This document shows, piece after piece, positions 1 through 64,000 of a stretch of DNA of 64,000 nucleotides. A model generated the notes under the pieces. The model searched no databases, was not told the origin of the DNA, and saw only the letters and a list, made by a program, of their open reading frames with translations. Source of the DNA: an uncultured bacterium (GTDB lineage Bacteria; Pseudomonadota; Gammaproteobacteria; Burkholderiales; Burkholderiaceae_C). The stretch spans positions 1-64,000 of the forward strand of contig CAIKUF010000105.1 of assembly GCA_903830565.1 (NCBI GenBank), written 5' to 3'. The translations under genes were made by a program, and so were the position numbers. How positions within the stretch are numbered: the first letter of the stretch is position 1; every line of letters begins with the position of its first letter.

Positions 1-1618
1 AATCAGCCGCTGATCCGATAGCGATCCCTGCAAGTGCGCCAGCTGCGGCACTCGGGCGCCCACGTAGTCCGGCAGAATCAGCTGCGTCCGAGACAGCCCG
101 CCCTGTCGCCTTCCCGGCGTTGTATGCCGAAGACCCTGGTGCGGCGGGCGCTGGCGTTGGGGCCGGAGCGGCGGCGGGCCCCTGGTTTACATACGTCCCA
201 TTCGGGTTGACTTTGGGAGGTACGTATTTCGGAGTCGCTGGCGCTGGCGCGCTGGGCTGCGACAGGCTCGGCTGCGGAGAGCGCGGCTGACCGGTTGTTC
301 CAAAACTCGGACCCTCCGTAGCGCCTGGGGCAGCCCCGGGCGCAGTAGTCCAATTTTCAGGGCCGTTTGCGACCTGGGAATAGGTGTTGGTCTTCGGGTC
401 GAAAGTGAACCCGTCATTCGCCCTGAGAGTTGGGCGGGCTACCCGAAGAGCATTTGAAGGATGCCCGAACTCTTGATCGCCAGGACTGCCAGAATCAGGG
501 CGATTATCTGAACGGAGCGAGGGGTTTTGGTTTTCGGTTTGTCCATGCCCGCCACTATACGCTGCAGCGTCCGTCGCCGCAACACTCTTCCCCTGCGCGT
601 GCAGCACGTTGCCGCGCAGATCGTGCAGCTGCTCGCGCAGGCCGGGCTGTGCATCCAGCATCGCGTTGCTCACGACGAACTCGCCGGGTGTGTACTTCGC
701 CGGGATCGTGTCGCCTTGAGCCGCCGTGTGGCCATCGCTCGGCACCTGGCCGCCCTGTCCTGTGCGCATGTCGCCACCGTCGCGCAGACCGAGGGCCTTC
801 ATCTGAGCCGCCGTGTTGCCGCCTGAGGCGTACTGGGTGATGGCCTTCTGGGGCGCTGGATCTTGAACCGGTGCGGGGGCTGCCACGGGTGCGGGCTTCG
901 GTGCCTTCGCTGCGCGCTCTGCATCCTGGCGGGCGTACTTCTGGGTGATAGTCTCCTCAGGGCCGAGGCCTACCATGCGCTTGACGCCGTCGAACATGCC
1001 GCCTTCGGCCATGCGCAACGAAGGTGCGTTGTAGGCTAAGAGGGGCTGGTTCTCGACCAGACGGCCGGCGTCGAAGTCGACGGCCGCGTTAGGGTGGCCC
1101 GGCGTGCCGCGTCCGTTGTCCGTCGTGCGCCAGGGTGACACCGCCGTGTCACCGTAGGAGTTCGCGCTGTGTTGATAAATCGGGGAAGAGCCGGGGGTGG
1201 CTAGGTCTGTACGCAGGCCCTTCTGTTCAGGTGGCGCACCGGTCGTGCCGGGCGCCACGTATGTCGACGGGTTGTTTGGGCGGGCCTCACCGAGAGGTGG
1301 AGGCACGTACCCGGGCACGGCAGGTACACCAGGTAGCGGACCTCCAGCATTCGGGTTACGGGCCAGATAGCCAGCGCGATCCACGCCTGGGCCGGTCGGC
1401 ACCTGAACCGGAGCGGTCATAGCCGCAACCTGCGCTGCCCCTGCGCGCTGCGCGCCGTCATGGATCATCGAGCTGGCGCTGGTCTGGGCGTTCGCCAGGT
1501 TCTTCTGCTGCTGCCAATTGTCAACTGGTTGTGCAGGCTGACCGCCGTCTACCATACGCAGGCCCTGCCCCCGGCCGAGTTGAGCTTTTGCCTTGAATGC
1601 TTTTTGGATGTTGTTCAT
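1..1618 (-). CDS. Virion-associated low-complexity protein (3' end outside window)
   Basis: The frame is open from an ATG at 1618 to the window edge, giving at least 539 residues with no stop, so the gene is cut at its C-terminus. GAGG lies 7-10 bases before the ATG. The sequence is rich in Pro, Ala, Gly, Gln and Asn, with several PAPxPxPA-type linkers. A short conserved patch near residues 300-335 contains KYTPGEFVVSNAML. That resembles the TPGEFVV segment seen in many phage structural or tail-associated proteins. It follows the tail and fibre genes on the same strand, so a virion role is inferred from position. The function is not recognised. Confidence 0.75.
   Translation of the reverse strand, partial: MNNIQKAFKAKAQLGRGQGLRMVDGGQPAQPVDNWQQQKNLANAQTSASSMIHDGAQRAGAAQVAAMTAPVQVPTGPGVDRAGYLARNPNAGGPLPGVPAVPGYVPPPLGEARPNNPSTYVAPGTTGAPPEQKGLRTDLATPGSSPIYQHSANSYGDTAVSPWRTTDNGRGTPGHPNAAVDFDAGRLVENQPLLAYNAPSLRMAEGGMFDGVKRMVGLGPEETITQKYARQDAERAAKAPKPAPVAAPAPVQDPAPQKAITQYASGGNTAAQMKALGLRDGGDMRTGQGGQVPSDGHTAAQGDTIPAKYTPGEFVVSNAMLDAQPGLREQLHDLRGNVLHAQGKSVAATDAAAYSGGHGQTENQNPSLRSDNRPDSGSPGDQEFGHPSNALRVARPTLRANDGFTFDPKTNTYSQVANGPENWTTAPGAAPGATEGPSFGTTGQPRSPQPSLSQPSAPAPATPKYVPPKVNPNGTYVNQGPAAAPAPTPAPAAPGSSAYNAGKATGRAVSDAADSAGLRGRPSAAAGALAGIAIGSAAD
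439..546 (-). CDS. Possible 35-aa membrane peptide embedded in the larger gene
   Basis: This frame lies wholly inside the low-complexity gene, shifted by one base. It starts MDKPKTKTPRS, follows with one hydrophobic stretch (IIALILAVLAI) and a short tail, and stops at TAG. A basic N-terminus followed by one membrane segment is typical of small phage membrane proteins. The GGCGGG before the ATG is too close to be a good ribosome site. The host frame over the same bases is polar and unremarkable. It may be chance, since an overlapping frame is not free to vary. Confidence 0.25.
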   Translation of the reverse strand: MDKPKTKTPRSVQIIALILAVLAIKSSGILQMLFG

Positions 1619-1626
1619 GGATAACC

Positions 1627-1637
1627 TCTATTTTAGA
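1627..1637 (-). promoter_or_regulatory. TCTAA-family motif before the 1618 gene
   Basis: On the minus strand the spacer reads ATCTAAGG and then TCTAAAATAGA, 9 bases before the ATG. The same 11-mer, TCTAAAATAGA, lies upstream of the primase-helicase gene at 30395. It is one member of the motif family listed under findings. Confidence 0.4.
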
Positions 1638-1644
1638 CCTTAGA

Positions 1645-3546
1645 TCACGAATTTGAAATATCAGCAGCCAGGGTGTTCAGTCCGGACATCGCCGCGGCCG
1701 CCAGTGTCCCGTAGATTTGCGCGCCGCCCTCGGCGATCTGTGCCAGTGCCAGGCCATGCTGCGCCTTGGCCCGAGCCGACTCGACCTGCGCCGACAACCC
1801 GCCGGTAGCGTTCGCCAAAGATGCCTGGGCCTGTGCGGAGTACGCAGCCAGCTGCACGCGAGCGCCCGTCTCATAGCCGGTCATCTGTGCGCTGTAGGCC
1901 ACGACGATCGCCCGGTTGTTCTCGTTCTGCGCAGTCGACAGCATGCTCGCAGCGCGAACCTTCTCCGTGTAGGCCTGGACAGTCGCACCGTACATCGCGG
2001 CATTCGCGGAGTTGACCTTTGTGATGTTGTCAGTCTGTGCGACCAGGGCGCCGATCTTCGCGGTGTACGCGCTGATCTGAGAGTTGTACGCCCCGACCTC
2101 TGCCGAGTAGATCCGCACCTTGGCCTCCTCGCCGGCCATGGCCGCGTTGTAGCCGCTCCACTCGCCGTTCTTCGCCTGGACCTGGGCACCATAGGACTGA
2201 ACCTGGGCCTGGAAGATCTCCAGCTTCGTCTTCTCCAGCGCAACCTTACCCTGCACCGCCTCGATCTGGGCGCGATACAGAGCGATCATCGACATCGTGC
2301 CCTGGATCTGGGCGGTGTAGATCTCGACTTTCGCGCGGTCCACCTGGGTCATTGCTTCGAGCGCCGCGATCTGTGCACGGTACACGTCCAGGCTGGCCAT
2401 GGCAGCTTTGAGCTGAACCTCGTAGATGGCGGTGTATCCGCGATAGGCTTCGACACGCGCGGAGTAGACGCGTACCGAGGCGTTGTACATCTCGACCAGG
2501 TTCGTGAACACCGACTTGGCGTAGTCCATGGCCTGCCCGTTGATGCTGATGACGTGGCCCATGTAGGCCATAGCTGCACTCACCATCGACGTGCGCAGAT
2601 TCGCGGAAGTCGTCACGGCGAACTGGAGGTTCTTCTGCTCCATCTCGGCCTGGGCGATGGCAATATCCGTCGAGGCCTTGGCGTTGTTGTCCGCCCCGCC
2701 CTGTCGCGCCTGCTGGAGCGCTGACAGGAGTGCACCTGAAGGCAGCATGAAGCCGCGCGTGGCGGCGTCGTTCAGAGCGGTGTCACGCACCCGCAGCGCG
2801 TCGGCGTTGTTCTTGCTGCGCGCGCGTTCGTAGATGGCGTTCTCGATCGCGGGCTTCAGCGCCGTACCACCGGCCAGGTATGCGGACAGCTGCGTCTCGA
2901 TCGCGGCCATGGCGGTCGCATAGTTCGGGTTGTATTGCTGCATCATGGCCGTCACGTAGGCATCGGCGTTCTTCTGCATAACCACAGTCTCTGTGGAGTA
3001 TGCAGAGTCCATGAGCGCCTGGCCGTTGGTCGGGGCGTCCGCCACAGGCGTAATCGTCTGGGTGATGAACGACGGGATCAGCGTCTGCGGGGCAGTAGGC
3101 TCCGTGCGCGCAGTAAAGGTCGGAACCGTCAGCGTCGTAGACAACGAGGCGGGGGCGTCAGGAAATGTGAAGCTCGTATTGATGTCCGGCATCGACCCGA
3201 GGTTGCTCACCAGCGCATTTGGCTTGTCGGGGAACGACAGCGTCGGCAGCGGCACTGCGAGCGTCGGGGCAGCGCCCGGGTCTGCCAGAGTAGCCAGCTG
3301 CAGCGTCGGTGCAGCGCCCGGGTCGGCAGGGACCGTCAGCGTCGGTGCAACGATCGTCGGGGCCGAGGGCATCGTCGACAAGCTGGGCGTGCCGGGCACG
3401 GTAGGCGGTACCCAGGTGACCCCGCTGAAGTCGACGGAGGCGACTGCGCCGTTCGCGGTTGCAAGCGCGCTGTTTGCCAGCCCGACGAAGCCGGCGGCGT
3501 TGGCATTTGCGTAGCTGACCGCGTTTTGTACTGAAAGTGCAGACAT
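1645..3546 (-). CDS. Long helical virion protein with Ala/Gln/Tyr repeats
   Basis: This is a 633-aa protein. Residues 1-150 are rich in Pro, Thr, Ala and Ser, with repeats of the type GAAPTL. From about residue 170 to 600 it is almost continuously helical and built of degenerate repeats such as YSAQVxAYxxQI and YRAQIEA, which suggests a long coiled coil or helical bundle. No enzyme motif is visible. The start is the ATG at 3546, which directly abuts the stop of the preceding gene (TAA then ATG) with GGAG upstream. It lies between an unknown virion gene and the low-complexity gene, in the tail and fibre part of the late operon. A role as fibre, whisker or ejection-associated protein is inference only. 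Confidence 0.8.
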   Translation of the reverse strand: MSALSVQNAVSYANANAAGFVGLANSALATANGAVASVDFSGVTWVPPTVPGTPSLSTMPSAPTIVAPTLTVPADPGAAPTLQLATLADPGAAPTLAVPLPTLSFPDKPNALVSNLGSMPDINTSFTFPDAPASLSTTLTVPTFTARTEPTAPQTLIPSFITQTITPVADAPTNGQALMDSAYSTETVVMQKNADAYVTAMMQQYNPNYATAMAAIETQLSAYLAGGTALKPAIENAIYERARSKNNADALRVRDTALNDAATRGFMLPSGALLSALQQARQGGADNNAKASTDIAIAQAEMEQKNLQFAVTTSANLRTSMVSAAMAYMGHVISINGQAMDYAKSVFTNLVEMYNASVRVYSARVEAYRGYTAIYEVQLKAAMASLDVYRAQIAALEAMTQVDRAKVEIYTAQIQGTMSMIALYRAQIEAVQGKVALEKTKLEIFQAQVQSYGAQVQAKNGEWSGYNAAMAGEEAKVRIYSAEVGAYNSQISAYTAKIGALVAQTDNITKVNSANAAMYGATVQAYTEKVRAASMLSTAQNENNRAIVVAYSAQMTGYETGARVQLAAYSAQAQASLANATGGLSAQVESARAKAQHGLALAQIAEGGAQIYGTLAAAAMSGLNTLAADISNS

Positions 3547-4650
3547 TTAGATTCTCCGAGACAGGTTGTGGACTTCGAGGTCCAGGTCATCCAGCGTTAC
3601 GTCGCCGGTACCGTTGGCGCCGATGGCGTAGTACCGGGTCTTGATTCCCTTACCGAAGGTCTCACGGTAGTTCTGCGCCGCCGCGCCGCGCGGCGTGGTG
3701 TAGCTGTAGGCGTCCGAGCCGCTCTCCCCCACGTACAGAGTGACCGTGGCGGCGGGTCCCATACGCCCGCCGAACGTGGCAGCAGGGATGGACTTCAGCT
3801 GCGGCGAGTTGTCGTCCGTCAGGCACGTCTTCCAGGCCCACGGGATCGCCGTGCCGTTGTCGGTCGTGCCCTCCAGCAGGTACAGGCCGTCTGCAGCCAC
3901 GCCGTAGTAGCTGTTCTTGTAGCGCACGATCTGCGTAAACGGGAAGTTCGTGTAGTGGGTCACTTCCGGCGTCGGGTTCTGCACGATCGTCGACTTGCCG
4001 CGCCCTGGGGAGCTGGTCAGGTTGATGCTGTAGGCCTCGTAGGTTGCGACGACGACGGCACTACCGATGGCCACGAGCTGCGCGCTGGGCGACATCAGCC
4101 ACGCAACGGCGCTGTAGTTCCCGCCAAGCAGCGGTGCAGGCATCAGCAGGTTCGCGCTGCTCAGTCCGTTGGCTGTACCTGAGGCGATGATGTCAAAGAG
4201 CGGCAGCCTCAGCGCGGCAGCACCGGTGGAGTCGGCGGTGCCTGAGGCAGCGACGGTGCTGGAGCCGATCGTGGCCGAGATGACAGCGCCCGAGTAGCCG
4301 ACGGCGGCAGCGAGGAAGTTGTTGATTCCGAAGAACGCCGAGGTGCGCCCGCCAGCGGTCACCGTCGCGCGGGCCAAAGTCGTGGCGCTGGGGGCTGTCA
4401 ACGCGGCTGCGCCGAAGTTCGCCACAGTGCCCGTGATGGCCAGCACGCCGCTCGGCATGCTCGGCGCGGCGCTCGCGCCGCCCCGCACGGTGAGCGTGGC
4501 GCTGGGTGCGGAAAGCGCAGCAGCGAACTCGCCAGTGGCATCGTGGCCGGTGGCGTAGAGTGTGCCGTGTGGCAGGACGAGCGCGACCTGTGGGCCAGCG
4601 CCAGCGAACATCGTGGCCGAAGGTGCGGAGAGGAGAGCTGTGTTTGCCAT
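3547..4650 (-). CDS. Virion structural protein of unknown function
   Basis: This is a 367-aa protein. The N-terminal 120 or so residues carry a repeated LSAPSAT-type element (ALLSAPSATMFAGAG, ALSAPSATLTV, ALTAPSATTLA). The Ala/Ser/Thr-rich, probably beta-structured region leads to a globular C-terminal half (about residues 210-367) with many aromatic and polar residues, ending near LEVHNLSRRI. It sits directly between two other late genes in the same orientation, and its stop overlaps the start region of the helical protein. Structural by context. The repeats recall those of the large fibre-like protein further upstream in this operon. Confidence 0.75.
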   Translation of the reverse strand: MANTALLSAPSATMFAGAGPQVALVLPHGTLYATGHDATGEFAAALSAPSATLTVRGGASAAPSMPSGVLAITGTVANFGAAALTAPSATTLARATVTAGGRTSAFFGINNFLAAAVGYSGAVISATIGSSTVAASGTADSTGAAALRLPLFDIIASGTANGLSSANLLMPAPLLGGNYSAVAWLMSPSAQLVAIGSAVVVATYEAYSINLTSSPGRGKSTIVQNPTPEVTHYTNFPFTQIVRYKNSYYGVAADGLYLLEGTTDNGTAIPWAWKTCLTDDNSPQLKSIPAATFGGRMGPAATVTLYVGESGSDAYSYTTPRGAAAQNYRETFGKGIKTRYYAIGANGTGDVTLDDLDLEVHNLSRRI

Positions 4651-4652
4651 GA

Positions 4653-7229
4653 TTAGCCTTTAAGCGGGGACAGTCCGTACCAGATGCCGTAGGTGCAGAA
4701 GCTACCCATTTCACCTGGAGTTTTGTAGTAGCTATAAGAGCGGCTTTGGCCGAATGCTCTGTTAAAAGCATCCTTATGGGTCGTAGCGGACGAACCCGTC
4801 GGCTGAATGATGTCAAACACTTCATCAGGCTCAGTCGAGTATGCCGCCTGTCTCGTCCCGGCGGTCCTGTCCGTGCGATAGCAGCATGACCAGCTCCCCC
4901 TCGGGTGGGTGGAGATTGATACCTCGACGTCGGTCATGATGAGTGAGTCGATGGCCCAGAGCTGGAGCTGGAGAAGGAACGAGTCCGGGGCGCCGCCGCC
5001 GGCAAAGCCGCCAGCCGATGGCAGCTTCGTGTACCCCGATGGAACGACAGCCTTCGTCGTCATCGGGTCGTTATCTGAGGCGTAGTTGTGCCCGCCCGCG
5101 GAGTAGTTAATGGTCCTCAACGTTGTTCCGTTCACTCGTAGTTCGTACCTGGGCGGGATAGTGTTCCAGTTCGTGTTCCACCACGACGTGGGGGCCGCAC
5201 CGACGATGCTGTGGCTCCTGGTAATGAAGTTCAGTTTGCGGAGGTCGGCGAAGAGGATTGATCCAAAGTGCGCAGCAGCTGGAGCGTGCGATCGTCCGAT
5301 CCAGTTACTCATGAAGAAGATGTTATCGGCGAGTGCAAACCGCTTGTACTCTGTTGCGGTGGCTCGATCGCGCACGACGTACTGAATGGCGATGTCGCCA
5401 GTGTAGTTGGCGATCCAAGCCCCCTCGCAATTAGGTTCATCCGCCTTGGTGTAGTTGTAGCTGTTCAAGTAGGTCGCAGTCGCGGTGGTATGCGTGTCGT
5501 TTGATGTCTCTGCGTGCCCGTACACGTTGTGTGCAGCAGTGGCCACGGCGTTTGGTGCTAAGCAGTAGGCCTCGATCTCCGCCACCAGGAGCACGTCCTC
5601 GGCGGGCATACCATCCATGCTCTTTGTTCGTGCATCCGGTGCGTAGTACCCCGCGTCCACGTAAAAGCGCTTGTTCACGCTGTACGCCTCCTCTTGCAGC
5701 ACACTGACCGCGAAGGTGAAGTCGTCTGGACCTGTCCCTATCGTGATTGTGAACCCGACCTCAAGCAGGCCCGGCTTACTCGTAAATGCGGGCTCATAGT
5801 TCGCCGCTGTTTCTGGCGGAATGAATCCCTCGGGAGACGCTCCAGGAAAGAAAAGATCGAGTCGTGCCTGGGAGACTTGGTACAGGTCGCCCTGAATGTT
5901 GATCGCGGTAATAGGTGCGGGTGCTACTTTGTTCACAGGGCGATAAATCTGTTCGCGGGTCACAGTGTAAAAGGGGGTGTCGGTGATAGTTGCCTCGATT
6001 GGCCATAGGCACCCCATCGTCGGGAAACGCCCGCCGATACCGTCGCCGACCTCAGCCGGTAGTGAGGTGCGGGGGAGATAGTCCAGCGTGGGGGGTGAGA
6101 TCGTGCGCCGGACGTTCTCCGCCCCGAGCCACATATATGTGGCCACTTTCTCGAACGGAGTGGTGACCGCTTTTGTGCCGTCCTTGTTGAACGTGAACGC
6201 CCAGTGCTCCACCGCGCGATCCGTGTCTGCGGGCACGGTGCACCAGCCGGGGTACGTGGGAGACGCTACTCTCACGTACGCGCTCGGGATGTTGTCGACG
6301 CCTGGATAGCCAGTAAATAGTGGGTCGCCAACATAACTGCGCATGCGGTAGCAGCTAAACTGGCCGTGGTGGTCAGATGAGAGGCAGTAGTAGTACGCGA
6401 CGCCGTTGAAGTAGACCTTCTGAACAGCAGCCCTGCGCCAGTTCGCCATCGACGAGGCCCCGCCCCTTTTGCTCCCAGCAGAAACACTCGACACACTCGT
6501 GAACATGGATGGCGGAACGTCAAATATTCCGGGGCCGGACATCTCAACGCTTCCCGGGTAGTGCTGGGTAGTACCAGTCGTGTATTCCGTGAAAGTGTAC
6601 GCCCCAGTCGGCCCAATGCCCCCACTGAAAGCTGTGGTCGCCCAAGGCGAAGGGAATACTTGGCTTAGTTTGCCGTGCCCGAAACCGAGGGTGCTCGTGA
6701 TAAGCACCTGGTCTGTGTTGTTATGCCACCAGGAATACTCGCCGCCCTTCTGATCCTGCCAGGTATTACCAGCCCCATAGACAAGTGAGTTCCCCGAGAA
6801 GAACTTAGTTTGTGGTGGCGCGCCGGAGGACGACGGGCCTATCGGGAAGGGCAGTACCCGCCATACTTGCTCGCTCGTGGGGAGCAGTGTGTTCGAGAAA
6901 GCAGGCAACGCCGCCGCCCCCATTAGTTTTACGCCGGCGCCTGTGACGGCAGGTTCATAGTAGTCAGTGAAGAGAGAGGCGTTTGCGGGGATACCAGGGG
7001 GGTTACTCGTGTTCACCCCCACGTCTGAGCAGAAGAACTCATACGCTCCCGGCCCTCCGGACACAGTGACGTAGTCCTGCGGCCCCTGTACCGAGATCTT
7101 GATGTTGACGCCGTTGACACTGAACCGCTGAACGACGTAGGCAAGCCCGAGCTGCTTGAGCGCCCGCAGCCTGCCTAGCGCGAAGGGGAGATAACTCTCC
7201 CCTCCTGACTCAACGATCTTGTGCAGCAT
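4653..7229 (-). CDS. Large virion protein, probably tail or fibre-associated
   Basis: This 858-aa protein is rich in Gly, Ser, Thr, Tyr and Pro and poor in long helices, consistent with a mainly beta structure. No catalytic motif or membrane segment is visible. The ATG at 7229 lies 6 bases after the stop of the preceding gene, so translation is probably coupled. The next gene begins only a few bases after its stop. Its size and position, near the end of the structural operon beside the propeller and LamG protein, suggest a baseplate-, fibre- or receptor-associated role. The family is not recognised. Confidence 0.7.
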   Translation of the reverse strand: MLHKIVESGGESYLPFALGRLRALKQLGLAYVVQRFSVNGVNIKISVQGPQDYVTVSGGPGAYEFFCSDVGVNTSNPPGIPANASLFTDYYEPAVTGAGVKLMGAAALPAFSNTLLPTSEQVWRVLPFPIGPSSSGAPPQTKFFSGNSLVYGAGNTWQDQKGGEYSWWHNNTDQVLITSTLGFGHGKLSQVFPSPWATTAFSGGIGPTGAYTFTEYTTGTTQHYPGSVEMSGPGIFDVPPSMFTSVSSVSAGSKRGGASSMANWRRAAVQKVYFNGVAYYYCLSSDHHGQFSCYRMRSYVGDPLFTGYPGVDNIPSAYVRVASPTYPGWCTVPADTDRAVEHWAFTFNKDGTKAVTTPFEKVATYMWLGAENVRRTISPPTLDYLPRTSLPAEVGDGIGGRFPTMGCLWPIEATITDTPFYTVTREQIYRPVNKVAPAPITAINIQGDLYQVSQARLDLFFPGASPEGFIPPETAANYEPAFTSKPGLLEVGFTITIGTGPDDFTFAVSVLQEEAYSVNKRFYVDAGYYAPDARTKSMDGMPAEDVLLVAEIEAYCLAPNAVATAAHNVYGHAETSNDTHTTATATYLNSYNYTKADEPNCEGAWIANYTGDIAIQYVVRDRATATEYKRFALADNIFFMSNWIGRSHAPAAAHFGSILFADLRKLNFITRSHSIVGAAPTSWWNTNWNTIPPRYELRVNGTTLRTINYSAGGHNYASDNDPMTTKAVVPSGYTKLPSAGGFAGGGAPDSFLLQLQLWAIDSLIMTDVEVSISTHPRGSWSCCYRTDRTAGTRQAAYSTEPDEVFDIIQPTGSSATTHKDAFNRAFGQSRSYSYYKTPGEMGSFCTYGIWYGLSPLKG

Positions 7230-7235
7230 CGCGCA

Positions 7236-7691
7236 TTACTGCGCAGGGATAGTGAAGCTGAAGCTGTCGATCGTGTTGGGCGCGGCCACTGCGATGACAA
7301 TGTTCGACAGGTTCAGGTCCGCGCCCGAGGTGGCGATGGAGCCGTCCAGGCGCGAGGCCGTCGTGCTCAGGGCGCCGGTGTCAGCGGCGTTGCCCTTGAG
7401 ACGGAACCAACCAGCCGTGCCGGCCACAGCGCCGTTGAACGACCACACGCCGGACTTCGCCACTGCGCCGGCGGACGCGGCAGCGAAGGTCAAGCCGTTG
7501 GTTGCGACACCAGCGGTGAAAGCACCGGAGGCCAGGGTCACGGTGCCGAGCAGCGTGCCAGTCACGGCGGCGTCGGCCGTCGCGGGCTGGCTGCCCGAGT
7601 AGATCTCGATGATGCCGTTGGCGAACGTGGTGGCGAAGCCGGTGGTGCCGGCGAGGTTGGTACGCAGTTGCGTGGAGAGTCGAACAGTCAT
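7236..7691 (-). CDS. Small beta-rich phage structural protein
   Basis: This is a 151-aa protein starting MTVRLSTQLRTNLAG. It has a composition rich in Ala, Gly, Thr and Val and segments such as IEIYSGSQPATAD and GWFRLKG. This pattern is common in small tail or neck-associated proteins of tailed phages. It resembles in style the two proteins at 14441-14911 and 14919-15380. It is followed after 6 bases by the 858-aa gene. Structural role inferred from position and composition. Confidence 0.7.
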   Translation of the reverse strand: MTVRLSTQLRTNLAGTTGFATTFANGIIEIYSGSQPATADAAVTGTLLGTVTLASGAFTAGVATNGLTFAAASAGAVAKSGVWSFNGAVAGTAGWFRLKGNAADTGALSTTASRLDGSIATSGADLNLSNIVIAVAAPNTIDSFSFTIPAQ

Positions 7692-7706
7692 GATGGTCTT
7701 TCGAAG

Positions 7707-8858
7707 TTAGGCGTAAGAATTGAAGGCGGAGCCGCCCTGCTTAAGTGCCACGAGGTAGCGCTTGCGCCCGCCGTGGCGCACGAGAGTCCCGCCAGCCGAC
7801 ATGCCTGGGGCGACACTGACCGAGCGATCGGTCAGATTGGTGAAGGGCAGCGCGCTGCACAGCCCTCGTGTGGTCCAGAAGATGACCTTGTCGTCATCCT
7901 TCGAGAAGTTCTGCCCAGGCACAGCGCCGTACTCGGCGAGCTGGGAAATCTTGTCGCCTGAGTAGGCGTAGACGCGGCGGTCGGTACCGACGATCAGGGC
8001 ATCGTCAGTCGGGGCCATCATCACCACGCGGCCCGGTACCAGGAAGAAGTTGCTGTTCAGGTTGAACAGATGGAACGCCAGCGGCTCGGTGAACCACACG
8101 GCGGTCTGGTCTTCGCTGGCCATGTACTGGGCCGCATACATCTTGCCCTTCCAGGCCTGGACAACGTCGGTGCCTGGCTGCAGCGGGTCGAGGAAGATGT
8201 TGAGGAGGTCTCGGCCGAGCGCGTCGGGTGAGGAGTTCCACACGAACGCCGCAGTGGTTACGGTCCTGGCCAGCTGGTACACGTCGCTGTTCGCTGGGGC
8301 AATGTAGACGTTCGTCTTACCGCCCGCGAGCAACGGGATGCTTGAGATCTGCAGCGCCTGGCCAGCAGCCAGCGTGACCTCTCCTGCGTCGCCTGCGCCG
8401 GTCTCGCGCCCGTCAGCCAAGAGGAACGTGCAGCGCACCAGGTACGCGCCGGCCGGGAGCGAGCCCGTGACGGCAGCGACTGAAGGAGCCGAGGGCGGGG
8501 TCCAGGCCCAGGGCAAGACTGTGTTGTCGGGGAGGATGATCCCGCTGTCAGTGCCGTTGCTGAAGAACACCTGGTCGTTGACCTCGGCCCAGAACATCGT
8601 CGCAGTCGAGGTCAGGGTGACAGCGAGGTTGCCGACGAAGTCCCGGATCGTGCCACCCAGCACGGTGTACATGCGCGAGAAGTCCTGGGTGGAGTAGGCG
8701 CCTGTGAAGCTGCCGGCCCGCACCTGGGTGTAGCCGCGCCGCGCCATGATCCCCCCTGTGTCGGTGATGTCCACGTTGTCTGCCACCGCGAGCCACCCCA
8801 GGCCCAGCCGCAGCGGGTCGGTGACATTGTTCAGACCGCGAAAAGCCGAGATGGACAT
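7707..8858 (-). CDS. Probable beta-propeller-like virion protein
   Basis: This 383-aa protein opens with GLNNVTDPLRLGLGWLAVADNVDIT and a following arginine-rich RRGYTQ segment. Related openings (a GLNN-type start followed by NVDITDTGGI) are familiar in podovirus structural proteins thought to attach fibres or to form the head-tail connection. Repeated segments such as VWFTEPLAFHLF and VIVGTDRRVYAYSGD fit blades of a propeller. The start is the ATG at 8858, 9 bases after a TCTAA motif. It probably begins a late transcript sub-unit. Exact role unknown. Confidence 0.65.
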   Translation of the reverse strand: MSISAFRGLNNVTDPLRLGLGWLAVADNVDITDTGGIMARRGYTQVRAGSFTGAYSTQDFSRMYTVLGGTIRDFVGNLAVTLTSTATMFWAEVNDQVFFSNGTDSGIILPDNTVLPWAWTPPSAPSVAAVTGSLPAGAYLVRCTFLLADGRETGAGDAGEVTLAAGQALQISSIPLLAGGKTNVYIAPANSDVYQLARTVTTAAFVWNSSPDALGRDLLNIFLDPLQPGTDVVQAWKGKMYAAQYMASEDQTAVWFTEPLAFHLFNLNSNFFLVPGRVVMMAPTDDALIVGTDRRVYAYSGDKISQLAEYGAVPGQNFSKDDDKVIFWTTRGLCSALPFTNLTDRSVSVAPGMSAGGTLVRHGGRKRYLVALKQGGSAFNSYA

Positions 8859-8867
8859 AGGGGTTAT

Positions 8868-8878
8868 TCTAACTTAGA
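8868..8878 (-). promoter_or_regulatory. TCTAA-family motif, exact copy
   Basis: The plus strand reads TCTAACTTAGA. In the sense of the gene it reads TCTAATATCTAAGTTAGAAT, ending 9 bases before the ATG at 8858. The longer form TCTAATATCTAAG recurs before the peptidase gene on the other strand (39954). Candidate promoter or operator. Confidence 0.45.
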
Positions 8879-8888
8879 TATTAGACGT

Positions 8889-11800
8889 TCAGGCGAACGA
8901 CAGGGAGGCTCGTCCGGCTGGGACTGCCTGGCTACGTGGGTCCGGGGGCACCACGAAGCCTCGGGCCTCGGGCAAGACCTGCAGCGTGCGCGCATCGGTG
9001 GCGCCGAGGCTGCGTACCACAGGCCGCGCCTGAAGGACGCGGGCCTCAGGGGCGACAGAGTAGGCGCGCAATGGCGCGGGGCGTGCGGGTATAGAGATAG
9101 ACCGGCTATCGGCAGCGGCGTAAGTGCGCGGGGTAGCTACCACGGAATACCTTCGGGCCTCGGGCAAGACCTGCAGCGTGCGCGCCTCGGAAGCCGACGA
9201 GCCGACCACCAACAGGCCCTGGGGGGCGCCCGCAGGCTGCGTGCGAACCTCAGCGGCCACGACGTATGTACGGGATGGCTCGGGGAAGAAGCCGCCGATA
9301 GCGCCCACTGCCCCCCACGCTGGGGTGACTGCGAGGCCGACGACGGGCACCGTGCGCTGGTTCAGTACCAGACCAATGGCGCTGCCCGCGGCCAAGCCAA
9401 CCAGCGTGCGGGCCATGCCGGCGAACACGGAGCCTGCCACGGCCGCAGTCGCTGCGCCGAGCACCGCCACGATCGACTGCATCACCAGAGCGCCGGGTGT
9501 GGAGCCGACAGCCTGGCCGGTCATGGGCAGCACGAGGCCGCTCAGCGCCGTGGCTGTTCCTGCTGCAGTGCCGGAAGCGTTGCCGGTGATGGCCTTCGAT
9601 GCGGTTGCGAGCAGCGCGCCGGTGGCTGATGTGGCGGCTGAGCCGAGCAGCGCGGCCGTGGCCGATGCTGGCACCGCGCCGGTGGCTGATGCGGCGGCTG
9701 AGCCTACGACCCCCCGCGTGCTCTGGGCGAGGGGGGCGCCCGCCGCACTGCCGAATGCCGCCCCGGCCAGCGCCTGCGTTGCTTGGGGGAGGAGCACCCC
9801 CGATGCCACCGCAGAAGCGTTTCCCGTGAGCGGGGCCCCACCGGGCGCTGAATCGGCGAAAGGGTTGTTGAGTACAGTGAAGTTCGATGTATACCGTCCA
9901 ACGCCTTTGGTGACCCGGACCTCGTCTAGGTGCCCCGTCGTGGCGGAGTTGGCAACGAGGCCGTACGAGTAGAGGCGGGCGTAGTTTTCGGCGTCGACTG
10001 CGAAGCTGGTGGGGTCCCCCCCGATATAGACCGGGTCCGCGTTGTCGAGCCAGGCGGGCGCGGCTGCGGTCCCGACCAAGACCCCGCCTTGGAACATGTA
10101 AACCTGCGCCCCGACGCGTGTAACGGCCCAGTGGTGCCAGACATACGGGGTGAAGGGAATGTTGCTGGCAATGTTTACGTCCCAGCCCGCGCCGCTCGAC
10201 ATCAAAAGCGCCAGGCCGTTGGACGTGGCCTGTATGTTCAATGGTGGATAGTGGGTGCTAAGCGATACTTTCGAGAATAGTATCTGGGACCGACCATAGG
10301 TGCCCCCCCCGATCCTCGCGTCTCCGTAGTCGTACAGCCAGCCCTCGACTGTGAAGTCGCCAGTGAACGCAAAGTCGGGGCTGTCTGGGATGGACAGGTA
10401 TCCTGACTGGCCGGCGTACTCGAAGTTCGCGTATCCCCCCCCGAACTTCGCGTCTCCGAAGTACGGGGAACTGGGGAACAGTCTCGCGAAGCCGACCGCT
10501 GCGATGGTTTTCGCGGAAGCGCTACTGTCGATGAATGGGCCCTCGGGGATCCCCTCCGCGTGGAGCAGCAGCACCACGCTGGCGAAGTAGGGGTCAGCAG
10601 GCGTGCTGTCCGCGACTGCGGCTGTGCCGAGTGAGCCAGCGACGCTGCTGGACCTCGCTCCGTTGAGTACACGCGGTAGCGCGCCGGGCAGCGCACCTTG
10701 GAGCGCAGCGATCGTGCCGTTTGAGGTGTAGGTACCGACCTGGACGGTGTCTCTGTTGGCGTTTCCGTATTGACGGGACGGAAGCGACACGAACTGATTG
10801 AGGCCGTACGCGACTGCATTGCAGCCGATGACGGGGTCCCCAGGGGCCCAGTCTTTGCCGTTCGTGCTGTAATCGGGCCGGACTAGTGGGAGGCCTCCGC
10901 CTCCGTGCGGCATCACTACGAATACGCCGTCCCCGAAGGCCAGCGCACCGAAATACTGGCCGTCGACATAGCCTCTTCCCGAGACGGGCCACGGCCCGAA
11001 GATCCCAAAGTTGGTCGTCCCCTCCCCGTACATCGACCAGCTGATCCCGTCAATGGAGTGGGCTCTGTCGAGCATGCCCGAGGCTACAAAGACCCCGTTG
11101 CCGAAAACGAGGTTTTCGAAGCGGGCAATGCCCGTGCCGTGCGGCAAATTGTCGGAGTATCCGACCCACGTGATGCCGTCCGTAGACACGCACGTGCCAC
11201 CGGCAGAAGTCTGGGTAATCTCTGTGGATACATACACGCCGTTGCCGTACGCCAGGTTCCCGCGCCGGGATATGTCGCCGTAGAAAGTGTAAACGGCTGT
11301 CGTCCAGTCGGTCAGATTGATGAACGTAGGCAGCGCCCAGGTGATCCCATCAAGGCTCGTCGCGACGACGGTCGCGGGGTGCGGCACGATTCCTACGAAC
11401 CCTTTCGCTGAACTGTACGCCGCCTTCACCACACTGAAGCCCGCAGGCTGTGTACGCAGGTTCCACGTGACCCCGTCCGTGCTGTCTGCGGTCTCTGTGG
11501 TATTGCTCACGAGGACGAAGCGTCCGGCCCCGAACACTAGGTCGGTCCAGGGAGACCCGCCTTGGGCGGTGCTGCCCGTGGTCTGCGCGTGCCACGTGAC
11601 GCCGTCCGAGGACCATCCGACGCTGCCCGCGACGGTCCAGATAGCCGAAGAGACGTAGACGCCGTTGCCGTAAACGATAATGCCGTCCGGGACGACGGCC
11701 GGACGAACCACAGACCAGATGACTGGTCTGGTGCGCGTCAGCTCGAGTTCCGAGGAGGGGGTCAACGACCCCGCTGCTGAACCAGACGCGAGCGGCTGTA

Positions 11801-13220
11801 TCAGCGCTCGGGTCGTGATGTCCCCTATCGAGGCTGCGAGGGCCCCTGCTGCCGAGCCGACTGCTCCCCCCGCCAAGGAGCTGGCTGTATCCGGGCTGTA
11901 GACTACCCCAGTACCTACCCCAGTACCTACCCCAGTACCCACCCCCGTAGATGCGACTGTGGTGAGCGCCATGACCGCGCCGGAAGTTGGCGTCACTACG
12001 TTCGGGACGCGGGACCACGTGGGGACGATTACGTTTGCTGTTGACGTATTCCCGGGCGAGAATAAGATTGTGCCGTTTGGCCCGCTCGCGCCGCCGAACG
12101 ACTGGGCCGACGAGGTGGTGGTGACCAAGGTCCAGTTTGCACCATCCGGACTGGACGCGATCGCGTTCATACCCCCGACCGTCGCCGCCCAGAAGAGCGA
12201 CCCGTCGAAGGCTAGTCCCTTCCAGAAGGCCGTCGAACCTGGCATATCTACAATCGTCCAAGTCGTGCCGTCCGTGGACCAAGCCGCGGTGATCGGCCCC
12301 AAGACCACCCAGGTGCCGCTGCCGTACGCGCCTGCCTGCCAGAATTCAGTGGCGCCGTAGGGCATCGGGCTGGTCGGATTAGCCGCCCACGTCACGCCGT
12401 CTGTTGAGAGCCAAAACTTGTAGTCGGTGGTTGCGATGTGGCTAGAGATGCAGAGGTACTTCCCTCCGCCGTATATGATCGAGGTGACGAAACGGAAGTT
12501 CGTGGGGGCCGCATTGTAGGTCCACGTGATGCCGTCGATACTCGTCGCGGAGAAATCGTCCCCATACCCCCAGCCGCTAGAACCGACAAAGCCGTACGTC
12601 GGGCCGTAGCACAGTACGCTGAGCTGCATGGCTGAGCCGGGTGTGCGGGTCGTCCATGTAACGCCATCTGGGGACGTGATGATGTCCGGCCCATGTGGGG
12701 ACGTTACGACGAAGATGCCTGCACCGAACGCCACGACCTCCCAGCCGTATGGGTTCGGGAGGTCGACGACGTTCCACGTCACAAGGTCCAGAGACCACGC
12801 GGCGTAAGGACCGTCGGAGATCAGCAGGTAGATGCCGTTGCCGTAGACGGGCGTGACGTACCATGAGTACGGCGCCACGGAGGGGATGCTTATGGTTGAC
12901 GGTGCGCCAGGGCCCATGACTCCGTTCGTGAGCCCGAGAGTCAGCCCCGCTCCTGCCGCCCCCGCCACAACACCCGTGTTGGCACCGGCGAGGGCTACGC
13001 TCACAGAGACAAGGGTCGTGCCCGCCACGCTCATGGCGGCGTTGCCCCCGATGTGCAAATCCGCAGTCAGAAACGCCGACACTGAGGCACCAGACTTCAT
13101 TGTCGATGCGAACGTGTCTACTGGGAGTTGATTTTTGTCAGTTCCGTCGTTCGGGCGGGCGCGCGAAAGGCTGCGCGGGCCTGCCCTCCCTGCCCGCCAC
13201 GAGAAGTTCGTGCCCCACAC
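8889..13220 (-). CDS. Large tail-fibre-like protein with Asp-box repeats and a LamG domain
   Basis: This is a 1443-aa protein. Residues about 130-820 hold repeated SxDGxTW elements (ITSPDGVTWT, ATSIDGITWT, STDGVTWA, STDGTTWT and others), which look like Asp-box or BNR propeller blades. Residues about 870-1110 look like a LamG/concanavalin-type carbohydrate-binding domain (FTVEGWLYDYGD, WHHWAVTRVG, LDEVRVTKGVGRY). A low-complexity region of GSAAASATGA repeats follows, then a tail of RTLQVLPEAR repeats. The start is a GTG at 13220, 5 bases after the preceding stop. Glycan-binding fits a receptor-binding or host-adhesion role. It is the longest late gene on this side of the window. Confidence 0.75.
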   Translation of the reverse strand: MWGTNFSWRAGRAGPRSLSRARPNDGTDKNQLPVDTFASTMKSGASVSAFLTADLHIGGNAAMSVAGTTLVSVSVALAGANTGVVAGAAGAGLTLGLTNGVMGPGAPSTISIPSVAPYSWYVTPVYGNGIYLLISDGPYAAWSLDLVTWNVVDLPNPYGWEVVAFGAGIFVVTSPHGPDIITSPDGVTWTTRTPGSAMQLSVLCYGPTYGFVGSSGWGYGDDFSATSIDGITWTYNAAPTNFRFVTSIIYGGGKYLCISSHIATTDYKFWLSTDGVTWAANPTSPMPYGATEFWQAGAYGSGTWVVLGPITAAWSTDGTTWTIVDMPGSTAFWKGLAFDGSLFWAATVGGMNAIASSPDGANWTLVTTTSSAQSFGGASGPNGTILFSPGNTSTANVIVPTWSRVPNVVTPTSGAVMALTTVASTGVGTGVGTGVGTGVVYSPDTASSLAGGAVGSAAGALAASIGDITTRALIQPLASGSAAGSLTPSSELELTRTRPVIWSVVRPAVVPDGIIVYGNGVYVSSAIWTVAGSVGWSSDGVTWHAQTTGSTAQGGSPWTDLVFGAGRFVLVSNTTETADSTDGVTWNLRTQPAGFSVVKAAYSSAKGFVGIVPHPATVVATSLDGITWALPTFINLTDWTTAVYTFYGDISRRGNLAYGNGVYVSTEITQTSAGGTCVSTDGITWVGYSDNLPHGTGIARFENLVFGNGVFVASGMLDRAHSIDGISWSMYGEGTTNFGIFGPWPVSGRGYVDGQYFGALAFGDGVFVVMPHGGGGLPLVRPDYSTNGKDWAPGDPVIGCNAVAYGLNQFVSLPSRQYGNANRDTVQVGTYTSNGTIAALQGALPGALPRVLNGARSSSVAGSLGTAAVADSTPADPYFASVVLLLHAEGIPEGPFIDSSASAKTIAAVGFARLFPSSPYFGDAKFGGGYANFEYAGQSGYLSIPDSPDFAFTGDFTVEGWLYDYGDARIGGGTYGRSQILFSKVSLSTHYPPLNIQATSNGLALLMSSGAGWDVNIASNIPFTPYVWHHWAVTRVGAQVYMFQGGVLVGTAAAPAWLDNADPVYIGGDPTSFAVDAENYARLYSYGLVANSATTGHLDEVRVTKGVGRYTSNFTVLNNPFADSAPGGAPLTGNASAVASGVLLPQATQALAGAAFGSAAGAPLAQSTRGVVGSAAASATGAVPASATAALLGSAATSATGALLATASKAITGNASGTAAGTATALSGLVLPMTGQAVGSTPGALVMQSIVAVLGAATAAVAGSVFAGMARTLVGLAAGSAIGLVLNQRTVPVVGLAVTPAWGAVGAIGGFFPEPSRTYVVAAEVRTQPAGAPQGLLVVGSSASEARTLQVLPEARRYSVVATPRTYAAADSRSISIPARPAPLRAYSVAPEARVLQARPVVRSLGATDARTLQVLPEARGFVVPPDPRSQAVPAGRASLSFA
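11904..11939. repeat. 12-bp tandem repeat in the fibre gene
   Basis: Three exact copies of TACCCCAGTACC are followed by a degenerate fourth copy. On the coding strand they encode GTGV-type repeats between two propeller regions. The unit is a multiple of three, so changes in copy number would keep the frame. Confidence 0.85.
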
Positions 13221-13225
13221 GGCAA

Positions 13226-14401
13226 TTACTCGCTGACGAGTGTTATGAGGCCAGTGTAGTTAATTGCCCCTGTTGAGGCCCTCGGCATCTCTAGGAATGA
13301 GAGGCAGGCGCCGTCGAGCACATTCACTAAGTTGAACGCGGTGTTTACCCCGTCGACGATACACACGAGGTTGGCGATCGGGCACGGGAAAAACGCGATC
13401 GGGTGGGCTATAACGAAGTCGATCGTTCCTGTCGCGACTGCCACGCTGGTCTGCATCGAGGTGATGCCTTTCACGCCGACATCGCCTGACTGTAGGGGCA
13501 TGAACCAGGAACCCGGGGCCAGATCGATACCGCCGACTACGCAGGCGCTGACGCCTGCAACAGAAGGGGCGCTGCGCAGTGTGGTTCCTGTGTCGTTCGT
13601 GTAAACGACAGGCGTCCAGTTGTGGGCCGTCGCGGCCAGCACTGTCGTGGGATTCATCGGGAACATCATGTTGCCGCCAATGAAGTCGATCGCGGTATTT
13701 GCAGTGTTCTGGTATCGCAGTGGGGCGCCGGTGACGGATACCGCTGCGGTCGAGGTAATCGTGGTCGCGCATGCGAAGAGGCGGTCGTAGAGAAGCAGCG
13801 TGCTCGGGGAGGAAGAAGCACTGACGTAGCCGGTCGTGAAATGGTTGCCGTCCGCAGTGGCGGTGTTGTGGAACGCCAACGCGCCAGCGCTCGCCGCCGT
13901 CAGAGCTGTCCCGCCGGGGGCGGCTGCGCCCGCTGCGCCCGCTACGGGGTACCCGGCGCGGACCCATAGATCGCCGCAGTTGCCGACGGCGCTCACCGCC
14001 GTGCCCGTTTTGCCGAAGTTTAGATTCTGCTGCTTGCCGCCCGACGCGGAGGCAATGAGCTGGGACAGGCTGGTAAATGCGTGGTGGCGCTTGTCCATCT
14101 GACCGCGCAGGCCGCTGCGGCTATTACCGATCTTGTACCCCGCAAGTTGCGCGCGCTTTTCATTCCGCATGCGCTTGAGTGCGTCCTCGCCCCGGTCGAA
14201 CGCCGAGCCGAACTGCCCTGCGTCGATCTTGCCGGCGAAGTCGCCACCAGGCATGGCGAACACCTTACCAGGCACCCCGTGAAGTGGGATGGGCCAGTAG
14301 AAGTCCCGCATGTCTTCACTGAGCTGCGCGACTGTCTCGGCGCCCAACCAACGGTCGAGCTGGTCGGAGTGCGTGCTCCCGCCGCGCGTCATTTTGTGCA
14401 T
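13226..14401 (-). CDS. Late structural protein of unknown function
   Basis: This is a 391-aa protein. The N-terminal 120 residues are charged and probably helical (TVAQLSEDMRDFYWP, KRMRNEKRAQL), and the rest is Ala/Gly/Thr-rich and probably beta-structured. It ends a few bases before the GTG start of the large fibre-like gene and follows the group of small tail or neck proteins. There is no recognisable enzymatic motif. It is likely a fibre, spike or adaptor component; this rests only on gene order. Confidence 0.7.
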   Translation of the reverse strand: MHKMTRGGSTHSDQLDRWLGAETVAQLSEDMRDFYWPIPLHGVPGKVFAMPGGDFAGKIDAGQFGSAFDRGEDALKRMRNEKRAQLAGYKIGNSRSGLRGQMDKRHHAFTSLSQLIASASGGKQQNLNFGKTGTAVSAVGNCGDLWVRAGYPVAGAAGAAAPGGTALTAASAGALAFHNTATADGNHFTTGYVSASSSPSTLLLYDRLFACATTITSTAAVSVTGAPLRYQNTANTAIDFIGGNMMFPMNPTTVLAATAHNWTPVVYTNDTGTTLRSAPSVAGVSACVVGGIDLAPGSWFMPLQSGDVGVKGITSMQTSVAVATGTIDFVIAHPIAFFPCPIANLVCIVDGVNTAFNLVNVLDGACLSFLEMPRASTGAINYTGLITLVSE

Positions 14402-14440
14402 GAAGTGTCCCGTCCTAAAGTGATTGATGGGCGCGATTAC

Positions 14441-14911
14441 TCAGCTGTCGATCTGGAACTGAATGGAGCCGCTAGTGAATGCTGGGGCGGCATCACCCGT
14501 GCTTACGACCCTCAGCACTATGAGTCGCCCGTAGATCAGCAGAGTGCCGCCAATGGCCGTGTCAAACAGTCCTACGGCGACTACTGGTCCCCAGTATGCA
14601 GTGGGTACTGGAAACGTGATCACGACGTTGTTGCTTGTCGTCCCGCTGGCGCCGTTTGAGACGGCCGTCGTCGTCGCGCCCTGCGTGCCCGCCCAGCTGG
14701 CCAGACTCGAGGCCACCGCGACGCGCGCATAGCCGCCGCCGACAACCTCGACAGCATCGCCTGAGTCGGTAGGCTCACCGGTGAACAGTGCCACGTAAGT
14801 GTTCGCTGGCCCCGAGCCCGCCGCCGCAGACGCGCCTGCGAGGCCGAGGGCCTGACCCCGGAGGAGCCAGTCCAGCAGCCTGTTCTCCATAGCGTTGGTG
14901 AGCGCTGCCAT
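14441..14911 (-). CDS. Phage structural protein (tail/neck-type, small)
   Basis: This is a 156-aa protein beginning MAALTNAMENRLLDWLLRGQ. It contains ANTYVALFTGEPTDSG, a segment characteristic of a widespread small phage tail-associated protein family (TYVALFT followed by a GYAR element). Beta-rich with no enzyme motif. It lies 7 bases after the preceding gene in the same direction. Confidence 0.75.
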   Translation of the reverse strand: MAALTNAMENRLLDWLLRGQALGLAGASAAAGSGPANTYVALFTGEPTDSGDAVEVVGGGYARVAVASSLASWAGTQGATTTAVSNGASGTTSNNVVITFPVPTAYWGPVVAVGLFDTAIGGTLLIYGRLIVLRVVSTGDAAPAFTSGSIQFQIDS

Positions 14912-14918
14912 GCGCCCC

Positions 14919-15380
14919 TTACGTCAGCTGAACCAGCGCAGTGCCGGTGAGATTCACGGGCATCGTCAGCGTAAAGGTGCCGGCCGAGATGGTCTGGCTG
15001 CCGAAGGTGTACAGCGCCACAGCGTTCTTGCCTGCGGCTGTCGCGTTGTACATCAAGATGCTGTCGAATGCGGTGCCAGTGAAGCCTGGGCCCGTGGTCC
15101 ACGAAGCCGACGGCGTGAAGATCGCGCCGGTGCCGCTGACCGCAGGCGCAGTGGCCGTAGAGAACGCGATGCCGCCGGCGACGTAGGAGCCGCTGGGGGG
15201 CACCTCGCTGGTGGTGCTGTACGCCGTGGTGGCCGCGCCCAGCGAGCCGGACGCCAGATACAAGGCGCCGTTGAAGACGTCCTTGGTCGTGGTCGTGCGG
15301 ATGACGCTGGCGCCAAAGGCGTGCAGGCCGTTGAGGAGGTCGCCCTTGAAAGAGGAGCAGATTGCTTGTATGTTTGCCAT
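14919..15380 (-). CDS. Small beta-rich phage structural protein
   Basis: This 153-aa protein begins MANIQAICSSFKGDLLNGLH. The opening followed by TKDVFNGALYLASG is familiar from small tail or neck proteins encoded next to the TYVALFT-type protein in podovirus-like genomes. Ala/Thr/Ser-rich beta pattern. An AAGG Shine-Dalgarno-like stretch precedes the ATG. Structural role by family resemblance and position. Confidence 0.7.
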   Translation of the reverse strand: MANIQAICSSFKGDLLNGLHAFGASVIRTTTTKDVFNGALYLASGSLGAATTAYSTTSEVPPSGSYVAGGIAFSTATAPAVSGTGAIFTPSASWTTGPGFTGTAFDSILMYNATAAGKNAVALYTFGSQTISAGTFTLTMPVNLTGTALVQLT

Positions 15381-15388
15381 GATTTTCC

Positions 15389-15580
15389 TTACCCGAAGAT
15401 TGCTTGTTGCGCCGCTGAATCCAGCCCCTGCTTCAAGTGCACGTGCGCGGATCTGTGCACCAGCTCCCCTTTGAAGTAATACTCCGTCGCCTCGGCATAC
15501 TCGATGTCGTTGTCAGTGACTTGAACCTGCTTCTCGAGCTGCGTGTCGTCCATCGGGCCGTGAATCGTGTCAACCAACAT
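15389..15580 (-). CDS. Small conserved-looking late protein
   Basis: This is a 63-aa acidic protein (MLVDTIHGPMDD...) with no membrane segment, encoded between two structural genes with short spacers (8-9 bases). GGAAG precedes the ATG. It reads as genuine coding sequence, with a typical late-gene codon pattern, but the family is not recognised. Confidence 0.65.
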   Translation of the reverse strand: MLVDTIHGPMDDTQLEKQVQVTDNDIEYAEATEYYFKGELVHRSAHVHLKQGLDSAAQQAIFG

Positions 15581-15589
15581 AGTGCTTCC

Positions 15590-15862
15590 TTAGCGTTGAA
15601 GAATCTTGAGAACGATGGTCCGATCGTCCGTGCGGCCAGCGGCCGTGGTGATCCGACAGACCAGGTTCAGTGTGGTGCCCACTACGCCGCCGGAGACGAA
15701 GGCTGTGGCGGTCGTCGCGGTGAACGAGGATGAGACTTTGACCAGCGGCGCGTCGAGTATCCAGGTCACACTTGAGATTGCATCCGCCAGCGGCGCCAGG
15801 TACAGGCTCCAGTCGAACGTGTAGTCCAGGACTGCGTCGGGGTCTTTCTTGAACGTGGCCAT
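15590..15862 (-). CDS. Fibre-tail adaptor-like protein
   Basis: This is a 90-aa protein. The start chosen is the ATG at 15862, which overlaps the previous stop as TGATG and has GGAGG at good spacing. A GTG six bases earlier is too close to that ribosome site. The sequence opens MATFKKDPDAVLDYTFDWS and continues LYLAPLADAISSVTWIL. This pattern (KDPDAxLDYxxDWxxWL then I.S..W) is typical of the short phage fibre-tail adaptor family, which adopts an Ig-like fold. It lies in the connector region. Confidence 0.75.
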   Translation of the reverse strand: MATFKKDPDAVLDYTFDWSLYLAPLADAISSVTWILDAPLVKVSSSFTATTATAFVSGGVVGTTLNLVCRITTAAGRTDDRTIVLKILQR

Positions 15863-16548
15863 CAGCACCCTCCGTAAGCGACAGTGCTGACAGGCCGGCG
15901 CAAGCGGTCCTGCTCCACCTTGGCCTTGGCACAGTACAGGTCGTGCGCAGCCTTGAATTTATCCACCGCCTTGGCGTTGTAGGTCTCGGCGTCCTGCACG
16001 CCATAGGCGCGGTACTTGACCCAGTGCAGCAGGTTGATGTGGTGCTGGCTGTCGATCTCGAAGTCGTCGCCAGCCGCTACGTCGTAGGGCAGGCGGAACG
16101 TCCGCAGCAGCACGGTCGTCGGGATGTTCACCAGCGGCCAGGTGCGCACGTAGCCCTTGTCCATGCCGGTGATCAGCGCCTTGAGCGCGCCGGTCGTGCC
16201 GTCGAACTTCATCGTGGCTGCAGCCGAGATGCCGTAGCTCTTGGAGCCGCCGACCGTGGTGCCGCCCATCTTCTCGATGGCGATCAGCGGGATGTCGTTG
16301 CCAGTGGCAGAGTCCACCGCGTTGCGGACCTTCAGAATCGTCGGGTCTAGCGCGAACCACTCAGTTACGCCGTCGCCCGGGACCGTCAGCTTGAAGCTGC
16401 GCGAGTCCTCGATGCCGTAGGTGTCCCGGCAGAACTGCTTCTGCGCGTCGTCGATGTAGGTGTAGATCGTCGCGTCCGCCCACAGGTAGGGCAGAGCGAC
16501 GTCGACGACCTCCAGTCGAAACAGCGCGAGTAGTTCTGTCGTGGTCAT
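15862..16548 (-). CDS. Head-completion / adaptor-type connector protein
   Basis: This is a 228-aa protein. The N-terminus (TELLALFRLEVVDVALPYLWAD, then YTYIDDAQKQFCRDT) matches the helical opening of a podovirus head-tail adaptor family, in which a short helix pair carries a W(S)D element and a Q.EFCRRT-like element. It lies upstream of the fibre-tail adaptor-like gene and overlaps its start. It probably joins the portal to the tail. No enzyme motif. Assignment is from these motifs and gene order. Confidence 0.65.
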   Translation of the reverse strand: MTTTELLALFRLEVVDVALPYLWADATIYTYIDDAQKQFCRDTYGIEDSRSFKLTVPGDGVTEWFALDPTILKVRNAVDSATGNDIPLIAIEKMGGTTVGGSKSYGISAAATMKFDGTTGALKALITGMDKGYVRTWPLVNIPTTVLLRTFRLPYDVAAGDDFEIDSQHHINLLHWVKYRAYGVQDAETYNAKAVDKFKAAHDLYCAKAKVEQDRLRRPVSTVAYGGC

Positions 16549-16919
16549 TAGACGACCTCAGTTTCCTGCTGGAACTTGTGCCAGGTGGCGTCGCGCTCTT
16601 TGGCGGCAACCGACCAGCCCAGCTCCTTCGCCAGCACCGCCATGTGGGGCAGGCCAACGCCGGTGAATTCTTCGCGCTTGTTGCGCGTGATCATCTTCGT
16701 GAAGACGGCGTAGAGCGCCGCTTCGCGCTCCGCCGCCACCATCGGCTCACGTACGCCATCGACCTCCACCTCCGGGATCTCCTCCACGGGGAGAATGCCC
16801 ATTGCGACCAGCTCAGCGTGCATCTGCGGAGGGGCCCAGGTGGGTTCGCCCTTGATGAAGTGCTGGGAACGGCCGGAGACCGAACTCACGGTCACGTTGC
16901 GGTGGGAGATGTAGTTCAT
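16548..16919 (-). CDS. Late protein of unknown function
   Basis: This is a 123-aa protein starting MNYISHRNVTVSSVSG. The opening, together with GRSQHFIKGEPTWAPPQMH, parallels the next gene upstream, which has SGRSMEFKAGEPAYVIPENV. The two therefore share an N-terminal module of about 40 residues (SGRS-x-x-F-x-x-GEP). It is encoded between the capsid block and the connector gene, and its stop overlaps the connector start by one base. Confidence 0.7.
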   Translation of the reverse strand: MNYISHRNVTVSSVSGRSQHFIKGEPTWAPPQMHAELVAMGILPVEEIPEVEVDGVREPMVAAEREAALYAVFTKMITRNKREEFTGVGLPHMAVLAKELGWSVAAKERDATWHKFQQETEVV

Positions 16920-16940
16920 GGCGTAGTGCTCGCTTGATGG

Positions 16941-17153
16941 TTAAACAGGGTCGGCGATAGGGTCGGCGACAGCTTCGGGGGGCGCTTCCACGGCCACGAG
17001 GGCGGCGTAGTGAGCAGAGTCGACGGCACCGACGGCCTGGGCCTCGGCGACGTTTTCAGGGATCACATAGGCGGGTTCACCAGCTTTGAACTCCATCGAG
17101 CGGCCAGACAAGGCACGCAGGGTGTAGTCGAACGAGAGGGTCATTTCAGGCAT
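16941..17153 (-). CDS. Small late protein sharing an N-terminal module with its neighbour
   Basis: This is a 70-aa protein, MPEMTLSFDYTLRALSGRS..., with an acidic Ala/Pro/Val C-terminus. Its first 45 residues align with the first half of the 123-aa protein encoded next (SGRS-x-x-F-K-x-GEP). It could be a partial duplication. It is preceded by a strong hairpin at 17179-17204. Confidence 0.65.
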   Translation of the reverse strand: MPEMTLSFDYTLRALSGRSMEFKAGEPAYVIPENVAEAQAVGAVDSAHYAALVAVEAPPEAVADPIADPV

Positions 17154-17178
17154 GTGGGTCTCCAGGAATTTGAAGAAG

Positions 17179-17204
17179 GGCCGGAGCTTCTTTACGCTCC
17201 GGCC
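17179..17204 (-). terminator. Terminator-like hairpin after the capsid-region genes
   Basis: Perfect 9-bp stem GGCCGGAGC / GCTCCGGCC with an 8-base loop. On the minus strand CTTCTTCAAATT follows. It lies just after the 166-aa gene and could reduce read-through from the highly expressed capsid transcript. Confidence 0.6.
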
Positions 17205-17218
17205 TTCGGGTTCAGCGA

Positions 17219-17719
17219 TTAGCTGACCTGCACTTCGTTGCCGCGACCGTCGATCGTGTACTGGACACGAACACGGACCTTGCCGGCCGTGGCGTTGGCC
17301 ACGGTGTAGGCGATCGTCAGACGCACGTTCTGGCCGGCGTTGGCCACCATCGGGGCGGTCATCGTCAAGGCAGTACGGGTACCGGCAGCAGCCGTGCCGG
17401 CCACGGACGAAGCCAACGCGGTCGTGTTGCCAGCAATTCCGACAGACACGGTGTAGGCGGTCGAGCCGGTCACTGCGGTTTCGACGACCACCTCACCCCC
17501 GGCGATCACCGCGCCGACAGGCAACGGGATGGCGTCAAAGACGATGGTGTTGGCGGCAAGGCCGGACAGGCCGGGCTGCAGCGGATCGGTGGACAAAGCC
17601 ACCGTGGAGCCCAGGGTCACAGCAGCCAGCGAGACAGAGTCATAGACCCACTCGTTGGTGCTGATGACGAACTCTGCGAACAGAGGGTATTGGGCGGTGC
17701 GGGATGCGGCGCGGTTCAT
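17219..17719 (-). CDS. Capsid-associated protein, probably decoration-type
   Basis: This is a 166-aa protein rich in Ala, Val, Thr and Gly with a strongly beta-type pattern and no charged clusters. AAGGAG lies 8 bases before the ATG, a strong ribosome site consistent with high expression. It directly follows the major capsid gene and is followed by a strong hairpin, so the two may be expressed as one abundant unit. A head decoration or stabilising protein is inferred from position and composition. Confidence 0.6.
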   Translation of the reverse strand: MNRAASRTAQYPLFAEFVISTNEWVYDSVSLAAVTLGSTVALSTDPLQPGLSGLAANTIVFDAIPLPVGAVIAGGEVVVETAVTGSTAYTVSVGIAGNTTALASSVAGTAAAGTRTALTMTAPMVANAGQNVRLTIAYTVANATAGKVRVRVQYTIDGRGNEVQVS

Positions 17720-17730
17720 GTGTTTTCTCC

Positions 17731-18858
17731 TTAGTTAGCGACGTAGCAGGAGATCACACCGAAGTCCTCGACGGCATTACCTTCGTAGATATTGCCGAAC
17801 TTGGGCTTCAGGAAACCGAGGATCTTGCTCACGGAGATACCTTGCGAGTTTCCGTAGTCAAATTCCTTCTCGTCCCACTCTGGTGCCTTGATGTCTGCCA
17901 TACCCAGAGCCTGGGCACCACAGAACAAGACTTGCGAGCCTTCGACCGCGCCACCAGCACCGTACTTGGAACCGGACGCCACACCAGAGGTGTTGGGCAC
18001 GTGGCGGAACTCATGCAGGTAGATGCCGTCGATCTTCACCGTCGAACCTGTGAACAGGTTGTCGTTGACGTCCTTGCTTTGCGAATAACGCAAATTGGCC
18101 ATGTAGTCGGAGTCCTTCTTCAGCTTGGCCATGGCCTGGGGCGTGAGGAAGGCGTGATACGTTTCTTCGCCACCGCCGTTGGAGACGCCACGGATGAAGC
18201 GGTCTTTGGCGTAAGCCTTGAGCTGCACAAACATGTTCCAGGTCGGGGTATCAGCTGCGGTCACCGACGCGCTGGTATTGGCACCGGTCGTGGAGTTGCG
18301 CAGCAGGCCCCCGGAGGTGGAATCCCAGCGGGTCATGCGGCGGGTCGACGGGGCTGCCACGTCCTGAGCGAACTCGAGGTACTGCAGGTCCGAGCCGACG
18401 CGCAGCGCGCCGTTAGGCTTGTACTGGTAGCCGATGCCTGCCAGCGTCAGAAATGCCATCTGGTCGATGCGGTCAGCCATCCAGTAGGACAGGACGTTCT
18501 TGCTGTTGCCACGGAACTCCACGATCGACTTCTGGTCAGCAACACGACCTTCAAGGCGGTTGGCGTGACGCAGCTGGTCAATGCGGATCACCTGGTCGAA
18601 GGTCTGCATGCCTTCTTCGTTACCTTCCAGCGTGCGGTCGCCCGCGACACCGTCGCCGGTCAGGTCAGCCAGCAGCGTGATAACCGCGCGGGCGCCCTTT
18701 TCGGACATCTTGAGTTCAGTGATGTGCTGAACGAGGGAGTTGGGACCGTTGCCCAGGAACTTGTTGATGAAGCTCTGATTGCGAGCGTTCTTCCACATGT
18801 CCATGGACCAGACGATCTTCTGGTTGGCTGTGAGTAAGCCGAAGTTGGTCAAGGCCAT
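17731..18858 (-). CDS. Major capsid protein, N4-gp56 family
   Basis: This is a 375-aa protein. The chosen start is the ATG at 18858 (MALTNFGLLTANQKIVWSMD), because AGGAGG lies 6 bases upstream; a longer frame from 18918 lacks such a site. Features typical of the N4-gp56 major capsid family are visible: a start near LT..QK.VWS, the FLGNGPNSLVQHITEL region, a segment with GD..LEGNEE, and QVIRIDQLRHAN. It forms the head shell. It lies downstream of a terminator-like hairpin (19017-19068) and a TCTAA motif (18992), which suggests that it has its own promoter. Family call is firm. Confidence 0.9.
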   Translation of the reverse strand: MALTNFGLLTANQKIVWSMDMWKNARNQSFINKFLGNGPNSLVQHITELKMSEKGARAVITLLADLTGDGVAGDRTLEGNEEGMQTFDQVIRIDQLRHANRLEGRVADQKSIVEFRGNSKNVLSYWMADRIDQMAFLTLAGIGYQYKPNGALRVGSDLQYLEFAQDVAAPSTRRMTRWDSTSGGLLRNSTTGANTSASVTAADTPTWNMFVQLKAYAKDRFIRGVSNGGGEETYHAFLTPQAMAKLKKDSDYMANLRYSQSKDVNDNLFTGSTVKIDGIYLHEFRHVPNTSGVASGSKYGAGGAVEGSQVLFCGAQALGMADIKAPEWDEKEFDYGNSQGISVSKILGFLKPKFGNIYEGNAVEDFGVISCYVAN

Positions 18859-18991
18859 GACGGGCCTCCTTTCCGAGGTGGGACAAATACAAAACCCTTT
18901 GCGGGCTGCCTTTGCCACGTGTCGTCGTGACCAACGAGATCGGAGCTACTGTCGTGAGCTGCCTTTAACCGTGGTGTGAATATACACCATT

Positions 18992-19002
18992 TCTAACTTA
19001 GA
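18992..19002 (-). promoter_or_regulatory. TCTAA-family motif upstream of the capsid gene
   Basis: Exact TCTAACTTAGA on the plus strand. In the sense direction it reads TCTAACATCTAAGTTAGAAA, close to the copy at 8868. It sits between a hairpin and the major capsid gene, 133 bases before the ATG. Candidate promoter. Confidence 0.45.
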
Positions 19003-19016
19003 TGTTAGATAAAGGT

Positions 19017-19068
19017 GCGGAGGGTTGGGAAACCGGGCACTACTCCGGGCGAAGGCCACACCCTCCGC
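19017..19068 (-). terminator. Large hairpin after the 371-aa gene
   Basis: The closing stem is perfect over 9 bp (GCGGAGGGT / ACCCTCCGC), and the 34-base interior has further pairing potential. It lies downstream of the 371-aa gene and just before the TCTAA motif of the capsid gene. The GGAGGGT/ACCCTCC closing stem is also used by the element at 46479-46546. Confidence 0.5.
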
Positions 19069-19101
19069 TGGTGTCTGGATCGAACCGAGCCCCCAAAATA
19101 C

Positions 19102-20217
19102 CTAGGCCTTGGGCAGCAGCGTCAGGACAAAGCTCTCTTGGACCGCATAGGTTCCGGGCGCAGCGAGCTGCATGGTAAACAGCATAGTCTGTGTGGAGCT
19201 GGTCGGTACGGCGCCGAGTACGACCGGTAGGGCCGAGGCTACGCCCGGGGCGCTGGCGGGGCTATGAGTGATCTGCACGGCTGATGACCCCCGATTGCGA
19301 ATTACCTGGTTGAACCGGCCCGTCGCCGTTACTGCGGGCAGCAGCGCGTTGGTCGTCATCACCAGGGTCCCCAGTTTCAGGGATGTGGTTACTGCTGACG
19401 GCGCAGCAGCCGAGGTGGACATCAAATTTTCGAAATGCAGCGCACCGTTGCTGCCCATAACGCCGCCGGTGACGCTCATCGTGGCCACGGTGATTTCCGT
19501 GGTCACACCCACGAAATTCGTGGCTGCCCCCACCGCGGTCACCGACCCTGAACCCACGGCAGGTAGCGCCATAGCCCCTAGGTACTGGGTCGAGATGTTG
19601 AGCAGACTGCTGCAAGTGGCCCCGCTGAGTGAGTTGTTGCTCCAATAGAAACCAGCCAGTCCACTGACGGTCGCGCCCGCCGGAAGGTACACCCAGACGC
19701 CGACATACGCTATAGGAAGGGGATCCCCGAGCCAAGTGTTCGTGGCGAACGGACCCAGGCCAGTGGCGGTTCCCAGGAGGGTGGCGGTGCAGGTCGTGGT
19801 GGTCCCGAACGCGGTGATGAGAGCCGAGCGGAAGGTTGTGCCGTCCATGTAGGTGATCTGGGTGCCGACGTCAGCAGCCGTACCAAGCAGCACCGCTGCA
19901 CCGAGGGTGATGGTCACACCCGCGCCTGAAGTTGCCGAAAGGGTGACGGTGGCAGCTGGTGTGCTCGCGCCTGGGACCAGGATGCCTGCCGCAGTGACCA
20001 TGCCGCTCTGGGCGATCATCACGGGGACCCCTGAGGCCGCGACCACTGTAGGCATGATGAGGGGTCCGGCCAAGGTGGGGCTGTAGAGGGACTGGTATGT
20101 TGCGTCATACCAGACCGGGATCAGGGTGTTTCGCCCTTGCTCGTCGAAGATCCCGATGAGTTTCCCCGCTGTATTGATGAGGGAGCGCAGAGTCGAGAGG
20201 TCGTTGAGCAGAGCCAT
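19102..20217 (-). CDS. Late structural protein of unknown function
   Basis: This is a 371-aa protein, MALLNDLSTLRSLINTAGKL..., with a short helical N-terminus including LIGIFDEQGRNTLIPVW. A long Ala/Thr/Val/Gly-rich, beta-type body follows. CTAAGGACTCATC precedes the ATG. It sits between the lysis cluster and the capsid gene and has its own upstream TCTAA motif and downstream hairpin, so it may be separately transcribed. A spike or head-fibre role is possible. Not recognised. Confidence 0.65.
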   Translation of the reverse strand: MALLNDLSTLRSLINTAGKLIGIFDEQGRNTLIPVWYDATYQSLYSPTLAGPLIMPTVVAASGVPVMIAQSGMVTAAGILVPGASTPAATVTLSATSGAGVTITLGAAVLLGTAADVGTQITYMDGTTFRSALITAFGTTTTCTATLLGTATGLGPFATNTWLGDPLPIAYVGVWVYLPAGATVSGLAGFYWSNNSLSGATCSSLLNISTQYLGAMALPAVGSGSVTAVGAATNFVGVTTEITVATMSVTGGVMGSNGALHFENLMSTSAAAPSAVTTSLKLGTLVMTTNALLPAVTATGRFNQVIRNRGSSAVQITHSPASAPGVASALPVVLGAVPTSSTQTMLFTMQLAAPGTYAVQESFVLTLLPKA

Positions 20218-20242
20218 GATGAGTCCTTAGAAAGTGCACAAT

Positions 20243-20253
20243 TCTAACTTAGA
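20243..20253 (-). promoter_or_regulatory. TCTAA-family motif upstream of the 371-aa gene
   Basis: Exact TCTAACTTAGA on the plus strand, 25 bases upstream of the ATG at 20217. It overlaps the stop codon of the small membrane protein at 20244-20339. Confidence 0.45.
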
Positions 20254-20339
20254 CGTGCGAATATGGAAGCGATGACGGCGGCGAGGATCAGCCCGCAGAA
20301 GAAGAGTGCAGGGACGAGGAAGACAGTCCAGGGGCTCAT
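20244..20339 (-). CDS. 31-aa membrane peptide in the lysis cluster
   Basis: The ATG overlaps the stop of the 3TM holin-like gene (ATGA), so translation is coupled. The product starts MSPWTVFLVPALFFCG, and one hydrophobic segment covers most of it (about residues 5-27). A single-helix peptide at this place could modulate the holin, but no family is recognised. Confidence 0.5.
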   Translation of the reverse strand: MSPWTVFLVPALFFCGLILAAVIASIFARLS

Positions 20340-20830
20340 TTCGGGGGCTGTCTCGGCTGGTTGTTGCTGCTGCCGAACCAGAAGCCGAGCACCAAGGCCA
20401 AGGACATGTCCAGCGTGGCCAGGATGCGGCCCAGCACAATGTCGTCCACCTTGGGGGCCACGCCCAGCAGCAGCGCCCCTTCGATCCCGATGAACGCCGC
20501 CACGACGATCCAGGTGAGGATGGCCGGGGTGTAGCTGTGGGTGTTCATCAGCATCTGGCGGGCATCGGCGGTGTCTTTGAACTGGAGATCTGCGTACCGG
20601 AAACCGCGCTCCTTCTCATCGTTCTGGTACTGAATCTCCAACGTGCGGATCTGCGCCAAGTGGTCTGGGGTAAGCTGCCCGTCTTGGAACATCTGGCTGA
20701 TCTTGTCCTGCGTGGGCTCGGGCACCCCGAGTATGGAGCCGAGTGCCGAGACCGCCGCGCCAGCCAGCGGGCCACCGAGACAGGTAGCCACCGTAGGGGC
20801 GAGTGCTTTGAGTGTGCCGAGCCAGTCCAT
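20336..20830 (-). CDS. 3TM-type holin-like protein
   Basis: This is a 164-aa protein. An N-terminal hydrophobic stretch (about 8-34, with GGPLAGAAVSALGSILG) is followed by a charged helical middle (about 38-98). Two close hydrophobic segments follow: about 103-124 (ILTWIVVAAFIGIEGALLLG) and about 134-152 (LATLDMSLALVLGFWFGSS). The layout and the GLG/GFWFGSS end match the holin-of-3TMs family known from phages and gene-transfer agents. It is encoded directly after the transpeptidase-like gene and before a tiny membrane peptide, which supports a lysis role at the inner membrane. Confidence 0.7.
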   Translation of the reverse strand: MDWLGTLKALAPTVATCLGGPLAGAAVSALGSILGVPEPTQDKISQMFQDGQLTPDHLAQIRTLEIQYQNDEKERGFRYADLQFKDTADARQMLMNTHSYTPAILTWIVVAAFIGIEGALLLGVAPKVDDIVLGRILATLDMSLALVLGFWFGSSNNQPRQPPK

Positions 20831-21220
20831 TCAGCCTCCTTGGATCACCGTTATCGTATGGTCGTCGCTGGCGAACACTGCCTCGCGCACGGCGCGCGAC
20901 ATGACGATGCAGCCTTCGCTGGCAGCGCCTGGGTGGGCTATGGAGTCGCCGTGCATCCTAAACGTCGAGCGGCCAAACATCTCGTTCGCAGGGTCCGGCA
21001 CCAGCAGAATTACAAACGGCCCCAGCATGGGGCTGTCCGTGTGCTGGGTAAACGTGTAGATGCCCTGCGGCAGCGGGCCTATGCACCGCATGGCCTGCGC
21101 GGCGGGGTTGTTCTTGCCAGCGGGGTTTTTACCGCAATTGCCCCCGGCGTAGCCCTCGGCGAAAGGCGCCCCGGCGGGGGTCAGAAGGCGTCCGGTGCTT
21201 TGTTCGTAGGTCCAAGTCAT
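20831..21220 (-). CDS. Tlde1-like L,D-transpeptidase-fold protein (candidate lysis enzyme)
   Basis: This is a 129-aa protein. The core reads FRMHGDSIAHPGAASEGCIV, and the Ser-x-Gly-Cys element with a preceding His matches the catalytic Cys/His signature of the Tlde1 (formerly DUF2778) family. Members act on tetrapeptide stems of peptidoglycan as L,D-carboxypeptidases or exchange enzymes. Upstream elements YEQSTGRLL and GCxG-like NCGKNPAGKNNP are also typical. No signal peptide is visible. It lies between two holin-like genes, so it probably serves in lysis; no other endolysin is recognisable in the window. Confidence 0.75.
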   Translation of the reverse strand: MTWTYEQSTGRLLTPAGAPFAEGYAGGNCGKNPAGKNNPAAQAMRCIGPLPQGIYTFTQHTDSPMLGPFVILLVPDPANEMFGRSTFRMHGDSIAHPGAASEGCIVMSRAVREAVFASDDHTITVIQGG

Positions 21221-21223
21221 GCG

Positions 21224-21397
21224 CTACTCCAGTGGGTGTTTTACAAAGGGCCTGAGCTTTCGCCACAGCCACTCACCTATCAGGATCGAGGTGTATACGG
21301 CAGCCAGAGCCGCTGCGGCTTCAGACCATGAGGTGACCCCCACCGCCGCCCAAGCGGTGGCGATCTTGATGACGGGGGCCTGGACGGTGTCGCTCAT
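21224..21397 (-). CDS. Small holin-like membrane protein
   Basis: This is a 57-aa protein starting MSDTVQAPVIKIATAW, with two hydrophobic stretches (about 10-26 and 27-46) and a basic C-terminus (WLWRKLRPFVKHPLE). Length, topology and position immediately before the transpeptidase-like gene (3-base gap) fit class II phage holins. AGGAG-like bases (TAGGAGCTACCC) precede the ATG. Confidence 0.7.
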   Translation of the reverse strand: MSDTVQAPVIKIATAWAAVGVTSWSEAAAALAAVYTSILIGEWLWRKLRPFVKHPLE

Positions 21398-21424
21398 GGG
21401 TAGCTCCTAGGTAGTGGCGGGCGT

Positions 21425-22393
21425 TTACATCACGTCACCGCGCATGCGGGCCAGGTCCGCGTCGTTCAACGTCGCGAACTCCTTCTGGCTCATGCTCATG
21501 ACTTGGTCGGCGTCGAAGCGTCCGCCGCCCATCTTGTCGCCGTCCTTGCCGACCTTCGTCAGCGCGGCGGGGGTCTTGCTCACGGCCTCGGCGGTCTTCT
21601 TGACAGCCTCGGTCTTGCGCTCGGCAGCGATGTCCTTCTCGGTCACGTTGGGCTTCGTCGTGGTGGCCATCTCCTGGCGCGTGGTGCGCGGCTCGACGAT
21701 CATCTTCACGGCCTTTTGGAGCGCTGCCGTGGGGGTCAGGCCCTTCATCTCGTAAGCGGACTTCAGGTCGGCGACCTCGCTCATGGCCTCTTCGTCGTAG
21801 TCGTCGTGGTCGGGGTTCAGCGTCGGGAACGCCATCTCGACGCGCTCCAGAGCGGTGCTGTAGCGTGCGCGTTCCGTGGCGCGGATCTCGGCGGCATGGA
21901 TCTTCATGTCGCTCTTGGCTTCAGACATCTGGCGCTCGGTGGCGCGGATTCTCTGCATCAGGGCTGCAGCCTTGTCGACTTCGCCGTCAGTCAGCAGCGC
22001 GTTGTATTCCTTGTCCAGCTCGGCAATGTCGTTCTCGGCAGCCGTGATCTGGGCGTTCACGTCGGCAATCTGGCCACCCGACTGGTACTGAGCCAGCTGG
22101 CGCTCCAGGTCAGCGCGCTTCTCGCGCTCCTTCTCCAGGATGGCCTTGTGACGTGACTCGGGGATACGGCTGTCCTTCTTGGACTTGGGCTTGTCCTCCG
22201 CATCTTCGTCCCCGTCCTCCGGCTCCAGCTCCTTCTTCAGGGCTTCGGCGGCGGCTTCGGCAGCAGCCTCAGCCGGCTTGCCATCCGGGTCCTCGGGGTT
22301 CATGTCCGGTGTGAGGCTGTCGCCCCGGTCATCAGCAGAGCCGCCTGTGTCGCCGGGTTCAGGAGCCAGGAGAAGGAAGTGTTTCAGGTTCAT
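21425..22393 (-). CDS. Capsid scaffold protein
   Basis: This is a 322-aa protein. It is highly charged, with an acidic N-terminal part (PEDPDGKPAEAAAEAAAEAL, EPEDGDEDAEDK) and a long predicted helix or coiled coil (about residues 80-200) with many Glu, Lys, Arg, Gln and Ala. Low-complexity helical composition and the place between portal and major capsid genes are diagnostic of internal scaffolding proteins. A TCTAA motif lies 22 bases upstream of the ATG. It should guide capsid assembly and then leave or be cleaved. Confidence 0.8.
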   Translation of the reverse strand: MNLKHFLLLAPEPGDTGGSADDRGDSLTPDMNPEDPDGKPAEAAAEAAAEALKKELEPEDGDEDAEDKPKSKKDSRIPESRHKAILEKEREKRADLERQLAQYQSGGQIADVNAQITAAENDIAELDKEYNALLTDGEVDKAAALMQRIRATERQMSEAKSDMKIHAAEIRATERARYSTALERVEMAFPTLNPDHDDYDEEAMSEVADLKSAYEMKGLTPTAALQKAVKMIVEPRTTRQEMATTTKPNVTEKDIAAERKTEAVKKTAEAVSKTPAALTKVGKDGDKMGGGRFDADQVMSMSQKEFATLNDADLARMRGDVM

Positions 22394-22414
22394 GTGGTGC
22401 TTTCTACGGTTGCG

Positions 22415-22425
22415 TCTAACTTAGA
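22415..22425 (-). promoter_or_regulatory. TCTAA-family motif upstream of the scaffold gene
   Basis: Exact TCTAACTTAGA on the plus strand, in the 41-base gap between the portal stop (22435) and the scaffold ATG (22393). A promoter here would start a scaffold, lysis and capsid transcript. Confidence 0.45.
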
Positions 22426-22434
22426 TCTACGATT

Positions 22435-24651
22435 TCACGGTCGGCTTACGGATCTGTTGGCGATCTGCTGACCGGCCGGGGGCTTGGCAGCGGCCTGCGC
22501 TGCTTCTTGGGAGGCTTTGACGCGCTCGTCCATGCGCTTCTGCTGGACGTCGCGCTCGTGGATGGCCATCTTGTCGTCGGTCTCCTTGACCTTCCGGCTG
22601 TGCTCCATCATGTCCATCTTCTCTTTGTGGGCCAGCTCGCGCTCCTTCATGTCGGCGTCGTGCTCGGCCTGGGCCTGCTCCAGCTCTGGGTTCCCCTGGG
22701 GCCCGGCCGGCGGGGCAATGGGCGTCTTCGCCATCACCTCGGCCTTGACCATCGTCTCCTGGGTCTTGGCACCCTTGAGCTGGGCGTCTGCGTGCTTCTG
22801 GGCAGTCTCGGCCTCGGTCTTGCCGACTTCTGCCTGCTGGCTGCGCTGCTGCAGCTGCTGCTGGGCCTGGGCCTGCGGGCTCTGGCTGGCTGCCTGCATC
22901 TGGGCGATGATGTCCTTTTTGTTCGTCAGGCGGCTGGCGTCGATCATCACGCTGTCGGGGATCTGGATGCCCATCTCCTTGAGCGCCTGGGCCTGTTCGA
23001 ACTGGCTGTCTTCCAGGGTCTCGCGCGCCGGTACGGAGGTCACGACCACGTCGTACTCGCCCAGCGTCAGGTCGTTGAGGATCTCTTCGTACGGGCTCTC
23101 ACCGTTCTCGCCCTGCTCGTGCTCGTCCTGGTTCTGGGGGTTGGGCTGATTGACTTGGGTGTCTGATGTCTCGCCGGTGGCCTGGTCGTGGCAGATCGTG
23201 ATGAGGCGGGGCTCTGTGTAGAACTCCTGCACCAGGTCCAAGATGTTGCGCGCCAGGAAGAAGTCCGTGCGCGTCAGGTTGTCCAGCGGCTTGATAAGGT
23301 TGGTCGACCCAGCCTTCTGCTTAGCCTGGATGGCCTTGGCAGCGACGTCAGCGCGATCCATGCCCTGCATGGAGTCCGATACTCCGCTGATCGTCTTGAT
23401 GGACTCCTCAGCCTTGTAGCTGATGCGGTCCAGACCCGAAGGAACCTGGTTCGGAGATATTTTGACAACATCTTTGTCTGGGTCTCCGTTAACTTCGATC
23501 ACCAGACCGGTCTGGGCGCCCTTCTCTTCCAGCTCCTCGACCGTCATGTTCGTGAGGGCGCCGGCCTTGACCTTGTAGCCCGAGTTCGCCGTGGTGTTGA
23601 CCACGTGCAGCTCCTGGCTGGTGACCTTGTTCAGCAGCTCCTGGGGATCCAGCAGGTTCTCGACCAGGCCGATGGTGTGGCCACGGCGGAAGTGCGGGAA
23701 GTACGGGATGATGGTGAAGTGCTTATACGGGCTCCAGTCGTCGTGCAGGACCACGTCGTCTGCGATCACGGTCCATTTGATGCGGCGCACCAGCTTGGAC
23801 ACGACCTGGAAACCGTACTGCTGCACGAACATCGCGATGCGGTCCCGGTCGAACTCCTTGGGGATCTGGCGCATGTCGCCGGTCTGGGGGTTCAGGAAGA
23901 ACTTCTGCTTGTCCAGCTCCCGGTACTGGCGGTCGATCATGCGCACGTTGCGCAGGACGTTGCTGTTGTCCGTGCCACCCTCGTAGGTGGGGTACTGGGC
24001 GACGCCGAAGCGGTCGCGCTCGGAACTGATGCTGTCGAACCCGTATGGGAAGGCGCTGCGGTCCTTGTTTCTCAACAGGTCGGCGTCGGTCTTGCTGTAC
24101 AGGACGGCGATGTCGTCAGCCGTGCACCACTTCGTGGTGAACACCTCGCTCCAGCTGTCTGGGTCGTACTCCTCGGCGTCCGGGTCGATGATGACGTTCT
24201 TGGGGTTGACGTTCTCAACCACGATCTTGCCCTGCATGGACTCTTTGAAGCCCAGCCGCAGGTCCAGGTACCCACGTGAGCCGATGACGCCGTCCTGGAA
24301 CATGTCCGAGCGCTTCCAGTTGAGCTGCTGGTCGTCGGCGATCTGGCGGAACACCTTCGTGAGGGCGTCTGCGGTGTCTGCGCTGGCGCCGGAGCGCGGC
24401 CTGAAGCTGATCTCAGCCCGGTTGCTGATCTGCTCACCCAGGACGTTCCCGATGGTGGACATGATCTTGTTGATCGTGAGCACTGGGCGGCGTACGGCTT
24501 CGAGTTTGGCCCGGTCGATGGGATCCCACTGGTCCCCGGCGAAGAAGTTCTCGCACTTCGTCTGCTTCGTCATGAAACGCGTGTGGCCGTTGTCACGACA
24601 CCAGGCGTAGCGCATCCAGATCTTGTGGGAGAGTTCGGAATTAACTGGCAT
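22435..24651 (-). CDS. Portal protein, P22-like
   Basis: This 738-aa protein has the size and layout of P22-type portals. An N-terminal segment with CENFFAGDQWD and RPVLTINKI is followed by NRAEISFRPRSG, then FQDGVIGSRGYLDLRLGF and NVIIDPDAEEYDPDSW, elements recurrent in this family. The C-terminal 150 residues form a Gln/Ala/Glu-rich helical barrel-like tail (AQAQQQLQQRSQQAEVGKTE). It forms the dodecameric ring for DNA entry and exit at one vertex. Its start overlaps the end of a small gene, and it follows TerL in the usual order. Confidence 0.88.
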   Translation of the reverse strand: MPVNSELSHKIWMRYAWCRDNGHTRFMTKQTKCENFFAGDQWDPIDRAKLEAVRRPVLTINKIMSTIGNVLGEQISNRAEISFRPRSGASADTADALTKVFRQIADDQQLNWKRSDMFQDGVIGSRGYLDLRLGFKESMQGKIVVENVNPKNVIIDPDAEEYDPDSWSEVFTTKWCTADDIAVLYSKTDADLLRNKDRSAFPYGFDSISSERDRFGVAQYPTYEGGTDNSNVLRNVRMIDRQYRELDKQKFFLNPQTGDMRQIPKEFDRDRIAMFVQQYGFQVVSKLVRRIKWTVIADDVVLHDDWSPYKHFTIIPYFPHFRRGHTIGLVENLLDPQELLNKVTSQELHVVNTTANSGYKVKAGALTNMTVEELEEKGAQTGLVIEVNGDPDKDVVKISPNQVPSGLDRISYKAEESIKTISGVSDSMQGMDRADVAAKAIQAKQKAGSTNLIKPLDNLTRTDFFLARNILDLVQEFYTEPRLITICHDQATGETSDTQVNQPNPQNQDEHEQGENGESPYEEILNDLTLGEYDVVVTSVPARETLEDSQFEQAQALKEMGIQIPDSVMIDASRLTNKKDIIAQMQAASQSPQAQAQQQLQQRSQQAEVGKTEAETAQKHADAQLKGAKTQETMVKAEVMAKTPIAPPAGPQGNPELEQAQAEHDADMKERELAHKEKMDMMEHSRKVKETDDKMAIHERDVQQKRMDERVKASQEAAQAAAKPPAGQQIANRSVSRP

Positions 24652-24886
24652 GTGTGACCTCGTGGAGCTTCAGGCTGGTGTACAAGTCCTGCAGGGTTTC
24701 AGTGCTCAGGGTCTCAAGGATTCGTCGGTTCCAGGCATAGACGGGCTCGCCGCCGGCGTCGTGCTTGACAGTGGCCAAGCCACCGCGCTCTGCGTCGACG
24801 CCGACCTGGGGGTGGGGGAAGCCAACACCGACGACGGCGTCGGTGAACAGCATCCGGGTCATGAGGGTGGTGTCTTGTGGGGTCAT
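24641..24886 (-). CDS. Small protein between TerL and portal
   Basis: This is an 81-aa protein, MTPQDTTLMTRMLFTDAVVG.... Its ATG overlaps the TerL stop (ATGA), and its stop lies inside the first codons of the portal gene, so it is translationally coupled on both sides. No membrane segment. Small genes at this place are common in related phages, but this family is not recognised. A longer frame starting at 25078 runs through TerL and is unlikely. Confidence 0.65.
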   Translation of the reverse strand: MTPQDTTLMTRMLFTDAVVGVGFPHPQVGVDAERGGLATVKHDAGGEPVYAWNRRILETLSTETLQDLYTSLKLHEVTHAS

Positions 24887-26427
24887 GCGGACATGAACGA
24901 CCCAGCGCCGTTGATGTGGTTGAGTTTGTCGGTCCAGGAGGGTGCGCGCTTGGCCTTCACAGCAGCTGGGGGCTGGCGCCCGATGGCCATCTGGCACATC
25001 CAGCTGACGCTGTCCACCTGGTCGTCGTGCACGCCGGCCGGGAACCTCAGCATCTCCAACCTGGCAGCGTCGTACCACTCGGCGTGGTCGCTGAACGACA
25101 CCATCCCCTGCTGCATCCGGCCCTGAAGCGGACGCGCCCGGGCCATCTTGTCGCTGATGGGCTTGAGCACGGTGATGGCGGGATATTGCTGGCGTTCTCG
25201 CATTCTCTTCTTTAGTAGAGCTTCGATTGCACGGTAAATCTGCCCGTCTTCAAACCCGAGCTGTTGCCCGGAACTATACCACTTCTTACTTAGATTTAAG
25301 ATCGCCTCAACGATGAACAGGGCGTCGGCGCTCTTGAAGCGGACGATTTCAGCGACGTGCAGCACGTCGTTCTCGTCCTGCAGCCCGACGGTTCCGACCG
25401 TGTAGTCGTTCTGTTTCTTCTCGCTGATGGCGAAGTCCCAGGCGATGAACACGTTGGCGCGCTTGACCTCAGGCAGCGGCGCGCGGCGGAAGTGCTCCTT
25501 CAGGAAGTACGCCCCGTCGTCCGGCACCGGGTTCTGCTGGTACAGGGCAGACCAGAAGCGCGGGCTGATGGTGCGCTTGATCTGGTTCAGCTTGGCGATG
25601 TCGTACCGGGCGGGGTGAAGGGCTTCACCCTTGAGTCGGAGGAGATGTCCGAGTGCCGGCGGTTCCGAGACGATGAGGTCGGTGTCGTAGTCGAGGTACT
25701 CATCGAACTCAGCGATGGCGGGGTACTTGACAACGACGAACTGATCGGCGTCGGGATCAGCGGCCATGGCCACTTGCAGCCTTCCTGCCAGATCATCGTC
25801 GTGCCACCACGTTTGCACCACCAACACCCCGCCTCCGGGGGCGAGCCGGGTATATGCAGTTGAGTCATACCACTCCTTCAGTTTTTCACGGTTGTCGGCG
25901 CTGTCCGCCTCTTCAGCATTCTTGATGGGGTCGTCGATCGTCAGGATGTGCGCGCCCTTCCCGGTAATACCGCCGCCCACACCGGCTGCGACGTACCCTC
26001 CCCGCTTACCCTGCACGCCCCACTCTTCTGCGCCCTGAAAGTCCGGGTTCAGACGGGTCTCGAACACCGGTGAGTAGGCTGGATCGTTGATCACCTCCTT
26101 CACTTTCCGGCTGAAGGACATGGCCAGGCCCACGTTGTACGAGCAGGCGATGATTTCGTGGTCCGGGGCGCGCCCCAGGTGCCAGGCGGGGAACATCCGG
26201 CTGCCCAGCTCCGACTTTCCCGAGCGCGGGGGCATCAGCAGCATCAGGCGGGGGCTTTTCTTGTCCACCACGTCCTGGCTGAACTTCTCCAGGCGTCGGC
26301 AGATGTCTTCGTGGACCCAGCCGGCCTCGTACAGGGGGTTGATCCGCTGTGTGAAGGGCAGAAGGCGACGCCTGGAGAGCAGGCGGCTGGCCAGCTCGGC
26401 CTCAACTGGGGTCGGAGTCTTCGTCAT
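24883..26427 (-). CDS. Terminase large subunit
   Basis: This is a 514-aa protein. The ATPase half has a Walker A-like MPPRSGKS (about residues 65-72), a Walker B-like ILTIDDP (about 162-168) and a motif III region near VVQTWWHDDD. The nuclease half has IAWDFAISEKKQNDYT with a metal-binding Asp, followed later by HDDQVDS. This matches the motor plus RNase H-fold nuclease layout of phage terminases. It packages DNA into the prohead at the portal. Its start overlaps the end of terS. A short AT-rich island with a TCTAA-like motif lies inside its coding sequence (25284). Confidence 0.92.
   Translation of the reverse strand: MTKTPTPVEAELASRLLSRRRLLPFTQRINPLYEAGWVHEDICRRLEKFSQDVVDKKSPRLMLLMPPRSGKSELGSRMFPAWHLGRAPDHEIIACSYNVGLAMSFSRKVKEVINDPAYSPVFETRLNPDFQGAEEWGVQGKRGGYVAAGVGGGITGKGAHILTIDDPIKNAEEADSADNREKLKEWYDSTAYTRLAPGGGVLVVQTWWHDDDLAGRLQVAMAADPDADQFVVVKYPAIAEFDEYLDYDTDLIVSEPPALGHLLRLKGEALHPARYDIAKLNQIKRTISPRFWSALYQQNPVPDDGAYFLKEHFRRAPLPEVKRANVFIAWDFAISEKKQNDYTVGTVGLQDENDVLHVAEIVRFKSADALFIVEAILNLSKKWYSSGQQLGFEDGQIYRAIEALLKKRMRERQQYPAITVLKPISDKMARARPLQGRMQQGMVSFSDHAEWYDAARLEMLRFPAGVHDDQVDSVSWMCQMAIGRQPPAAVKAKRAPSWTDKLNHINGAGSFMSA
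25284..25294 (-). promoter_or_regulatory. TCTAA-like motif inside terL
   Basis: The sense strand reads ATCTTAAATCTAAGTAAGAA, one base from the consensus core. It falls in codons for ILNLSKK, where TTA, AAT, CTA and AGT codons make an AT-rich island unlike the surrounding gene. It may be a chance match or an internal promoter. Confidence 0.25.
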
Positions 26428-27019
26428 CGAGTGCTGGCGCTGAAAGCAGCGCGGTTGGGCTGGCCTGGCTGATGATTTTCAGCAGCTCGGCGTCTGACAT
26501 GGAGTTCATGCGGTCCAGAACGACGTTCCCGGTGATGTCGATCTTCACGCGGGACTCCACAGGGGCGTAGTAGCCGGCCATCTTGCCCAGCTCCCGGGCG
26601 GCGGAGACCATCGTGGCCGGCTCGCTCATGAGCTTGGCCATCTCGAAGGCTTCGAGGTGCATGTCCATCACCGACTTGCGGGTGCACTGCGCGGCCTCCT
26701 CGTATTTCAGCTTCTCAGCCTGGTACAGGGCCAGGATATTCGGTCGCTTGGCCATGTCGTAGCAGAAGGACGTGTTGCCCTCGTAGCCTGAGCGGGCGGC
26801 GGCGGCGCAGATCGTGTCACCGGCGGCCCAGGCTTCGACGAAGCGTCGTTGCTGGGCGGTGAGCGGCATGTTGGAGTCGTCGGTGCGGGACTTGGTCTTG
26901 GACCGCATGGTGCTGATGCCTGTCTTAGGTGGCAGCGTGCGTTTGGGTTGGGGCCCGAACTTGGGTTTGCGTCCGGGCTTACCTCGGGGCTTGGACTCGA
27001 TGAACTCTTGTGTGGCCAT
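26402..27019 (-). CDS. Terminase small subunit
   Basis: This is a 205-aa protein. Residues 1-50 are a basic Lys/Arg/Pro/Gly-rich tail. From about residue 51, MPLTAQQRRFVEAWAAGDTI and AAARSGYEGN match the N-terminal helix-turn-helix of the Terminase_2 family, followed by a helical oligomerisation region. It recognises phage DNA for packaging and hands it to TerL. The ATG at 27019 is preceded by a TCTAA motif, and a shorter start at the MPLTAQQ methionine is possible. It is the first gene of the leftward late unit. Confidence 0.85.
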   Translation of the reverse strand: MATQEFIESKPRGKPGRKPKFGPQPKRTLPPKTGISTMRSKTKSRTDDSNMPLTAQQRRFVEAWAAGDTICAAAARSGYEGNTSFCYDMAKRPNILALYQAEKLKYEEAAQCTRKSVMDMHLEAFEMAKLMSEPATMVSAARELGKMAGYYAPVESRVKIDITGNVVLDRMNSMSDAELLKIISQASPTALLSAPALDDEDSDPS

Positions 27020-27029
27020 GGAGTGGCAT

Positions 27030-27040
27030 TCTAACTTAGA
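27030..27040 (-). promoter_or_regulatory. TCTAA-family motif upstream of terS
   Basis: Exact TCTAACTTAGA on the plus strand, 10 bases before the terS ATG. In the sense direction it is extended to TCGAAGCTCTAAGTTAGAAT. The TCGAAGCTCTAAG part recurs on the plus strand at 33481 and 47100. It probably marks the start of the late operon. Confidence 0.5.
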
Positions 27041-27049
27041 GCTTCGAGA

Positions 27050-27065
27050 TTATTCCAAGGAATAA
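27050..27065. promoter_or_regulatory. Perfect inverted repeat in the divergent control region
   Basis: TTATTCC and GGAATAA are separated by AA, a 16-base palindrome. It lies between the leftward late operon (27019) and the rightward accessory cluster (27239), in the only AT-rich stretch of a 219-base divergent intergenic region. It could be an operator for an unseen repressor. Confidence 0.4.
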
Positions 27066-27170
27066 ATTTCTGAAATTTTTAGGAAATCGGGGGCGTGGGT
27101 CCCTCCCCGGGTTCCGGGATTCGGGTACCCCACTTCGGATTCGCGTCTCGTGAGTCTGAGAAAGGGGACC

Positions 27171-27196
27171 CTAAGCCCCGGAGTACCGGGTCTTAG
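27171..27196 (+). promoter_or_regulatory. Tetraloop hairpin with CATC box, copy 1
   Basis: An 11-bp stem (one mismatch) CTAAGCCCCGG / CCGGGTCTTAG closes an AGTA loop. TCGTGCATC follows at once. It lies 42 bases before the ATG of the first accessory gene. It is the first of four such elements in this cluster. Confidence 0.6.
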
Positions 27197-27238
27197 TCGT
27201 GCATCCATTGCGTTCTCAACCAACCAAAGGATCTCATC

Positions 27239-27577
27239 ATGAACACATCATCTACCCAAGCAACTCAGTCCAACACCGAACTCGGTGTGCGCATCTGCCG
27301 TTACGCAGTGAACAGCTTCTGCTGGGGCCTTGGCCTCGCAGCCACATGGGCGTGCAGTGGCTTCATGCTCAGCCTCATCGTGGCTGTGCTCATGAGCATC
27401 CTCATGTATGTACTGGCCAAGCTGCTTCAGTTCATTGGCGACATGTACCTCAGCGCTACTAGCTACGCAGCCATCGGCGGCCATGCACGCAGTGCCATCA
27501 CCAGCGTCACCTCGCTGTTCAGCCGCAAGGCCATCGTCGCTGCACAACATGGTTACCAAATCAAACACAAAGGCTGA
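27239..27577 (+). CDS. Membrane protein of the accessory cluster
   Basis: This is a 112-aa protein. AAGGA lies upstream of the ATG. Two adjacent hydrophobic segments lie at about residues 27-47 (FCWGLGLAATWACSGFMLSL) and 48-66 (IVAVLMSILMYVLAKLLQF), followed by a basic C-terminus. Inner-membrane location is likely. It shares its general plan (two helices after a polar N-terminus) with the 145-aa protein encoded at 27994. The family is not recognised. Confidence 0.65.
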   Translation: MNTSSTQATQSNTELGVRICRYAVNSFCWGLGLAATWACSGFMLSLIVAVLMSILMYVLAKLLQFIGDMYLSATSYAAIGGHARSAITSVTSLFSRKAIVAAQHGYQIKHKG

Positions 27578-27791
27578 GCTGCTCAGCCACATCGCGGCTT
27601 TGGGCGCAGAGCTTGCTACTCAGGCACTGTATATCCAAACAGTTCATGCTGAACTCTCGGTGGCTCGGAGCTACGTGCCTAAAAACGGCGCAGCAAGGCC
27701 TGTGCGAGCCCCGTGGCGCCGTCCTGAGTGGATGGAGGCTGCGAGGGCTTTGGCCATCGCTTCCGGCCGTCCTGTACTGGCTTCGGCGTGA
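27549..27791 (+). CDS. Small soluble protein overlapping the first membrane gene
   Basis: This is an 80-aa protein, MVTKSNTKAELLSHIAALGA..., with a helical N-terminal half and a basic, Arg/Pro/Trp-containing second half. It overlaps the end of the preceding gene by 29 bases in another frame. The opening MVTK is shared with the 27994 protein. Coding is plausible from composition and position; function unknown. Confidence 0.45.
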   Translation: MVTKSNTKAELLSHIAALGAELATQALYIQTVHAELSVARSYVPKNGAARPVRAPWRRPEWMEAARALAIASGRPVLASA

Positions 27792-27886
27792 GGCCGGTAA
27801 CGGCAAAGGTTATGCGTTCCTTGCATAACATCGTGCTGCTCACGCCCTGGATCGCCATCGGCGTGATCTTGGCATGGAGAAGCTGA
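27788..27886 (+). CDS. Possible 32-aa membrane peptide
   Basis: A GTG overlaps the preceding stop (GTGA). The product contains one hydrophobic segment, IVLLTPWIAIGVILAW. An internal ATG at 27812 would give 24 residues. It ends inside the 5' arm of hairpin copy 2. Weak: it rests only on coupling and hydrophobicity. Confidence 0.3.
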   Translation: MRPVTAKVMRSLHNIVLLTPWIAIGVILAWRS

Positions 27887-27908
27887 GTCGCCGTACCCGG
27901 CGGCTCAG
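27883..27908 (+). promoter_or_regulatory. Tetraloop hairpin with CATC box, copy 2
   Basis: An 11-bp stem (one G·T pair) CTGAGTCGCCG / CGGCGGCTCAG closes a TACC loop. TCGGTCATC follows at once. It lies 85 bases before the ATG at 27994. A second short stem, GTCTGAG / CTCAGAC, lies between it and that gene. Confidence 0.6.
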
Positions 27909-27993
27909 TCGGTCATCTACCTTGATAACTCTTCCGTCTGAGCTTTCTCAGACTGAAGCGCATCAGCTTCACAACCCAACCCAAGGAAACATC

Positions 27994-28431
27994 ATGGTCA
28001 CCAAATTCAAAGCTATCAAAACTCCTGTCGCTGAAGTCATTCAAGACGTTCAGCCCAAAGAACCCATGTCGTATCGCGAACAGCTGCATGCTGCTGTCGA
28101 AGAAATGTACGGCGACACCAATGTGCCAGCCATCAGTGCAAAGCGCAAACTGGTTGCAACTGTGCTCTCGTTCGCGGCAGCGTTCGGCACTGGCTACCTG
28201 ATCGGCACGATCATCAGCTATGCCCTCATCGGCATGGCGCTCATGTCCACCAGCTTGTTCATGATGCTCATGTCATACATGCTTGCAATCATCCTCGCTG
28301 GTTATCTCGGCAGTGTTGTCGGGCGCGCAGTCCACGACGCTGTCATCGGGCACACCGTCGAGAACGCAGTGGCTGACACCTACAGCTACATCAAGAGCCT
28401 GTTCAGCAAGTCTGAACCTGCCGCAGCATGA
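27994..28431 (+). CDS. Membrane protein of the accessory cluster
   Basis: This is a 145-aa protein. The chosen start is the ATG at 27994, preceded by CCAAGGAAACATC; a longer frame from 27874 would read through hairpin copy 2. A polar N-terminal domain (about 1-55) is followed by two or three hydrophobic segments (about 58-80 and 82-110), with small-residue motifs GTGYLIG and GYLGSVVG. A short cytosolic tail ends KSEPAAA. Function unknown. Its stop overlaps the next start (ATGA). Confidence 0.65.
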   Translation: MVTKFKAIKTPVAEVIQDVQPKEPMSYREQLHAAVEEMYGDTNVPAISAKRKLVATVLSFAAAFGTGYLIGTIISYALIGMALMSTSLFMMLMSYMLAIILAGYLGSVVGRAVHDAVIGHTVENAVADTYSYIKSLFSKSEPAAA

Positions 28432-28715
28432 TCGAGATGGGCATCGTAGTAGGCATTGGCCTACTCATCACCTTGGTCAAGATGAACTGGAAGTGGCGCA
28501 TGCACATGCTATCCAACCCACTGTTCGTCGACCTAATGATCTTCATCGCTCTGTGCCTCATTCACTGGGGCACTTTCAGCGGTGTCATGGTCGCAACCGT
28601 TGGCGCCATGGTCTGCTCACTCACGCTGAGCGCAGCACGTTGGCTGTATGGCCACAACGAAGCTGGCATGTACGTGCCTGGCTACTTCGACATCAGGAAC
28701 AAACTTCCGCAGTAG
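28428..28715 (+). CDS. Polytopic membrane protein of the accessory cluster
   Basis: This is a 95-aa protein coupled to the preceding gene by ATGA. Three hydrophobic segments (about 4-20, 33-48 and 50-70) and a polar C-terminus are visible. The close coupling of two membrane proteins suggests a complex. No family recognised. Confidence 0.65.
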   Translation: MIEMGIVVGIGLLITLVKMNWKWRMHMLSNPLFVDLMIFIALCLIHWGTFSGVMVATVGAMVCSLTLSAARWLYGHNEAGMYVPGYFDIRNKLPQ

Positions 28716-28787
28716 TTCAACCTGCGCGTGGCATCTTCGCCTGCTTCTTAGGTCACGTAAAAAAGATAGCAAGTTGGCACTTGGACA

Positions 28788-28813
28788 CTACGCCCCGGAG
28801 TACCGGGGCGTAG
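28788..28813 (+). promoter_or_regulatory. Tetraloop hairpin with CATC box, copy 3
   Basis: A perfect 11-bp stem CTACGCCCCGG / CCGGGGCGTAG closes an AGTA loop. TCGTTCATC follows at once. It lies 38 bases before the next ATG (28852). It is the cleanest copy and shares the CCCCGG-AGTA-CCGGG core with copy 1. Confidence 0.65.
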
Positions 28814-28851
28814 TCGTTCATCTCCATTGTCATTTACTTCAAGGATTCGCC

Positions 28852-29064
28852 ATGTCACAACTACTTATCGAAGAGATCCCATTCAAGCCCATCCGTGATG
28901 AACGCCTGCATCGCAGCGCGGGAATCATTGATTGGGACACCCAGTGGGACCACGAAGCTGATGAAGACGAAGACCAGGACGAAACGTCTTGGGGCTCTGA
29001 CCCTGCTGACATCCTCGAACACCGCCAAGAGCGTGCTCGCTTGGAGCTTCTATCTGAGATCTAA
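28852..29064 (+). CDS. Small acidic protein of the accessory cluster
   Basis: This is a 70-aa protein starting MSQLLIEEIPFKPIRDERLH, with a strongly acidic centre rich in Asp/Glu. AAGGA lies upstream of the ATG. No membrane segment. Small acidic early phage proteins often bind host factors or mimic DNA, but nothing here identifies a target. Confidence 0.6.
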   Translation: MSQLLIEEIPFKPIRDERLHRSAGIIDWDTQWDHEADEDEDQDETSWGSDPADILEHRQERARLELLSEI

Positions 29065-29070
29065 GTTCGA

Positions 29071-29102
29071 CTCTTCATACCCAGCGTGCTGGGTATCGAG
29101 AG
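29071..29102 (+). promoter_or_regulatory. Tetraloop hairpin with CATC-type box, copy 4
   Basis: ATACCCAG / CTGGGTAT closes a CGTG loop and is extended outward by CTCTT / GAGAG (one G·T pair) after a mismatch. ACGTCCATC follows at once. It lies 38 bases before the ATG at 29141, the same spacing as copy 3. Confidence 0.55.
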
Positions 29103-29140
29103 ACGTCCATCTCAAACAACCAACCTTTAACTGGAACATC

Positions 29141-30082
29141 ATGACTACAAACCTCACCTCTATCGCCACCGCAATCCGCACTCACCTGTTGCCCACGGGC
29201 ACCATGGCTACGCCGCTCGTCGGCGTAGCGTTCTTCGACCCGATCGACCTGCTCATGGACAAAATGGGCCACTCGCCCACGCTGTACTCGCGTGTCATGG
29301 ACTCCATGGCATGGATGCTGGATGCAAGCTGCATCAACCAAGCACGCACTACCTTGTTCGCTCGCTACAAAACGCAAGAGATTGAAGACTGCATGAACTT
29401 CAAAGACTTCTGCCAGCAAGTAGCTGAGGACATCAGCCACGACACGCTGTACGAAGGCGACGAGTCCAACGAACTCACGTTGGCTACGCTGCTCGCACTT
29501 CGCGAACACTGGCACGACGCCGCTGCATCTGCTGCTGCTGCGGATGACCATGACTACAAGTGCAAGAGCCTGCGCCAGCAGCTCGACGAGGAAAAGCCAC
29601 AGAGCGCGAGCGTGGATGTCCGTGCAAACTTCAAGGCATACGCTGCTATCGAAGCTGAAGGCAACACTGTGCTCGCTGACGAACTCTATGCAGCCATGGT
29701 TGCACAGGACGTCATCGTCGCGCAATCTCGTGCACAGTCCAACAAGGAACTGATCCCTGTCATTCTCGAGGTCTTGCGTGCAGCTCAGCATCACGCTCCG
29801 TCGTCCGCACGCTTCGACCATCTGCCGTCGACAGTCCAACGTCGCTTGACCCAGTTCGCGATCGGCGCCATCGAACGCACTGTGAAGGATCTGACCAAGA
29901 AGCTGGCCAAGCAGCCACTCGCCTTCGCACGTGCTGTCGTCATCGCCAAGGCCACGACCGTTGCGCTCAGCGCAGTGATCAAGGCGAAGTTCAGCGAAGC
30001 AGCTGAGCTGGAGAACGTCACGTCGCAAACTGCGATCGACATCGGGCGCAATGCCAAGCGCGTTGCCTGCTCCATCGACTGA
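29141..30082 (+). CDS. Helical protein of unknown function, last gene of the accessory cluster
   Basis: This is a 313-aa protein. The chosen start is the ATG at 29141 (MTTNLTSIATAI); a longer frame from 28895 would overlap the acidic gene and read through hairpin copy 4. It is mostly helical and soluble, with Ala-rich (DAAASAAAADDHDYKC) and basic (VKDLTKKLAKQ) segments. No catalytic motif is recognised. It is followed by a GC-rich hairpin and then by copy 1 of the long inverted repeat. Confidence 0.6.
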   Translation: MTTNLTSIATAIRTHLLPTGTMATPLVGVAFFDPIDLLMDKMGHSPTLYSRVMDSMAWMLDASCINQARTTLFARYKTQEIEDCMNFKDFCQQVAEDISHDTLYEGDESNELTLATLLALREHWHDAAASAAAADDHDYKCKSLRQQLDEEKPQSASVDVRANFKAYAAIEAEGNTVLADELYAAMVAQDVIVAQSRAQSNKELIPVILEVLRAAQHHAPSSARFDHLPSTVQRRLTQFAIGAIERTVKDLTKKLAKQPLAFARAVVIAKATTVALSAVIKAKFSEAAELENVTSQTAIDIGRNAKRVACSID

Positions 30083-30093
30083 TGAGCACAAGA

Positions 30094-30113
30094 CCAGGGC
30101 CACGAGGCCCTGG
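30094..30113 (+). terminator. GC-rich hairpin after the accessory cluster
   Basis: A perfect 8-bp stem CCAGGGCC / GGCCCTGG closes an ACGA loop, 11 bases after the last stop. No uridine tract follows, so it may be a pause, processing or protective 3' structure rather than an intrinsic terminator. Confidence 0.5.
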
Positions 30114-30157
30114 CCTCACTTCGTTCGGAAGAGGCAACGGACTAGGGTAAACCCTGG

Positions 30158-30303
30158 TTACGAAACACGTGTAATTTACAGGCTGAAACCCTTACTACAA
30201 CTACTATATACCCCCTCTCTCTCTCTTTTCTAACTTCAATTTTAGAAGTGTAAGTGTAATAAAAGGGGTTGTAGCTATAGAGAAGGTCTTACACTATTAC
30301 ACT
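30158..30303 (+). repeat. Long inverted repeat, copy 1 (candidate origin or control element)
   Basis: This AT-rich 146-base element fills most of the 350-base gap between 30083 and 30432. It matches the reverse complement of 55982-56127 in long blocks: a 22-base block from 30158 (TTACGAAACACGTG...), a 24-base block from 30240 (TTTTAGAAGTG...), GTTGTAGCTATAGAGA and GGTCTTACACT. GTGTAA occurs at 30169, 30248 and 30254, and its complement TTACAC at 30289 and 30297. A CT-rich run lies at about 30213-30229. Repeated hexamers in an AT-rich tract beside the primase-helicase gene resemble iterons. Confidence 0.85.
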
Positions 30304-30394
30304 GACTCACTCACAAATTGATAGCATAAGTGCTCACTAACTTATGAAGCCACTATCTGACGTGATTCTTACAGCTTCAATCTGCCATCTCATG

Positions 30395-30405
30395 TCTAAA
30401 ATAGA
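30395..30405 (+). promoter_or_regulatory. TCTAA-family motif upstream of the primase-helicase gene
   Basis: TCTAAAATAGA, 27 bases before the ATG at 30433. It is identical to the copy upstream of the 1618 gene on the other strand. It probably belongs to the promoter of the replication block. Confidence 0.45.
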
Positions 30406-30432
30406 CTACCGCACAAGTTTGAAAGCATCTGC

Positions 30433-32817
30433 ATGAAACTCACATTCCTCTCGGCCGCTGTGCCGCTGACCAAGACCTACACCAAGCTGCCAGACGGCTC
30501 AATCGAAAAATCCTCGTACCCCAACATCTGGGAAGTCACCTCCGTCATCGAGGACTGCCCCAACCTCTCAGTCTTCGAACACCTCCTGACCAAGCACGGC
30601 AAGCTGGGCCACTGCCTGCTCAAGGGCATGGTCATGAAGAGCCTCGTGGCTGAGTCCCGTGCCAACAGTACGGACCGCAACGCCACCACAGAGTTCATCT
30701 GCCTGGACATTGATGGCCTGGCCGCATCGTTCTCTCCCGACGTGGACGGTGTGGACTACGCACCCGTCGCCACGACCATCGAATCCATCCTCCGGTCTAT
30801 GGGCTTGGGTGACGTGAGCTACATCCTTCAGTGGTCAGGCTCACAAGGCATCTTCAACAACAGCCTGCGCTGCCACATCTTCATCATGCTGAGCAAGCCC
30901 GTCTCTGCGCCACTGATCAAGCAGTGGCTGATTCAGAAGAACCACGAGGTTGCAATCTTCAAGGCGCACCAGGCGCTGACCAAGACAGGCAACGCCCTGC
31001 TCTGGGGACTGGACGTCACAGCCTGTCAGTCCGACAAGCTGATCTACATCGCTGACCCCGTACTCAAGGGCAGCATCAAGAACCCGCTTGGCAAGAAAGC
31101 ACGCATTAAGCTGGTCAACAAGGCACAGACCACCTTCGACCTGACCGGCCGCATCAACTCAACAGACCAGAACCGTGCCCTCACAGAGGCGCGTGTCCTG
31201 GAGCTGCGTGACAAGGACGGTCTACCCAAGCGCAAGCTGACCTACAAGCACGTGGGGGGCCACGATGTGCTGGCCAAGCCAGGCGAGTGCATCGCTACCG
31301 AGATCAAAGTCGATCGCGGCTTTGTGTACTTCAACCTGAACGGAGGCGACTCATGGGCCTACTACCACCCGGAGAACAACCCGGACTACATCTTCAACTT
31401 CAAGGGCGAGCCAACCTACCTTACCAAAGAGCTATTGCCGCAATACTGGGAGACCTTGCAGTCACAGGCCTACCGCGTCAGTTCTACTGGGATTACCTAC
31501 TTGGCATTCCTCGAGCGCCAGACAAGCACGTACTGGCGTGGCACCTATGACGCCGCAGCCGACAACCTGGTGATCCATGCTGCCAAGAACGAGTCGATGG
31601 TCCGACAGTTCGCTGACAGCAACGGCCTGCGCCTGGGTGACAACATCCCTGAGTGGGACATGGAGTTCGATCCACTGGAAGACATCCGCGTGGACTTCAA
31701 CAACAAGAACATCAACACGTTCCAACGTACGGTGTTCATGAAGACTGAACAGCCCAAGAAGAAGCTGGCCGAGTGCCCACCACTGACCTTCAAGCTCATC
31801 AGCCACATCCTGGCCAACGACACAGAGGCCATCGAGCACTTCATCAACTGGCTGGCCTACATCGTCCAGCAGCGGGACCGCACGCGCACAGCGTGGGTGT
31901 TCCAGGGCTGCGAGGGCACAGGCAAGGGGCTGCTCATGGACAAGGTCCTGAGCCCCATGTTCGGCATGACGCAGACCGTGGTCAAGCGCGCCGGTGAATT
32001 GAGCGAGAAGTGGACAGACTTCGTCGAGGGCAAGCTCCTTGTCTTCATCGACGAGATCCAGACTTCAGCCCTCAAGGACGAGGCCGGCGTGATTGCCAAC
32101 CTGAAAAACCTGATCACTGAACCCAGTGTGATGGTGCGCGTGATGAACAGGAACGCGTTCAGCATCCGCAACTTCTGCAACTGGATCTTCGCCAGCAACA
32201 AGGCAGACCCAGTCAGCGTGTCCGCGACGGACCGCCGCTTCAACATTGGCCCATACCAGGGCACGCCGTATCCGCGCCCCACAGACGCAGAGGTCGACGC
32301 ACTCTGCCTGGAGGTGCAGGCCTTCTACCACTACCTGGAGACGTTCGCCTGCGACAAGGCCGCTGCGTCCACACCGCTGAAGAACTCAGCACGTGACCGC
32401 GTCATTGCCCTGAGCCAGACCACGAGCGAATCGACAGCTCTGGCGCTGACAGCTGGGAACATGGACTACTTCATCGACCAGCTGCCCACCGACGACAGCT
32501 ACAAGCTGGACATGGTGCGCATGGCACGTGTCGATGAATACCGACGTGCGCTGTGCGACGTGCTGAGCAGGACGAAGCCAGGCGGCATCTGCATCATCAA
32601 GCGCGACGAACTGTTTATCATGTTCAACTACACGGTAGGCGGCATGAACGTGAGCCCCACGAGCTTCACCAAGTTCCTGGGCCACCGGCAGATCGAGATC
32701 AAGCCCGTGAGTGTGGGCGGGAAGACAGTACGCGGCATCAGCGTGACCTGGTCAGAATCTGACAAGTTCGCTGAGCACCTGAAGACACATTTCAACGACA
32801 TGAAGGTGAGAACATGA
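30433..32817 (+). CDS. Primase-helicase (AEP-like N-terminus, SF3/D5-like helicase)
   Basis: This is a 794-aa protein. Around residues 88-95, ICLDIDGLA carries a DxD-type metal site, and further on RCHIFIMLSKPV supplies a His typical of archaeo-eukaryotic-type primases. Around residues 488-500, GCEGTGKGLL is a Walker A, and LLVFIDEIQTS (about 535-545) is a Walker B. IFASNKADPV then fits sensor 1 of D5/DUF5906-type helicases. It should unwind DNA and lay primers at the phage origin. It is the first gene of the rightward replication block, downstream of inverted-repeat copy 1. Confidence 0.85.
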   Translation: MKLTFLSAAVPLTKTYTKLPDGSIEKSSYPNIWEVTSVIEDCPNLSVFEHLLTKHGKLGHCLLKGMVMKSLVAESRANSTDRNATTEFICLDIDGLAASFSPDVDGVDYAPVATTIESILRSMGLGDVSYILQWSGSQGIFNNSLRCHIFIMLSKPVSAPLIKQWLIQKNHEVAIFKAHQALTKTGNALLWGLDVTACQSDKLIYIADPVLKGSIKNPLGKKARIKLVNKAQTTFDLTGRINSTDQNRALTEARVLELRDKDGLPKRKLTYKHVGGHDVLAKPGECIATEIKVDRGFVYFNLNGGDSWAYYHPENNPDYIFNFKGEPTYLTKELLPQYWETLQSQAYRVSSTGITYLAFLERQTSTYWRGTYDAAADNLVIHAAKNESMVRQFADSNGLRLGDNIPEWDMEFDPLEDIRVDFNNKNINTFQRTVFMKTEQPKKKLAECPPLTFKLISHILANDTEAIEHFINWLAYIVQQRDRTRTAWVFQGCEGTGKGLLMDKVLSPMFGMTQTVVKRAGELSEKWTDFVEGKLLVFIDEIQTSALKDEAGVIANLKNLITEPSVMVRVMNRNAFSIRNFCNWIFASNKADPVSVSATDRRFNIGPYQGTPYPRPTDAEVDALCLEVQAFYHYLETFACDKAAASTPLKNSARDRVIALSQTTSESTALALTAGNMDYFIDQLPTDDSYKLDMVRMARVDEYRRALCDVLSRTKPGGICIIKRDELFIMFNYTVGGMNVSPTSFTKFLGHRQIEIKPVSVGGKTVRGISVTWSESDKFAEHLKTHFNDMKVRT

Positions 32818-32981
32818 AGCCCGAAAGACTGCCCAAATTCACAGCCTCATTGCGCAACTTAGCCGATGCGCTAAAGGTGCCCTATGAAAAACGCGAGGAC
32901 GAGTTGGAAGATAGCGAGATTGAGTACATGCTGCGCACTGCCGCCGACGTCATTGAAGATCTTGGAAAGAAACCATCATGA
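32814..32981 (+). CDS. Small early protein
   Basis: This is a 55-aa charged helical protein (MKPERLPKFTASLRNLADAL...), coupled by ATGA to the primase gene and to the next gene. No family recognised. Confidence 0.55.
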   Translation: MKPERLPKFTASLRNLADALKVPYEKREDELEDSEIEYMLRTAADVIEDLGKKPS

Positions 32982-33289
32982 AATACACAGTCATCGTGAT
33001 GCGCCCAGAGTGGTTCATCGACTCTGTGGAAGACTTTGACGACCTCCAGTCGCTGCAGTACGTCGCTACGGGTGTGGAAGCCGAAGAGAACGTCAGTGCA
33101 GGCAAAGCTGCCTGCAAGGAGGTGTTCAAGGCTGACAAGCTCGACCTTCGGCAACAGGTCAAGGAGCGCGGCCCAATCACCTACTGTGGCCACGATCTGC
33201 GGGGGTTGGACTGGTCCGACTACACCGTGCTCGGGACGATCGACGACACGGGTACATACCGTTCGTGGCTAAACGGGACGTTTCCATGA
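32978..33289 (+). CDS. Early protein of unknown function
   Basis: This is a 103-aa protein, MKYTVIVMRPEWFIDSVEDF.... The ATG overlaps the preceding stop. The alternation of beta and helix with a VEAENVSAGKAA-like central part is typical of small phage early proteins, but no family is recognised. Its stop overlaps the next start (ATGA). Confidence 0.6.
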   Translation: MKYTVIVMRPEWFIDSVEDFDDLQSLQYVATGVEAEENVSAGKAACKEVFKADKLDLRQQVKERGPITYCGHDLRGLDWSDYTVLGTIDDTGTYRSWLNGTFP

Positions 33290-33492
33290 GACGCAATAGC
33301 AGCGACATCTGGCGAGTCAACCATCGCAAGCGCCGCCAAGCGCTGAATTTCAGCGACCGCGCACGCGAAGCAGCGCAGCTGCACTGCGACAGAGCGAACA
33401 AAGAGGAAGAAGAGGAGTACCCCACTCGGCCCTACAGACGCTACGTCAAACAAATCGAAATAGTTCTTGACGACCAACCATCGAAGCTCTAA
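33286..33492 (+). CDS. Small charged early protein
   Basis: This is a 68-aa protein, MRRNSSDIWRVNHRKRRQAL..., with a basic N-terminal half and an acidic EEEEE patch. The ATGA overlap with the preceding gene sets the start; an upstream ATG at 33265 lies inside that gene. No family recognised. Confidence 0.55.
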   Translation: MRRNSSDIWRVNHRKRRQALNFSDRAREAAQLHCDRANKEEEEEYPTRPYRRYVKQIEIVLDDQPSKL

Positions 33493-33498
33493 GATCGA
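33488..33498 (+). promoter_or_regulatory. TCTAA-family motif before the 87-aa gene
   Basis: TCGAAGCTCTAAG begins at 33481 and continues ATCGAATCTATG into the ATG at 33503. The 13-base part also occurs at 47100 (plus) and upstream of terS (minus). The following gene has no Shine-Dalgarno sequence. Confidence 0.4.
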
Positions 33499-33502
33499 AT
33501 CT

Positions 33503-33766
33503 ATGAAAGATTTAGACGCCGCAATCAACATCAGCTTCAAGGGCCCAAACGTCCGCGAACTGATGCAGGAGAACCACCTCATGGTGCGTGCCATCTTCCA
33601 TAAAGCCAGCTCGCTGATGGACGGCTACGTCAAGGTCCATGTCACCCCACGCGAGCCGTTGGGTGACATGGCCTGGAGCATGGTCATCGCTACCCCTGGA
33701 GGGAACACCACCCTCCTTGCCTTGCAGAAGAACCTGTCAGCCTCGGTCTCTTTCGCAACCCAATAA
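33503..33766 (+). CDS. Early protein of unknown function
   Basis: This is an 87-aa protein, MKDLDAAINISFKGPNVREL.... The start follows TCGAATCT directly and lacks a ribosome site, suggesting a very short or atypical leader. No family recognised. Confidence 0.55.
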   Translation: MKDLDAAINISFKGPNVRELMQENHLMVRAIFHKASSLMDGYVKVHVTPREPLGDMAWSMVIATPGGNTTLLALQKNLSASVSFATQ

Positions 33767-33826
33767 ACCACCCGCCTTTCAGCCCTAAGCCCTCACAGGC
33801 TGAGGGCAAACTCACCTCAAAATCTT

Positions 33827-34150
33827 ATGTCTAACGTCGTCGCTCTAAGAAAACCCGCCCCGGAGCGCAAGTCTCGGGCCAACGCTGCATCCGCTGCACC
33901 GCAAGGAAAAGACAAGGTGGTGCTGCCTGTGCTCAGCAACCGCACACCAGTCTCCATGAAGCCTGGCACGTTCAAGAAACGCATCAAGAAAGAGAACGAA
34001 ACACCACCCCGCTCTTCATTCATCTGGGGCTCAGATTTGTACGACGGGGCTGAACTCAGACCTTACCAGGGCCGACCTGGTGCCAACGACGCTCTCAGTT
34101 TCCCGTCACGTAACGGTGACTTCTTCGCATACCGAAAGGACGCAGCATGA
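33827..34150 (+). CDS. Basic early protein
   Basis: This is a 107-aa protein, MSNVVALRKPAPERKSRANA.... The N-terminal 65 residues are Lys/Arg/Pro/Ala-rich and look disordered; the rest has aromatic residues. The leader reads AAAATCTTATGTCTAAC, a TCTAA-like context without a ribosome site. Its stop overlaps the next start (ATGA). Confidence 0.55.
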   Translation: MSNVVALRKPAPERKSRANAASAAPQGKDKVVLPVLSNRTPVSMKPGTFKKRIKKENETPPRSSFIWGSDLYDGAELRPYQGRPGANDALSFPSRNGDFFAYRKDAA

Positions 34151-34614
34151 ACGCAGTAGCTCTCGCATTCAAAGAGGCCAGCATCGCCGTGCCGCCACTC
34201 AACAAGCGCATCTGGCTCTGGCTGAAAGATCACCCGCACAAGACAGCTGCCGAGCTGGGCGTGGTGTTCTCTGGGGACAACTCCCTCTCCGGCGCCATGT
34301 ACGACCTGTATGTGCGGAACATGGCGACGCGGATGTCGGTGCCGAACGGCCGCTCTAGCCGAGGCCCCCGCACGTGCTTCGCTTACTCAGCCCTGGGCAA
34401 ATCATTCGAGCTGCTGCCGGTCAAGCGCCTCCCAACGCTCAACGCCAAGCACCAGGCCGCTAAGCCGCCAGTCATCACGTTGGTGCCGGTGCCGGCGCCA
34501 GCACCAGTCGAGCGCGTCAAGCCTACTGGCGAAATCAGCATCGACACCCTCACCATCAAACAGGCACGTGCCCTGTATGACGAGCTGCGCGTCATCTTCG
34601 GGGACGTCAAATGA
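34147..34614 (+). CDS. Possible winged-helix early protein
   Basis: This is a 155-aa protein. Residues about 15-75 (LNKRIWLWLKDHPHKTAAEL, then MYDLYVRNMATRM) have the helix, helix and strand pattern of a winged helix. A Pro/Val/Ala linker and a C-terminal helix (DTLTIKQARALYDELRVIFG) follow. It could bind DNA and be a regulator, but it does not resemble a CI or Cro repressor closely. Confidence 0.5.
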   Translation: MNAVALAFKEASIAVPPLNKRIWLWLKDHPHKTAAELGVVFSGDNSLSGAMYDLYVRNMATRMSVPNGRSSRGPRTCFAYSALGKSFELLPVKRLPTLNAKHQAAKPPVITLVPVPAPAPVERVKPTGEISIDTLTIKQARALYDELRVIFGDVK

Positions 34615-34811
34615 ACGCCATCTCCATCCGCTCCATCTTCAAGGCACCCAAGCCGCCCACCCCGCAGCAGCGCGCTCTCCAGGAGCTGCACGACGCTGAG
34701 CATGCGCTGCTCGTTGCACTGAGCGAGCGCGAGCACGCCACAGCGACGGTCAGCTACAACGAGTGCCGTGTGAAGCGCCTGAAAGCCTACGTCACCACGG
34801 AGATTGCATGA
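34611..34811 (+). CDS. Small helical early protein
   Basis: This is a 66-aa protein with a helical, Glu/Ala/His-rich body (QQRALQELHDAEHALLVALS). It resembles a short coiled coil common in phage early regions. ATGA coupled on both sides. Confidence 0.55.
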   Translation: MNAISIRSIFKAPKPPTPQQRALQELHDAEHALLVALSEREHATATVSYNECRVKRLKAYVTTEIA

Positions 34812-34978
34812 CCAAGCTCGTTGCCCTCACCCCGACCCACGCCGCTGTCTATGAGAACCGTGTGCAGCTGGCTGTGTACAGCATTCCTTCGGATACGACG
34901 ATCACAGTTGAGGACGTCGAAGCAATGAAAGCCGCCCATGACCTGCCGCCCCCGGCCCACAGCCTCGTCCCTGCGTGA
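34808..34978 (+). CDS. Small early protein
   Basis: This is a 56-aa protein, MTKLVALTPTHAAVYENRVQ..., coupled by ATGA to the preceding gene. No family recognised. Its C-terminal third overlaps the next possible gene in another frame. Confidence 0.45.
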   Translation: MTKLVALTPTHAAVYENRVQLAVYSIPSDTTITVEDVEAMKAAHDLPPPAHSLVPA

Positions 34979-35087
34979 CGAAGGATTAGAGGACGACGAA
35001 ATCGAGGCCGTGCTCTCTGAGCTGGCTGAAGAGAGGTACCGAAACCGACGAGACGAGGAGATGGAACGTGAAACTGAAAACATCTGA
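34938..35087 (+). CDS. Possible small acidic protein overlapping both neighbours
   Basis: This is a 49-aa frame. After a short Arg/Pro start it contains LRDEGLEDDEIEAVLSELAE and ERYRNRRDEEMERETENI, a charged helical pattern that looks like real protein. It overlaps the previous gene by 41 bases and the next by 20. No other frame covers 34979-35067. Confidence 0.4.
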   Translation: MTCRPRPTASSLRDEGLEDDEIEAVLSELAEERYRNRRDEEMERETENI

Positions 35088-35376
35088 ACTGACAGGCGCT
35101 GCGCTGGATTGGGCAGTGGCGAAGTGTGTATTCGGCTACGGCGCAGACTGCAAAGAAAACCGCTACTCGACCGATTGGGCAGAGGGTGGCCCGATTATTG
35201 AGCGGGAAGGCATAAGCACACGGCGATTTACGGTCGGCACAGCCGACTGGATCGCCTATGCCAATGTGGATGGTGCGGAGTGGCTGCACGGCCCAACGCC
35301 TCTAATTGCAGGGATGCGGTGCTACGTCGCAAGCAAGCTGGGCGATGAAGTGGAGGTGCCAGATGAACTTGCCTAA
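35068..35376 (+). CDS. DUF2591 (NinX-like) family protein, short paralogue
   Basis: This is a 102-aa protein starting at a GTG with AGGAG six to ten bases upstream. KIKTSEL-like KLKTSELTGAALDWAVAKC, YSTDWAEGGPIIERE and GPTPLIAGMRCYVASKLGDE match the DUF2591 family found in many phages, whose function is unknown. It is directly followed and overlapped by a larger paralogue, so the pair is a tandem duplication. Confidence 0.8.
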   Translation: MKLKTSELTGAALDWAVAKCVFGYGADCKENRYSTDWAEGGPIIEREGISTRRFTVGTADWIAYANVDGAEWLHGPTPLIAGMRCYVASKLGDEVEVPDELA

Positions 35377-35869
35377 CGCCCAAAAGCCCACGCAAATGAA
35401 AATCAAGACATCTGAACTTGAACGACGCGCCCTTGACTGGGCGGTGTCGAAAGCGCTTGGTAGGCTAGGGCAGAAACCGCCCAGGTGCTGCGCCTGCAAG
35501 CACTACGAGGAACGACAGGGTCGGGATGATGCGATTCAGTATTGCCATCATCCGAAGATGGACTTCGTGGATGGTAGTGAGGCATTCGGCTCATGGCCAT
35601 CGGACCACGCTCGGCACGAGCAGTGCCCGATCAATGAGTTGACTGCAGAGCCGTACTCGACCGACTGGGCGCAAGGTGGCCCGATCATTTATCAGGCGAG
35701 GATTCAGCTGCAGATTGACGCAAGTGGGAACGACTTCGCTGTTATCTGGAAGAAGAACATTGGTTATGGCCCCCGTATTGACGGCCCCACCCCACTCATC
35801 GCAGGGATGCGCTGCTACGTTGCCAGCGAGATGGGCGATGAAATCGAGGTGCCAGATGAACTGGTCTGA
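35363..35869 (+). CDS. DUF2591 (NinX-like) family protein with Cys-rich insert
   Basis: This is a 168-aa protein. The ATG at 35363 lies inside the end of its paralogue. The KIKTSELERRALDWAVSKAL opening and the YSTDWAQGGPII and GPTPLIAGMRCYVAS blocks match the shorter neighbour. Between them it has an insert with CCACKHY, YCHHP and HEQC, whose Cys/His pattern suggests a zinc site. The insert looks like a separate small domain captured by one copy after duplication. Confidence 0.8.
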   Translation: MNLPNAQKPTQMKIKTSELERRALDWAVSKALGRLGQKPPRCCACKHYEERQGRDDAIQYCHHPKMDFVDGSEAFGSWPSDHARHEQCPINELTAEPYSTDWAQGGPIIYQARIQLQIDASGNDFAVIWKKNIGYGPRIDGPTPLIAGMRCYVASEMGDEIEVPDELV

Positions 35870-36044
35870 CGATCCCAACACAGAAGCAAAGCTGCGTATT
35901 GCGCGGCTCGAAAAGCTTGTAGGCGTGCTGCTGCAGGACAAGCTGAAACACGAAACCTACGGCGTTCAGAAACGCCAGCGCGAAGAAGCCCACGAACGCT
36001 ATATGGAGCGCGTGACTGCCGAGTGCACCAACCCGAACGAATAA
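35856..36044 (+). CDS. Small coiled-coil protein
   Basis: This is a 62-aa charged helical protein (KLRIARLEKLVGVLLQDKLK). The ATG overlaps the end of the DUF2591 paralogue, the same arrangement as that between the two paralogues. Probably a short coiled coil. Unknown. Confidence 0.5.
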   Translation: MNWSDDPNTEAKLRIARLEKLVGVLLQDKLKHETYGVQKRQREEAHERYMERVTAECTNPNE

Positions 36045-36129
36045 GTTACGGGGCCGGGCGCACGGGAAAACTCACCTTGAGTGCCCGGCGTGGTTCATGT
36101 AACCCGGCCCCACCTTTGAAGGAAATGAA

Positions 36130-36645
36130 ATGTACACAACACTGAACAAAATCCGCGCCTGCGCACCCTGCGCTAATGGCTGGACAAAGCTCCTGAAGAA
36201 TCTCGGTAAGGCGAAGCCCGATGACGAGCCGCTGAAGATCACAACGATTCTTGACAGTAACGGGCTTGATGATGCTCTGTGGTGCCTGCGCGCAGTAGAT
36301 GGCTATCAGCAGGAAATGCGCCTCTATGCGGTTGACTGCGCTAGAAGTGTTCAGCATCTGATTGATGACCCACGCAGTGTTGCAGCGATTGATGTAGCAG
36401 AGCGTCATGCCTATGGGTTGGCTACAGAGCAGGAACTGGACGCAGCATGGGAAGCACGGGGCGCAGCACGGGACGCAGCACGGGACGCAGCACGGACCGC
36501 AGCACGGGCCGCAACATGGCACACAGCACGGGGCGCAGCACGGGACGCAACATGGCACACAGCATGGGACGCAACATGGCACGCAGCACGGGCTGTGCAA
36601 GCCGACTTACTGCGCACTGTCTGCGCGGAGATTGAGAACCGTTAA
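36130..36645 (+). CDS. Repeat-tailed early protein
   Basis: This is a 171-aa protein. Residues 1-105 form a globular helical domain (MYTTLNKIRACAPCANGWTK..., DDALWCLRAVDG, VAERHAYG). Residues about 106-155 are Ala/Arg/Trp/His repeats (AARDAARDAARTAARAATWH) encoded by 12-base DNA repeats. Proteins with this helical domain and an Ala-rich repeat tail are common in prophages; their function is unknown. GAAGGAAATGAA includes the ribosome site. Confidence 0.65.
   Translation: MYTTLNKIRACAPCANGWTKLLKNLGKAKPDDEPLKITTILDSNGLDDALWCLRAVDGYQQEMRLYAVDCARSVQHLIDDPRSVAAIDVAERHAYGLATEQELDAAWEARGAARDAARDAARTAARAATWHTARGAARDATWHTAWDATWHAARAVQADLLRTVCAEIENR
36441..36593 (+). repeat. Degenerate 12-base tandem repeat in coding sequence
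   Basis: About 12 units of GCAGCACGGGAC and variants (GCAACATGGCAC, GCAGCATGGGAC) occur here. The period is a multiple of three, so all frames on both strands stay open and produce long spurious frames, including Cys/Pro-rich and Arg/Ser/Thr-rich ones. Copy number could change without breaking the real gene. Confidence 0.85.
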
Positions 36646-36739
36646 CAAGTTTGCCACCACAGCCTGCGGCCAACCTCAATATCGAGTGCGCCAGTGGGAT
36701 TGCAGAAGCTGTGGTGGCGATTCAATAAGGAGAAATGAA

Positions 36740-36994
36740 ATGAAGATCAAACAATGCCCAGATGGGTATACAACCTGCCGCAAGGCCGAAGCGACAGAGC
36801 AATGGTGTGAGGGTCGGTGCCATGCTGATGACCCAACTACTGAGCGACAGTGGCTTGAGCAGGCCCACAAGATGCTGGTTGGGCTTTGCCGTAGCAACAA
36901 GATGGCGGCTCTACATCGTCCCGAATACGGGGCTACATCGGCCGGAAACTTTACGGCAGAGCTCGGAAGTTTTTTGAAGGAGCGAGCGAAATGA
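36740..36994 (+). CDS. Small early protein with Cys residues
   Basis: This is an 84-aa protein. The ATG at 36740 follows AAGGAGAAATGA, a good ribosome site. MKIKQCPDGYTTCRKAEATE and CEGRC give four cysteines near the N-terminus, a possible zinc site. A longer frame through the 12-base repeats is rejected. ATGA overlap with the next gene. Confidence 0.55.
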   Translation: MKIKQCPDGYTTCRKAEATEQWCEGRCHADDPTTERQWLEQAHKMLVGLCRSNKMAALHRPEYGATSAGNFTAELGSFLKERAK

Positions 36995-37395
36995 ACAACT
37001 ACGCTGAGCTGGTGAAAACGCTGTACTCGCTCGACATGGGCGGAAGTGCAGAACAAGTCGAAGCCCTGCAAGCCAAGGTCGAAGAGTTGGAAGTACAGCA
37101 GCACGGGTGGGTTAAGGAGAGTGCCCCAGGTGGCTGGATATACGCCCTGCGACTCCGGTGCGAGGCTGCTGAGTTGGATGCGAAGCGGCATTCTAGGAAT
37201 CTTCTGCAAGCAGAAAATCGTGCGGTCAATTTTCGTGACTGCCTTCTGAATCAGCGGGGGCTTATTGCTGAGAACGGAATGTCGAATGAACAGATAAACG
37301 ATGTGCTGAACGAGTTTGACTTAATGGACAAGGAAACACACCATGACACAAACACTAAAGGAACTGGCTCTGGCTGCGAAAGGCCTACCCACTGA
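36991..37395 (+). CDS. Coiled-coil early protein
   Basis: This is a 134-aa protein with a heptad-like helix (EQVEALQAKVEELEVQQHG) and a charged C-terminus. Its last 53 bases overlap the next gene in a different frame. Unknown function. Confidence 0.55.
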   Translation: MNNYAELVKTLYSLDMGGSAEQVEALQAKVEELEVQQHGWVKESAPGGWIYALRLRCEAAELDAKRHSRNLLQAENRAVNFRDCLLNQRGLIAENGMSNEQINDVLNEFDLMDKETHHDTNTKGTGSGCERPTH

Positions 37396-37636
37396 TTCGT
37401 GGCTCCCATCGATGGGTGAATTTCGCAAAGCCGCCGACCCTGACGCAATCCTGGCGCTGCTGGACTTGGCTGATGACAGGCTTGCACAGCTGACCGATGA
37501 CCAAAAGAGGTATCTTGATTTGCGTGACGATAACAAGGCGCTACGGGAGGCGCTGGAAGACCTGGTGAGTGAGTTTGGAATATGTGGATTGACAGATAAC
37601 GCTATTGCCGTACTTCAAAAAGGAGAGAAGAAATGA
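37343..37636 (+). CDS. Small modular early protein, family A copy 1
   Basis: This is a 97-aa protein. The N-terminal half is unique. The C-terminal half has DDNKALREALEDLV and ends AIAVLQKGEKK, modules shared with the next gene (IKALREALVNLA, ARAVLQKGQKE). The 3' end and the following ribosome site are also repeated at DNA level. Unknown function; helical. Confidence 0.55.
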   Translation: MTQTLKELALAAKGLPTDSWLPSMGEFRKAADPDAILALLDLADDRLAQLTDDQKRYLDLRDDNKALREALEDLVSEFGICGLTDNAIAVLQKGEKK

Positions 37637-37950
37637 ACAACCGATGCAAGCACCTAGAAGATGACGGGTTCCATGTGTGCGGGAGCTACGCATTCAATCT
37701 GTACCGTGAAAATATCAAGCAGGGCGACTTATGCGATACCCACTACTGGGAGGAAAAATGCGCCTCTGTACTCGCCTCGCTCGCTGCATCCGAAGACAAG
37801 ATCAAGGCGCTACGGGAGGCGCTGGTGAACCTGGCGCACAGCTGCGAGAAATCACGCATTTGGGGTGGCATGGAATGGGTCTATCACCCAGTCCACCCTA
37901 TCCACTACCTGCCCGCGCTTGAGCAAGCCCGCGCCGTACTTCAAAAAGGA
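37534..37950 (+). repeat. Shared DNA modules in three consecutive small genes
   Basis: A 23-base block starting CAAGGCGCTACGG is identical at 37534-37556 and 37803-37825. GCCGTACTTCAAAAAGGA is identical at 37607-37624 and 37933-37950, at gene 3' ends where it also supplies the next ribosome site. CTCGCCTCGCTCGC recurs at about 37773 and 38068. The genes look assembled from interchangeable parts. Confidence 0.8.
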
Positions 37951-37962
37951 CAGAAGGAATGA
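37633..37962 (+). CDS. Small modular early protein, family A copy 2
   Basis: This is a 109-aa protein, MNNRCKHLEDDGFHVCGSYA..., with an N-terminal Cys/His set (CKHLEDDGFHVC, later CDTHYWEEKC) and the shared IKALREAL helix and VLQKGQKE end. ATGA coupled on both sides. Probably a small zinc-binding protein; function unknown. Confidence 0.6.
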   Translation: MNNRCKHLEDDGFHVCGSYAFNLYRENIKQGDLCDTHYWEEKCASVLASLAASEDKIKALREALVNLAHSCEKSRIWGGMEWVYHPVHPIHYLPALEQARAVLQKGQKE

Positions 37963-38135
37963 ACATTATTACACCTTGGCAAGAGCGCTTGATGCGGCCT
38001 ATTGCGCACATGGACGAACACAAAATAGAGTGCGCGATAGCCGAGATCGACGAGCTTCGCGCCGCACTCGCCTCGCTCGCCGCAGCCGAAGCGAAGATCA
38101 AGGCGATGGATGAGCAGGAGCCAAGCCATGACTGA
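37959..38135 (+). CDS. Small helical early protein
   Basis: This is a 58-aa protein, MNIITPWQERLMRPIAHMDE..., with the shared ALASLAAAEAKIKA module. ATGA coupled to the preceding gene and overlapping the next by 8 bases. Confidence 0.55.
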   Translation: MNIITPWQERLMRPIAHMDEHKIECAIAEIDELRAALASLAAAEAKIKAMDEQEPSHD

Positions 38136-38463
38136 CAAGATACTGATTGACCGGGCGCTGGCAATAAAACTCGTACAGATGCTTGAAGCGGCTGGTCATG
38201 ATGCCGATGAAATTTTGTCTGCACTCGCAGCCAGTCCTGCTGACGATGTGTTGCTGGAGGGGCAGAAGACAATAGCATGGATGAGAATAGATAGCTCCGG
38301 CAACGAGTCACCATCTTTCGTTTTTGATGAGCCAACAGCACTTATGGTGCGTGAGGCCGCAGTATGGGGAGAGAGCTATATGCCACTAATCCATAGACAA
38401 GGGGCACTCGCTGCCAGTCCTGCTGCGACAGCCAATCTAACCTCGAAGGAAGATCATGAGTGA
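38128..38463 (+). CDS. Early protein of unknown function
   Basis: This is a 111-aa protein. MTDKILIDRALAIKLVQMLE is helical, and a beta-type part follows (KTIAWMRIDSSGNESPSFVF). The ALAASPA segment occurs twice (DEILSALAASPADD, GALAASPAATAN), an internal duplication often seen in small prophage proteins of this type. Start set by overlap with the preceding stop. Confidence 0.55.
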   Translation: MTDKILIDRALAIKLVQMLEAAGHDADEILSALAASPADDVLLEGQKTIAWMRIDSSGNESPSFVFDEPTALMVREAAVWGESYMPLIHRQGALAASPAATANLTSKEDHE

Positions 38464-39958
38464 AGAAACTACGATTAAAGAGCCCTGGAGCCAAAGCACA
38501 TTCTGTTTTGCCGCCGCACAGGTGACCATGGACAGCGCGTTCAATCATGAGCTACGGTGGGCCAGTTCGATGCAGCGCAATCACAAACTGCACCCCACGG
38601 CCGCGAAGATGCTCGAGGCCTACGAACCCAAAGACGTTCTTGCCCTTGTTCTAGCCTGGCCGTACGTCAGCGAGAAGGACCCGATGCGCCTGGCCTACAC
38701 CCCCAGCCAGGCCTACGGTGTCGCTGACCGCCAGGTCATCACGAGTATCGGAAAGTTCATCGGCATGCACTGGCCCCACGTGCCCGACCACAAGCGTCGT
38801 GACGCGCAGCTGCTGTACACGCCAGATGAGATCCGCTTCGTCCACACGACTCCTGAGATGATCTGGGCCATCGAGAACGGCCCCTCCTCGTGCATGAAGG
38901 GCAGCAACGGCTCGATTCCATTTGACAGCGACGAGCGAGCCAATCATCAGGCTTGGCTCGAAGACAAGGCCAAGCCGGAGCCCGACTGGACACTGCACCC
39001 TTACTGGTGCTATGCCCCCGAGTTCGGCTGGCACATGGCTGTGCGTACAAAGGCCGGGCGGGTCGACGGCCGCGCTGTCTGTCTCACGTACAAGGGTGAC
39101 AAGAAGTGCTTCGTCCGCACGTACGCCCGCTCAGAACAAGATGGCGGCTACAGCCACGCTGACCATACCCTTGAATCTCATCTCGACGAGCTGGGCTACA
39201 CAAAGCTAAGCAGCTGGCCGCAAGGTCAGAAGCTGCGCACGATCACTCGCTACTGCCGGTACCTGGCGCCCTATATTGACAGTTGTTGCGATGACGGTAG
39301 GCGCGTAGACATCGGCATCGACGACACCCTCATCATGGCCGAGGACGGTCCGTTCCAGTGCGACAACACGAACGGCACGTTGTGCGAGGTCGAGGCCGAG
39401 GTCGAGGACGACACTACACAGTGCGACTGCTGTGAAAGCCGAATTGACGTAGATGACGCGTACACAGTCGGCCGGGACGAATACGACCACGTCTGTGAAT
39501 ATTGCCGCAGTGAGAATTACACGCTTGTTGTTCGTCGTCATCGGCCGATCAGCGGACCCTACAGGCCCCACGAATATTACATCCCGAATGACGAGGCTGC
39601 AGAAGTTCGGGGCCAGGGTTACTGCATTGACACGAGCGAAGTACCCGAAAACGTCGTGCAGCTCGGCGACGGCACCGGTGCGTGGGCAGAACTCGACGAC
39701 GTGGTAATGATCAACGACTGCTACTACATGACCGACGACCGCGTCGTCAGACTGAAGGAAGAGCACCCGACCACCGGTGACTGCTACGGCCTGAAAGAAG
39801 ACAGCTACAAAGACAAGGACGGCGACTGGTGGGCCAGTGAGGAGCATTACCTTACGGTCAATCCGCCAGATGAAGAAGAGAAAGAGGACGTGCAGGACGA
39901 CAACGCCATCGACATGTTCGCTCGCACCCCCATCGCAGAACTTTGTCTGCAAATCTAA
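38456..39958 (+). CDS. Large early protein with a zinc-ribbon-like site
   Basis: This is a 500-aa protein. Residues about 320-350 contain CDCCESRI and, about 25 residues on, CEYC, a likely zinc ribbon. The N-terminal part has no recognised motif, and the C-terminus is strongly acidic (NPPDEEEKEDVQDD). It is the largest unknown gene of the early block and lies directly before the peptidase-like gene. The start overlaps the preceding gene by 8 bases. Function not recognised. Confidence 0.6.
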   Translation: MSEETTIKEPWSQSTFCFAAAQVTMDSAFNHELRWASSMQRNHKLHPTAAKMLEAYEPKDVLALVLAWPYVSEKDPMRLAYTPSQAYGVADRQVITSIGKFIGMHWPHVPDHKRRDAQLLYTPDEIRFVHTTPEMIWAIENGPSSCMKGSNGSIPFDSDERANHQAWLEDKAKPEPDWTLHPYWCYAPEFGWHMAVRTKAGRVDGRAVCLTYKGDKKCFVRTYARSEQDGGYSHADHTLESHLDELGYTKLSSWPQGQKLRTITRYCRYLAPYIDSCCDDGRRVDIGIDDTLIMAEDGPFQCDNTNGTLCEVEAEVEDDTTQCDCCESRIDVDDAYTVGRDEYDHVCEYCRSENYTLVVRRHRPISGPYRPHEYYIPNDEAAEVRGQGYCIDTSEVPENVVQLGDGTGAWAELDDVVMINDCYYMTDDRVVRLKEEHPTTGDCYGLKEDSYKDKDGDWWASEEHYLTVNPPDEEEKEDVQDDNAIDMFARTPIAELCLQI

Positions 39959-39970
39959 TATCTAAGGAAG
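39954..39970 (+). promoter_or_regulatory. TCTAA-family motif upstream of the peptidase-like gene
   Basis: TCTAATATCTAAGGAAG matches the sense-strand copy upstream of 8858 (TCTAATATCTAAGTTAG) at 15 of 17 bases, although the two genes are on opposite strands and 31 kb apart. AAGGAAG in it also serves as the ribosome site for the ATG at 39979. Confidence 0.45.
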
Positions 39971-39978
39971 ATAAGATC

Positions 39979-41199
39979 ATGAGTCAATTCACTGCATCCA
40001 TCAGCTCAGCTACCACCCCGGTAGTTGCCTGGAAGCCGGCCCCACGGCTCGACACCTCCAAGATGCCCGTCCTCGACGTCAACGACCTATCCTCGAGTGT
40101 CCTGATGCAGACCTTGGGCAAGGCGCTGACCATGCGCCGCGCTCACGGCGACGCCACCGAAGCGCGCTTCGTGGCCTGGCTGGTCAACCGCCTGCCTGTC
40201 ACGATGATCGACGCCGCAGGGAACATCCACTGTGACCAGCGCCGCGAACCTGCCAACCGCACAATGTTCACGTCCCACACGGACACTGTGCACAGCTCTG
40301 GCGGCGTCAACACGGTACACGTGGACGGAGACTTCTGGCGCGCCAGTGAGGGCTCAGCACTGGGTGCTGATGACGGCGCTGGCATCGCTCTCATGTGCCA
40401 CATGATCGAGCGCGGCGTGGCCGGCTACTACATCTTCTTCCGGGGTGAAGAGTGCGGTGGCATCGGCAGCAAGTGGCTCTCCGACAATATGCCTGACGTA
40501 TTCAAGAGCATCGACCATGCGGTCGCGTTCGATCGTGCCGGGTACTACGACGTCATCACCCACCAGGCCGGCGGCCGCTGCTGCTCAGATGAGTTCGCGC
40601 TGGCCCTGGCAGATGAGGTGTCCAGCGACACCGACTGGTACATGCCCGACGCCACCGGTGTGTACACCGACACGGCCGAGTTCATCTACCAGGTTCCCGA
40701 GTGCACGAACCTCAGCGTGGGCTATGCCCGCCAGCACGGAGACCGTGAGGAGCAGGATGTTAAGTTCCTTCAGGGCCTGGCCGAGCGCCTGGTTCAGGTG
40801 AACTGGGACCTGCTGCCCACCGTGCGCAGCACCGAGATGCCCAAGCGCGCACAGCACAACTACGGCGGCATGAACGGTGGCGGCTACAGGGCGCTGCCCA
40901 ACGCCGAAGGCTGCCGGTACGACCTGTTCACCGAGCGCGGAGCTCCTGGCTGGGCAGATGACGCTGACGAACAGGAGGCCATCTACGCGCTCGAGTGGGC
41001 TATGGACGGCCAGCCTACAGACCTCATGGAGATGATCGCTATTGCTGTCTACCCAGACGATCCGTCTCTAGCTCTGCGGAACATGAGCAAGGTCCGGCTG
41101 AGCGAGTCAGTCCTGGGGGATGCCATCGGCAAGATCGAATCCGGCCTCGGGATCGATGAAGTGCTGATTGGCCTCTACGACATCTGCACACCTGCCTGA
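39979..41199 (+). CDS. M20/M28-like zinc metallopeptidase
   Basis: This is a 406-aa protein. Metal-ligand motifs appear in the family's order: TSHTDTVHS (about residue 98), LGADDGAGIAL (about 131), GEECGGIGS (about 156), FDRAGY (about 180) and a late His in GYARQHGDREEQ. These match co-catalytic zinc aminopeptidases and peptidase T-like enzymes (M20/M28 clan). The ATG at 39979 has AAGGAAG upstream. Such an enzyme is rare in a phage replication block. It might process a host or phage protein or scavenge peptides; the role is unknown. Confidence 0.8.
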   Translation: MSQFTASISSATTPVVAWKPAPRLDTSKMPVLDVNDLSSSVLMQTLGKALTMRRAHGDATEARFVAWLVNRLPVTMIDAAGNIHCDQRREPANRTMFTSHTDTVHSSGGVNTVHVDGDFWRASEGSALGADDGAGIALMCHMIERGVAGYYIFFRGEECGGIGSKWLSDNMPDVFKSIDHAVAFDRAGYYDVITHQAGGRCCSDEFALALADEVSSDTDWYMPDATGVYTDTAEFIYQVPECTNLSVGYARQHGDREEQDVKFLQGLAERLVQVNWDLLPTVRSTEMPKRAQHNYGGMNGGGYRALPNAEGCRYDLFTERGAPGWADDADEQEAIYALEWAMDGQPTDLMEMIAIAVYPDDPSLALRNMSKVRLSESVLGDAIGKIESGLGIDEVLIGLYDICTPA

Positions 41200-41201
41200 C
41201 C

Positions 41202-41579
41202 ATGTACACCGAAGCATTCCTCAAGGCTTACAACGAGAGCCGCAACGGCACCGATAACTTTTACCGGCATCCCATGGTGCGCAACTTTGCGTACAGCGAC
41301 GGCGTGCGCGAGTGCGCCGAGGCCAGCTGCTATTGGATGCTGGACATCCTAGCCACTGAGTTACCCGCGCAGTTCAGAAAGTTCGCTGATGTGGCCAACA
41401 CGTGCGAAATCGTCGTGACCGTAGCGAATAGCAAGGCGGTCATCGCCGCCATGTTCGAAGACGGCGTAGTGGGGTGGTCGAAGAAGATCTCGTACACCGA
41501 CATGCCCGAGGGCGTGTGGAAGTTCTTCATCGCTGATGAAGACGGCAGTTACCGAATGATCCTTTTTACGGAGTATTGA
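41202..41579 (+). CDS. DUF6876-like protein
   Basis: This is a 125-aa protein. TDNFYRHPMVRNFAYSDGVR, CYWMLDIL and the late YTDMP element match the DUF6876 family, known from phages and plasmids with no assigned function. The ATG lies two bases after the peptidase stop, so expression is coupled. Confidence 0.7.
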   Translation: MYTEAFLKAYNESRNGTDNFYRHPMVRNFAYSDGVRECAEASCYWMLDILATELPAQFRKFADVANTCEIVVTVANSKAVIAAMFEDGVVGWSKKISYTDMPEGVWKFFIADEDGSYRMILFTEY

Positions 41580-41580
41580 A

Positions 41581-41799
41581 ATGACCAAACACCAAACCAA
41601 CGTCGAGCTGGTCACCCACATGATGGAGTTCAGCGAAGCCGGAGCGCTCATGCAGGCCTTCATCATCGAGGCGATCCACAACTACAGCCAGCAGACACTG
41701 GCTGCCGAAATCTGGACAGGCAACTCCTTCATCAACCAGGACGCGTGGAAATTGTGTGCGAAAGAATGTCTTGACTCGATCGAAAAACGAAGCACATAA
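41581..41799 (+). CDS. Small early protein
   Basis: This is a 72-aa helical protein, MTKHQTNVELVTHMMEFSEA..., one base after the preceding stop. Similar short phage proteins with a VELV..LM.FS..G.L.QAF pattern occur beside DUF6876 genes. Function unknown. Confidence 0.6.
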   Translation: MTKHQTNVELVTHMMEFSEAGALMQAFIIEAIHNYSQQTLAAEIWTGNSFINQDAWKLCAKECLDSIEKRST

Positions 41800-41817
41800 T
41801 CTAAGCTCGAACTTAGA
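41800..41817 (+). promoter_or_regulatory. TCTAA-family inverted repeat upstream of the Cas4-like gene
   Basis: TCTAAGCTCGAACTTAGA is an 18-base near-palindrome with TCTAAG / CTTAGA ends, 12 bases before the ATG at 41830. It is the widest-spaced version of the motif. Confidence 0.45.
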
Positions 41818-41829
41818 AAGCACTACGAC

Positions 41830-42537
41830 ATGGCACACTCCTGGAGCTTCTCCCGTCTTGGCGACTTTGAGAAGTGCAAGAAATACTTCTGGCTCAAGCA
41901 TGAGCAGAAGATCCCCGAGCCGGAGCGCGCTCTGCGCCCCGGACAAACAGAGCACGCAAACGACCGTGGCTCCCGTATCCACGACAACTGCGAGCTGTAC
42001 GTCCGTGGTGACCACGACGCCCTGTGCGCTGAGGCCGACAAACACTTCGGCGCGAAGATCGACCTCCTTCGGATCATGTACGAAGACGGTATGGTCGAGC
42101 TGGAGGGCAACTGGGGCCACGACGAGGACTGGGAGATAGCCGAGTGGTCAGCCGCCTGGCTGCGCCTCAAGCTCGATGTCCTGGTCAACGTCTCACCCAC
42201 CGAGGCCATCGTCATCGACTACAAGTCCGGGAAGAAATGGGGCAACGAGGTCAAGCACGCGCAGCAGCTTCAGCTATACGCCCTGTGCACGTTCCTACGC
42301 AATCCGCACCTCGAAGTCGTCGATGCTGAACTGTGGTACCTGGACGTGAACGAGACCACGCGCCAGACCTTCACGCGCCAGCAGGCGCTGATGTTCAAGC
42401 GCAGCTTCGACAAGCGCGGCACGGCAGTGACGATGTGCACGACCTGGCCGCCTAGCGCCAACAAATTTAGCTGTCAGTGGTGCCTGTATGGCCCCGAGCA
42501 CAGCGGCCACTGCGCCGAAGGCGTACGCAAGAAATAG
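41830..42537 (+). CDS. Cas4/RecB-like PD-(D/E)XK nuclease
   Basis: This is a 235-aa protein. SFSRLGDFEKCKKYFWLKH gives the first Cys near the N-terminus. LKLDVLV and AIVIDYKSGKKW supply the D...DxK catalytic core (about residues 115-136), QLQLYAL is motif QhxxY, and CQWC...HC near the C-terminus completes a probable Fe-S cluster set. This is the PDDEXK_1/Cas4-like layout of phage recombination and replication nucleases. It probably trims or resects DNA ends with the neighbouring SNF2-like helicase. Confidence 0.82.
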   Translation: MAHSWSFSRLGDFEKCKKYFWLKHEQKIPEPERALRPGQTEHANDRGSRIHDNCELYVRGDHDALCAEADKHFGAKIDLLRIMYEDGMVELEGNWGHDEDWEIAEWSAAWLRLKLDVLVNVSPTEAIVIDYKSGKKWGNEVKHAQQLQLYALCTFLRNPHLEVVDAELWYLDVNETTRQTFTRQQALMFKRSFDKRGTAVTMCTTWPPSANKFSCQWCLYGPEHSGHCAEGVRKK

Positions 42538-42794
42538 TAAGGGGAATCGTAACTACCTCGTCGCTCAGGAAGGTGCGTCTGAATGAGCCATGGGCATGTG
42601 TGTGGTCCCCTTGAAATCTGACTGCCGCCCACATGATCCTCCCACGCTGCGCCGGGCAGCGAACGCATAACCCGGCACTCTTTCATGACTCTTCTGGCCT
42701 CCTCGTTGGAGTGAAGCCTGATTAGCTTGGATGGATGGAGTAATCGCCCGTCCGGCCCAGAGGAGTCTTGAAAGAGTCCACACGAAAGCACTAT
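42538..42794. other. 257-base gap without a clear gene
   Basis: No frame here has a convincing start, ribosome site and protein-like composition on either strand. A minus-strand frame (42474-42791) overlaps the 3' end of the nuclease gene and lacks a ribosome site. The region reads as a degenerated former gene or an untranslated leader. No hairpin or TCTAA motif was noticed. Confidence 0.5.
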
Positions 42795-42983
42795 ATGCCA
42801 AAAGAGCCATTCACTGTCTTGCTACTGCGGCCGGACTTCATCACCAACGACTACGGTCAAGAACTCCAAGGCCAGGAACAAGCCTCAGCGGCAGACCATG
42901 GCGAAGGGGACGACAAGGTTCCGCCTGCAGACTACCACGTGCTCATGGTGATCCACGACCACTGCGCAGATGTCAAGTCATGA
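42795..42983 (+). CDS. Small protein before the SNF2-like helicase
   Basis: This is a 62-aa protein, MPKEPFTVLLLRPDFITNDY.... Its stop overlaps the helicase start (ATGA). A TTG 27 bases earlier could extend it to 71 residues. The LLLRPDFITNDYGQE and YHVLMVIHDH segments look coding. Unknown. Confidence 0.5.
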   Translation: MPKEPFTVLLLRPDFITNDYGQELQGQEQASAADHGEGDDKVPPADYHVLMVIHDHCADVKS

Positions 42984-44389
42984 CCAACCCCAAACCCATG
43001 TCTCACCAGACGGTGAGCATCAAGCACAATGACCACTCGCCTATCGTCTTGGACTGCTCTGACGCGGGAACCGGGAAGACGTTTGTCCGCATACTGGGAT
43101 TTGCCAAGCGACGAGCACGAGGATCGGGATGCCTTCTTGTCCTTGCACCTCGATCTCTCTTGCGATCGGTGTGGGTCGATGACTTCAGAAAATTCGCTCC
43201 CCATCTCACCGTATCTGTGGCAAATGCGGCGAACAGAGAGGGCGCTTTCGATGAAGTTGCAGACGTTTACGTCACCAACGTCGACGCAGTCAAGTGGCTC
43301 GCCAAGCAAAAGCCCGCCTTCTTTAAGCGGTTCTCAGAACTTGTCGTTGATGAGTCGACGGCCCTGAAGCACCACACCAGCCAACGCTCGAAGGCTGCTG
43401 CCAAGATTGCCAAGTATTTCAAGCACCGCTGCTGCATGACGGCGACCCCGTCCAGCAACACGATCACCGACATCTGGCACCAGGTGCTGCTGCTCGATGG
43501 CGGCGAGCGGCTGGGCTCCAGCTTCTACCGCTTCCGCGAAGCTGTGTGCACGCCGGTGCAGCAGGGACGCCAGGCGCAGATGGTCCGCTGGGAGGACAAG
43601 GAAGGTGCCGAAGAGGTTGTCTTTGGCCTGTTGTCCGACATCGTCATACGCCATCGGCTGGATGACTGTGCCGACATACCGCCGAACCATCAGTACCCAA
43701 TGAGCTACGAGCTGACAGTACGCCAGCTCACAGCCTATTGGCAGATGGAGGCGACGCAGCTGCTGATGCTCAAGGATATGAAGGGTCCGATCCTGGCTGT
43801 CCATGCTGCATCAGCCACGACGAAGCTCCTGCAGATCGCCTCCGGTGCCGTATACGACAACGAGGGTGGCTACCAGGTGGTGGACACAGCCCGGTACGAG
43901 ATGGTCCTAGACCTGGTGGAGCAGCGGGCGCACAGCCTGGTGATCTTCCTGTGGCAGCACCAGCGCGACGGGCTGATTGCTGAGGCTACGAAGCGCGGCG
44001 TCACCTACCGCGTGATCGACGGAAATACGAGTGACCGCGACCGCGCCGAGATCGTCCAGGGCTACCAGGCCGGCCTGTACCAGACGATCTTCGGGCACCC
44101 GAAGACGGTGGCTCATGGGTTCACGCTGACGCGCGGCACGGCCACGATCTGGACGTCACCGACGTACGACCTGGAGCACGCCATCCAGGGGTCCAGCCGG
44201 CAGCGCCGCATTGGTCAGACCCAGAAGACCGAGACCATCATCATCGTCGCCAAAGGCACGATCGAAGAGAAGGTCTACGACACCGTGATGGCGAAGGGCC
44301 AGCGGATGGGGAATCTGCTCTCGCTGTTTGACACAGTAGCTGCAGCGCCTGCGAAGAAGACGACCAAGAAAGTGAAGGAAGTGGCATGA
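42980..44389 (+). CDS. SNF2-type SF2 helicase/translocase
   Basis: This is a 469-aa protein. Motif I is DAGTGKTF (about residues 28-35), motif Ia includes LVLAPRSLL, motif II is VVDEST (about 121-126), and motif III includes MTATPSSN. The C-terminal lobe has a motif V-like LTRGTATIW, and motif VI is QGSSRQRRIGQTQ (about 393-405). The compact two-lobe form without accessory domains is common in phages. The start is set by ATGA overlap; a longer in-frame extension from 42731 runs through a non-coding gap. It probably remodels DNA during replication or recombination. Confidence 0.85.
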   Translation: MTNPKPMSHQTVSIKHNDHSPIVLDCSDAGTGKTFVRILGFAKRRARGSGCLLVLAPRSLLRSVWVDDFRKFAPHLTVSVANAANREGAFDEVADVYVTNVDAVKWLAKQKPAFFKRFSELVVDESTALKHHTSQRSKAAAKIAKYFKHRCCMTATPSSNTITDIWHQVLLLDGGERLGSSFYRFREAVCTPVQQGRQAQMVRWEDKEGAEEVVFGLLSDIVIRHRLDDCADIPPNHQYPMSYELTVRQLTAYWQMEATQLLMLKDMKGPILAVHAASATTKLLQIASGAVYDNEGGYQVVDTARYEMVLDLVEQRAHSLVIFLWQHQRDGLIAEATKRGVTYRVIDGNTSDRDRAEIVQGYQAGLYQTIFGHPKTVAHGFTLTRGTATIWTSPTYDLEHAIQGSSRQRRIGQTQKTETIIIVAKGTIEEKVYDTVMAKGQRMGNLLSLFDTVAAAPAKKTTKKVKEVA

Positions 44390-46473
44390 GTTGGGCCTCC
44401 GCGCAGCGCAAGGTCGAGCAGCTCTTTGAAGAACCCCAGATCTTCGAGCGCCCGGTCATCACACAGCACAAGGTTGACTGGCCCCGCCTGGTCAGTCTGG
44501 ACTTTGAGTCCTACTACGACCAGGATTACACGCTGAGCAAGCTCAGCACGTCCGAGTACATCCGCGACCCGCGCTTCAAGGCGCAGATGCTCGGCATCAA
44601 GATCGGCACGGGCAAGATCCGCATCATTCCAGCCTCACGCATTCGCGCTGAGCTGGCATCCATCAACTGGAGCACCCATGCTGCACTTTGTCATAACACT
44701 CAGTTTGACGGTTTTATCCTGTCTCATCATTACGGCATTCATCCTGTTTTCTTGTACGATTCTCTTAGCATGGCTCGTGGGCTCCACAGCAATGATATTG
44801 GTGCCGGCCTGGATGAGGTCTCCACGTTTTATGGCGGGCATGGAAAGATTGACGGGACGCTCGAGAAAACCAAGGGCGTTCTGAAGTGGCCCAAGGCACT
44901 CCACGACGAGGTGGCTATCTACTGCGCCAACGACGTCGACGAGATGCTACGCGTCTTCAAGGCCATGCTGCCAAAGATGCCCGACGACGAGATCCACCTC
45001 ATCGACCTGACCTGCCGGATGTTCTGCTCCCCGGTGCTCAAGGTCGACATCCCACGCGTCGAGGCTGAGCTGGTGCGTGAGCTGGACCGCCGTCAGGTCC
45101 TCATGTACGAAGCAGTCGATCCAGCTGAGTGGGAAGATGCCAAGCTCCTGAAGGGCAAGGAGAAGCTGCTCACCGGCGTCGACCGTGACCTCCTCATCAT
45201 CAAGCGCGTGATCGGCTCAAACGAGAGGTTCGCCGACCTGCTGCGCGCTGAGGGCGTCGAGCCGCCGGTGAAGATCTCCCCTGCCTGGATGAAGGGCAGC
45301 AAGGACGAGCGCGAGGATGAGACAAACAAGTGGGGCTACGCGTTCGCCAAGGACGATACCGACTTCATCAACCTGCCGAACGACGTGGACGGCTGGGGGT
45401 TCGACCGTGATGACCCTGAGCAGTTCAAGTTGCTGCTGGCCAGGCAAGAGCGGCTGCAGGCCCTGGTCGACGTGCGCATTGCCGTAAAGTCGACAACGAA
45501 CGTCACTCGTGCCGGGCGGTTCCTGACCGCTGGCGCCAACGGCATGAGCCTGCCTGTGGGCTACGCCTACTACCGCGCGCATACAGGACGCTGGGGTGGG
45601 CAGAACAAGATGAACATGCAGAATCTCACGCGCGGCGGTGAGCTGCGTCTGTCGATCCTGGCACCCAAGGGCCACCAGCTGGCAGTCGTCGACTCAGGGC
45701 AGATCGAAGCCCGGGTCAACGGTTGGCTCTGGGGTCAGAAGGATCTGCTCGATGGGTTCAGGGACGCTGATGCTGGAGTCGGGCGCGACGCGTACTGCAA
45801 CTTCGCTGACCTGATCTACGGCAGAGAGATCACCAAGGCCGACAAGGACGAGCGCTTCGTTGGCAAGGTCTGCGTCCTGGGCCTAGGCTTTCAAATGGGA
45901 GCACCCAAGCTCCAGATGACCTTTGCCAAGGGCGCTCTCGGTGGCCCACGTGTGATCTTCGAGCTGGACAAGTGCAAGATGATCGTGAACACCTACCGCA
46001 GCACGAACAACAAGATTGCTGCCGGCTGGAAGATCTGCCAGAACGTCATCGAGGACATGGCTGCTGGCCGTGAAGGCAGCTACGGCCCTCTCAACTGGGA
46101 GGCCAACACTATCTGGCTGCCCAACGGCATGGCTCTCAAATACCCTGACCTGCGCAAGAGCGTCGGCGAGAAGGGTTGGGAGGAGTGGAGCTACCAGAGC
46201 GGCGCCATGAGGAAGAAGATCTATGGCGGTCTGCTCTGTGAAAACATTGTGCAGGCGCTGGCTCGGATCATCGTGGCTTGGCAGATGCTCCAGATCAGCC
46301 GCCGCCACCGCGTCGTGATGACCACGCACGACGAGGTTGTGGCCTGCGTCACGACGGCACGCGCTCCCAAAGCGTTCGCCGAAATGACGAAGTGGATGAG
46401 CACTGCGCCTGCCTGGTGCAGCGACATCCCGCTCAACTGCGAAGGCGGCTGGGCTGCGAATTACAGCAAGTAA
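44386..46473 (+). CDS. Family A DNA polymerase with 3'-5' exonuclease domain
   Basis: This is a 695-aa protein. The exonuclease domain has SLDFESYY (about residues 35-42; D and E ligands), HNTQFDGF (about 100) and a third motif near YCANDVDEM. The polymerase domain has motif A VVDSGQIEARV (about 433), where DSGQIEAR replaces the usual DxSQIELR. Motif B lies near KVCVLGLGFQMG and motif C is TTHDEV (about 645). It should be the replicative polymerase of the phage. ATGA overlap couples it to the helicase gene, and a structured element follows it. Confidence 0.92.
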   Translation: MSWASAQRKVEQLFEEPQIFERPVITQHKVDWPRLVSLDFESYYDQDYTLSKLSTSEYIRDPRFKAQMLGIKIGTGKIRIIPASRIRAELASINWSTHAALCHNTQFDGFILSHHYGIHPVFLYDSLSMARGLHSNDIGAGLDEVSTFYGGHGKIDGTLEKTKGVLKWPKALHDEVAIYCANDVDEMLRVFKAMLPKMPDDEIHLIDLTCRMFCSPVLKVDIPRVEAELVRELDRRQVLMYEAVDPAEWEDAKLLKGKEKLLTGVDRDLLIIKRVIGSNERFADLLRAEGVEPPVKISPAWMKGSKDEREDETNKWGYAFAKDDTDFINLPNDVDGWGFDRDDPEQFKLLLARQERLQALVDVRIAVKSTTNVTRAGRFLTAGANGMSLPVGYAYYRAHTGRWGGQNKMNMQNLTRGGELRLSILAPKGHQLAVVDSGQIEARVNGWLWGQKDLLDGFRDADAGVGRDAYCNFADLIYGREITKADKDERFVGKVCVLGLGFQMGAPKLQMTFAKGALGGPRVIFELDKCKMIVNTYRSTNNKIAAGWKICQNVIEDMAAGREGSYGPLNWEANTIWLPNGMALKYPDLRKSVGEKGWEEWSYQSGAMRKKIYGGLLCENIVQALARIIVAWQMLQISRRHRVVMTTHDEVVACVTTARAPKAFAEMTKWMSTAPAWCSDIPLNCEGGWAANYSK

Positions 46474-46478
46474 GTTTC

Positions 46479-46546
46479 GGAGGGTCTGGCGTGGCCAGCG
46501 GTTGCAAGGCCTTCGGACTTTGCAACGTCGCAGTAACAGACCCTCC
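46479..46546 (+). ncRNA. Structured element after the polymerase gene (terminator or small RNA)
   Basis: The closing stem is perfect over 10 bp (GGAGGGTCTG / CAGACCCTCC). Inside is a hairpin GTTGCAA / TTGCAAC (46501-46507 / 46520-46526), and GGCGTGGCC may form a third arm. There is no uridine tract. The element at 19017-19068 has the same GGAGGGT/ACCCTCC closing core, and both are followed by a TCTAA motif and a new gene. Confidence 0.45.
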
Positions 46547-46573
46547 ACCCGTACGAAAGATATTTACATTTTG

Positions 46574-46604
46574 TCTAATATCTTGCTACGACCTGCGTTA
46601 GAAT
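46574..46604 (+). promoter_or_regulatory. TCTAA-family motif upstream of the 157-aa gene
   Basis: TCTAATATCTTG is followed 12 bases later by GTTAGAAT. The TTAGAAT end also closes most minus-strand copies of the motif and is one base from a sigma-70 -10 box at TAGAAT. It lies between the structured element and the ATG at 46626. Confidence 0.4.
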
Positions 46605-46625
46605 TACCAACAGAAGGAGACTTAA

Positions 46626-47099
46626 ATGTCTGAAGTTATCGAGAAACCCGCCCGCATCCGTGCGACCAAGTTACCCATCGGGGTCGGACCTCTCACCCTC
46701 GGCCAGGCCTGCGACGCCCTCTGGCAGCTGCGCGAAGACAAGCGCGAGCTGGAGGCCAAAGTCAAGGCCATCGACGAGCAGATCAAGGGCAACGAGAAGC
46801 TCAAGACGACAGGCCTTGAAGGCCTGATCTTCGGGCTCCTCGACGGCCAGGATACCCGCAAGGCTGAGGGGCGCAGAGCCTCTGTCTCCATCGGTGAGGC
46901 CGTCGTCGCCAACACCGAAGACTGGACCGAGTTCATGACCTTCGTTGCTGCCGGCAAGCGCGGCGACAAGGGTGCCTATCTCCACCTGGTCCAGAAGCGC
47001 GTGAGCGACCCTGCTTACCGCGAGCTGCTGGACCTCGGTATCAAAGTTCCCGGCCTTGTGCCGTTCACCAAGCGGACTCTCAATCTGCGTTCCCTGTAA
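46626..47099 (+). CDS. Replication-associated protein of unknown function
   Basis: This is a 157-aa protein with AGAAGGAG just upstream. A charged coiled-coil segment (REDKRELEAKVKAIDEQIKG) is followed by a compact C-terminal domain (SDPAYRELLDLGIKVPGLVP). Proteins of this type are frequent beside polymerase and single-strand-binding genes in podovirus-like phages. No catalytic motif. Confidence 0.6.
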   Translation: MSEVIEKPARIRATKLPIGVGPLTLGQACDALWQLREDKRELEAKVKAIDEQIKGNEKLKTTGLEGLIFGLLDGQDTRKAEGRRASVSIGEAVVANTEDWTEFMTFVAAGKRGDKGAYLHLVQKRVSDPAYRELLDLGIKVPGLVPFTKRTLNLRSL

Positions 47100-47112
47100 T
47101 CGAAGCTCTAAG
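47100..47112 (+). promoter_or_regulatory. TCTAA-family motif upstream of the 250-aa gene
   Basis: TCGAAGCTCTAAG, identical to the plus-strand copy at 33481 and to the terS copy read on the minus strand. It lies 9 bases before the ATG at 47122. Confidence 0.45.
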
Positions 47113-47121
47113 AAAGACCAC

Positions 47122-47874
47122 ATGGCTACTAAAGCAAAACCCCCCACTACTGCTGTTGCCGTCAAGGCCAGCACCAACCTGGTCTCCATCCAGGAACAGA
47201 TGAAGGCTCAGCTGCTGGCTCAGGCCGGCAAGACGGCGCCTGCCTCGGGCAACGCGATCCGCGTGACCCAGGACAAGCACTTCATGCTGCCCGACGGCAC
47301 GAAGACGCCCGGCCCGCTGCAGCTGGTCATTCTGGACTTCGTCTCCAAGAACGCTTTCTACGAAGGCGCCTTCGACGCGAAGAACATCAAGCCCCCGACA
47401 TGCTTCAGCATCGGTGCTGACATCAAGGGCATGGTGCCCAGCAAGAACGCTCCGGTGTCCCAGGCACCCGACTGCGCGTCCTGCCCGAACAACCAGTTCG
47501 GCTCTGATGGCGACGGCAAGGCCTGCAAGAACTGCCGCATCCTGGCCGTACTGCCGCCCGATGCTGACGAGAACACGCCCATCTGGACGCTGACCACCAG
47601 CCCCACGGCCAACAAGGGCTTCGATGGCTTCGTGACCTCTGTGGCACGCGTGTTCCAGACGATTCCGCTGGGCGTCGTGGCGACCGTGGGCTTTGACCCG
47701 AACGTGACGTACGCGAAGTTGGTGTTCAGCGACCCGCAGCCCAACCCGCTGTTCGCCACGCACTTTGGCCGTCAGGCTGAAGCTCAAGGCATGCTGGCTG
47801 TTGAGCCTGACGTCAGCGGCTACGAGGCGCCGAAGCCCATAGCACGTGGCAGCAAGGTTGCGGCGCGCCGCTAA
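47122..47874 (+). CDS. Early DNA-metabolism-region protein with a Cys cluster
   Basis: This is a 250-aa protein. A central CASCPNNQFGSDGDGKACKN-R segment has the spaced Cys pairs of a zinc site (C-x2-C ... C-x2-C). PGPLQLVILDFVSKNAFYEG and similar beta-type segments flank it. Position after polA and before the exonuclease suggests a DNA-binding role. A single-strand-binding function is possible but unproven. It is followed by an intrinsic terminator-like hairpin. Confidence 0.6.
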   Translation: MATKAKPPTTAVAVKASTNLVSIQEQMKAQLLAQAGKTAPASGNAIRVTQDKHFMLPDGTKTPGPLQLVILDFVSKNAFYEGAFDAKNIKPPTCFSIGADIKGMVPSKNAPVSQAPDCASCPNNQFGSDGDGKACKNCRILAVLPPDADENTPIWTLTTSPTANKGFDGFVTSVARVFQTIPLGVVATVGFDPNVTYAKLVFSDPQPNPLFATHFGRQAEAQGMLAVEPDVSGYEAPKPIARGSKVAARR

Positions 47875-47882
47875 CAATACCC

Positions 47883-47902
47883 GACTGCCCCTTGGGGCAG
47901 TC
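47883..47902 (+). terminator. Intrinsic terminator-like hairpin
   Basis: A perfect 9-bp stem GACTGCCCC / GGGGCAGTC has a 2-base TT spacer; the real loop would open one or two pairs. ATTTGTT follows. It lies 9 bases after the 250-aa gene. Confidence 0.6.
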
Positions 47903-47928
47903 ATTTGTTAGCCAAGACAGGATACATT

Positions 47929-47939
47929 CCCCCCCCCCC
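47929..47939 (+). repeat. Run of eleven C
   Basis: A homopolymer of 11 C lies in the leader of the 72-aa gene, 16 bases before its ATG. It could be length-variable, or a sequencing weak point. It is outside the chosen reading frame. Confidence 0.8.
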
Positions 47940-47955
47940 AACGAATCTTAAATCT

Positions 47956-48174
47956 ATGTCAGTTCGTAAATGGTATCTAAGCGAGGCGCTGGCTTCTGTC
48001 CGGCGCCTCAACGCTGTGCTGAACGACCTGACACTCGAAGAAGTAACGGCATGCCTCGATCTCGAGGTGGCCACACAACGTCGCAAGACGATCATAAATC
48101 TGTTGATAGATCAGGCTGCACGGATTGCGGCCGCTGAGATCAACAACCGCCTGAAAGAGAAATACGGATACTGA
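47956..48174 (+). CDS. Small early protein
   Basis: This is a 72-aa protein, MSVRKWYLSEALASVRRLNA.... The start at 47956 follows ACGAATCTTAAATCT, a TCTAA-like leader without a ribosome site. An upstream ATG at 47905 would translate the C run as prolines and is less likely. Helical, charged; unknown. Confidence 0.55.
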   Translation: MSVRKWYLSEALASVRRLNAVLNDLTLEEVTACLDLEVATQRRKTIINLLIDQAARIAAAEINNRLKEKYGY

Positions 48175-48282
48175 GGAATGGCGTCACGCAATGTGCGCGA
48201 CGTGATCAACCACAAAACCTGGACAGATGTCCAACCCCGAGCAATTTCGCTCAATGAAGAAAAGCCTACCGGAGAAATCACC

Positions 48283-48708
48283 ATGGCAAAAGCACCCAAG
48301 TCCCTCACCCCCGCTGACAAGAAGCTCGCTCAGGCTGGCCTGAAGCAAGCAGTCGCTGCCCACAACGTGAACATCAGGTCCATCAGCGCCACACTCAAGG
48401 CCGCTGACGCCAAGCTCGCCGCCGTCAAGAAGGACGCCGACGCCGCCGTCAAAGCAGCGTCGAAGTCTGTCGCTGGCGCAATGAAGGCTGCTCAGACTAC
48501 TGTCAAAACCGCGCAGAAAGACTACGCCGCTGCCTTCGCCAAGGCTGCCAAGCACAACGCTGCTGCTGCCGTCGGCACGGCCAAGTTGTCTGCCCGGCAG
48601 GCCGCACTCGACGCCGTGCCTGTGGCTGTCGCGCCGAAGGTCGTCGCCGGCAGGGCACCGAAGGCTGCTAAGGCACCTGTCGCCGAGAAGGCCACTGCCG
48701 CATCCTGA
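48283..48708 (+). CDS. Ala/Lys-rich histone H1-like protein
   Basis: This is a 141-aa protein, about half Ala plus Lys, with repeats such as AADAKLAAVKKDADAAVKAA and a C-terminal AxKAPVAEKATAAS tail. The composition resembles bacterial H1-like proteins and phage DNA-condensing proteins, suggesting non-specific DNA binding. CCGGAG lies 7-12 bases before the ATG at 48283. The frame stays open upstream to 48178 (35 more residues of different, non-repetitive composition), so a longer form is possible. Confidence 0.6.
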   Translation: MAKAPKSLTPADKKLAQAGLKQAVAAHNVNIRSISATLKAADAKLAAVKKDADAAVKAASKSVAGAMKAAQTTVKTAQKDYAAAFAKAAKHNAAAAVGTAKLSARQAALDAVPVAVAPKVVAGRAPKAAKAPVAEKATAAS

Positions 48709-48775
48709 CCAAACGGGCCCGTCACAGTCGGTGGCGGGCTCGGGCCCCCCCAACACCCCCAGAACCAGGGAGCTT

Positions 48776-49333
48776 ATGAAACACATCATGATTGACCTCG
48801 AAACGCTCGGCACCGTTGCTGATGCGTGCATCCTCAGTATTGGAGCCGTGCGCTTCAGTCTCGAGAACGACAAACTCGATGACGCAGGCTTCTATGCCAG
48901 CGTCTCGATCGACAGCAACCTGGAGGCCAAGCGACGTATCCAGGAAGACACATTGCTGTGGTGGCTCAAGCAGGGCGAAGCTGCCCAGGGTGTGTTCCAT
49001 GAATCCAAGCAGACACTGCGCGTGGCGCTGACTGACTTGGCTGACTGGATGGGCGACAGCGACTGCTACGTCTGGAGCAACGGGGCTGACTTCGACTTGC
49101 CCATGCTGGCACATGCGTTCACAACGAACGGCATGGAAGTGCCGTGGAAGTTCTGGAACAGCCGGTGCTTCCGGACGTACAAGAACCTCCCAGGCTCCAA
49201 GAACATCAAGGTGGCGTTCGCAGGGGTGAAGCACAACGCTCTGTTCGATGCGGTGCACCAGGCGCAGACGGCCCAGGCCATCTACGCCGGTGTGTTCGCG
49301 AACCGTCCACACAGCATGGTGAAGCCGACATGA
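48776..49333 (+). CDS. DEDD-family 3'-5' exonuclease
   Basis: This is a 185-aa protein. IMIDLETLG is exonuclease motif I (D and E). SNGADFDLPML is motif II, and KHNALFDAVHQAQ is motif III with the H-x4-D arrangement of the DEDDh group. The layout fits the Rv2179c/ExoVIII-like family that is frequent in phages. CAGGGAG precedes the ATG at 48776. It probably processes DNA or RNA 3' ends during phage replication. Confidence 0.82.
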   Translation: MKHIMIDLETLGTVADACILSIGAVRFSLENDKLDDAGFYASVSIDSNLEAKRRIQEDTLLWWLKQGEAAQGVFHESKQTLRVALTDLADWMGDSDCYVWSNGADFDLPMLAHAFTTNGMEVPWKFWNSRCFRTYKNLPGSKNIKVAFAGVKHNALFDAVHQAQTAQAIYAGVFANRPHSMVKPT

Positions 49334-49488
49334 CTGGCATTTTGGATCTGTTGCCGAAGATGACAACAGCCACGATGCCCCACCCCAAGCAGCACATCGC
49401 TGACGCCAACCGGCGCAAGCGCAGGCAGATCGTGAAAGCGATCGGCAAGCGCCAGTTCAAGAAAATTTACAGGAGTGCGCAAGCATGA
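49330..49488 (+). CDS. Small basic protein
   Basis: This is a 52-aa protein, MTGILDLLPKMTTATMPHPK..., with a basic C-terminus (ANRRKRRQIVKAIGKRQFKK). ATGA coupled to the exonuclease gene and to the next gene. Likely binds nucleic acid. Confidence 0.55.
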   Translation: MTGILDLLPKMTTATMPHPKQHIADANRRKRRQIVKAIGKRQFKKIYRSAQA

Positions 49489-49979
49489 CCACAATCGACC
49501 AGACCCTCAAGGAGCGCGGCTCCCGCTACGGCGAGTTCACTGATCACGCCTTGATCACCCAGAGTCTCAAGGACGCCATGAAGGCATCCAAGAACTGGGA
49601 CTTCCTTCAGGACGACCAGCTCGAAGCTCTCGAGATGGTGGCCCACAAGATCGGGCGCATCTTGAACGGCGACCCGGACTACATCGACTCGTGGACCGAC
49701 ATCATCGGTTACGTGCGCCTGGTGGAGAAGCGCCTGGTGGCTGAGCAGGAATCGGTACGCGGCTTCATGGTGGGTGACCAGGGGAAGACGTTTGATGCTG
49801 GCGCAGCAGCCGATGCTGCGCTGTCGCAAACCGATTACATGACTGCTATGGCGAACCAGCGCAGCATCAAGGCTTCGATCGAGAAAGCCAAGATGGACAG
49901 TGCCCGTCCAATTCACGATGCCGTCACTGAAGCACTCGCCACGCTGCTTGCAGCTGGCGTGGTTACCTACACCGAGTGA
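49485..49979 (+). CDS. DUF6378 family protein
   Basis: This is a 164-aa protein. LKERGSRYGEFTDHALITQS, ALEMVAHKIGRILNGDPDYI and DSWTDIIGYVRLVEKRL match the DUF6378 phage family, whose fold resembles all-alpha NTP pyrophosphohydrolases. A nucleotide-metabolism role is plausible. The last 70 residues are helical and less conserved. Confidence 0.75.
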   Translation: MTTIDQTLKERGSRYGEFTDHALITQSLKDAMKASKNWDFLQDDQLEALEMVAHKIGRILNGDPDYIDSWTDIIGYVRLVEKRLVAEQESVRGFMVGDQGKTFDAGAAADAALSQTDYMTAMANQRSIKASIEKAKMDSARPIHDAVTEALATLLAAGVVTYTE

Positions 49980-50386
49980 GCGGGCCCGAGAACACCTTCA
50001 TTGCGTCAGTCCACCGGCATCTGCCGGTTGGGCTGTACAAGATGAAGAACCACAACCAGTACAACGGCGGTATCGCTGATGTCTGGTACAGCGGCCCACG
50101 TGCAGACTTGTGGATTGAATACAAATTTATCGTGGTCCCCGTTAGAGATACAACTATGATAGATCTTGTCAGTGGCAAGAACCCCGAGATCTCTTACCTT
50201 CAACAGGAGTGGCTCACGTCACGTCATGATGAGGGTCGGAGCGTCGGAGTGATTGTCGGGAGTAAGCAAGGCGGAGTATGGTTTCCAGAGATCAGCTGGG
50301 CGGATGCACTACCAGCGGCTGAATTCCGATCCATGGTTCTGAACCGGAATATTCTTGCCTCGATTATTACAGGGCTCACATCTTAG
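49976..50386 (+). CDS. PD-(D/E)XK-like phage nuclease
   Basis: This is a 136-aa protein. GGIADVWYSGPRADLWIEYK gives the D...ExK core of a PD-(D/E)XK fold. SYLQQEWL and VGVIVGSKQGGVWF follow in the usual order for small phage Holliday-junction-like or endonuclease VII-region nucleases. The start is a GTG overlapping the preceding stop (GTGA). A likely partner of the polymerase, exonuclease and ligase. Confidence 0.7.
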   Translation: MSGPENTFIASVHRHLPVGLYKMKNHNQYNGGIADVWYSGPRADLWIEYKFIVVPVRDTTMIDLVSGKNPEISYLQQEWLTSRHDEGRSVGVIVGSKQGGVWFPEISWADALPAAEFRSMVLNRNILASIITGLTS

Positions 50387-50447
50387 AATCGGTCCCGGCG
50401 AACTCACACTTCGAACTCGTGCGAGAGCCTTTACTGGAGAAAACGTC

Positions 50448-50819
50448 ATGAGACAAAACGATGAGGGACTATTTCCCGCACTCGAAGCCGCCCTCAAGGC
50501 GGCTTCTGAACCACTGGACTGTCAGACTTTGTTCGACATGCCACAAATTAAGAAGCATGCGGCTTCGGTCAACCGGGTGTCTGACTACTTGGGCGGTCTT
50601 TGGCGAAAGGGCCAGGTGGTTCGACTGCCTGCCCCGAAGTCTGAGAACAGTCGTGCTCGATGGACGTACGAATGGAAGGGCCAGAAGGGTCCGAAGATTC
50701 ACGGCATCGAGTACACACCGAAGATCATGGTGGACCGCCCGACGGTCTTGATAACTGAGGAGGGGAAGACCATCACGTTGGAGTTCCCGGGCCTCGTCAT
50801 CCTGATCAAACAAACCTGA
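50448..50819 (+). CDS. Possible winged-helix protein
   Basis: This is a 123-aa protein. Residues about 8-55 (LFPALEAALKAASEPLDCQT, then VNRVSDYLGGLWRKGQVVRL) look like a winged helix. A beta-rich C-terminal part follows, with KTITLEFPGLVILI. ACTGGAGAAAACGTC precedes the ATG. It could be a DNA-binding regulator. It is followed by a terminator. Confidence 0.5.
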   Translation: MRQNDEGLFPALEAALKAASEPLDCQTLFDMPQIKKHAASVNRVSDYLGGLWRKGQVVRLPAPKSENSRARWTYEWKGQKGPKIHGIEYTPKIMVDRPTVLITEEGKTITLEFPGLVILIKQT

Positions 50820-50823
50820 GATC

Positions 50824-50844
50824 TGGCCTTCGGGCCATTTCTTT
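50824..50844 (+). terminator. Intrinsic terminator
   Basis: A 5-bp stem TGGCC / GGCCA closes a TTCG tetraloop and is followed by TTTCTTT. It lies 5 bases after the 123-aa gene. The next gene begins 21 bases later with an AATATCT leader. Confidence 0.7.
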
Positions 50845-50864
50845 AACTATCAAATCGAATATCT

Positions 50865-51086
50865 ATGTTGGATCTGCTGACGATCGAAGAAGACAAAGCT
50901 GCAGCTGCGCAGGGGTGGCAACTCTGCCACGTATGGGACCTCGAGACGTGCAAAAACCGGGTGATGGTTCTGGCCAGCCCGAGCGCAGAGGCAGCTGGTC
51001 AGTTCGTTGTGAACCAGGCCCGCATGGGTAACGCCCTGGCGCAGAAGGCGCTCTCTTTAATCATGCAGTCGAACCAGAAAGGCTAA
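50865..51086 (+). CDS. Small early protein
   Basis: This is a 73-aa protein, MLDLLTIEEDKAAAAQGWQL.... The leader reads AAATCGAATATCT directly before the ATG, the same style as the 33503 and 47956 genes, with no ribosome site. Unknown function. Confidence 0.55.
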   Translation: MLDLLTIEEDKAAAAQGWQLCHVWDLETCKNRVMVLASPSAEAAGQFVVNQARMGNALAQKALSLIMQSNQKG

Positions 51087-51089
51087 GAG

Positions 51090-51548
51090 ATGGCTTGCTC
51101 GAATGACGATACGCTTGCTGCCCGGTTCTGGGCAAAGGTCTGTAAATCCGATGGATGCTGGATGTGGACTGGCGCATGCCATCCACAAGGATACGGGCTC
51201 ATAAAGACTATGACAGGCATGAGCCGGGCACATCGGGTTTCACACTCGTTGAACAACGGCCCAATTACTGACGGGCTCATGGTCCGCCACACGTGCGACG
51301 TTCCTGGCTGCGTAAACCCTGCTCACCTTGTGCTGGGGACCGCGAAAGAAAACGTCCAAGACCGTGTCTTGCGGGGCAGAAGCGCTGACCGCCACGGCAG
51401 CAAGCACCCGCTTTCTAAGTTGAGCGCGATCATCGTCGCCCACATACGCAACTCGAGTCTTTCTGGAAAAGACGCCGCTGAGATATTCGGCGTTTCCCAA
51501 GCGGCGATAAGCAACATCAGAAACAACAAAGCATGGAGATACATATGA
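51090..51548 (+). CDS. HNH endonuclease, homing type
   Basis: This is a 152-aa protein. CWMWTGACHPQGYGLI, SRAHRVSHSLNNGPITDGLM and VRHTCDVPGCVNPAHLVLGT form the HNH beta-beta-alpha-metal motif with its zinc cysteines (about residues 18-90). The C-terminal 45 residues carry a NUMOD/helix-turn-helix-like AAEIFGVSQAAISNIRN. This is the layout of free-standing phage homing endonucleases. It lies directly before the ligase gene, whose ribosome site is inside its 3' end. Confidence 0.85.
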   Translation: MACSNDDTLAARFWAKVCKSDGCWMWTGACHPQGYGLIKTMTGMSRAHRVSHSLNNGPITDGLMVRHTCDVPGCVNPAHLVLGTAKENVQDRVLRGRSADRHGSKHPLSKLSAIIVAHIRNSSLSGKDAAEIFGVSQAAISNIRNNKAWRYI

Positions 51549-52426
51549 GTTTCAAGCCGATGCTGGCGGTGAATGCCGTCATCCCAAAACTACAGTACCC
51601 GGTCTACGTGAGCCCCAAACTCGACGGGATCAGATGCGCAATCGTGTCGAGCAAGGCACTGTCCCGCATGCTCAAGCCGATCCCTAACCGGCACATCTAC
51701 AGCAACCTGAGCAAGGCCATCTTCAACGGGCTGGACGGCGAGCTGATTGTCGGCTCACCGACCAGCAAGACGTGCTACACCGACAGTGTCTCAAACGTCA
51801 TGTCCTTCGACAAGACCCCTGACTTCACGTACTGGGTGTTCGACCTGCACAACTTCGACGCGGCCTTTGACAACCGTCTGGACGCGCTGCGTGCGGGCTA
51901 CATGGGCGAGCACCCGTTCATTCGGGTGCTGGAGCAAGCACTGATCCAGTGCGAGGACGATCTGCTCGAATACGAAGCCGAGAAGGTCGAGCAGGGCTAC
52001 GAGGGCGTGATCATTCGCGCACCTATGGCCCGTTACAAGTTCGGTCGAAGCACCGTGAACGAAGGCGCGTTACTCAAGATGAAGAGGTTTGAAGATGCCG
52101 AAGCAATCATTACCGGATTCGACGAAGAGATGTTCAACGGGAACGCCGCCCAGACCAACGAACTCGGACGCACCAAGCGCAGCACCGCAGCAGCCGGGCT
52201 GTTGGGTAAAGGGACCTTGGGTGCGTTCCAAGTCCGGGACGTGGTCTCAGGTGTCGACTTTTCGATCGGCACCGGCCTCACTGCTGACGAACGACAGCAC
52301 TTCTGGAACCGTCGTGACGACTACCACGGAAAGATCGTGAAGTACAAGTTCTTCTCCGTGGGTGTGAAGACAGCACCCCGTCACCCGGTGTTCCTGGGGA
52401 TGCGCGACGCGAGGGACATGTCATGA
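51545..52426 (+). CDS. ATP-dependent DNA ligase
   Basis: This is a 293-aa protein. Motif I is KLDGIR (about residue 25, adenylated Lys). LDGELIVG is motif III, YWVFDLHNF is motif IIIa, EGVIIRAP is motif IV and LLKMKR is motif V. A short OB-like C-terminal domain follows. The size fits minimal phage ligases of the T7 type. The ATG at 51545 has GGAG 7-10 bases upstream, which is better placed than for the ATG at 51533. It seals nicks in replicating phage DNA. Confidence 0.9.
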   Translation: MSFKPMLAVNAVIPKLQYPVYVSPKLDGIRCAIVSSKALSRMLKPIPNRHIYSNLSKAIFNGLDGELIVGSPTSKTCYTDSVSNVMSFDKTPDFTYWVFDLHNFDAAFDNRLDALRAGYMGEHPFIRVLEQALIQCEDDLLEYEAEKVEQGYEGVIIRAPMARYKFGRSTVNEGALLKMKRFEDAEAIITGFDEEMFNGNAAQTNELGRTKRSTAAAGLLGKGTLGAFQVRDVVSGVDFSIGTGLTADERQHFWNRRDDYHGKIVKYKFFSVGVKTAPRHPVFLGMRDARDMS

Positions 52427-52605
52427 TCGACGACCTGCATGATTCGTTCGGGCCCATTGACTCACGCGACGTCGTCATCGCCCGCCTCTCCGTCGAGAAC
52501 GAAGAGCTGAAGCAAAAGTTGGGCAGGGCCATCAACCAGTTGCACCTGGCCCACGAGGCCAGCTCGAAGGCGGCAGCGGCTGCACAGTGGAGGGAGTGGC
52601 CATGA
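52423..52605 (+). CDS. Small coiled-coil protein
   Basis: This is a 60-aa protein with a helical segment (ARLSVENEELKQKLGRAINQ) typical of short phage coiled coils. ATGA coupled to the ligase gene and to the next gene. Confidence 0.6.
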   Translation: MIDDLHDSFGPIDSRDVVIARLSVENEELKQKLGRAINQLHLAHEASSKAAAAAQWREWP

Positions 52606-52799
52606 CCACCACACTTAATAAAGACCAGACCGTGGCCATCGACATCGGCTACCACTGGCAGCCTATGTCCTCGTGCCCGCACAACGTGAAGGTGCAGCTG
52701 CTCAATGCTGGGGGCGTGGCTGTCTACGGGGTCTACCACGGAGGCGACAGCTTCTGGCAGATGTGGGCGCCGCTGCCGAGCATGCCGAAGAAGATCTAA
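52602..52799 (+). CDS. DUF551-like small protein
   Basis: This is a 65-aa protein. HWQPMSSCPHNVKVQLLNAG and MWAPLPSMPKK resemble the DUF551 family of small phage proteins, with its conserved WxPxxxxP opening and W-x-PLP-x-x-P ending. Function unknown. Confidence 0.6.
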   Translation: MTTTLNKDQTVAIDIGYHWQPMSSCPHNVKVQLLNAGGVAVYGVYHGGDSFWQMWAPLPSMPKKI

Positions 52800-52803
52800 T
52801 CGA

Positions 52804-53103
52804 ATGCCGCAGCGCATCCTGAACTTGCAGGAGGCTGCGGCCTTCCTGCGCATCCACAAAACTACAGCACAGGCCTTGGCTCGTGCCGGCACGCTCCCTG
52901 CCATCAAGGTTGGCCGGGAGTGGCGCTTTCTTGAAGAGGCACTGCTATGTCACTTTACCAACCCAAAGACTCCACAGTCTGGTGGGCCAGCATCACGCTC
53001 AACGGCGAGCGGGTACGTTTCTCAACTGGAGAATATGATCGCCAAGCGGCGCTCAAAGTCCACGACCAGCGCCGCGCGGCGCAGCACGACCAGCCCAAGC
53101 TGA
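52804..53103 (+). CDS. Excisionase-like helix-turn-helix protein
   Basis: This is a 99-aa protein. Residues 1-48 (ILNLQEAAAFLRIHKTTAQA, then GTLPAIKVGREWRF) match the MerR-like excisionase/AlpA helix-turn-helix family (HTH_17). The C-terminal half (about 49-99) overlaps the integrase gene by 157 bases in another frame and is Ser/Thr/Arg-rich and probably disordered. Its place directly before the integrase and 1.3 kb from attP makes an excisionase or integration-control role likely. Confidence 0.72.
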   Translation: MPQRILNLQEAAAFLRIHKTTAQALARAGTLPAIKVGREWRFLEEALLCHFTNPKTPQSGGPASRSTASGYVSQLENMIAKRRSKSTTSAARRSTTSPS

Positions 53104-53921
53104 AGGGCACCACATGGGGCTCGGCCGTGATGAAGTGGGTCGGCGCTGAGACGCGCAGCGACTCGGATATTCAGAGCCTGGCCAAGTTCGGTCGGTACTA
53201 CAAGGACCGCCCGCTCTCTTCGGTCACCGCCGACTCTATCGACGAGGCGCTGAAGAAGTTCGTCAAGAGCGACGGCACCTACAACCGCTATGCCACCACG
53301 ATCGCTGCGCTGCTCACCCTCTCCAGGCTGAACATCAAAGTGACCCGCCGGCGCGACAAGACTGCCAAGACACGCGACTGGCTGACCCACGAGCAGTGGA
53401 AGAGACTGCGCGACGCTTTGCCCCAGCACCAGAAGGCTATGGCCACATTTGCCGTTACGACTGGACTTCGCCAGGCCAACGTGCTGGGGCTTCTTTGGGA
53501 GAAAGTCGACCTGGAGCGCAAGCTCGTGTGGGTCGAAGCCGAAGACGCCAAGGGCGGAAAAGCCATAGCTGTACCACTTTCAAAAGGAGCTGTTGATGTA
53601 CTTCGATCCGCGCAACGCGCGAACCCTATCTGGGTCTTTACGTTCCGGGGCCAGCCGGTCTCGGAAATCAAAACGGCTTTCCAGGCAGCGTGTGTTCGGG
53701 CTGGTGTGGGCTCCATCGACCCAGCGTTGGGGGTCTATTCAGGTTTCACCTGGCACGGTCTGCGTCATACCTGGGCCACCTGGCACGTCCAGAACGGCAC
53801 CCCTCTGGAGGTCCTTCAGAAACTGGGTGCGTGGGCTGACCTTCGCATGGTCATGAGATACGCCCACCACAGTCCTGGCCATCTGGCTGGGTATGCAGAC
53901 AACTTAGGAGATGAAGAATGA
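52947..53921 (+). CDS. Tyrosine integrase
   Basis: This is a 324-aa protein. Catalytic signature: TTGLRQANVLGL (Arg, about residue 174), HGLRHTWAT (H-x-x-R, about 269-273), LGAWADLRMV and RYAHHSP (nucleophile Tyr, about 304). The N-terminal arm-binding and core-binding domains are present (STGEYDRQAALKVHDQRRAA). It catalyses site-specific recombination, presumably at the tRNA-Val match 430 bases downstream. Its start lies inside the excisionase-like gene. Confidence 0.92.
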   Translation: MSLYQPKDSTVWWASITLNGERVRFSTGEYDRQAALKVHDQRRAAQHDQPKLKGTTWGSAVMKWVGAETRSDSDIQSLAKFGRYYKDRPLSSVTADSIDEALKKFVKSDGTYNRYATTIAALLTLSRLNIKVTRRRDKTAKTRDWLTHEQWKRLRDALPQHQKAMATFAVTTGLRQANVLGLLWEKVDLERKLVWVEAEDAKGGKAIAVPLSKGAVDVLRSAQRANPIWVFTFRGQPVSEIKTAFQAACVRAGVGSIDPALGVYSGFTWHGLRHTWATWHVQNGTPLEVLQKLGAWADLRMVMRYAHHSPGHLAGYADNLGDEE

Positions 53922-54223
53922 ACATTCCCGATGGAGACCATGTGCTCACCCAGGACGCAGGCTGGTTCGATGTGAGCGGGTTCACCGTCCGCATCATGAC
54001 GGCCAACGAGGGCGTCGTCGTTGACATTTACGACGGGGTCGTTGCCAAGACGGGCGACTTCGATGCTGCGCTGATGGCGTCCACCTACGTGTACATGAGC
54101 GACCTGGCGGTCAACCAAGAAGAGAACAATGAACCCGACGACCTGTTCGCAGATGGCGATGCTCTGGCCTCGGCCGGGCACGGTACTGACGAGGACTACG
54201 GCTCACCGGAGGACATGCTCTAA
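53918..54223 (+). CDS. Small acidic protein after the integrase
   Basis: This is a 101-aa protein, MNIPDGDHVLTQDAGWFDVS..., with an Asp/Glu-rich C-terminus. The opening DGDHVLTxDAGWFDVxGFTVRI resembles small unknown proteins of phage early regions. ATGA coupled to the integrase gene. Function unknown. Confidence 0.6.
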   Translation: MNIPDGDHVLTQDAGWFDVSGFTVRIMTANEGVVVDIYDGVVAKTGDFDAALMASTYVYMSDLAVNQEENNEPDDLFADGDALASAGHGTDEDYGSPEDML

Positions 54224-54320
54224 ACCATGACCAACTATGTACATAGACCGTGACATCTTAGCCCGTTCGTACACTTTCTAACGCCTCTCTAATTTCGAAC
54301 CGCGAAGTCACCACAAACAA

Positions 54321-54355
54321 AAACCCCATGTAAGTCGTTGATTTACATGGGGTTT
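54321..54355. terminator. Bidirectional terminator next to attP
   Basis: A 13-bp perfect inverted repeat AAACCCCATGTAA / TTACATGGGGTTT has a 9-base loop, with A-rich and T-rich flanks on either side. It directly abuts the CCA end of the tRNA match and looks like the host tRNA's own terminator, carried within the attachment region. Confidence 0.8.
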
Positions 54356-54356
54356 C

Positions 54357-54403
54357 TGGTAGGCGCGATTGGACTCGAACCAACGACCCCCACCATGTCA
54401 AGG
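54357..54403 (-). other. attP: attP: 3' half of tRNA-Val(GAC)
   Basis: Read on the minus strand this matches the 3' end of a bacterial tRNA-Val(GAC). The anticodon loop TTGACAT is followed by GGTGG, the variable loop GGGTC, a T-arm GTTGG-TTCGAGT-CCAAT, the acceptor CGCGCCT and ACCA. The 5' half of the tRNA is absent: the bases before the anticodon loop do not pair with GGTGG. Integrase and excisionase genes lie just upstream and phage genes lie on both sides, so this is an attP rather than a host tRNA. The identity may continue through the adjoining terminator. Confidence 0.85.
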
Positions 54404-54522
54404 CGCCGGGGGCCTTCTGCGAGGCCCTATCCATGCGGGTTTCAAGCATCTATGTACAGATGCCCAAGACCCGTCGGTCACGGTGAGACTTTAGAGCGGC
54501 TCCTTTTATCACTCCGCATTAT

Positions 54523-55248
54523 ATGCGGCAGCTGGAGCCCATCATCCACACCTACCACTTCACACGGGTGAGCAGCAACTCAAAGACGGGCCCGATACCC
54601 GTCACCACATCAAGCAAGTCCACGTGTCCATCGACCTGTCAGCTCAAGGGCAACGGCTGCTACGCAGAGAGTGGCCCGCTGGCGCTGCACTGGCAACAGG
54701 TCTCCGACGGACGCCGTGGCGGCACGATTGAGGAGCTGTGCGACAGCATCCGCAAGCTGCCACGCCATCAGCTGTGGCGCTGGGCGCAGGCCGGTGATCT
54801 GCCCGGCGATGGGCAGGAGCTCGACGCCGACGCAATGGAGCAGCTCGTGCATGCCAACCGCAATCGCCAGGGCTTCGGGTTCACCCACTACGACCCGATG
54901 GTGATGAGCAACGCCGAGATCATCTACAAGGCGAACATGGAAGGCTTCACCATCAACCTGTCAGCGGACTCTCTGGAGCGAGCCGATGAGCTGGTGGCCT
55001 ACAACGTCGGCCCAGTCGTCACGATCGTGCCGATCGGAACCACGAAGCCGATGCGCACGCCGGACGGTCACTTCGTGGCCATCTGTCCAGCCACTCAGCG
55101 CGACGATGTTCAGTGCTCAAACTGCGGCCTCTGCGCACACGCAACGAGGAAATCAATCATCGGATTTCCCGCCCACGGCTCTGGGGCCAAGAAGGCTCAG
55201 GTCATCTTCTTTCAACCACAACGAGAACTCAACCATGCAACTCTATAA
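54523..55248 (+). CDS. DUF7227-like conserved phage protein
   Basis: This is a 241-aa protein. NSKTGPIPVTTSSKSTCPST, CQLKGNGCYAESGPLALHW and a late CSNCGLCAH make a conserved Cys-rich pattern typical of the DUF7227 phage family (K-TG-x-I-P followed by C-P-x-x-C-x-x-x-x-x-G-C-Y-A). The cysteines could hold a metal or Fe-S centre. No function is established. It lies on the far side of attP from the integrase. Confidence 0.72.
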   Translation: MRQLEPIIHTYHFTRVSSNSKTGPIPVTTSSKSTCPSTCQLKGNGCYAESGPLALHWQQVSDGRRGGTIEELCDSIRKLPRHQLWRWAQAGDLPGDGQELDADAMEQLVHANRNRQGFGFTHYDPMVMSNAEIIYKANMEGFTINLSADSLERADELVAYNVGPVVTIVPIGTTKPMRTPDGHFVAICPATQRDDVQCSNCGLCAHATRKSIIGFPAHGSGAKKAQVIFFQPQRELNHATL

Positions 55249-55444
55249 AACCACTGCCATCGACACCGCCGTCGCCTTCGCTCAACGTCCCGACGTGATC
55301 ACCTGGCAGGCCAGCCAGACCGACGCCAGCAAGGCGCGCACGGCAGCCAAGGCAGACGGCCGCAAAGCCATCAGCCAGACCGTCGGCGTCCCCACGGCCA
55401 AGGGTCCGCTGCTGGCGTGGCTGAACGAGAACGTCAAGGCATGA
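55235..55444 (+). CDS. Small early protein
   Basis: This is a 69-aa protein, MQLYKTTAIDTAVAFAQRPD.... The ATG at 55235 lies inside the end of the preceding gene. Ala/Thr/Lys-rich, soluble. Unknown. Confidence 0.55.
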   Translation: MQLYKTTAIDTAVAFAQRPDVITWQASQTDASKARTAAKADGRKAISQTVGVPTAKGPLLAWLNENVKA

Positions 55445-55448
55445 CGCG

Positions 55449-55589
55449 ATGAATTTTCAACCACTGTTCACGACCTCGCGTGTGGTGGTTGCGCTTTACC
55501 GCACAATCTCCACCACCGTCCTCCTCTACTATCTCGTCAAGCGGATGAAGGAAGGACGCCAACATCGCCGGCACAGGCAGTTTGATTAA
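55449..55589 (+). CDS. 46-aa membrane-anchored basic peptide
   Basis: The ATG lies 4 bases after the preceding stop. One moderately hydrophobic segment (VVVALYRTISTTVLLYYLV) is followed by a strongly basic tail (KRMKEGRQHRRHRQFD). It was below 60 residues but reads as coding. Confidence 0.45.
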   Translation: MNFQPLFTTSRVVVALYRTISTTVLLYYLVKRMKEGRQHRRHRQFD

Positions 55590-55598
55590 GGACATGTC

Positions 55599-55850
55599 AT
55601 GGATGAAAAACTTATCGTCGGCGCCATCTGGGGCGTCATGCTCGTCATCATGGTCTTCGCCTACAAGGGCGTGATGGCGGTAGCCAAGTCACAGAGCGAG
55701 GGCGCCCGCCGCATCAAGCTCGTGCTGATGGTGGCTGCGTTTTTCGGTGGCGGCGCACTCGCCATCTCGGCGCTCGGCCTCGGCCCTGCATTCTTCCTCG
55801 TCGCGATCTTCGGCGTGATCGTTTGGGTCCGGCAAGGCTTCAAGAAATAA
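55599..55850 (+). CDS. Small membrane protein
   Basis: This is an 83-aa protein with hydrophobic segments at about residues 6-27, 39-61 and 62-77, separated by a short charged loop (SQSEGARRIK). It is the last gene of the rightward block and is followed by a terminator. Function unknown. Confidence 0.6.
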   Translation: MDEKLIVGAIWGVMLVIMVFAYKGVMAVAKSQSEGARRIKLVLMVAAFFGGGALAISALGLGPAFFLVAIFGVIVWVRQGFKK

Positions 55851-55853
55851 CCC

Positions 55854-55871
55854 AACACGCTCCGGCGTGTT
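55854..55871 (+). terminator. Intrinsic terminator at the end of the early block
   Basis: A 7-bp stem AACACGC / GCGTGTT closes a TCCG loop and is followed by TCTCTC. It lies 3 bases after the last rightward stop. Confidence 0.65.
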
Positions 55872-55981
55872 TCTCTCAGCGTTCATAGCGCAGCGAACAG
55901 CCCCAAACTATGTTTTCAAATGAAACACATTCAGCACGATTTCTCGATTTGTAGGATCGTAGGACAATCCGCAGCTCATCT

Positions 55982-56127
55982 AGTGTAACAAGTGTAAGAC
56001 CTCTCTATAGCTACAACTCCCTTTATTACACTTACACTTCTAAAACTATAGTTAGAAAAGAGAGTAGTAGGTAGAGAGAGTAGTTCCTATATAGGGTTTA
56101 GGGCCGTAAATTACACGTGTTTCGTAA
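55982..56127 (-). repeat. Long inverted repeat, copy 2
   Basis: Reverse complement of the element at 30158-30303 with a few substitutions and small indels. The conserved blocks and the GTGTAA/TTACAC hexamers are kept. It occupies the gap between the converging early block (ends 55850) and late gene (ends 56132). It includes AACTATAGTT, a perfect 10-base palindrome, where copy 1 has diverged. Confidence 0.85.
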
Positions 56128-56131
56128 GCCC

Positions 56132-59100
56132 TCATTCGCCGAAGTTCGGGTCCGGTTTAGCGTCGCCCTGGTTGAACCACCCCTTGATGAAGGTGTTCGC
56201 AGGCAGCGCGTCGATCACGGTGTTGCCGAACTGATGCTTCCCTCCGAGCGTGCTGATCACATCACCGAACTGCTCGAACGTCGGACCTGCCAGTGCGCCC
56301 AGCCCCGTGCCGCCACGGTGGATGTTCTTCATCACATCCACACCGAACTGCCCAACCCCGTAGAGCCCAGCTCGCTCGATCCCGTTCTCCAGGTAGTCCG
56401 CCGGACCCCAGCCGGCCTGCCACGACGGCTGACCGCCGGCGTTGACCAGCATGCCCTTGGCAAAGTCCGCCGCCATCATGATCGGCACGTAGCTGGCCAG
56501 CGCCATCGCTGGTGTGTAGTTGCCTTCGCCGACCTCGTGCATCACGCGCGCCAGGATGGTCTTCTGGAAACTGAACACGAACTGCTTCAGGTGGCTGATC
56601 AGCGCGAAGCGCGGGTCATTGAAGTAGATGGGCTTGTCGGCCGCGTCAGGCCGTAGGATTGCACCGTCCACCCACTGGTTGATGGCGGAGTGGACCCGGC
56701 CTACCTGCTCGGGGCTCAGCCCCTCGGCCTCGGTCAGTGCGATACGGTCGCCACGCTTCTTGATGTCGCCGGCCTCGATGCCCAGCTCCTTCATGAAGCG
56801 CACGCTGTGCGGCGAGGCCTTGCCGTCGGCATGGTGTGCCAGGAAGTTCAGCGACGCTTCTGTGGCGCCGATGCGGAAATTCCGGTTCAGCCCTTCGACG
56901 AAGTTCGCCTTGAAGAAGAAGTTGTTCATCTTCTGTGCCGTGCCGCCCACCATACCCTGGCTGAATACATCGCCCATGGCGTGACTCACCATGGCGCTCT
57001 CGACCACGCCCGTCAGCTCGGCGATGCGCGTGCCCTCGTCGTGGGCCTCGCCGTCCTTGCTGAAGGTCTTCGTGATCCCGACCATGCCGCGCTTGAACGT
57101 ACTGAACGCGTCGCGCACAGACCCGCCGCGCACCACGGTGCCAGCCGGGTCGATCAGCATGCTGAACGCCGCTGTCGGTAGGAGCCGGATGTTCTGGTAC
57201 ACGATCATGTTGCCCGTGATGCGGCGCAGCGTGGGGTTCATGCCGTCACCCAGCGTGCCGTCCACGCCCTTCATGTACTTTTCGGCCAGGTCCAGGTCGT
57301 CTTTCGTGGCGCCCTCTTTCTTGGCCTGGACCAGCAGAGCCTCCAGCTTGCCACCACCCAGTCTCCGGGTCCATTCAGCCTTGCGCGTGGCCTGCTGGGT
57401 GTAGGAGCTGAGGGTCTTCATCAGATCCTTCTCCATGAACTGCGCGGAGTCTTCAGGCTTGATGAAGTCCAGCAGGCGCTGCTTGCCGAACTGCATGCCC
57501 GGCTCCGTAGACTCACGGCTCTCGATGCCCAACTCGCCGCCGCCACGGGTGATGAGGTTAGACAGCAGGCCGTCAGCGGAGCCCTTCATCTCACCGGAGC
57601 GGATGTAAGGCTCCAGCATGTCGCGGAAGGCCTGCCGGTTCTTGCTGATGTAGTGGGTGTCCCACACGCGCGGGAAGTAATCTGGCCCGAGGTCCCCGAC
57701 GTTCACGCCTGCCTTGACCATGTAGTCGCGCAGGCCCTGGAGGTGGTTCTTGATCACCGCTGCCGTGTGGCGCGTGGCTGCGTCGCCGCTTGGGATGCCG
57801 CTCTGCAGGCTCTCCATGGCGTCGTGGAGGTGGACCTCAGTGGCGTCGCCCAGTGCTGCGCCCAGCGCATTCATGGACTTCGTGTTTGCGGCGCGGGACT
57901 CAGGGATGAACCCTCGGTCGCCGCCCCGGTCATCGAGGTGGTCACGCTTGAGAATGTCGGCCAGCCGGTTGATCGACGGGATGCCTGTGTCGCGCAGCCG
58001 CGCGCCGCCGGTGCCCACGATCGAGTCGGCCATCTTCAGCAGCGGCTCGGTGAAAGACTTTGCTGTCTCCAGGATGCTCGACCGGTGGGTCTCCATCATG
58101 TTCGCGCGCATGGCGCTGGGGCTGCTCATGTCCCGGGCGTACTCGCCCTGGTGGAAGTAGTCCATGATGTGCAGCGCGCGCTCGTCGTTCGTCCAGAGGC
58201 CCAGGGTCTTGTGGATGAAGTCGCTGATCCGCTGGAACATGTTGCGCGCGCTGATCGAGGTCTTGAACCCAGCGGGGTCCATCGCCCAGTGCTGGTACAT
58301 GTAGGCTACGCGCTCCTCGGGGTCCTTGAGCTGGCGCAGGACTTCGGGCTGGTTCTTGTATTTCTCTTCGAGCTGGCGCAGCATGCCCTCGCTCGATGCG
58401 GCCTTCTCCAGGACGCCGATCACGTCGTGCGCGCCAGCGTCGCGCATCTTGCCGATGAAGCCGTGAAACGACTCATGGAACGCCGTACTCATCGGGTTCA
58501 GCGCATGGACGCTCAGGCGGATGATGTCTTTGGGCGACATCTTCGTGAAGTCACCGGCGTGGCTCAGGTTCTTCCACTGGACCTCAGCGGTCTTGCCCAG
58601 GACCTTGTCGATGTGCGCCTCGACCGCTGCGCGCTGCGCGGTGTTCCAGTTAAGGGGGTCGGTCGTGGAGCGGTCGAACTTCACGTAGTTCGTCTTGATC
58701 TTGCTGTCGTCGTAGATCACGTGGTTACGAAACTCTGTCCCCCTGCCCCCGGCAGCGTCATACGTGTGGCCGAGGATACCCGCCTTCTGTAGGGCGTCGG
58801 AGGCTTTCGCTTGTGAGCCAAGGCGCTCAGCAAGGGCCTCATATACTCGCCCGCCTGATGTCAGGGATGCAATCCGGGCGAGGGCTTCATCTTTCGATGG
58901 GTAACGGCCCCATTCCACTTTTCCTTGTGACTCTACCCCCGCCAAAACCATTGGCTTACCGTTCTTGACACCGACGACCATCGTCAGTTTCTTATCGCCG
59001 AGGAACGATAGCGTTTGGATCTCCCCACTGTCCATTCCCCACGCGACGCGTTGGTGTTCGGGCAACGGGTACGTTCCTGTCAGTTTCGACGCGAGATCTT

Positions 59101-62100
59101 TTTCGACTAGCCCGCTGAGGGCTTCTTTCACATGGGCGCTCTGCTCGCTCATGGGCTTGTTCCAGTCCATCATGTGCTCGGGTTTGATGTCCACCGAGAC
59201 ATGATAGGTAGGTGAAACCTCCCCTGTCAGTGCAGAGCCGGTCATCCGTTTCAGTTCACGGATGGAATCCCAGATAAATTGGTTGTCATAATCGTCGACT
59301 TCCGACATCCCCTCCTTCAGGCTCTCAATGGCGTACTCTCGGATGTCTTCCGGGGTAGCGCCTTTCCCTAGACCCTCGCGGGCCTCCAGGAGAGCATCGT
59401 GCATGCGCCCATCGCCGAAGTTTTCACCTGCCCCACCGCTGAATTGCTTCTTATAGCTCTCGTGCACACCATCCGCTGTCGACAGATATGTCCCCGCGCC
59501 GAACGAGGCGTTCCCCTCGCCCTTCCCTTGGTGGGAGCGCCAATCGAACACGCCTTCATGTTTGTTTGGGCTGTCGTGCGTGGCAGCGAAGCCCTCGTTC
59601 CCCAGTTCATCATGGATCACCGTGGACTCGTAGCTGTACTTCCGCGTCTGCAGGCCCAGCGCCACGTCCGGATCTTTCACCAGCTCCGTCAGCCGGTCGT
59701 TGGCAATCTTCAGGGCCTCGCTGTCAGGTGCCGTGGCGGCCAGGTGCTCAGCCGCGCGCTGAAGGCCCTTGGCGTCGTCGCTCTTGGCCAGCTCCTCGTG
59801 GAGTGCCTTGTCACCAGAGAGCGCCCGTTCCGTGAGCGCCGCCTTCTTGGCGGCTACGGCTTTTGGGCTGGGGGCGCTCCCCTCGAATCCGGCCAGAGAG
59901 GCGTCGCCCTCCAGCACGGACTTGGCCTTCGTGATCAGCCGGCCCAGTGCTGACTTACGGTCGCTGAGCTTGTCCTGGAGGTCATAGTTGTCGCCGCCCT
60001 TCACCTTGTCATACTCTGCGTTGACGCGCTCGAGCTGGCTCCTTGCCCAGTCCATGTGCCCCTGCGCTGCGTCGGGGGTGTAGTCCGCCGGCGGGTTATC
60101 TAGGTAGGCCTGGCGCTTGGCGATGGCAGCCTCAAGAGGGGCGGCCTTGGTAGCGCGCACAGCGTCGCCCCCGGGGGCAGAAGTTTGCTGGCGCATCCGT
60201 TCGCCGCCCAAACCAGTGGTGACGAAAGTGCCATCCCCAAGGTCCATGGAGGAGCCGGTGAGCCGTGGTTCAGTCGCCGTACGCTCAGTAAATACGTTCA
60301 GCTCGCTCGCGCGACGCTCGCGCGCAGCAGTGGATTCCAGCGTGCCCGGCTTGCCCAACGGCCCGGCCTGGTTGCGCACGCCCGCATCGGCGGCTCCCGT
60401 CGCGCCGGTCCGCACTTCTTTGCCAGGTGCGACGATCCGGTCAGCGTACTTCTTGGCCAGCTCGTTGATGGTCTGTGCTGCCTCGCCCACCGTCTGGTCG
60501 GCCAGGCCGTAGAAACGGCGCTTGTCGGCGGCGGACATCATGTCCACGCCTGCCTTCAGCTTCTCCGCGCGCGCCACGATCTTCTTCGCAGGCGCGCTGC
60601 TGGTGTCGGCCCACTTCATCACGGTCTGAGTCAGTTTGTTGCGCAGCAGGCCCTCGGCCTTTGGGATGTTCGGGTTCACCCACTGGCCAGAGCCGTCCAT
60701 GTTCGAGTTGTTCTGGAGGTCAGGGCTGCCACGCGTGTCGCGCCGGTCGCCCATCAGCTCCTTGCCGGTCTTCTTGGGCAGCTCGACGCCATCACGCACG
60801 CCCTTGTTGAAGATCCCGGTGTCGCCTGCGTCGCCCAGCCCCGCAGCGGCCAGGTGGATCTGGTCGTCCTTGCCGATTTCGGTGCGGCTCTGACCGAAGT
60901 CAGCTTCAGCCCCACTGCGGTCGAAGGTGCCCTCTGCTGCGCGGCGGTCGCGGTTCTGCTGGCGGATGCCCTCTTTGCCTCGGGGTATGCCGCCAGCGGC
61001 CTGCTCAGCGTTGTACGAGCGCCGGGCGCTGTCGCGTGCTGCACCCTGGTCGCGCACGTTGATGCCGCCGTGGTCGTTGCCCGACAGCAGCTGCATCGCG
61101 CCGGCCTTGGTCAGGTTGCCGCCTGCGTCGTAGTTGGGGTTGTTGTTGCCGTCAAAGGGCGTGACCTCGTTGTCGTAGTAGGCGTCGGCGTTCTGGCGGC
61201 GCTGGCTGCGCGCGCGCGGGGCGTTGCGGTCAGGGACCACTTCGCCGCGTGGGCCCATCTCGCCGTTCGACGGGGCGAAGTTGCTCGGGCCTGCGGGCTC
61301 TGCCCTCATGTCGCCGTCGCCCAGCTCCCGTGCCTTCTCGAAGTCCATCAGGTCCTGGACTTGTTTCAGGATGGCGTTGCGCTCCTTACCTGCCGTGCCC
61401 TTGAAGGCTTCCCGCAACGCAGCCAGCTTGGCTTTGCCGGACTTGCTCATGCGGTCCTCGGCCGAATTCGACACGACCCGCTGGGCCTCGCCCCATAGCA
61501 GCGGCTTGTTGCCCACTGTGCCGATGCGGGCGTTGTCTGGGATCGGGAACGTGCCGAACTGCTCCATCAGCTGGGCCACGCCCTCCTTGAACGCCTCGAC
61601 GGTCTGCAGCTCGTAGTTCGCCGGTGTAGGCTTCTCGAACTTGTCGCGCATCTTTGCGCGCATCGTGGACGCGATCCGCATGGCGTCCAGGTTGTACTCA
61701 CCAACCTTCAGCTTACTCGGGCTGGCCGAGTAGTCTTTCGTGTTGTGCTTCATCGCAGCCAGGTCGGCGTCGTTGAACTCGCCTGGGTTGTCGCGCTTCT
61801 CAACCACGATGTGGCCGTACCCGTCTTCACCGGGCATCCGCTCAAAGCGCACGTCGTGCTCAGGGTACTTCGCCTTCAGGTCCATCAGGTGTTGTTTGGC
61901 ATACGGGCTGCCCTCTTTCAAGGCTGCGCCGTTGATAACGGACTTGCTCTTGCCATTCACGTCTGGGGCAGTCAGGCCGAACTTCATCTGGTCGCGCGGC
62001 GCGGGGTCCACGCGGTTGCCCTGCTCGTCGAAACCACCCTCGGAATCTTCGACCATGTTCCCAGCCTCGTCCAGCTTCACTGGCGCTTCGTGCATCGCCG

Positions 62101-64000
62101 TGTCCTTGGCCTTCTGCTTCACGTGCTTCTGCACCAGCGCAGCAGCGTCGTCGGCGTTCTCGCCGAAGCGCTGGCGGTACACCTCGCGCATGGCGTTGTT
62201 CACCGCCGTGTCTTTTGCCGTCAGCCCCTGAGCGCCCAGCCCCTGAGCGCCCTCGCCCCGCATGTGCTCGCCGTTGGCATGAGCCGTCAGCAGCCCAGTC
62301 AAGCTGCTCATATCGTGGATGTTGTCGTGCGCTGCCTGCGCCTCTGGGGTCATCAGCGCATGGAGCTGCTCACCGATGTCGCCGCCCTTGTTCTGTACGT
62401 CGGTCAGAGCGTTCAGATTCTTGAAGTACGCCTCGTTCTGGTCAGGTGCGTCGGTGCTGGCCAGCGCGCGGCGTAGAGTGTTGATGACTCCGTCGGTATC
62501 TCTGCCCAATACGCTGTGAAGACTACTGACCACCTCGGGGTCCAGTGGGCCCTTCGACATCTGGTCCAGTACCACGCGCAGGCTGGAGCCGAGTTTGTTG
62601 ATCGCGTCGCTGTTCTCGAACAGCTCAGGGCGACGCTTACCCAGGCCACTGTCCTGGAGAGCGCGCAGGATGGCCTGCTGGGTGTCTGAGTAGTCGAGGG
62701 AGAACTTCGGCGGGTCGGGAATTTGACGACGCGGATTCGCATTGGCGATCTGCTGGTCCCATGCGGCGGAGGCATCGACCTTCGTGGCGCCCTTGCCGAT
62801 CAGGTCGTCCATGAACGCCTTGCGGTCGTTGATGGTGGGCTTGGGCGCTGCGGCTTCCGATGTTGGGTTGCCGAGGTCGATCTCGGCAGCCTTCGGCTTC
62901 ATGAAGTCGCTGTCTACGCCGTACTTCTTGTTGATCGTGTCAGCCAGGTTGCTGATCTGCCCGACAGCAGCCTTGCCCAGGTCATAGACCTTCTTCAGCG
63001 CAGCCATGGCCTGTGCCCCGCCCTCTTCCTTAATGTTCCCCATGGCCTCGACCACGGCAGCGCGGCGCTCGGGGGTAAGCCCCTTGTCGGTCAACATCTG
63101 GTTCGCCCACTCCGACGCAGCCTTGACGGCCTCGTTGTTCGAGAAGTCGAACATCTCCTTCGCCTTCGCGCCCGTCGCCTGGGCATACGCCACCGGGTCG
63201 ACACCGAGTGGCTCGCCATTCATGACCTTGTTGACCAGGCTGGAGGTGTTGTCCACACCCTTCTGGACGGCCTCGGATGCACGGTCATACAGATCCGCGA
63301 CCTTCTGCCCCGGGGCCGTTTCGGCTGCAGCGTCCACCGCCCCGCCCACTTTGGCCTTGGCGGCGTCGTACACGCTGCCCACGCCGTCTGCTACAGCCCC
63401 GCCAGCAGCCCGCGCGCGCCCGCCAAGCGCCGCTACGGCCCCGGAGGGTACGTGCATAGCGCCCATGGTCACGCCGCCGTCCAGCGCAGCTTCCCCGGCC
63501 CGGCCCCAGTCGGTCGGAGTATTAGGGTTAACCCCTTGTTGTGTCAGGACGTCTGCGCCTCCCATGCCGGCAGCACCGGTGACAGCGCCCTGGGCCACGT
63601 TGCCCAGGAAGCTCTTGCCTAGCCCCTTACCCAGCACGCCGCCGATGGGCGCGCTCATGGCAGCGGCGCTGCCCACGCCGTAGACCCCGGCGCGCAGCGC
63701 GCGGTCGCCAACAGCCTGCGCGCGTAGCGTCGGGTCTGCCTGCTGCTCCTGGTCGATCTGCCCGATCTGGTTCGGGGTCATGGCCAGCGTGCCACCGACG
63801 AACGGGTTCCCGGTCAGCGCGGTGCCGATAGCGGCCTCACCCACGACCGGCGCCATCTCGCCCACTTTCCCAGCGCCCCAGCGCAGTGCCTGGCCCAGGC
63901 CGTGCACGTGTGCCCAGTCCTGGGACTCAGGAGCGAAGGCTTCGGCCGAGTGACGCAGGTCAGCAGCCGTGCCGCGTAGGCTCGTGGCTGCACCGTTGAA
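56132..64000 (-). CDS. Giant polyvalent / ejection-type protein (5' end outside window)
   Basis: The frame is open to the right edge (at least 2622 residues); a GTG at 63907 is only an internal candidate. The first 250 residues are Gly/Ala-rich with membrane-like stretches. Around residue 1470 (from 63907), SFGAGTYLSTADGVHESYKK resembles ADP-ribosyltransferase-like domains of phage polyvalent proteins. Around residue 1810, TAFHESFHGF has an HExxH zincin motif. The C-terminal 600 residues are helical (FPRVWDTHYISKNRQAFRDM, IVYQNIRLLPTAAFSMLIDP) and match the conserved end of such proteins. These are packaged and injected with DNA to protect or prepare the host. Confidence 0.78.
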   Translation of the reverse strand, partial: FNGAATSLRGTAADLRHSAEAFAPESQDWAHVHGLGQALRWGAGKVGEMAPVVGEAAIGTALTGNPFVGGTLAMTPNQIGQIDQEQQADPTLRAQAVGDRALRAGVYGVGSAAAMSAPIGGVLGKGLGKSFLGNVAQGAVTGAAGMGGADVLTQQGVNPNTPTDWGRAGEAALDGGVTMGAMHVPSGAVAALGGRARAAGGAVADGVGSVYDAAKAKVGGAVDAAAETAPGQKVADLYDRASEAVQKGVDNTSSLVNKVMNGEPLGVDPVAYAQATGAKAKEMFDFSNNEAVKAASEWANQMLTDKGLTPERRAAVVEAMGNIKEEGGAQAMAALKKVYDLGKAAVGQISNLADTINKKYGVDSDFMKPKAAEIDLGNPTSEAAAPKPTINDRKAFMDDLIGKGATKVDASAAWDQQIANANPRRQIPDPPKFSLDYSDTQQAILRALQDSGLGKRRPELFENSDAINKLGSSLRVVLDQMSKGPLDPEVVSSLHSVLGRDTDGVINTLRRALASTDAPDQNEAYFKNLNALTDVQNKGGDIGEQLHALMTPEAQAAHDNIHDMSSLTGLLTAHANGEHMRGEGAQGLGAQGLTAKDTAVNNAMREVYRQRFGENADDAAALVQKHVKQKAKDTAMHEAPVKLDEAGNMVEDSEGGFDEQGNRVDPAPRDQMKFGLTAPDVNGKSKSVINGAALKEGSPYAKQHLMDLKAKYPEHDVRFERMPGEDGYGHIVVEKRDNPGEFNDADLAAMKHNTKDYSASPSKLKVGEYNLDAMRIASTMRAKMRDKFEKPTPANYELQTVEAFKEGVAQLMEQFGTFPIPDNARIGTVGNKPLLWGEAQRVVSNSAEDRMSKSGKAKLAALREAFKGTAGKERNAILKQVQDLMDFEKARELGDGDMRAEPAGPSNFAPSNGEMGPRGEVVPDRNAPRARSQRRQNADAYYDNEVTPFDGNNNPNYDAGGNLTKAGAMQLLSGNDHGGINVRDQGAARDSARRSYNAEQAAGGIPRGKEGIRQQNRDRRAAEGTFDRSGAEADFGQSRTEIGKDDQIHLAAAGLGDAGDTGIFNKGVRDGVELPKKTGKELMGDRRDTRGSPDLQNNSNMDGSGQWVNPNIPKAEGLLRNKLTQTVMKWADTSSAPAKKIVARAEKLKAGVDMMSAADKRRFYGLADQTVGEAAQTINELAKKYADRIVAPGKEVRTGATGAADAGVRNQAGPLGKPGTLESTAARERRASELNVFTERTATEPRLTGSSMDLGDGTFVTTGLGGERMRQQTSAPGGDAVRATKAAPLEAAIAKRQAYLDNPPADYTPDAAQGHMDWARSQLERVNAEYDKVKGGDNYDLQDKLSDRKSALGRLITKAKSVLEGDASLAGFEGSAPSPKAVAAKKAALTERALSGDKALHEELAKSDDAKGLQRAAEHLAATAPDSEALKIANDRLTELVKDPDVALGLQTRKYSYESTVIHDELGNEGFAATHDSPNKHEGVFDWRSHQGKGEGNASFGAGTYLSTADGVHESYKKQFSGGAGENFGDGRMHDALLEAREGLGKGATPEDIREYAIESLKEGMSEVDDYDNQFIWDSIRELKRMTGSALTGEVSPTYHVSVDIKPEHMMDWNKPMSEQSAHVKEALSGLVEKDLASKLTGTYPLPEHQRVAWGMDSGEIQTLSFLGDKKLTMVVGVKNGKPMVLAGVESQGKVEWGRYPSKDEALARIASLTSGGRVYEALAERLGSQAKASDALQKAGILGHTYDAAGGRGTEFRNHVIYDDSKIKTNYVKFDRSTTDPLNWNTAQRAAVEAHIDKVLGKTAEVQWKNLSHAGDFTKMSPKDIIRLSVHALNPMSTAFHESFHGFIGKMRDAGAHDVIGVLEKAASSEGMLRQLEEKYKNQPEVLRQLKDPEERVAYMYQHWAMDPAGFKTSISARNMFQRISDFIHKTLGLWTNDERALHIMDYFHQGEYARDMSSPSAMRANMMETHRSSILETAKSFTEPLLKMADSIVGTGGARLRDTGIPSINRLADILKRDHLDDRGGDRGFIPESRAANTKSMNALGAALGDATEVHLHDAMESLQSGIPSGDAATRHTAAVIKNHLQGLRDYMVKAGVNVGDLGPDYFPRVWDTHYISKNRQAFRDMLEPYIRSGEMKGSADGLLSNLITRGGGELGIESRESTEPGMQFGKQRLLDFIKPEDSAQFMEKDLMKTLSSYTQQATRKAEWTRRLGGGKLEALLVQAKKEGATKDDLDLAEKYMKGVDGTLGDGMNPTLRRITGNMIVYQNIRLLPTAAFSMLIDPAGTVVRGGSVRDAFSTFKRGMVGITKTFSKDGEAHDEGTRIAELTGVVESAMVSHAMGDVFSQGMVGGTAQKMNNFFFKANFVEGLNRNFRIGATEASLNFLAHHADGKASPHSVRFMKELGIEAGDIKKRGDRIALTEAEGLSPEQVGRVHSAINQWVDGAILRPDAADKPIYFNDPRFALISHLKQFVFSFQKTILARVMHEVGEGNYTPAMALASYVPIMMAADFAKGMLVNAGGQPSWQAGWGPADYLENGIERAGLYGVGQFGVDVMKNIHRGGTGLGALAGPTFEQFGDVISTLGGKHQFGNTVIDALPANTFIKGWFNQGDAKPDPNFGE

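Follow-up and report, generated by a model that had tools for sequence, protein, structure and literature searches.

Three hairpins at positions 27171, 27883 and 28788 of the window, the 64,000-nt stretch of DNA analysed here, which is a portion of a KPP25-like phage, constitute a single family termed type A. Their pairing is kept while the letters change between viruses, a pattern suggestive of a control element assigned to individual genes. From sequence comparison we tentatively read the type A unit as an intercistronic, start-associated cis border element of one operon, which would act in the transcript. According to the original prediction, the operon contained four copies of one hairpin-plus-box element. 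Instead there are two classes, since the fourth copy (29071) and a hairpin at 27931 form a separate class, termed type B, and the CATC box is confined to a few lineages.

The operon and its two classes of hairpins

The contig carrying the window (65,713 bp, with a 141-bp repeat at its termini) is probably complete and circular. The genes and hairpins of the operon are collected in Table 1. Gene p3 matches PHROGs 29412 and 37899, neither of which has an assigned function. By eye, p1b resembles an L011 gene preceded by a type A hairpin, and ORFs ending like the 24-codon ORF are present in L005, L007 and L013. When viral contigs were scanned for peptides of p5, p2 and the phage's giant protein, no relative emerged, whereas tblastn among the loci already collected revealed distant relatives of p5 and p2; the giant protein has relatives in all 19 records searched.

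Table 1. Genes, hairpins and boxes of the operon, with their positions in the window.
Feature	Position	Strand	Description
Type A hairpin, copy 1 (W1)	27171..27196	+	arms 27171-27181 and 27186-27196; loop AGTA; one C.T mismatch
Box of copy 1	27197..27205	+	TCGTGCATC; ATG 27239 is 42 bases past the stem
Gene p1	27239..27577	+	112 aa, downstream of copy 1; no match in Pfam or PHROGs
Gene p1b	27549..27791	+	80 aa, overlapping p1
24-codon ORF	27812..27886	+	hydrophobic stretch, C-terminal IGVILAWRS
Type A hairpin, copy 2 (W2)	27883..27908	+	loop TACC; one T.G pair
Box of copy 2	27909..27917	+	TCGGTCATC, directly 3' of the stem
Type B element	27931..27971	+	P1 27931-27958; P2 TGAAGC 27954-27959 with GCTTCA 27966-27971; P1 and P2 share bases
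Gene p2	27994..28431	+	145 aa, downstream of copy 2 and the type B element; no match in Pfam or PHROGs
Gene p3	28428..28715	+	95 aa, overlapping p2, without a hairpin of its own
Type A hairpin, copy 3 (W3)	28788..28813	+	11 pairs, loop AGTA; 12 pairs counting the outer A-T 28787/28814
Box of copy 3	28814..28822	+	TCGTTCATC; ATG at 28852
Gene p4	28852..29064	+	70 aa, downstream of copy 3; no match in Pfam or PHROGs
Type B P1 hairpin (copy 4)	29071..29102	+	loop CGTG, 13 pairs, one C.C mismatch; ATG 29141
Possible P2 of copy 4	29100..29113	+	GAGA 29100-29103, loop CGTCCA, TCTC 29110-29113; read from the sequence by analogy with type B
Gene p5	29141..30082	+	313 aa, downstream of copy 4; no match in Pfam or PHROGs
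Hairpin after the last gene	30091..30116	+	without box and without T-run

The four predicted hairpins are present in the sequence, each followed by the 9-mer assigned to it. The predicted stem lengths hold for copy 4 (13 pairs and a mismatch); the "11 bp" given for copy 1 are 10 pairs and one C.T mismatch. A distance of 38-42 bases to an ATG, claimed for three of the hairpins, applies to copies 1, 3 and 4 (42, 38 and 38 bases, respectively), and copy 2 lies 85 bases from its ATG because an overlooked hairpin (27931-27958) intervenes. The 5' arm of copy 2 contains the stop codon of the 24-codon ORF. The boxless fifth hairpin, said to lie beyond the last gene, was located as well. The view that neither a standard terminator nor a riboswitch fits was borne out: terminator and sigma-70 scans detected nothing at the four hairpins, and Rfam 15 returned no match in the window at the gathering cut-off and three sub-threshold matches at a relaxed threshold, none on the four hairpins and two over the fifth.

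The combination of arms with at least 10 standard pairs, a loop of 4 and [TA]CGNNCATC occurs four times in the window, compared to none in 193 and one in 7 of 200 dinucleotide-shuffled windows. TCRNNCATC alone is present in 36 copies versus 19.9 expected, and the box on its own says little. A covariance model of type A, built from copies 1-3 and 13 relatives (matches listed to E 1), has three full-length sense matches in the window, all of which fall in the operon: copy 1 at 27169-27217 (55.1 bits, E 3.8e-16, copy 1 itself being in the model), copy 2 at 27881-27929 (45.7 bits) and copy 3 at 28786-28834 (59 bits, E 1.6e-17). The covariance-model search envisaged for all four copies thus unites copies 1-3 and leaves out copy 4, which is absent from the matches up to E 1. 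The same model has three matches in the 4.1 Mb of the host bin, and all three matches in the L005 phage record lie inside the same operon. Among 60 related genomes, the search produced, beyond the three matches of the window, five single weak matches in five genomes (E 1e-4 to 8e-4).

Type B elements consist of two overlapping hairpins upstream of the ribosome-binding site. The element at 27931-27971 ends 22 bases upstream of ATG 27994, and in its minimum-energy fold P2 is present and P1 is shortened; a type B element also precedes the p5 homologues of L005, L007 and L013. In copy 4, the supposed box ACGTCCATC sits within the possible P2, which appears in neither the minimum-energy fold nor the type B scan. 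Since copy 4 is outside the type A model matches and ACGTCCATC falls within this possible P2, the copy 4 "box" probably belongs to a second hairpin, by analogy with the element at 27931, and its likeness to the type A box is probably a coincidence. The type B scan printed 41 candidates, some of them plainly other things, and no count relies on the type B alignment, which is poor.

Covariation of type A and leader hairpins in related phages

A search for the element in other phages had been suggested, and type A precedes genes of related phages, yielding a family of 25 members in 8 phages. The layout comprises 11 stem positions (stem up to 11-12), a loop that reads RGTA in 18 of the 25 members and has a size of 4 in 19 and more in 6, and TCRnnCATC abutting the stem (exact in 18/25), beyond which an invariant G follows seven columns further on. 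In most members the ATG is located 38-55 bases past the stem, in a spacing list that holds one spurious ATG (L005c, 31) and one doubtful one (L180a, 38 versus 72 in another count). Across the initial comparison of six operon regions, TCRGTCATC has 10 exact copies, each of them on the sense strand and behind a type A member, and none antisense; W1, L180 and others depart from this sequence.

Changes on both sides are found at 9 of the 11 stem positions across the 25 members, 90.1% of the cells pair as compared to 25-48% with the partners slid, and none of 500 shuffles reaches the covariation score, which, according to the tool's own warning, is inflated by relatedness; some members had moreover been selected for pairing. 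Members were gathered partly by pattern plus pairing, L007a and L013c (with 4 and 5 pairs, respectively) by eye, and L180 and L183, the loci of which originated from a protein search, by the model. The conservation of structure claimed at the outset therefore stands; the single compensating G.T of the window, offered then as a sign of selection, is weak evidence, and the relatives carry the argument.

On viral contigs, a scan for GGAGTACC plus box retrieved 51 stretches, 6 of which form at least 5 pairs around the loop. Three of these are type A family members (L085, L123 and L130, the latter two being contigs of L005 and L006) and three are near-identical 6-pair matches elsewhere. A second pattern retrieved 6 stretches on 5 contigs, all from this KPP25-like phage group.

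Hairpins ahead of genes extend well beyond the lineages with a box, as other relatives carry hairpins in the same place with different loops and downstream sequence. A hairpin ending 25-70 bases upstream of the start codon is present in 127 of 230 leaders from 51 genomes, a count for which the leaders of KPP25 and the four leaders of the window were entered by hand and near-duplicate loci (15-17 ids, including the annotated phiA008 and KPP25 loci) were removed by hand, as was also done for the positions of hairpins within gaps given below; shuffled leaders contain 9.5 on average and at most 19 among 30 shuffles. The genes of the relatives were called with a simple caller of our own, which missed small genes and left some gaps overlong. 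Leader stems and loops are genome-specific: arm identity is 0.514 within and 0.327 between genomes, and the top of 100 permutations is 0.374. In gaps of 60-105 bases (58 cases) the hairpin starts a median of 6.5 bases past the stop codon and ends 43 upstream of the start codon.

Two further features of the leaders were considered and rejected. The hairpin as insulator of an open ribosome stand-by leader is at odds with the openness of the leaders, which does not exceed that of shuffles (mean z -0.34 for 127 and -0.37 for 20). In some folds, including those of window copies 1 and 3, the segment past the box pairs with the ribosome-binding site (L013a has a leader z of -3.05), but this is not general.

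A proposed border element in the transcript and its rivals

According to the tentatively preferred reading, the hairpin would form in the transcript shortly after the stop codon of the preceding gene (for the first gene, within its leader) and would mark the border of two messages through 3' end protection or processing, while the next gene would keep its own short leader. The box may be the contact for a nuclease or RNA-binding factor that differs between lineages, and the outcome would be a gene-by-gene setting of expression inside one operon. In phage T7, RNase III processes hairpins that separate successive early genes and precede the first, which yields single-gene messages, and the hairpins described here likewise occur both between genes and in front of the first. 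Against a transcript border, type A stems are short for RNase III, the usual substrates of which have longer stems. Moreover, the hairpin position tracks neither stop nor start consistently in longer gaps (27 cases), L007a and L013c pair weakly, and the leaders do not exceed their shuffled counterparts in openness. As a gauge of RNA versus DNA, G.T mismatches outnumber A.C mismatches in the leaders (32:14, 50:16 and 46:17 at three settings; 6:5 in a stricter small count), yet the same strand at large gives 98:50 (Fisher p 0.72 versus 32:14) and random strands 80:68, the background windows including the leaders, so that the ratio does not separate RNA from DNA.

Intrinsic terminators and intercistronic attenuators also possess a GC-rich hairpin behind a stop codon, followed by a T-run, and it is conceivable, if somewhat unlikely, that the elements are terminators or attenuators ahead of single genes, in which the box would replace the T-run and a host or phage factor would be needed. 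In other lineages, at least 5 T in 8 follow 34 of 115 hairpins versus 10 of 84 antisense, and at least 6 T follow 15 versus 2. The hairpins start close to upstream stop codons, and the operon is closed by the hairpin at 30091-30116, though without a T-run. However, T-runs are absent from 81 of these 115 hairpins, from those of the window and from all 12 box-lineage hairpins, where a conserved box stands instead; the window's four hairpins are not terminator-like, and a hairpin precedes the first gene too, which has no operon gene upstream.

Across the 25 members, loop, arm and box keep a fixed arrangement, which would suit RNA operators, where a phage or host protein on loop and box represses or activates translation, or antiterminates, gene by gene. 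The sharing of loop and stem within, and not between, genomes is what one would expect of an element and a reader that change jointly; yet the loop of W2 deviates, those of L007 and L013 are wider, and the likeness within genomes could stem from copying between gaps, so that operators appear quite unlikely. Alternatively, the elements could be linkers or repeats that play no part in expression: homologous hairpins, dispersed from gap to gap, at which gene cassettes are exchanged. This idea draws on near-identical hairpins inside L043, L046 and L056 and on the fast turnover of the genes between hairpins, as p1, p2, p4 and p5 have 3, 4, 1 and 10 tblastn matches among the loci compared at that stage, versus 41 for p3 (including KPP25) and 45 for the primase. 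We consider this very unlikely: in L005 and L180 the outer stem letters differ between copies of one genome with the pairing kept, for which copying alone is insufficient, and most members vary little in their spacing from the start codon.

Finally, N4-type promoters, i.e., hairpins extruded from template-strand DNA and read by a virion RNA polymerase, are an exceedingly improbable explanation. N4 promoters have a 3-base loop and a stem of 5-7 bp, as opposed to a loop of at least 4 and a stem of about 11 in type A. A giant virion protein, encoded leftward, is present in both phages compared; yet a virion polymerase was not found by sequence, since an N4 gp50 query of 920 ORFs (the window and stretches of KPP25 and phiA008) detected no homologue (best E 0.27 in phiA008, 7.9 in the window), and a 2591-aa protein (56132-63907) has no polymerase match in Pfam, PHROGs or NCBIfam. 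The conserved C-terminal part of the latter has invariant HExxH positions, and its N-terminal 1750 residues are variable. In the available part of the published description, N4 promoters have a 3-base loop and a 7-bp stem with conserved and free bases, variable if the hairpin is kept, and lie ahead of early genes (PMC4496689), which resembles type A and its covariation, whereas here the stem is longer, the loop larger and a hairpin precedes most genes having a gap.

Published relatives and implications

The nearest published kind of element are the SAS and ESAS of Cluster K mycobacteriophages. As far as the available portions of the reports extend, the 13-bp SAS GGGATAGGAGCCC recurs immediately ahead of many start codons within one portion of the genome, and roughly half of the SAS sites are preceded by inverted repeats (ESAS), the consensus of which varies between subclusters; the authors see little support for mRNA pairing and favour DNA-binding proteins (PMC3203893, PMC12699233). 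Recurrence at several gene starts of a single region is shared with the phage analysed here, whereas type A pairing is supported by covariation. SAS itself has no match in the window with up to 2 mismatches allowed.

In a further reading, the lineage-own hairpin, in some cases with a box, might serve as a gene "address" read by a co-evolving, lineage-specific factor, element and reader being rewritten as a pair. This seems rather doubtful; if true, it would amount to a gene-by-gene control code across this phage group. The type A unit is a compact element with well-supported pairing, and the phage group includes an isolated member, KPP25, with versions of its own. Accordingly, the tuning of single genes by phages inside an operon becomes directly testable, and the group offers natural hairpins for telling apart terminators, processing sites and protein-bound RNA.

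Two classes of hairpin in one operon

A conserved, lineage-specific hairpin system precedes genes in one operon of this phage group. The hairpins sit in a rightward operon, which has the small terminase gene (leftward) on one side and the primase gene on the other. All four hairpins of the original prediction are present, each directly followed by its 9-mer box. This combination, found four times in the window, occurred at most once per shuffled sequence (in 7 of 200 shuffles), and the box alone is frequent (36 copies of TCRNNCATC, 19.9 expected). The hairpins had been described as one element in four copies; this holds for copies 1-3, termed type A, and copy 4 is another element, termed type B. 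Copy 1, reported as fully paired, contains a C.T mismatch, and copy 2 lies 85 bases from its start codon, with an extra hairpin (27931-27958) in between.

Hairpins were listed for the same operon in 80 loci kept out of 183 around related terminases, and type A was aligned with 16 and then 25 members from eight phages, several represented by contig fragments (three members each from the window, L005, L007 and L013, two each from L011 and L177, five from L180 and four from L183). The 25 members share a geometry of 11 stem positions, a loop, the box and an invariant G seven columns 3' of the box. The loop reads RGTA in 18/25 members, TACC in copy 2, and is wider in six members from L007 and L013; the box is an exact TCRnnCATC in 18/25. 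The predicted conservation of structure is borne out by the relatives: at 9 of the 11 pairs both sides have changed in some members, pairing is kept in 90.1% of 263 cells compared to 25-48% when partners are slid by 1-3 columns, and none of 500 shuffles matched the covariation score. Kinship of the sequences inflates these counts, and part of the members had been chosen for pairing. Unaided, RNAalifold recovered the six outermost pairs, of which five show two-sided changes; L007a and L013c pair weakly.

A search starting from the box is fairer. In the six operon regions first compared, the sense strand carries exact TCRGTCATC 10 times, always immediately 3' of a member's stem, and the other strand carries none. 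The hairpin finder flagged five of these sites; the other five (L007, L013) have 4-7 pairs and loops of at least nine bases, beyond the range of the finder. A search with a covariance model of type A gave full-length matches at copies 1-3 and none at copy 4. Type A matches are present in 6 of 23 records searched, and the three in the L005 phage record (65,901 bp) all lie inside the same operon.

Copy 4 resembles hairpins ahead of homologues of p5, the gene that follows it, in L005, L007 and L013. Type B consists of two consecutive hairpins, and in several elements the 3' end of the first doubles as the 5' arm of the second (CTTC...GAAG plus GAAGC...GCTTC; in L069 CTCG...CGAG plus CGAGC...GCTCG). 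The two hairpins compete for the same bases, as GAAG has a CTTC partner both 5' and 3' of it, and might constitute an RNA switch. The type B scan printed 41 candidates, some of which are clearly unrelated features. Judging from the sequence of copy 4, ACGTCCATC could form part of a second hairpin, which is absent from the computed fold and from the 41 candidates.

Features of the window
Feature	Position	Strand	Remark
Copy 1, type A	27171
Copy 2, type A	27883
Copy 3, type A	28788
Type B element	27931-27971		overlapping hairpins; type B also in L005, L007, L030, L013, L069, L177
Type B element (copy 4)	29071-29113		overlapping hairpins
Small terminase gene to copy 1	27040-27170		divergent region
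24-codon ORF	27812-27886		hydrophobic stretch; stop codon inside copy 2 stem; similar ends in L005, L007, L013
Region ahead of primase	30120-30430		AT-rich stretch
Hairpin GCCCTAAGCCCTCACAGGCTGAGGGC	33780-33807		type A-like stem, ~20 bases upstream of gene at 33827; no box, no match to type A covariance model
Repetitive ORF	36130-36645		abundant ARDAAR-like units; repeats readable in several frames (36400-36600)
Integrase-family gene	52947-53921
Giant virion protein, 2591 aa	56132-63907	minus	relatives in 19/19 records

Leader hairpins across related phages

Leaders of at least 60 bases were surveyed in 51 genomes or contigs, comprising the window, KPP25 and related loci without near-duplicates. 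A hairpin ends 25-70 bases before the start in 127 of 230 leaders, whereas 30 shuffles averaged 9.5 such leaders and never exceeded 19. Hairpin arms are more alike within a genome (identity 0.514) than between genomes (0.327; largest of 100 permutations 0.374), as are loops (same loop 0.192 versus 0.025) and the downstream 20 bases (0.477 versus 0.394), and first-gene hairpins of different genomes resemble each other in their arms no more than those at other positions (0.340). The four leader hairpins of KPP25 are identical in YMC17/07/R4900a and phiR18. In gaps of 60-105 bases (58 cases) the median distance is 6.5 bases from the stop to the hairpin and 43 from the hairpin to the start; placement is mixed in longer gaps (27 cases), and 88 of 266 internal junctions, including p2/p3, are overlaps or gaps below 25 bases. 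In operon leaders (e.g., L005, L007, L011) the ribosome-binding site often lies within a longer repeated context, CTAACTTAGGAG ... CATCATG, which reads as a second start-associated sequence.

The phage and its flanking regions

The window covers bases 1-64,000 of a 65,713-base contig that was assigned to the bin of a bacterial genome (4.13 Mb, 339 contigs). Because the two ends of the contig share a 141-bp direct repeat, it probably represents an entire, circular phage genome. The identities of its large terminase (42.9% with KPP25, 44.8% with Aeromonas phage phiA008) and DUF5906 primase (40.4% with KPP25) place it near Pseudomonas phage KPP25. For region 26400-30200, blastn against 50,697 phage records gave no match. 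Scanning genome contigs with the operon gene p3 yielded 24 loci, 16 of which carry the names of Betaproteobacteria (Acidovorax, Herminiimonas and Ramlibacter among them); the other eight are labelled Proteobacteria, Gammaproteobacteria, Anaerolineae or Phycisphaeraceae.

By eye, the divergent region upstream of copy 1 shares an AT-rich stretch, (C)TTCGGATTC and AGGGG.CCC with relatives and KPP25, and may serve in packaging or hold a promoter. The AT-rich stretch ahead of the primase is a possible replication origin; the comparable gap in KPP25 holds a repeated unit of ~40 bases.

Modes of action and published relatives

Pairing, box, position and lineage-specific letters are observed properties of the hairpins. 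We favour type A as a border and leader element that acts in the transcript, presumably as RNA; the hairpins would be read by a factor and would affect expression. A main rival, a transcription terminator or attenuator, accords with runs of at least five T in eight bases after 34/115 hairpins of other lineages, compared to 10/84 on the antisense side, but such a run follows none of 12 hairpins in phages with the box and none of the four in the window. The other main rival is an operator to which a protein binds. Leader openness is not above chance, and the mismatches in leaders (32 G.T versus 14 A.C) lean in the direction that RNA predicts; since G.T also prevails, to a similar degree, along that strand as a whole (98 versus 50), these counts do not separate RNA from DNA. 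A promoter of the N4 type, compared here on the basis of PMC4496689, would require a virion polymerase, yet N4 gp50 had no significant match when searched against 920 ORFs from the window and from stretches of KPP25 and phiA008. The giant virion protein has no polymerase match in Pfam, PHROGs or NCBIfam. Relatives conserve the C-terminal 840 residues of this protein, and HExxH positions, as in metallopeptidases, are invariant across 18 aligned sequences.

In a library that lacks most subscription papers, titles and abstract openings of the KPP25 and Kochitakasuvirus literature do not mention such hairpins, and searches there found no paper on terminators and promoters of Kochitakasuvirus, nor on phage hairpins that are repeated or lie between genes. 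Passages of PMC13340246 use none of the words promoter, terminator, hairpin and intergenic. The nearest published kind, judging from passages of PMC3203893 and PMC12699233, is the SAS/ESAS of Cluster K mycobacteriophages, repeated, start-associated sequences with inverted repeats of subcluster-specific consensus. Both systems share the repeated, start-associated location, and lineage-dependent hairpin letters here parallel the subcluster-dependent consensus there. The Cluster K 13-mer SAS is absent from the window, even with up to two mismatches allowed, and the authors see little support for RNA pairing of the inverted repeats, whereas pairing is conserved in type A hairpins. The phage group carries a hairpin system that differs in detail from an already published kind, and for which we put forward the mode of action as a proposal.
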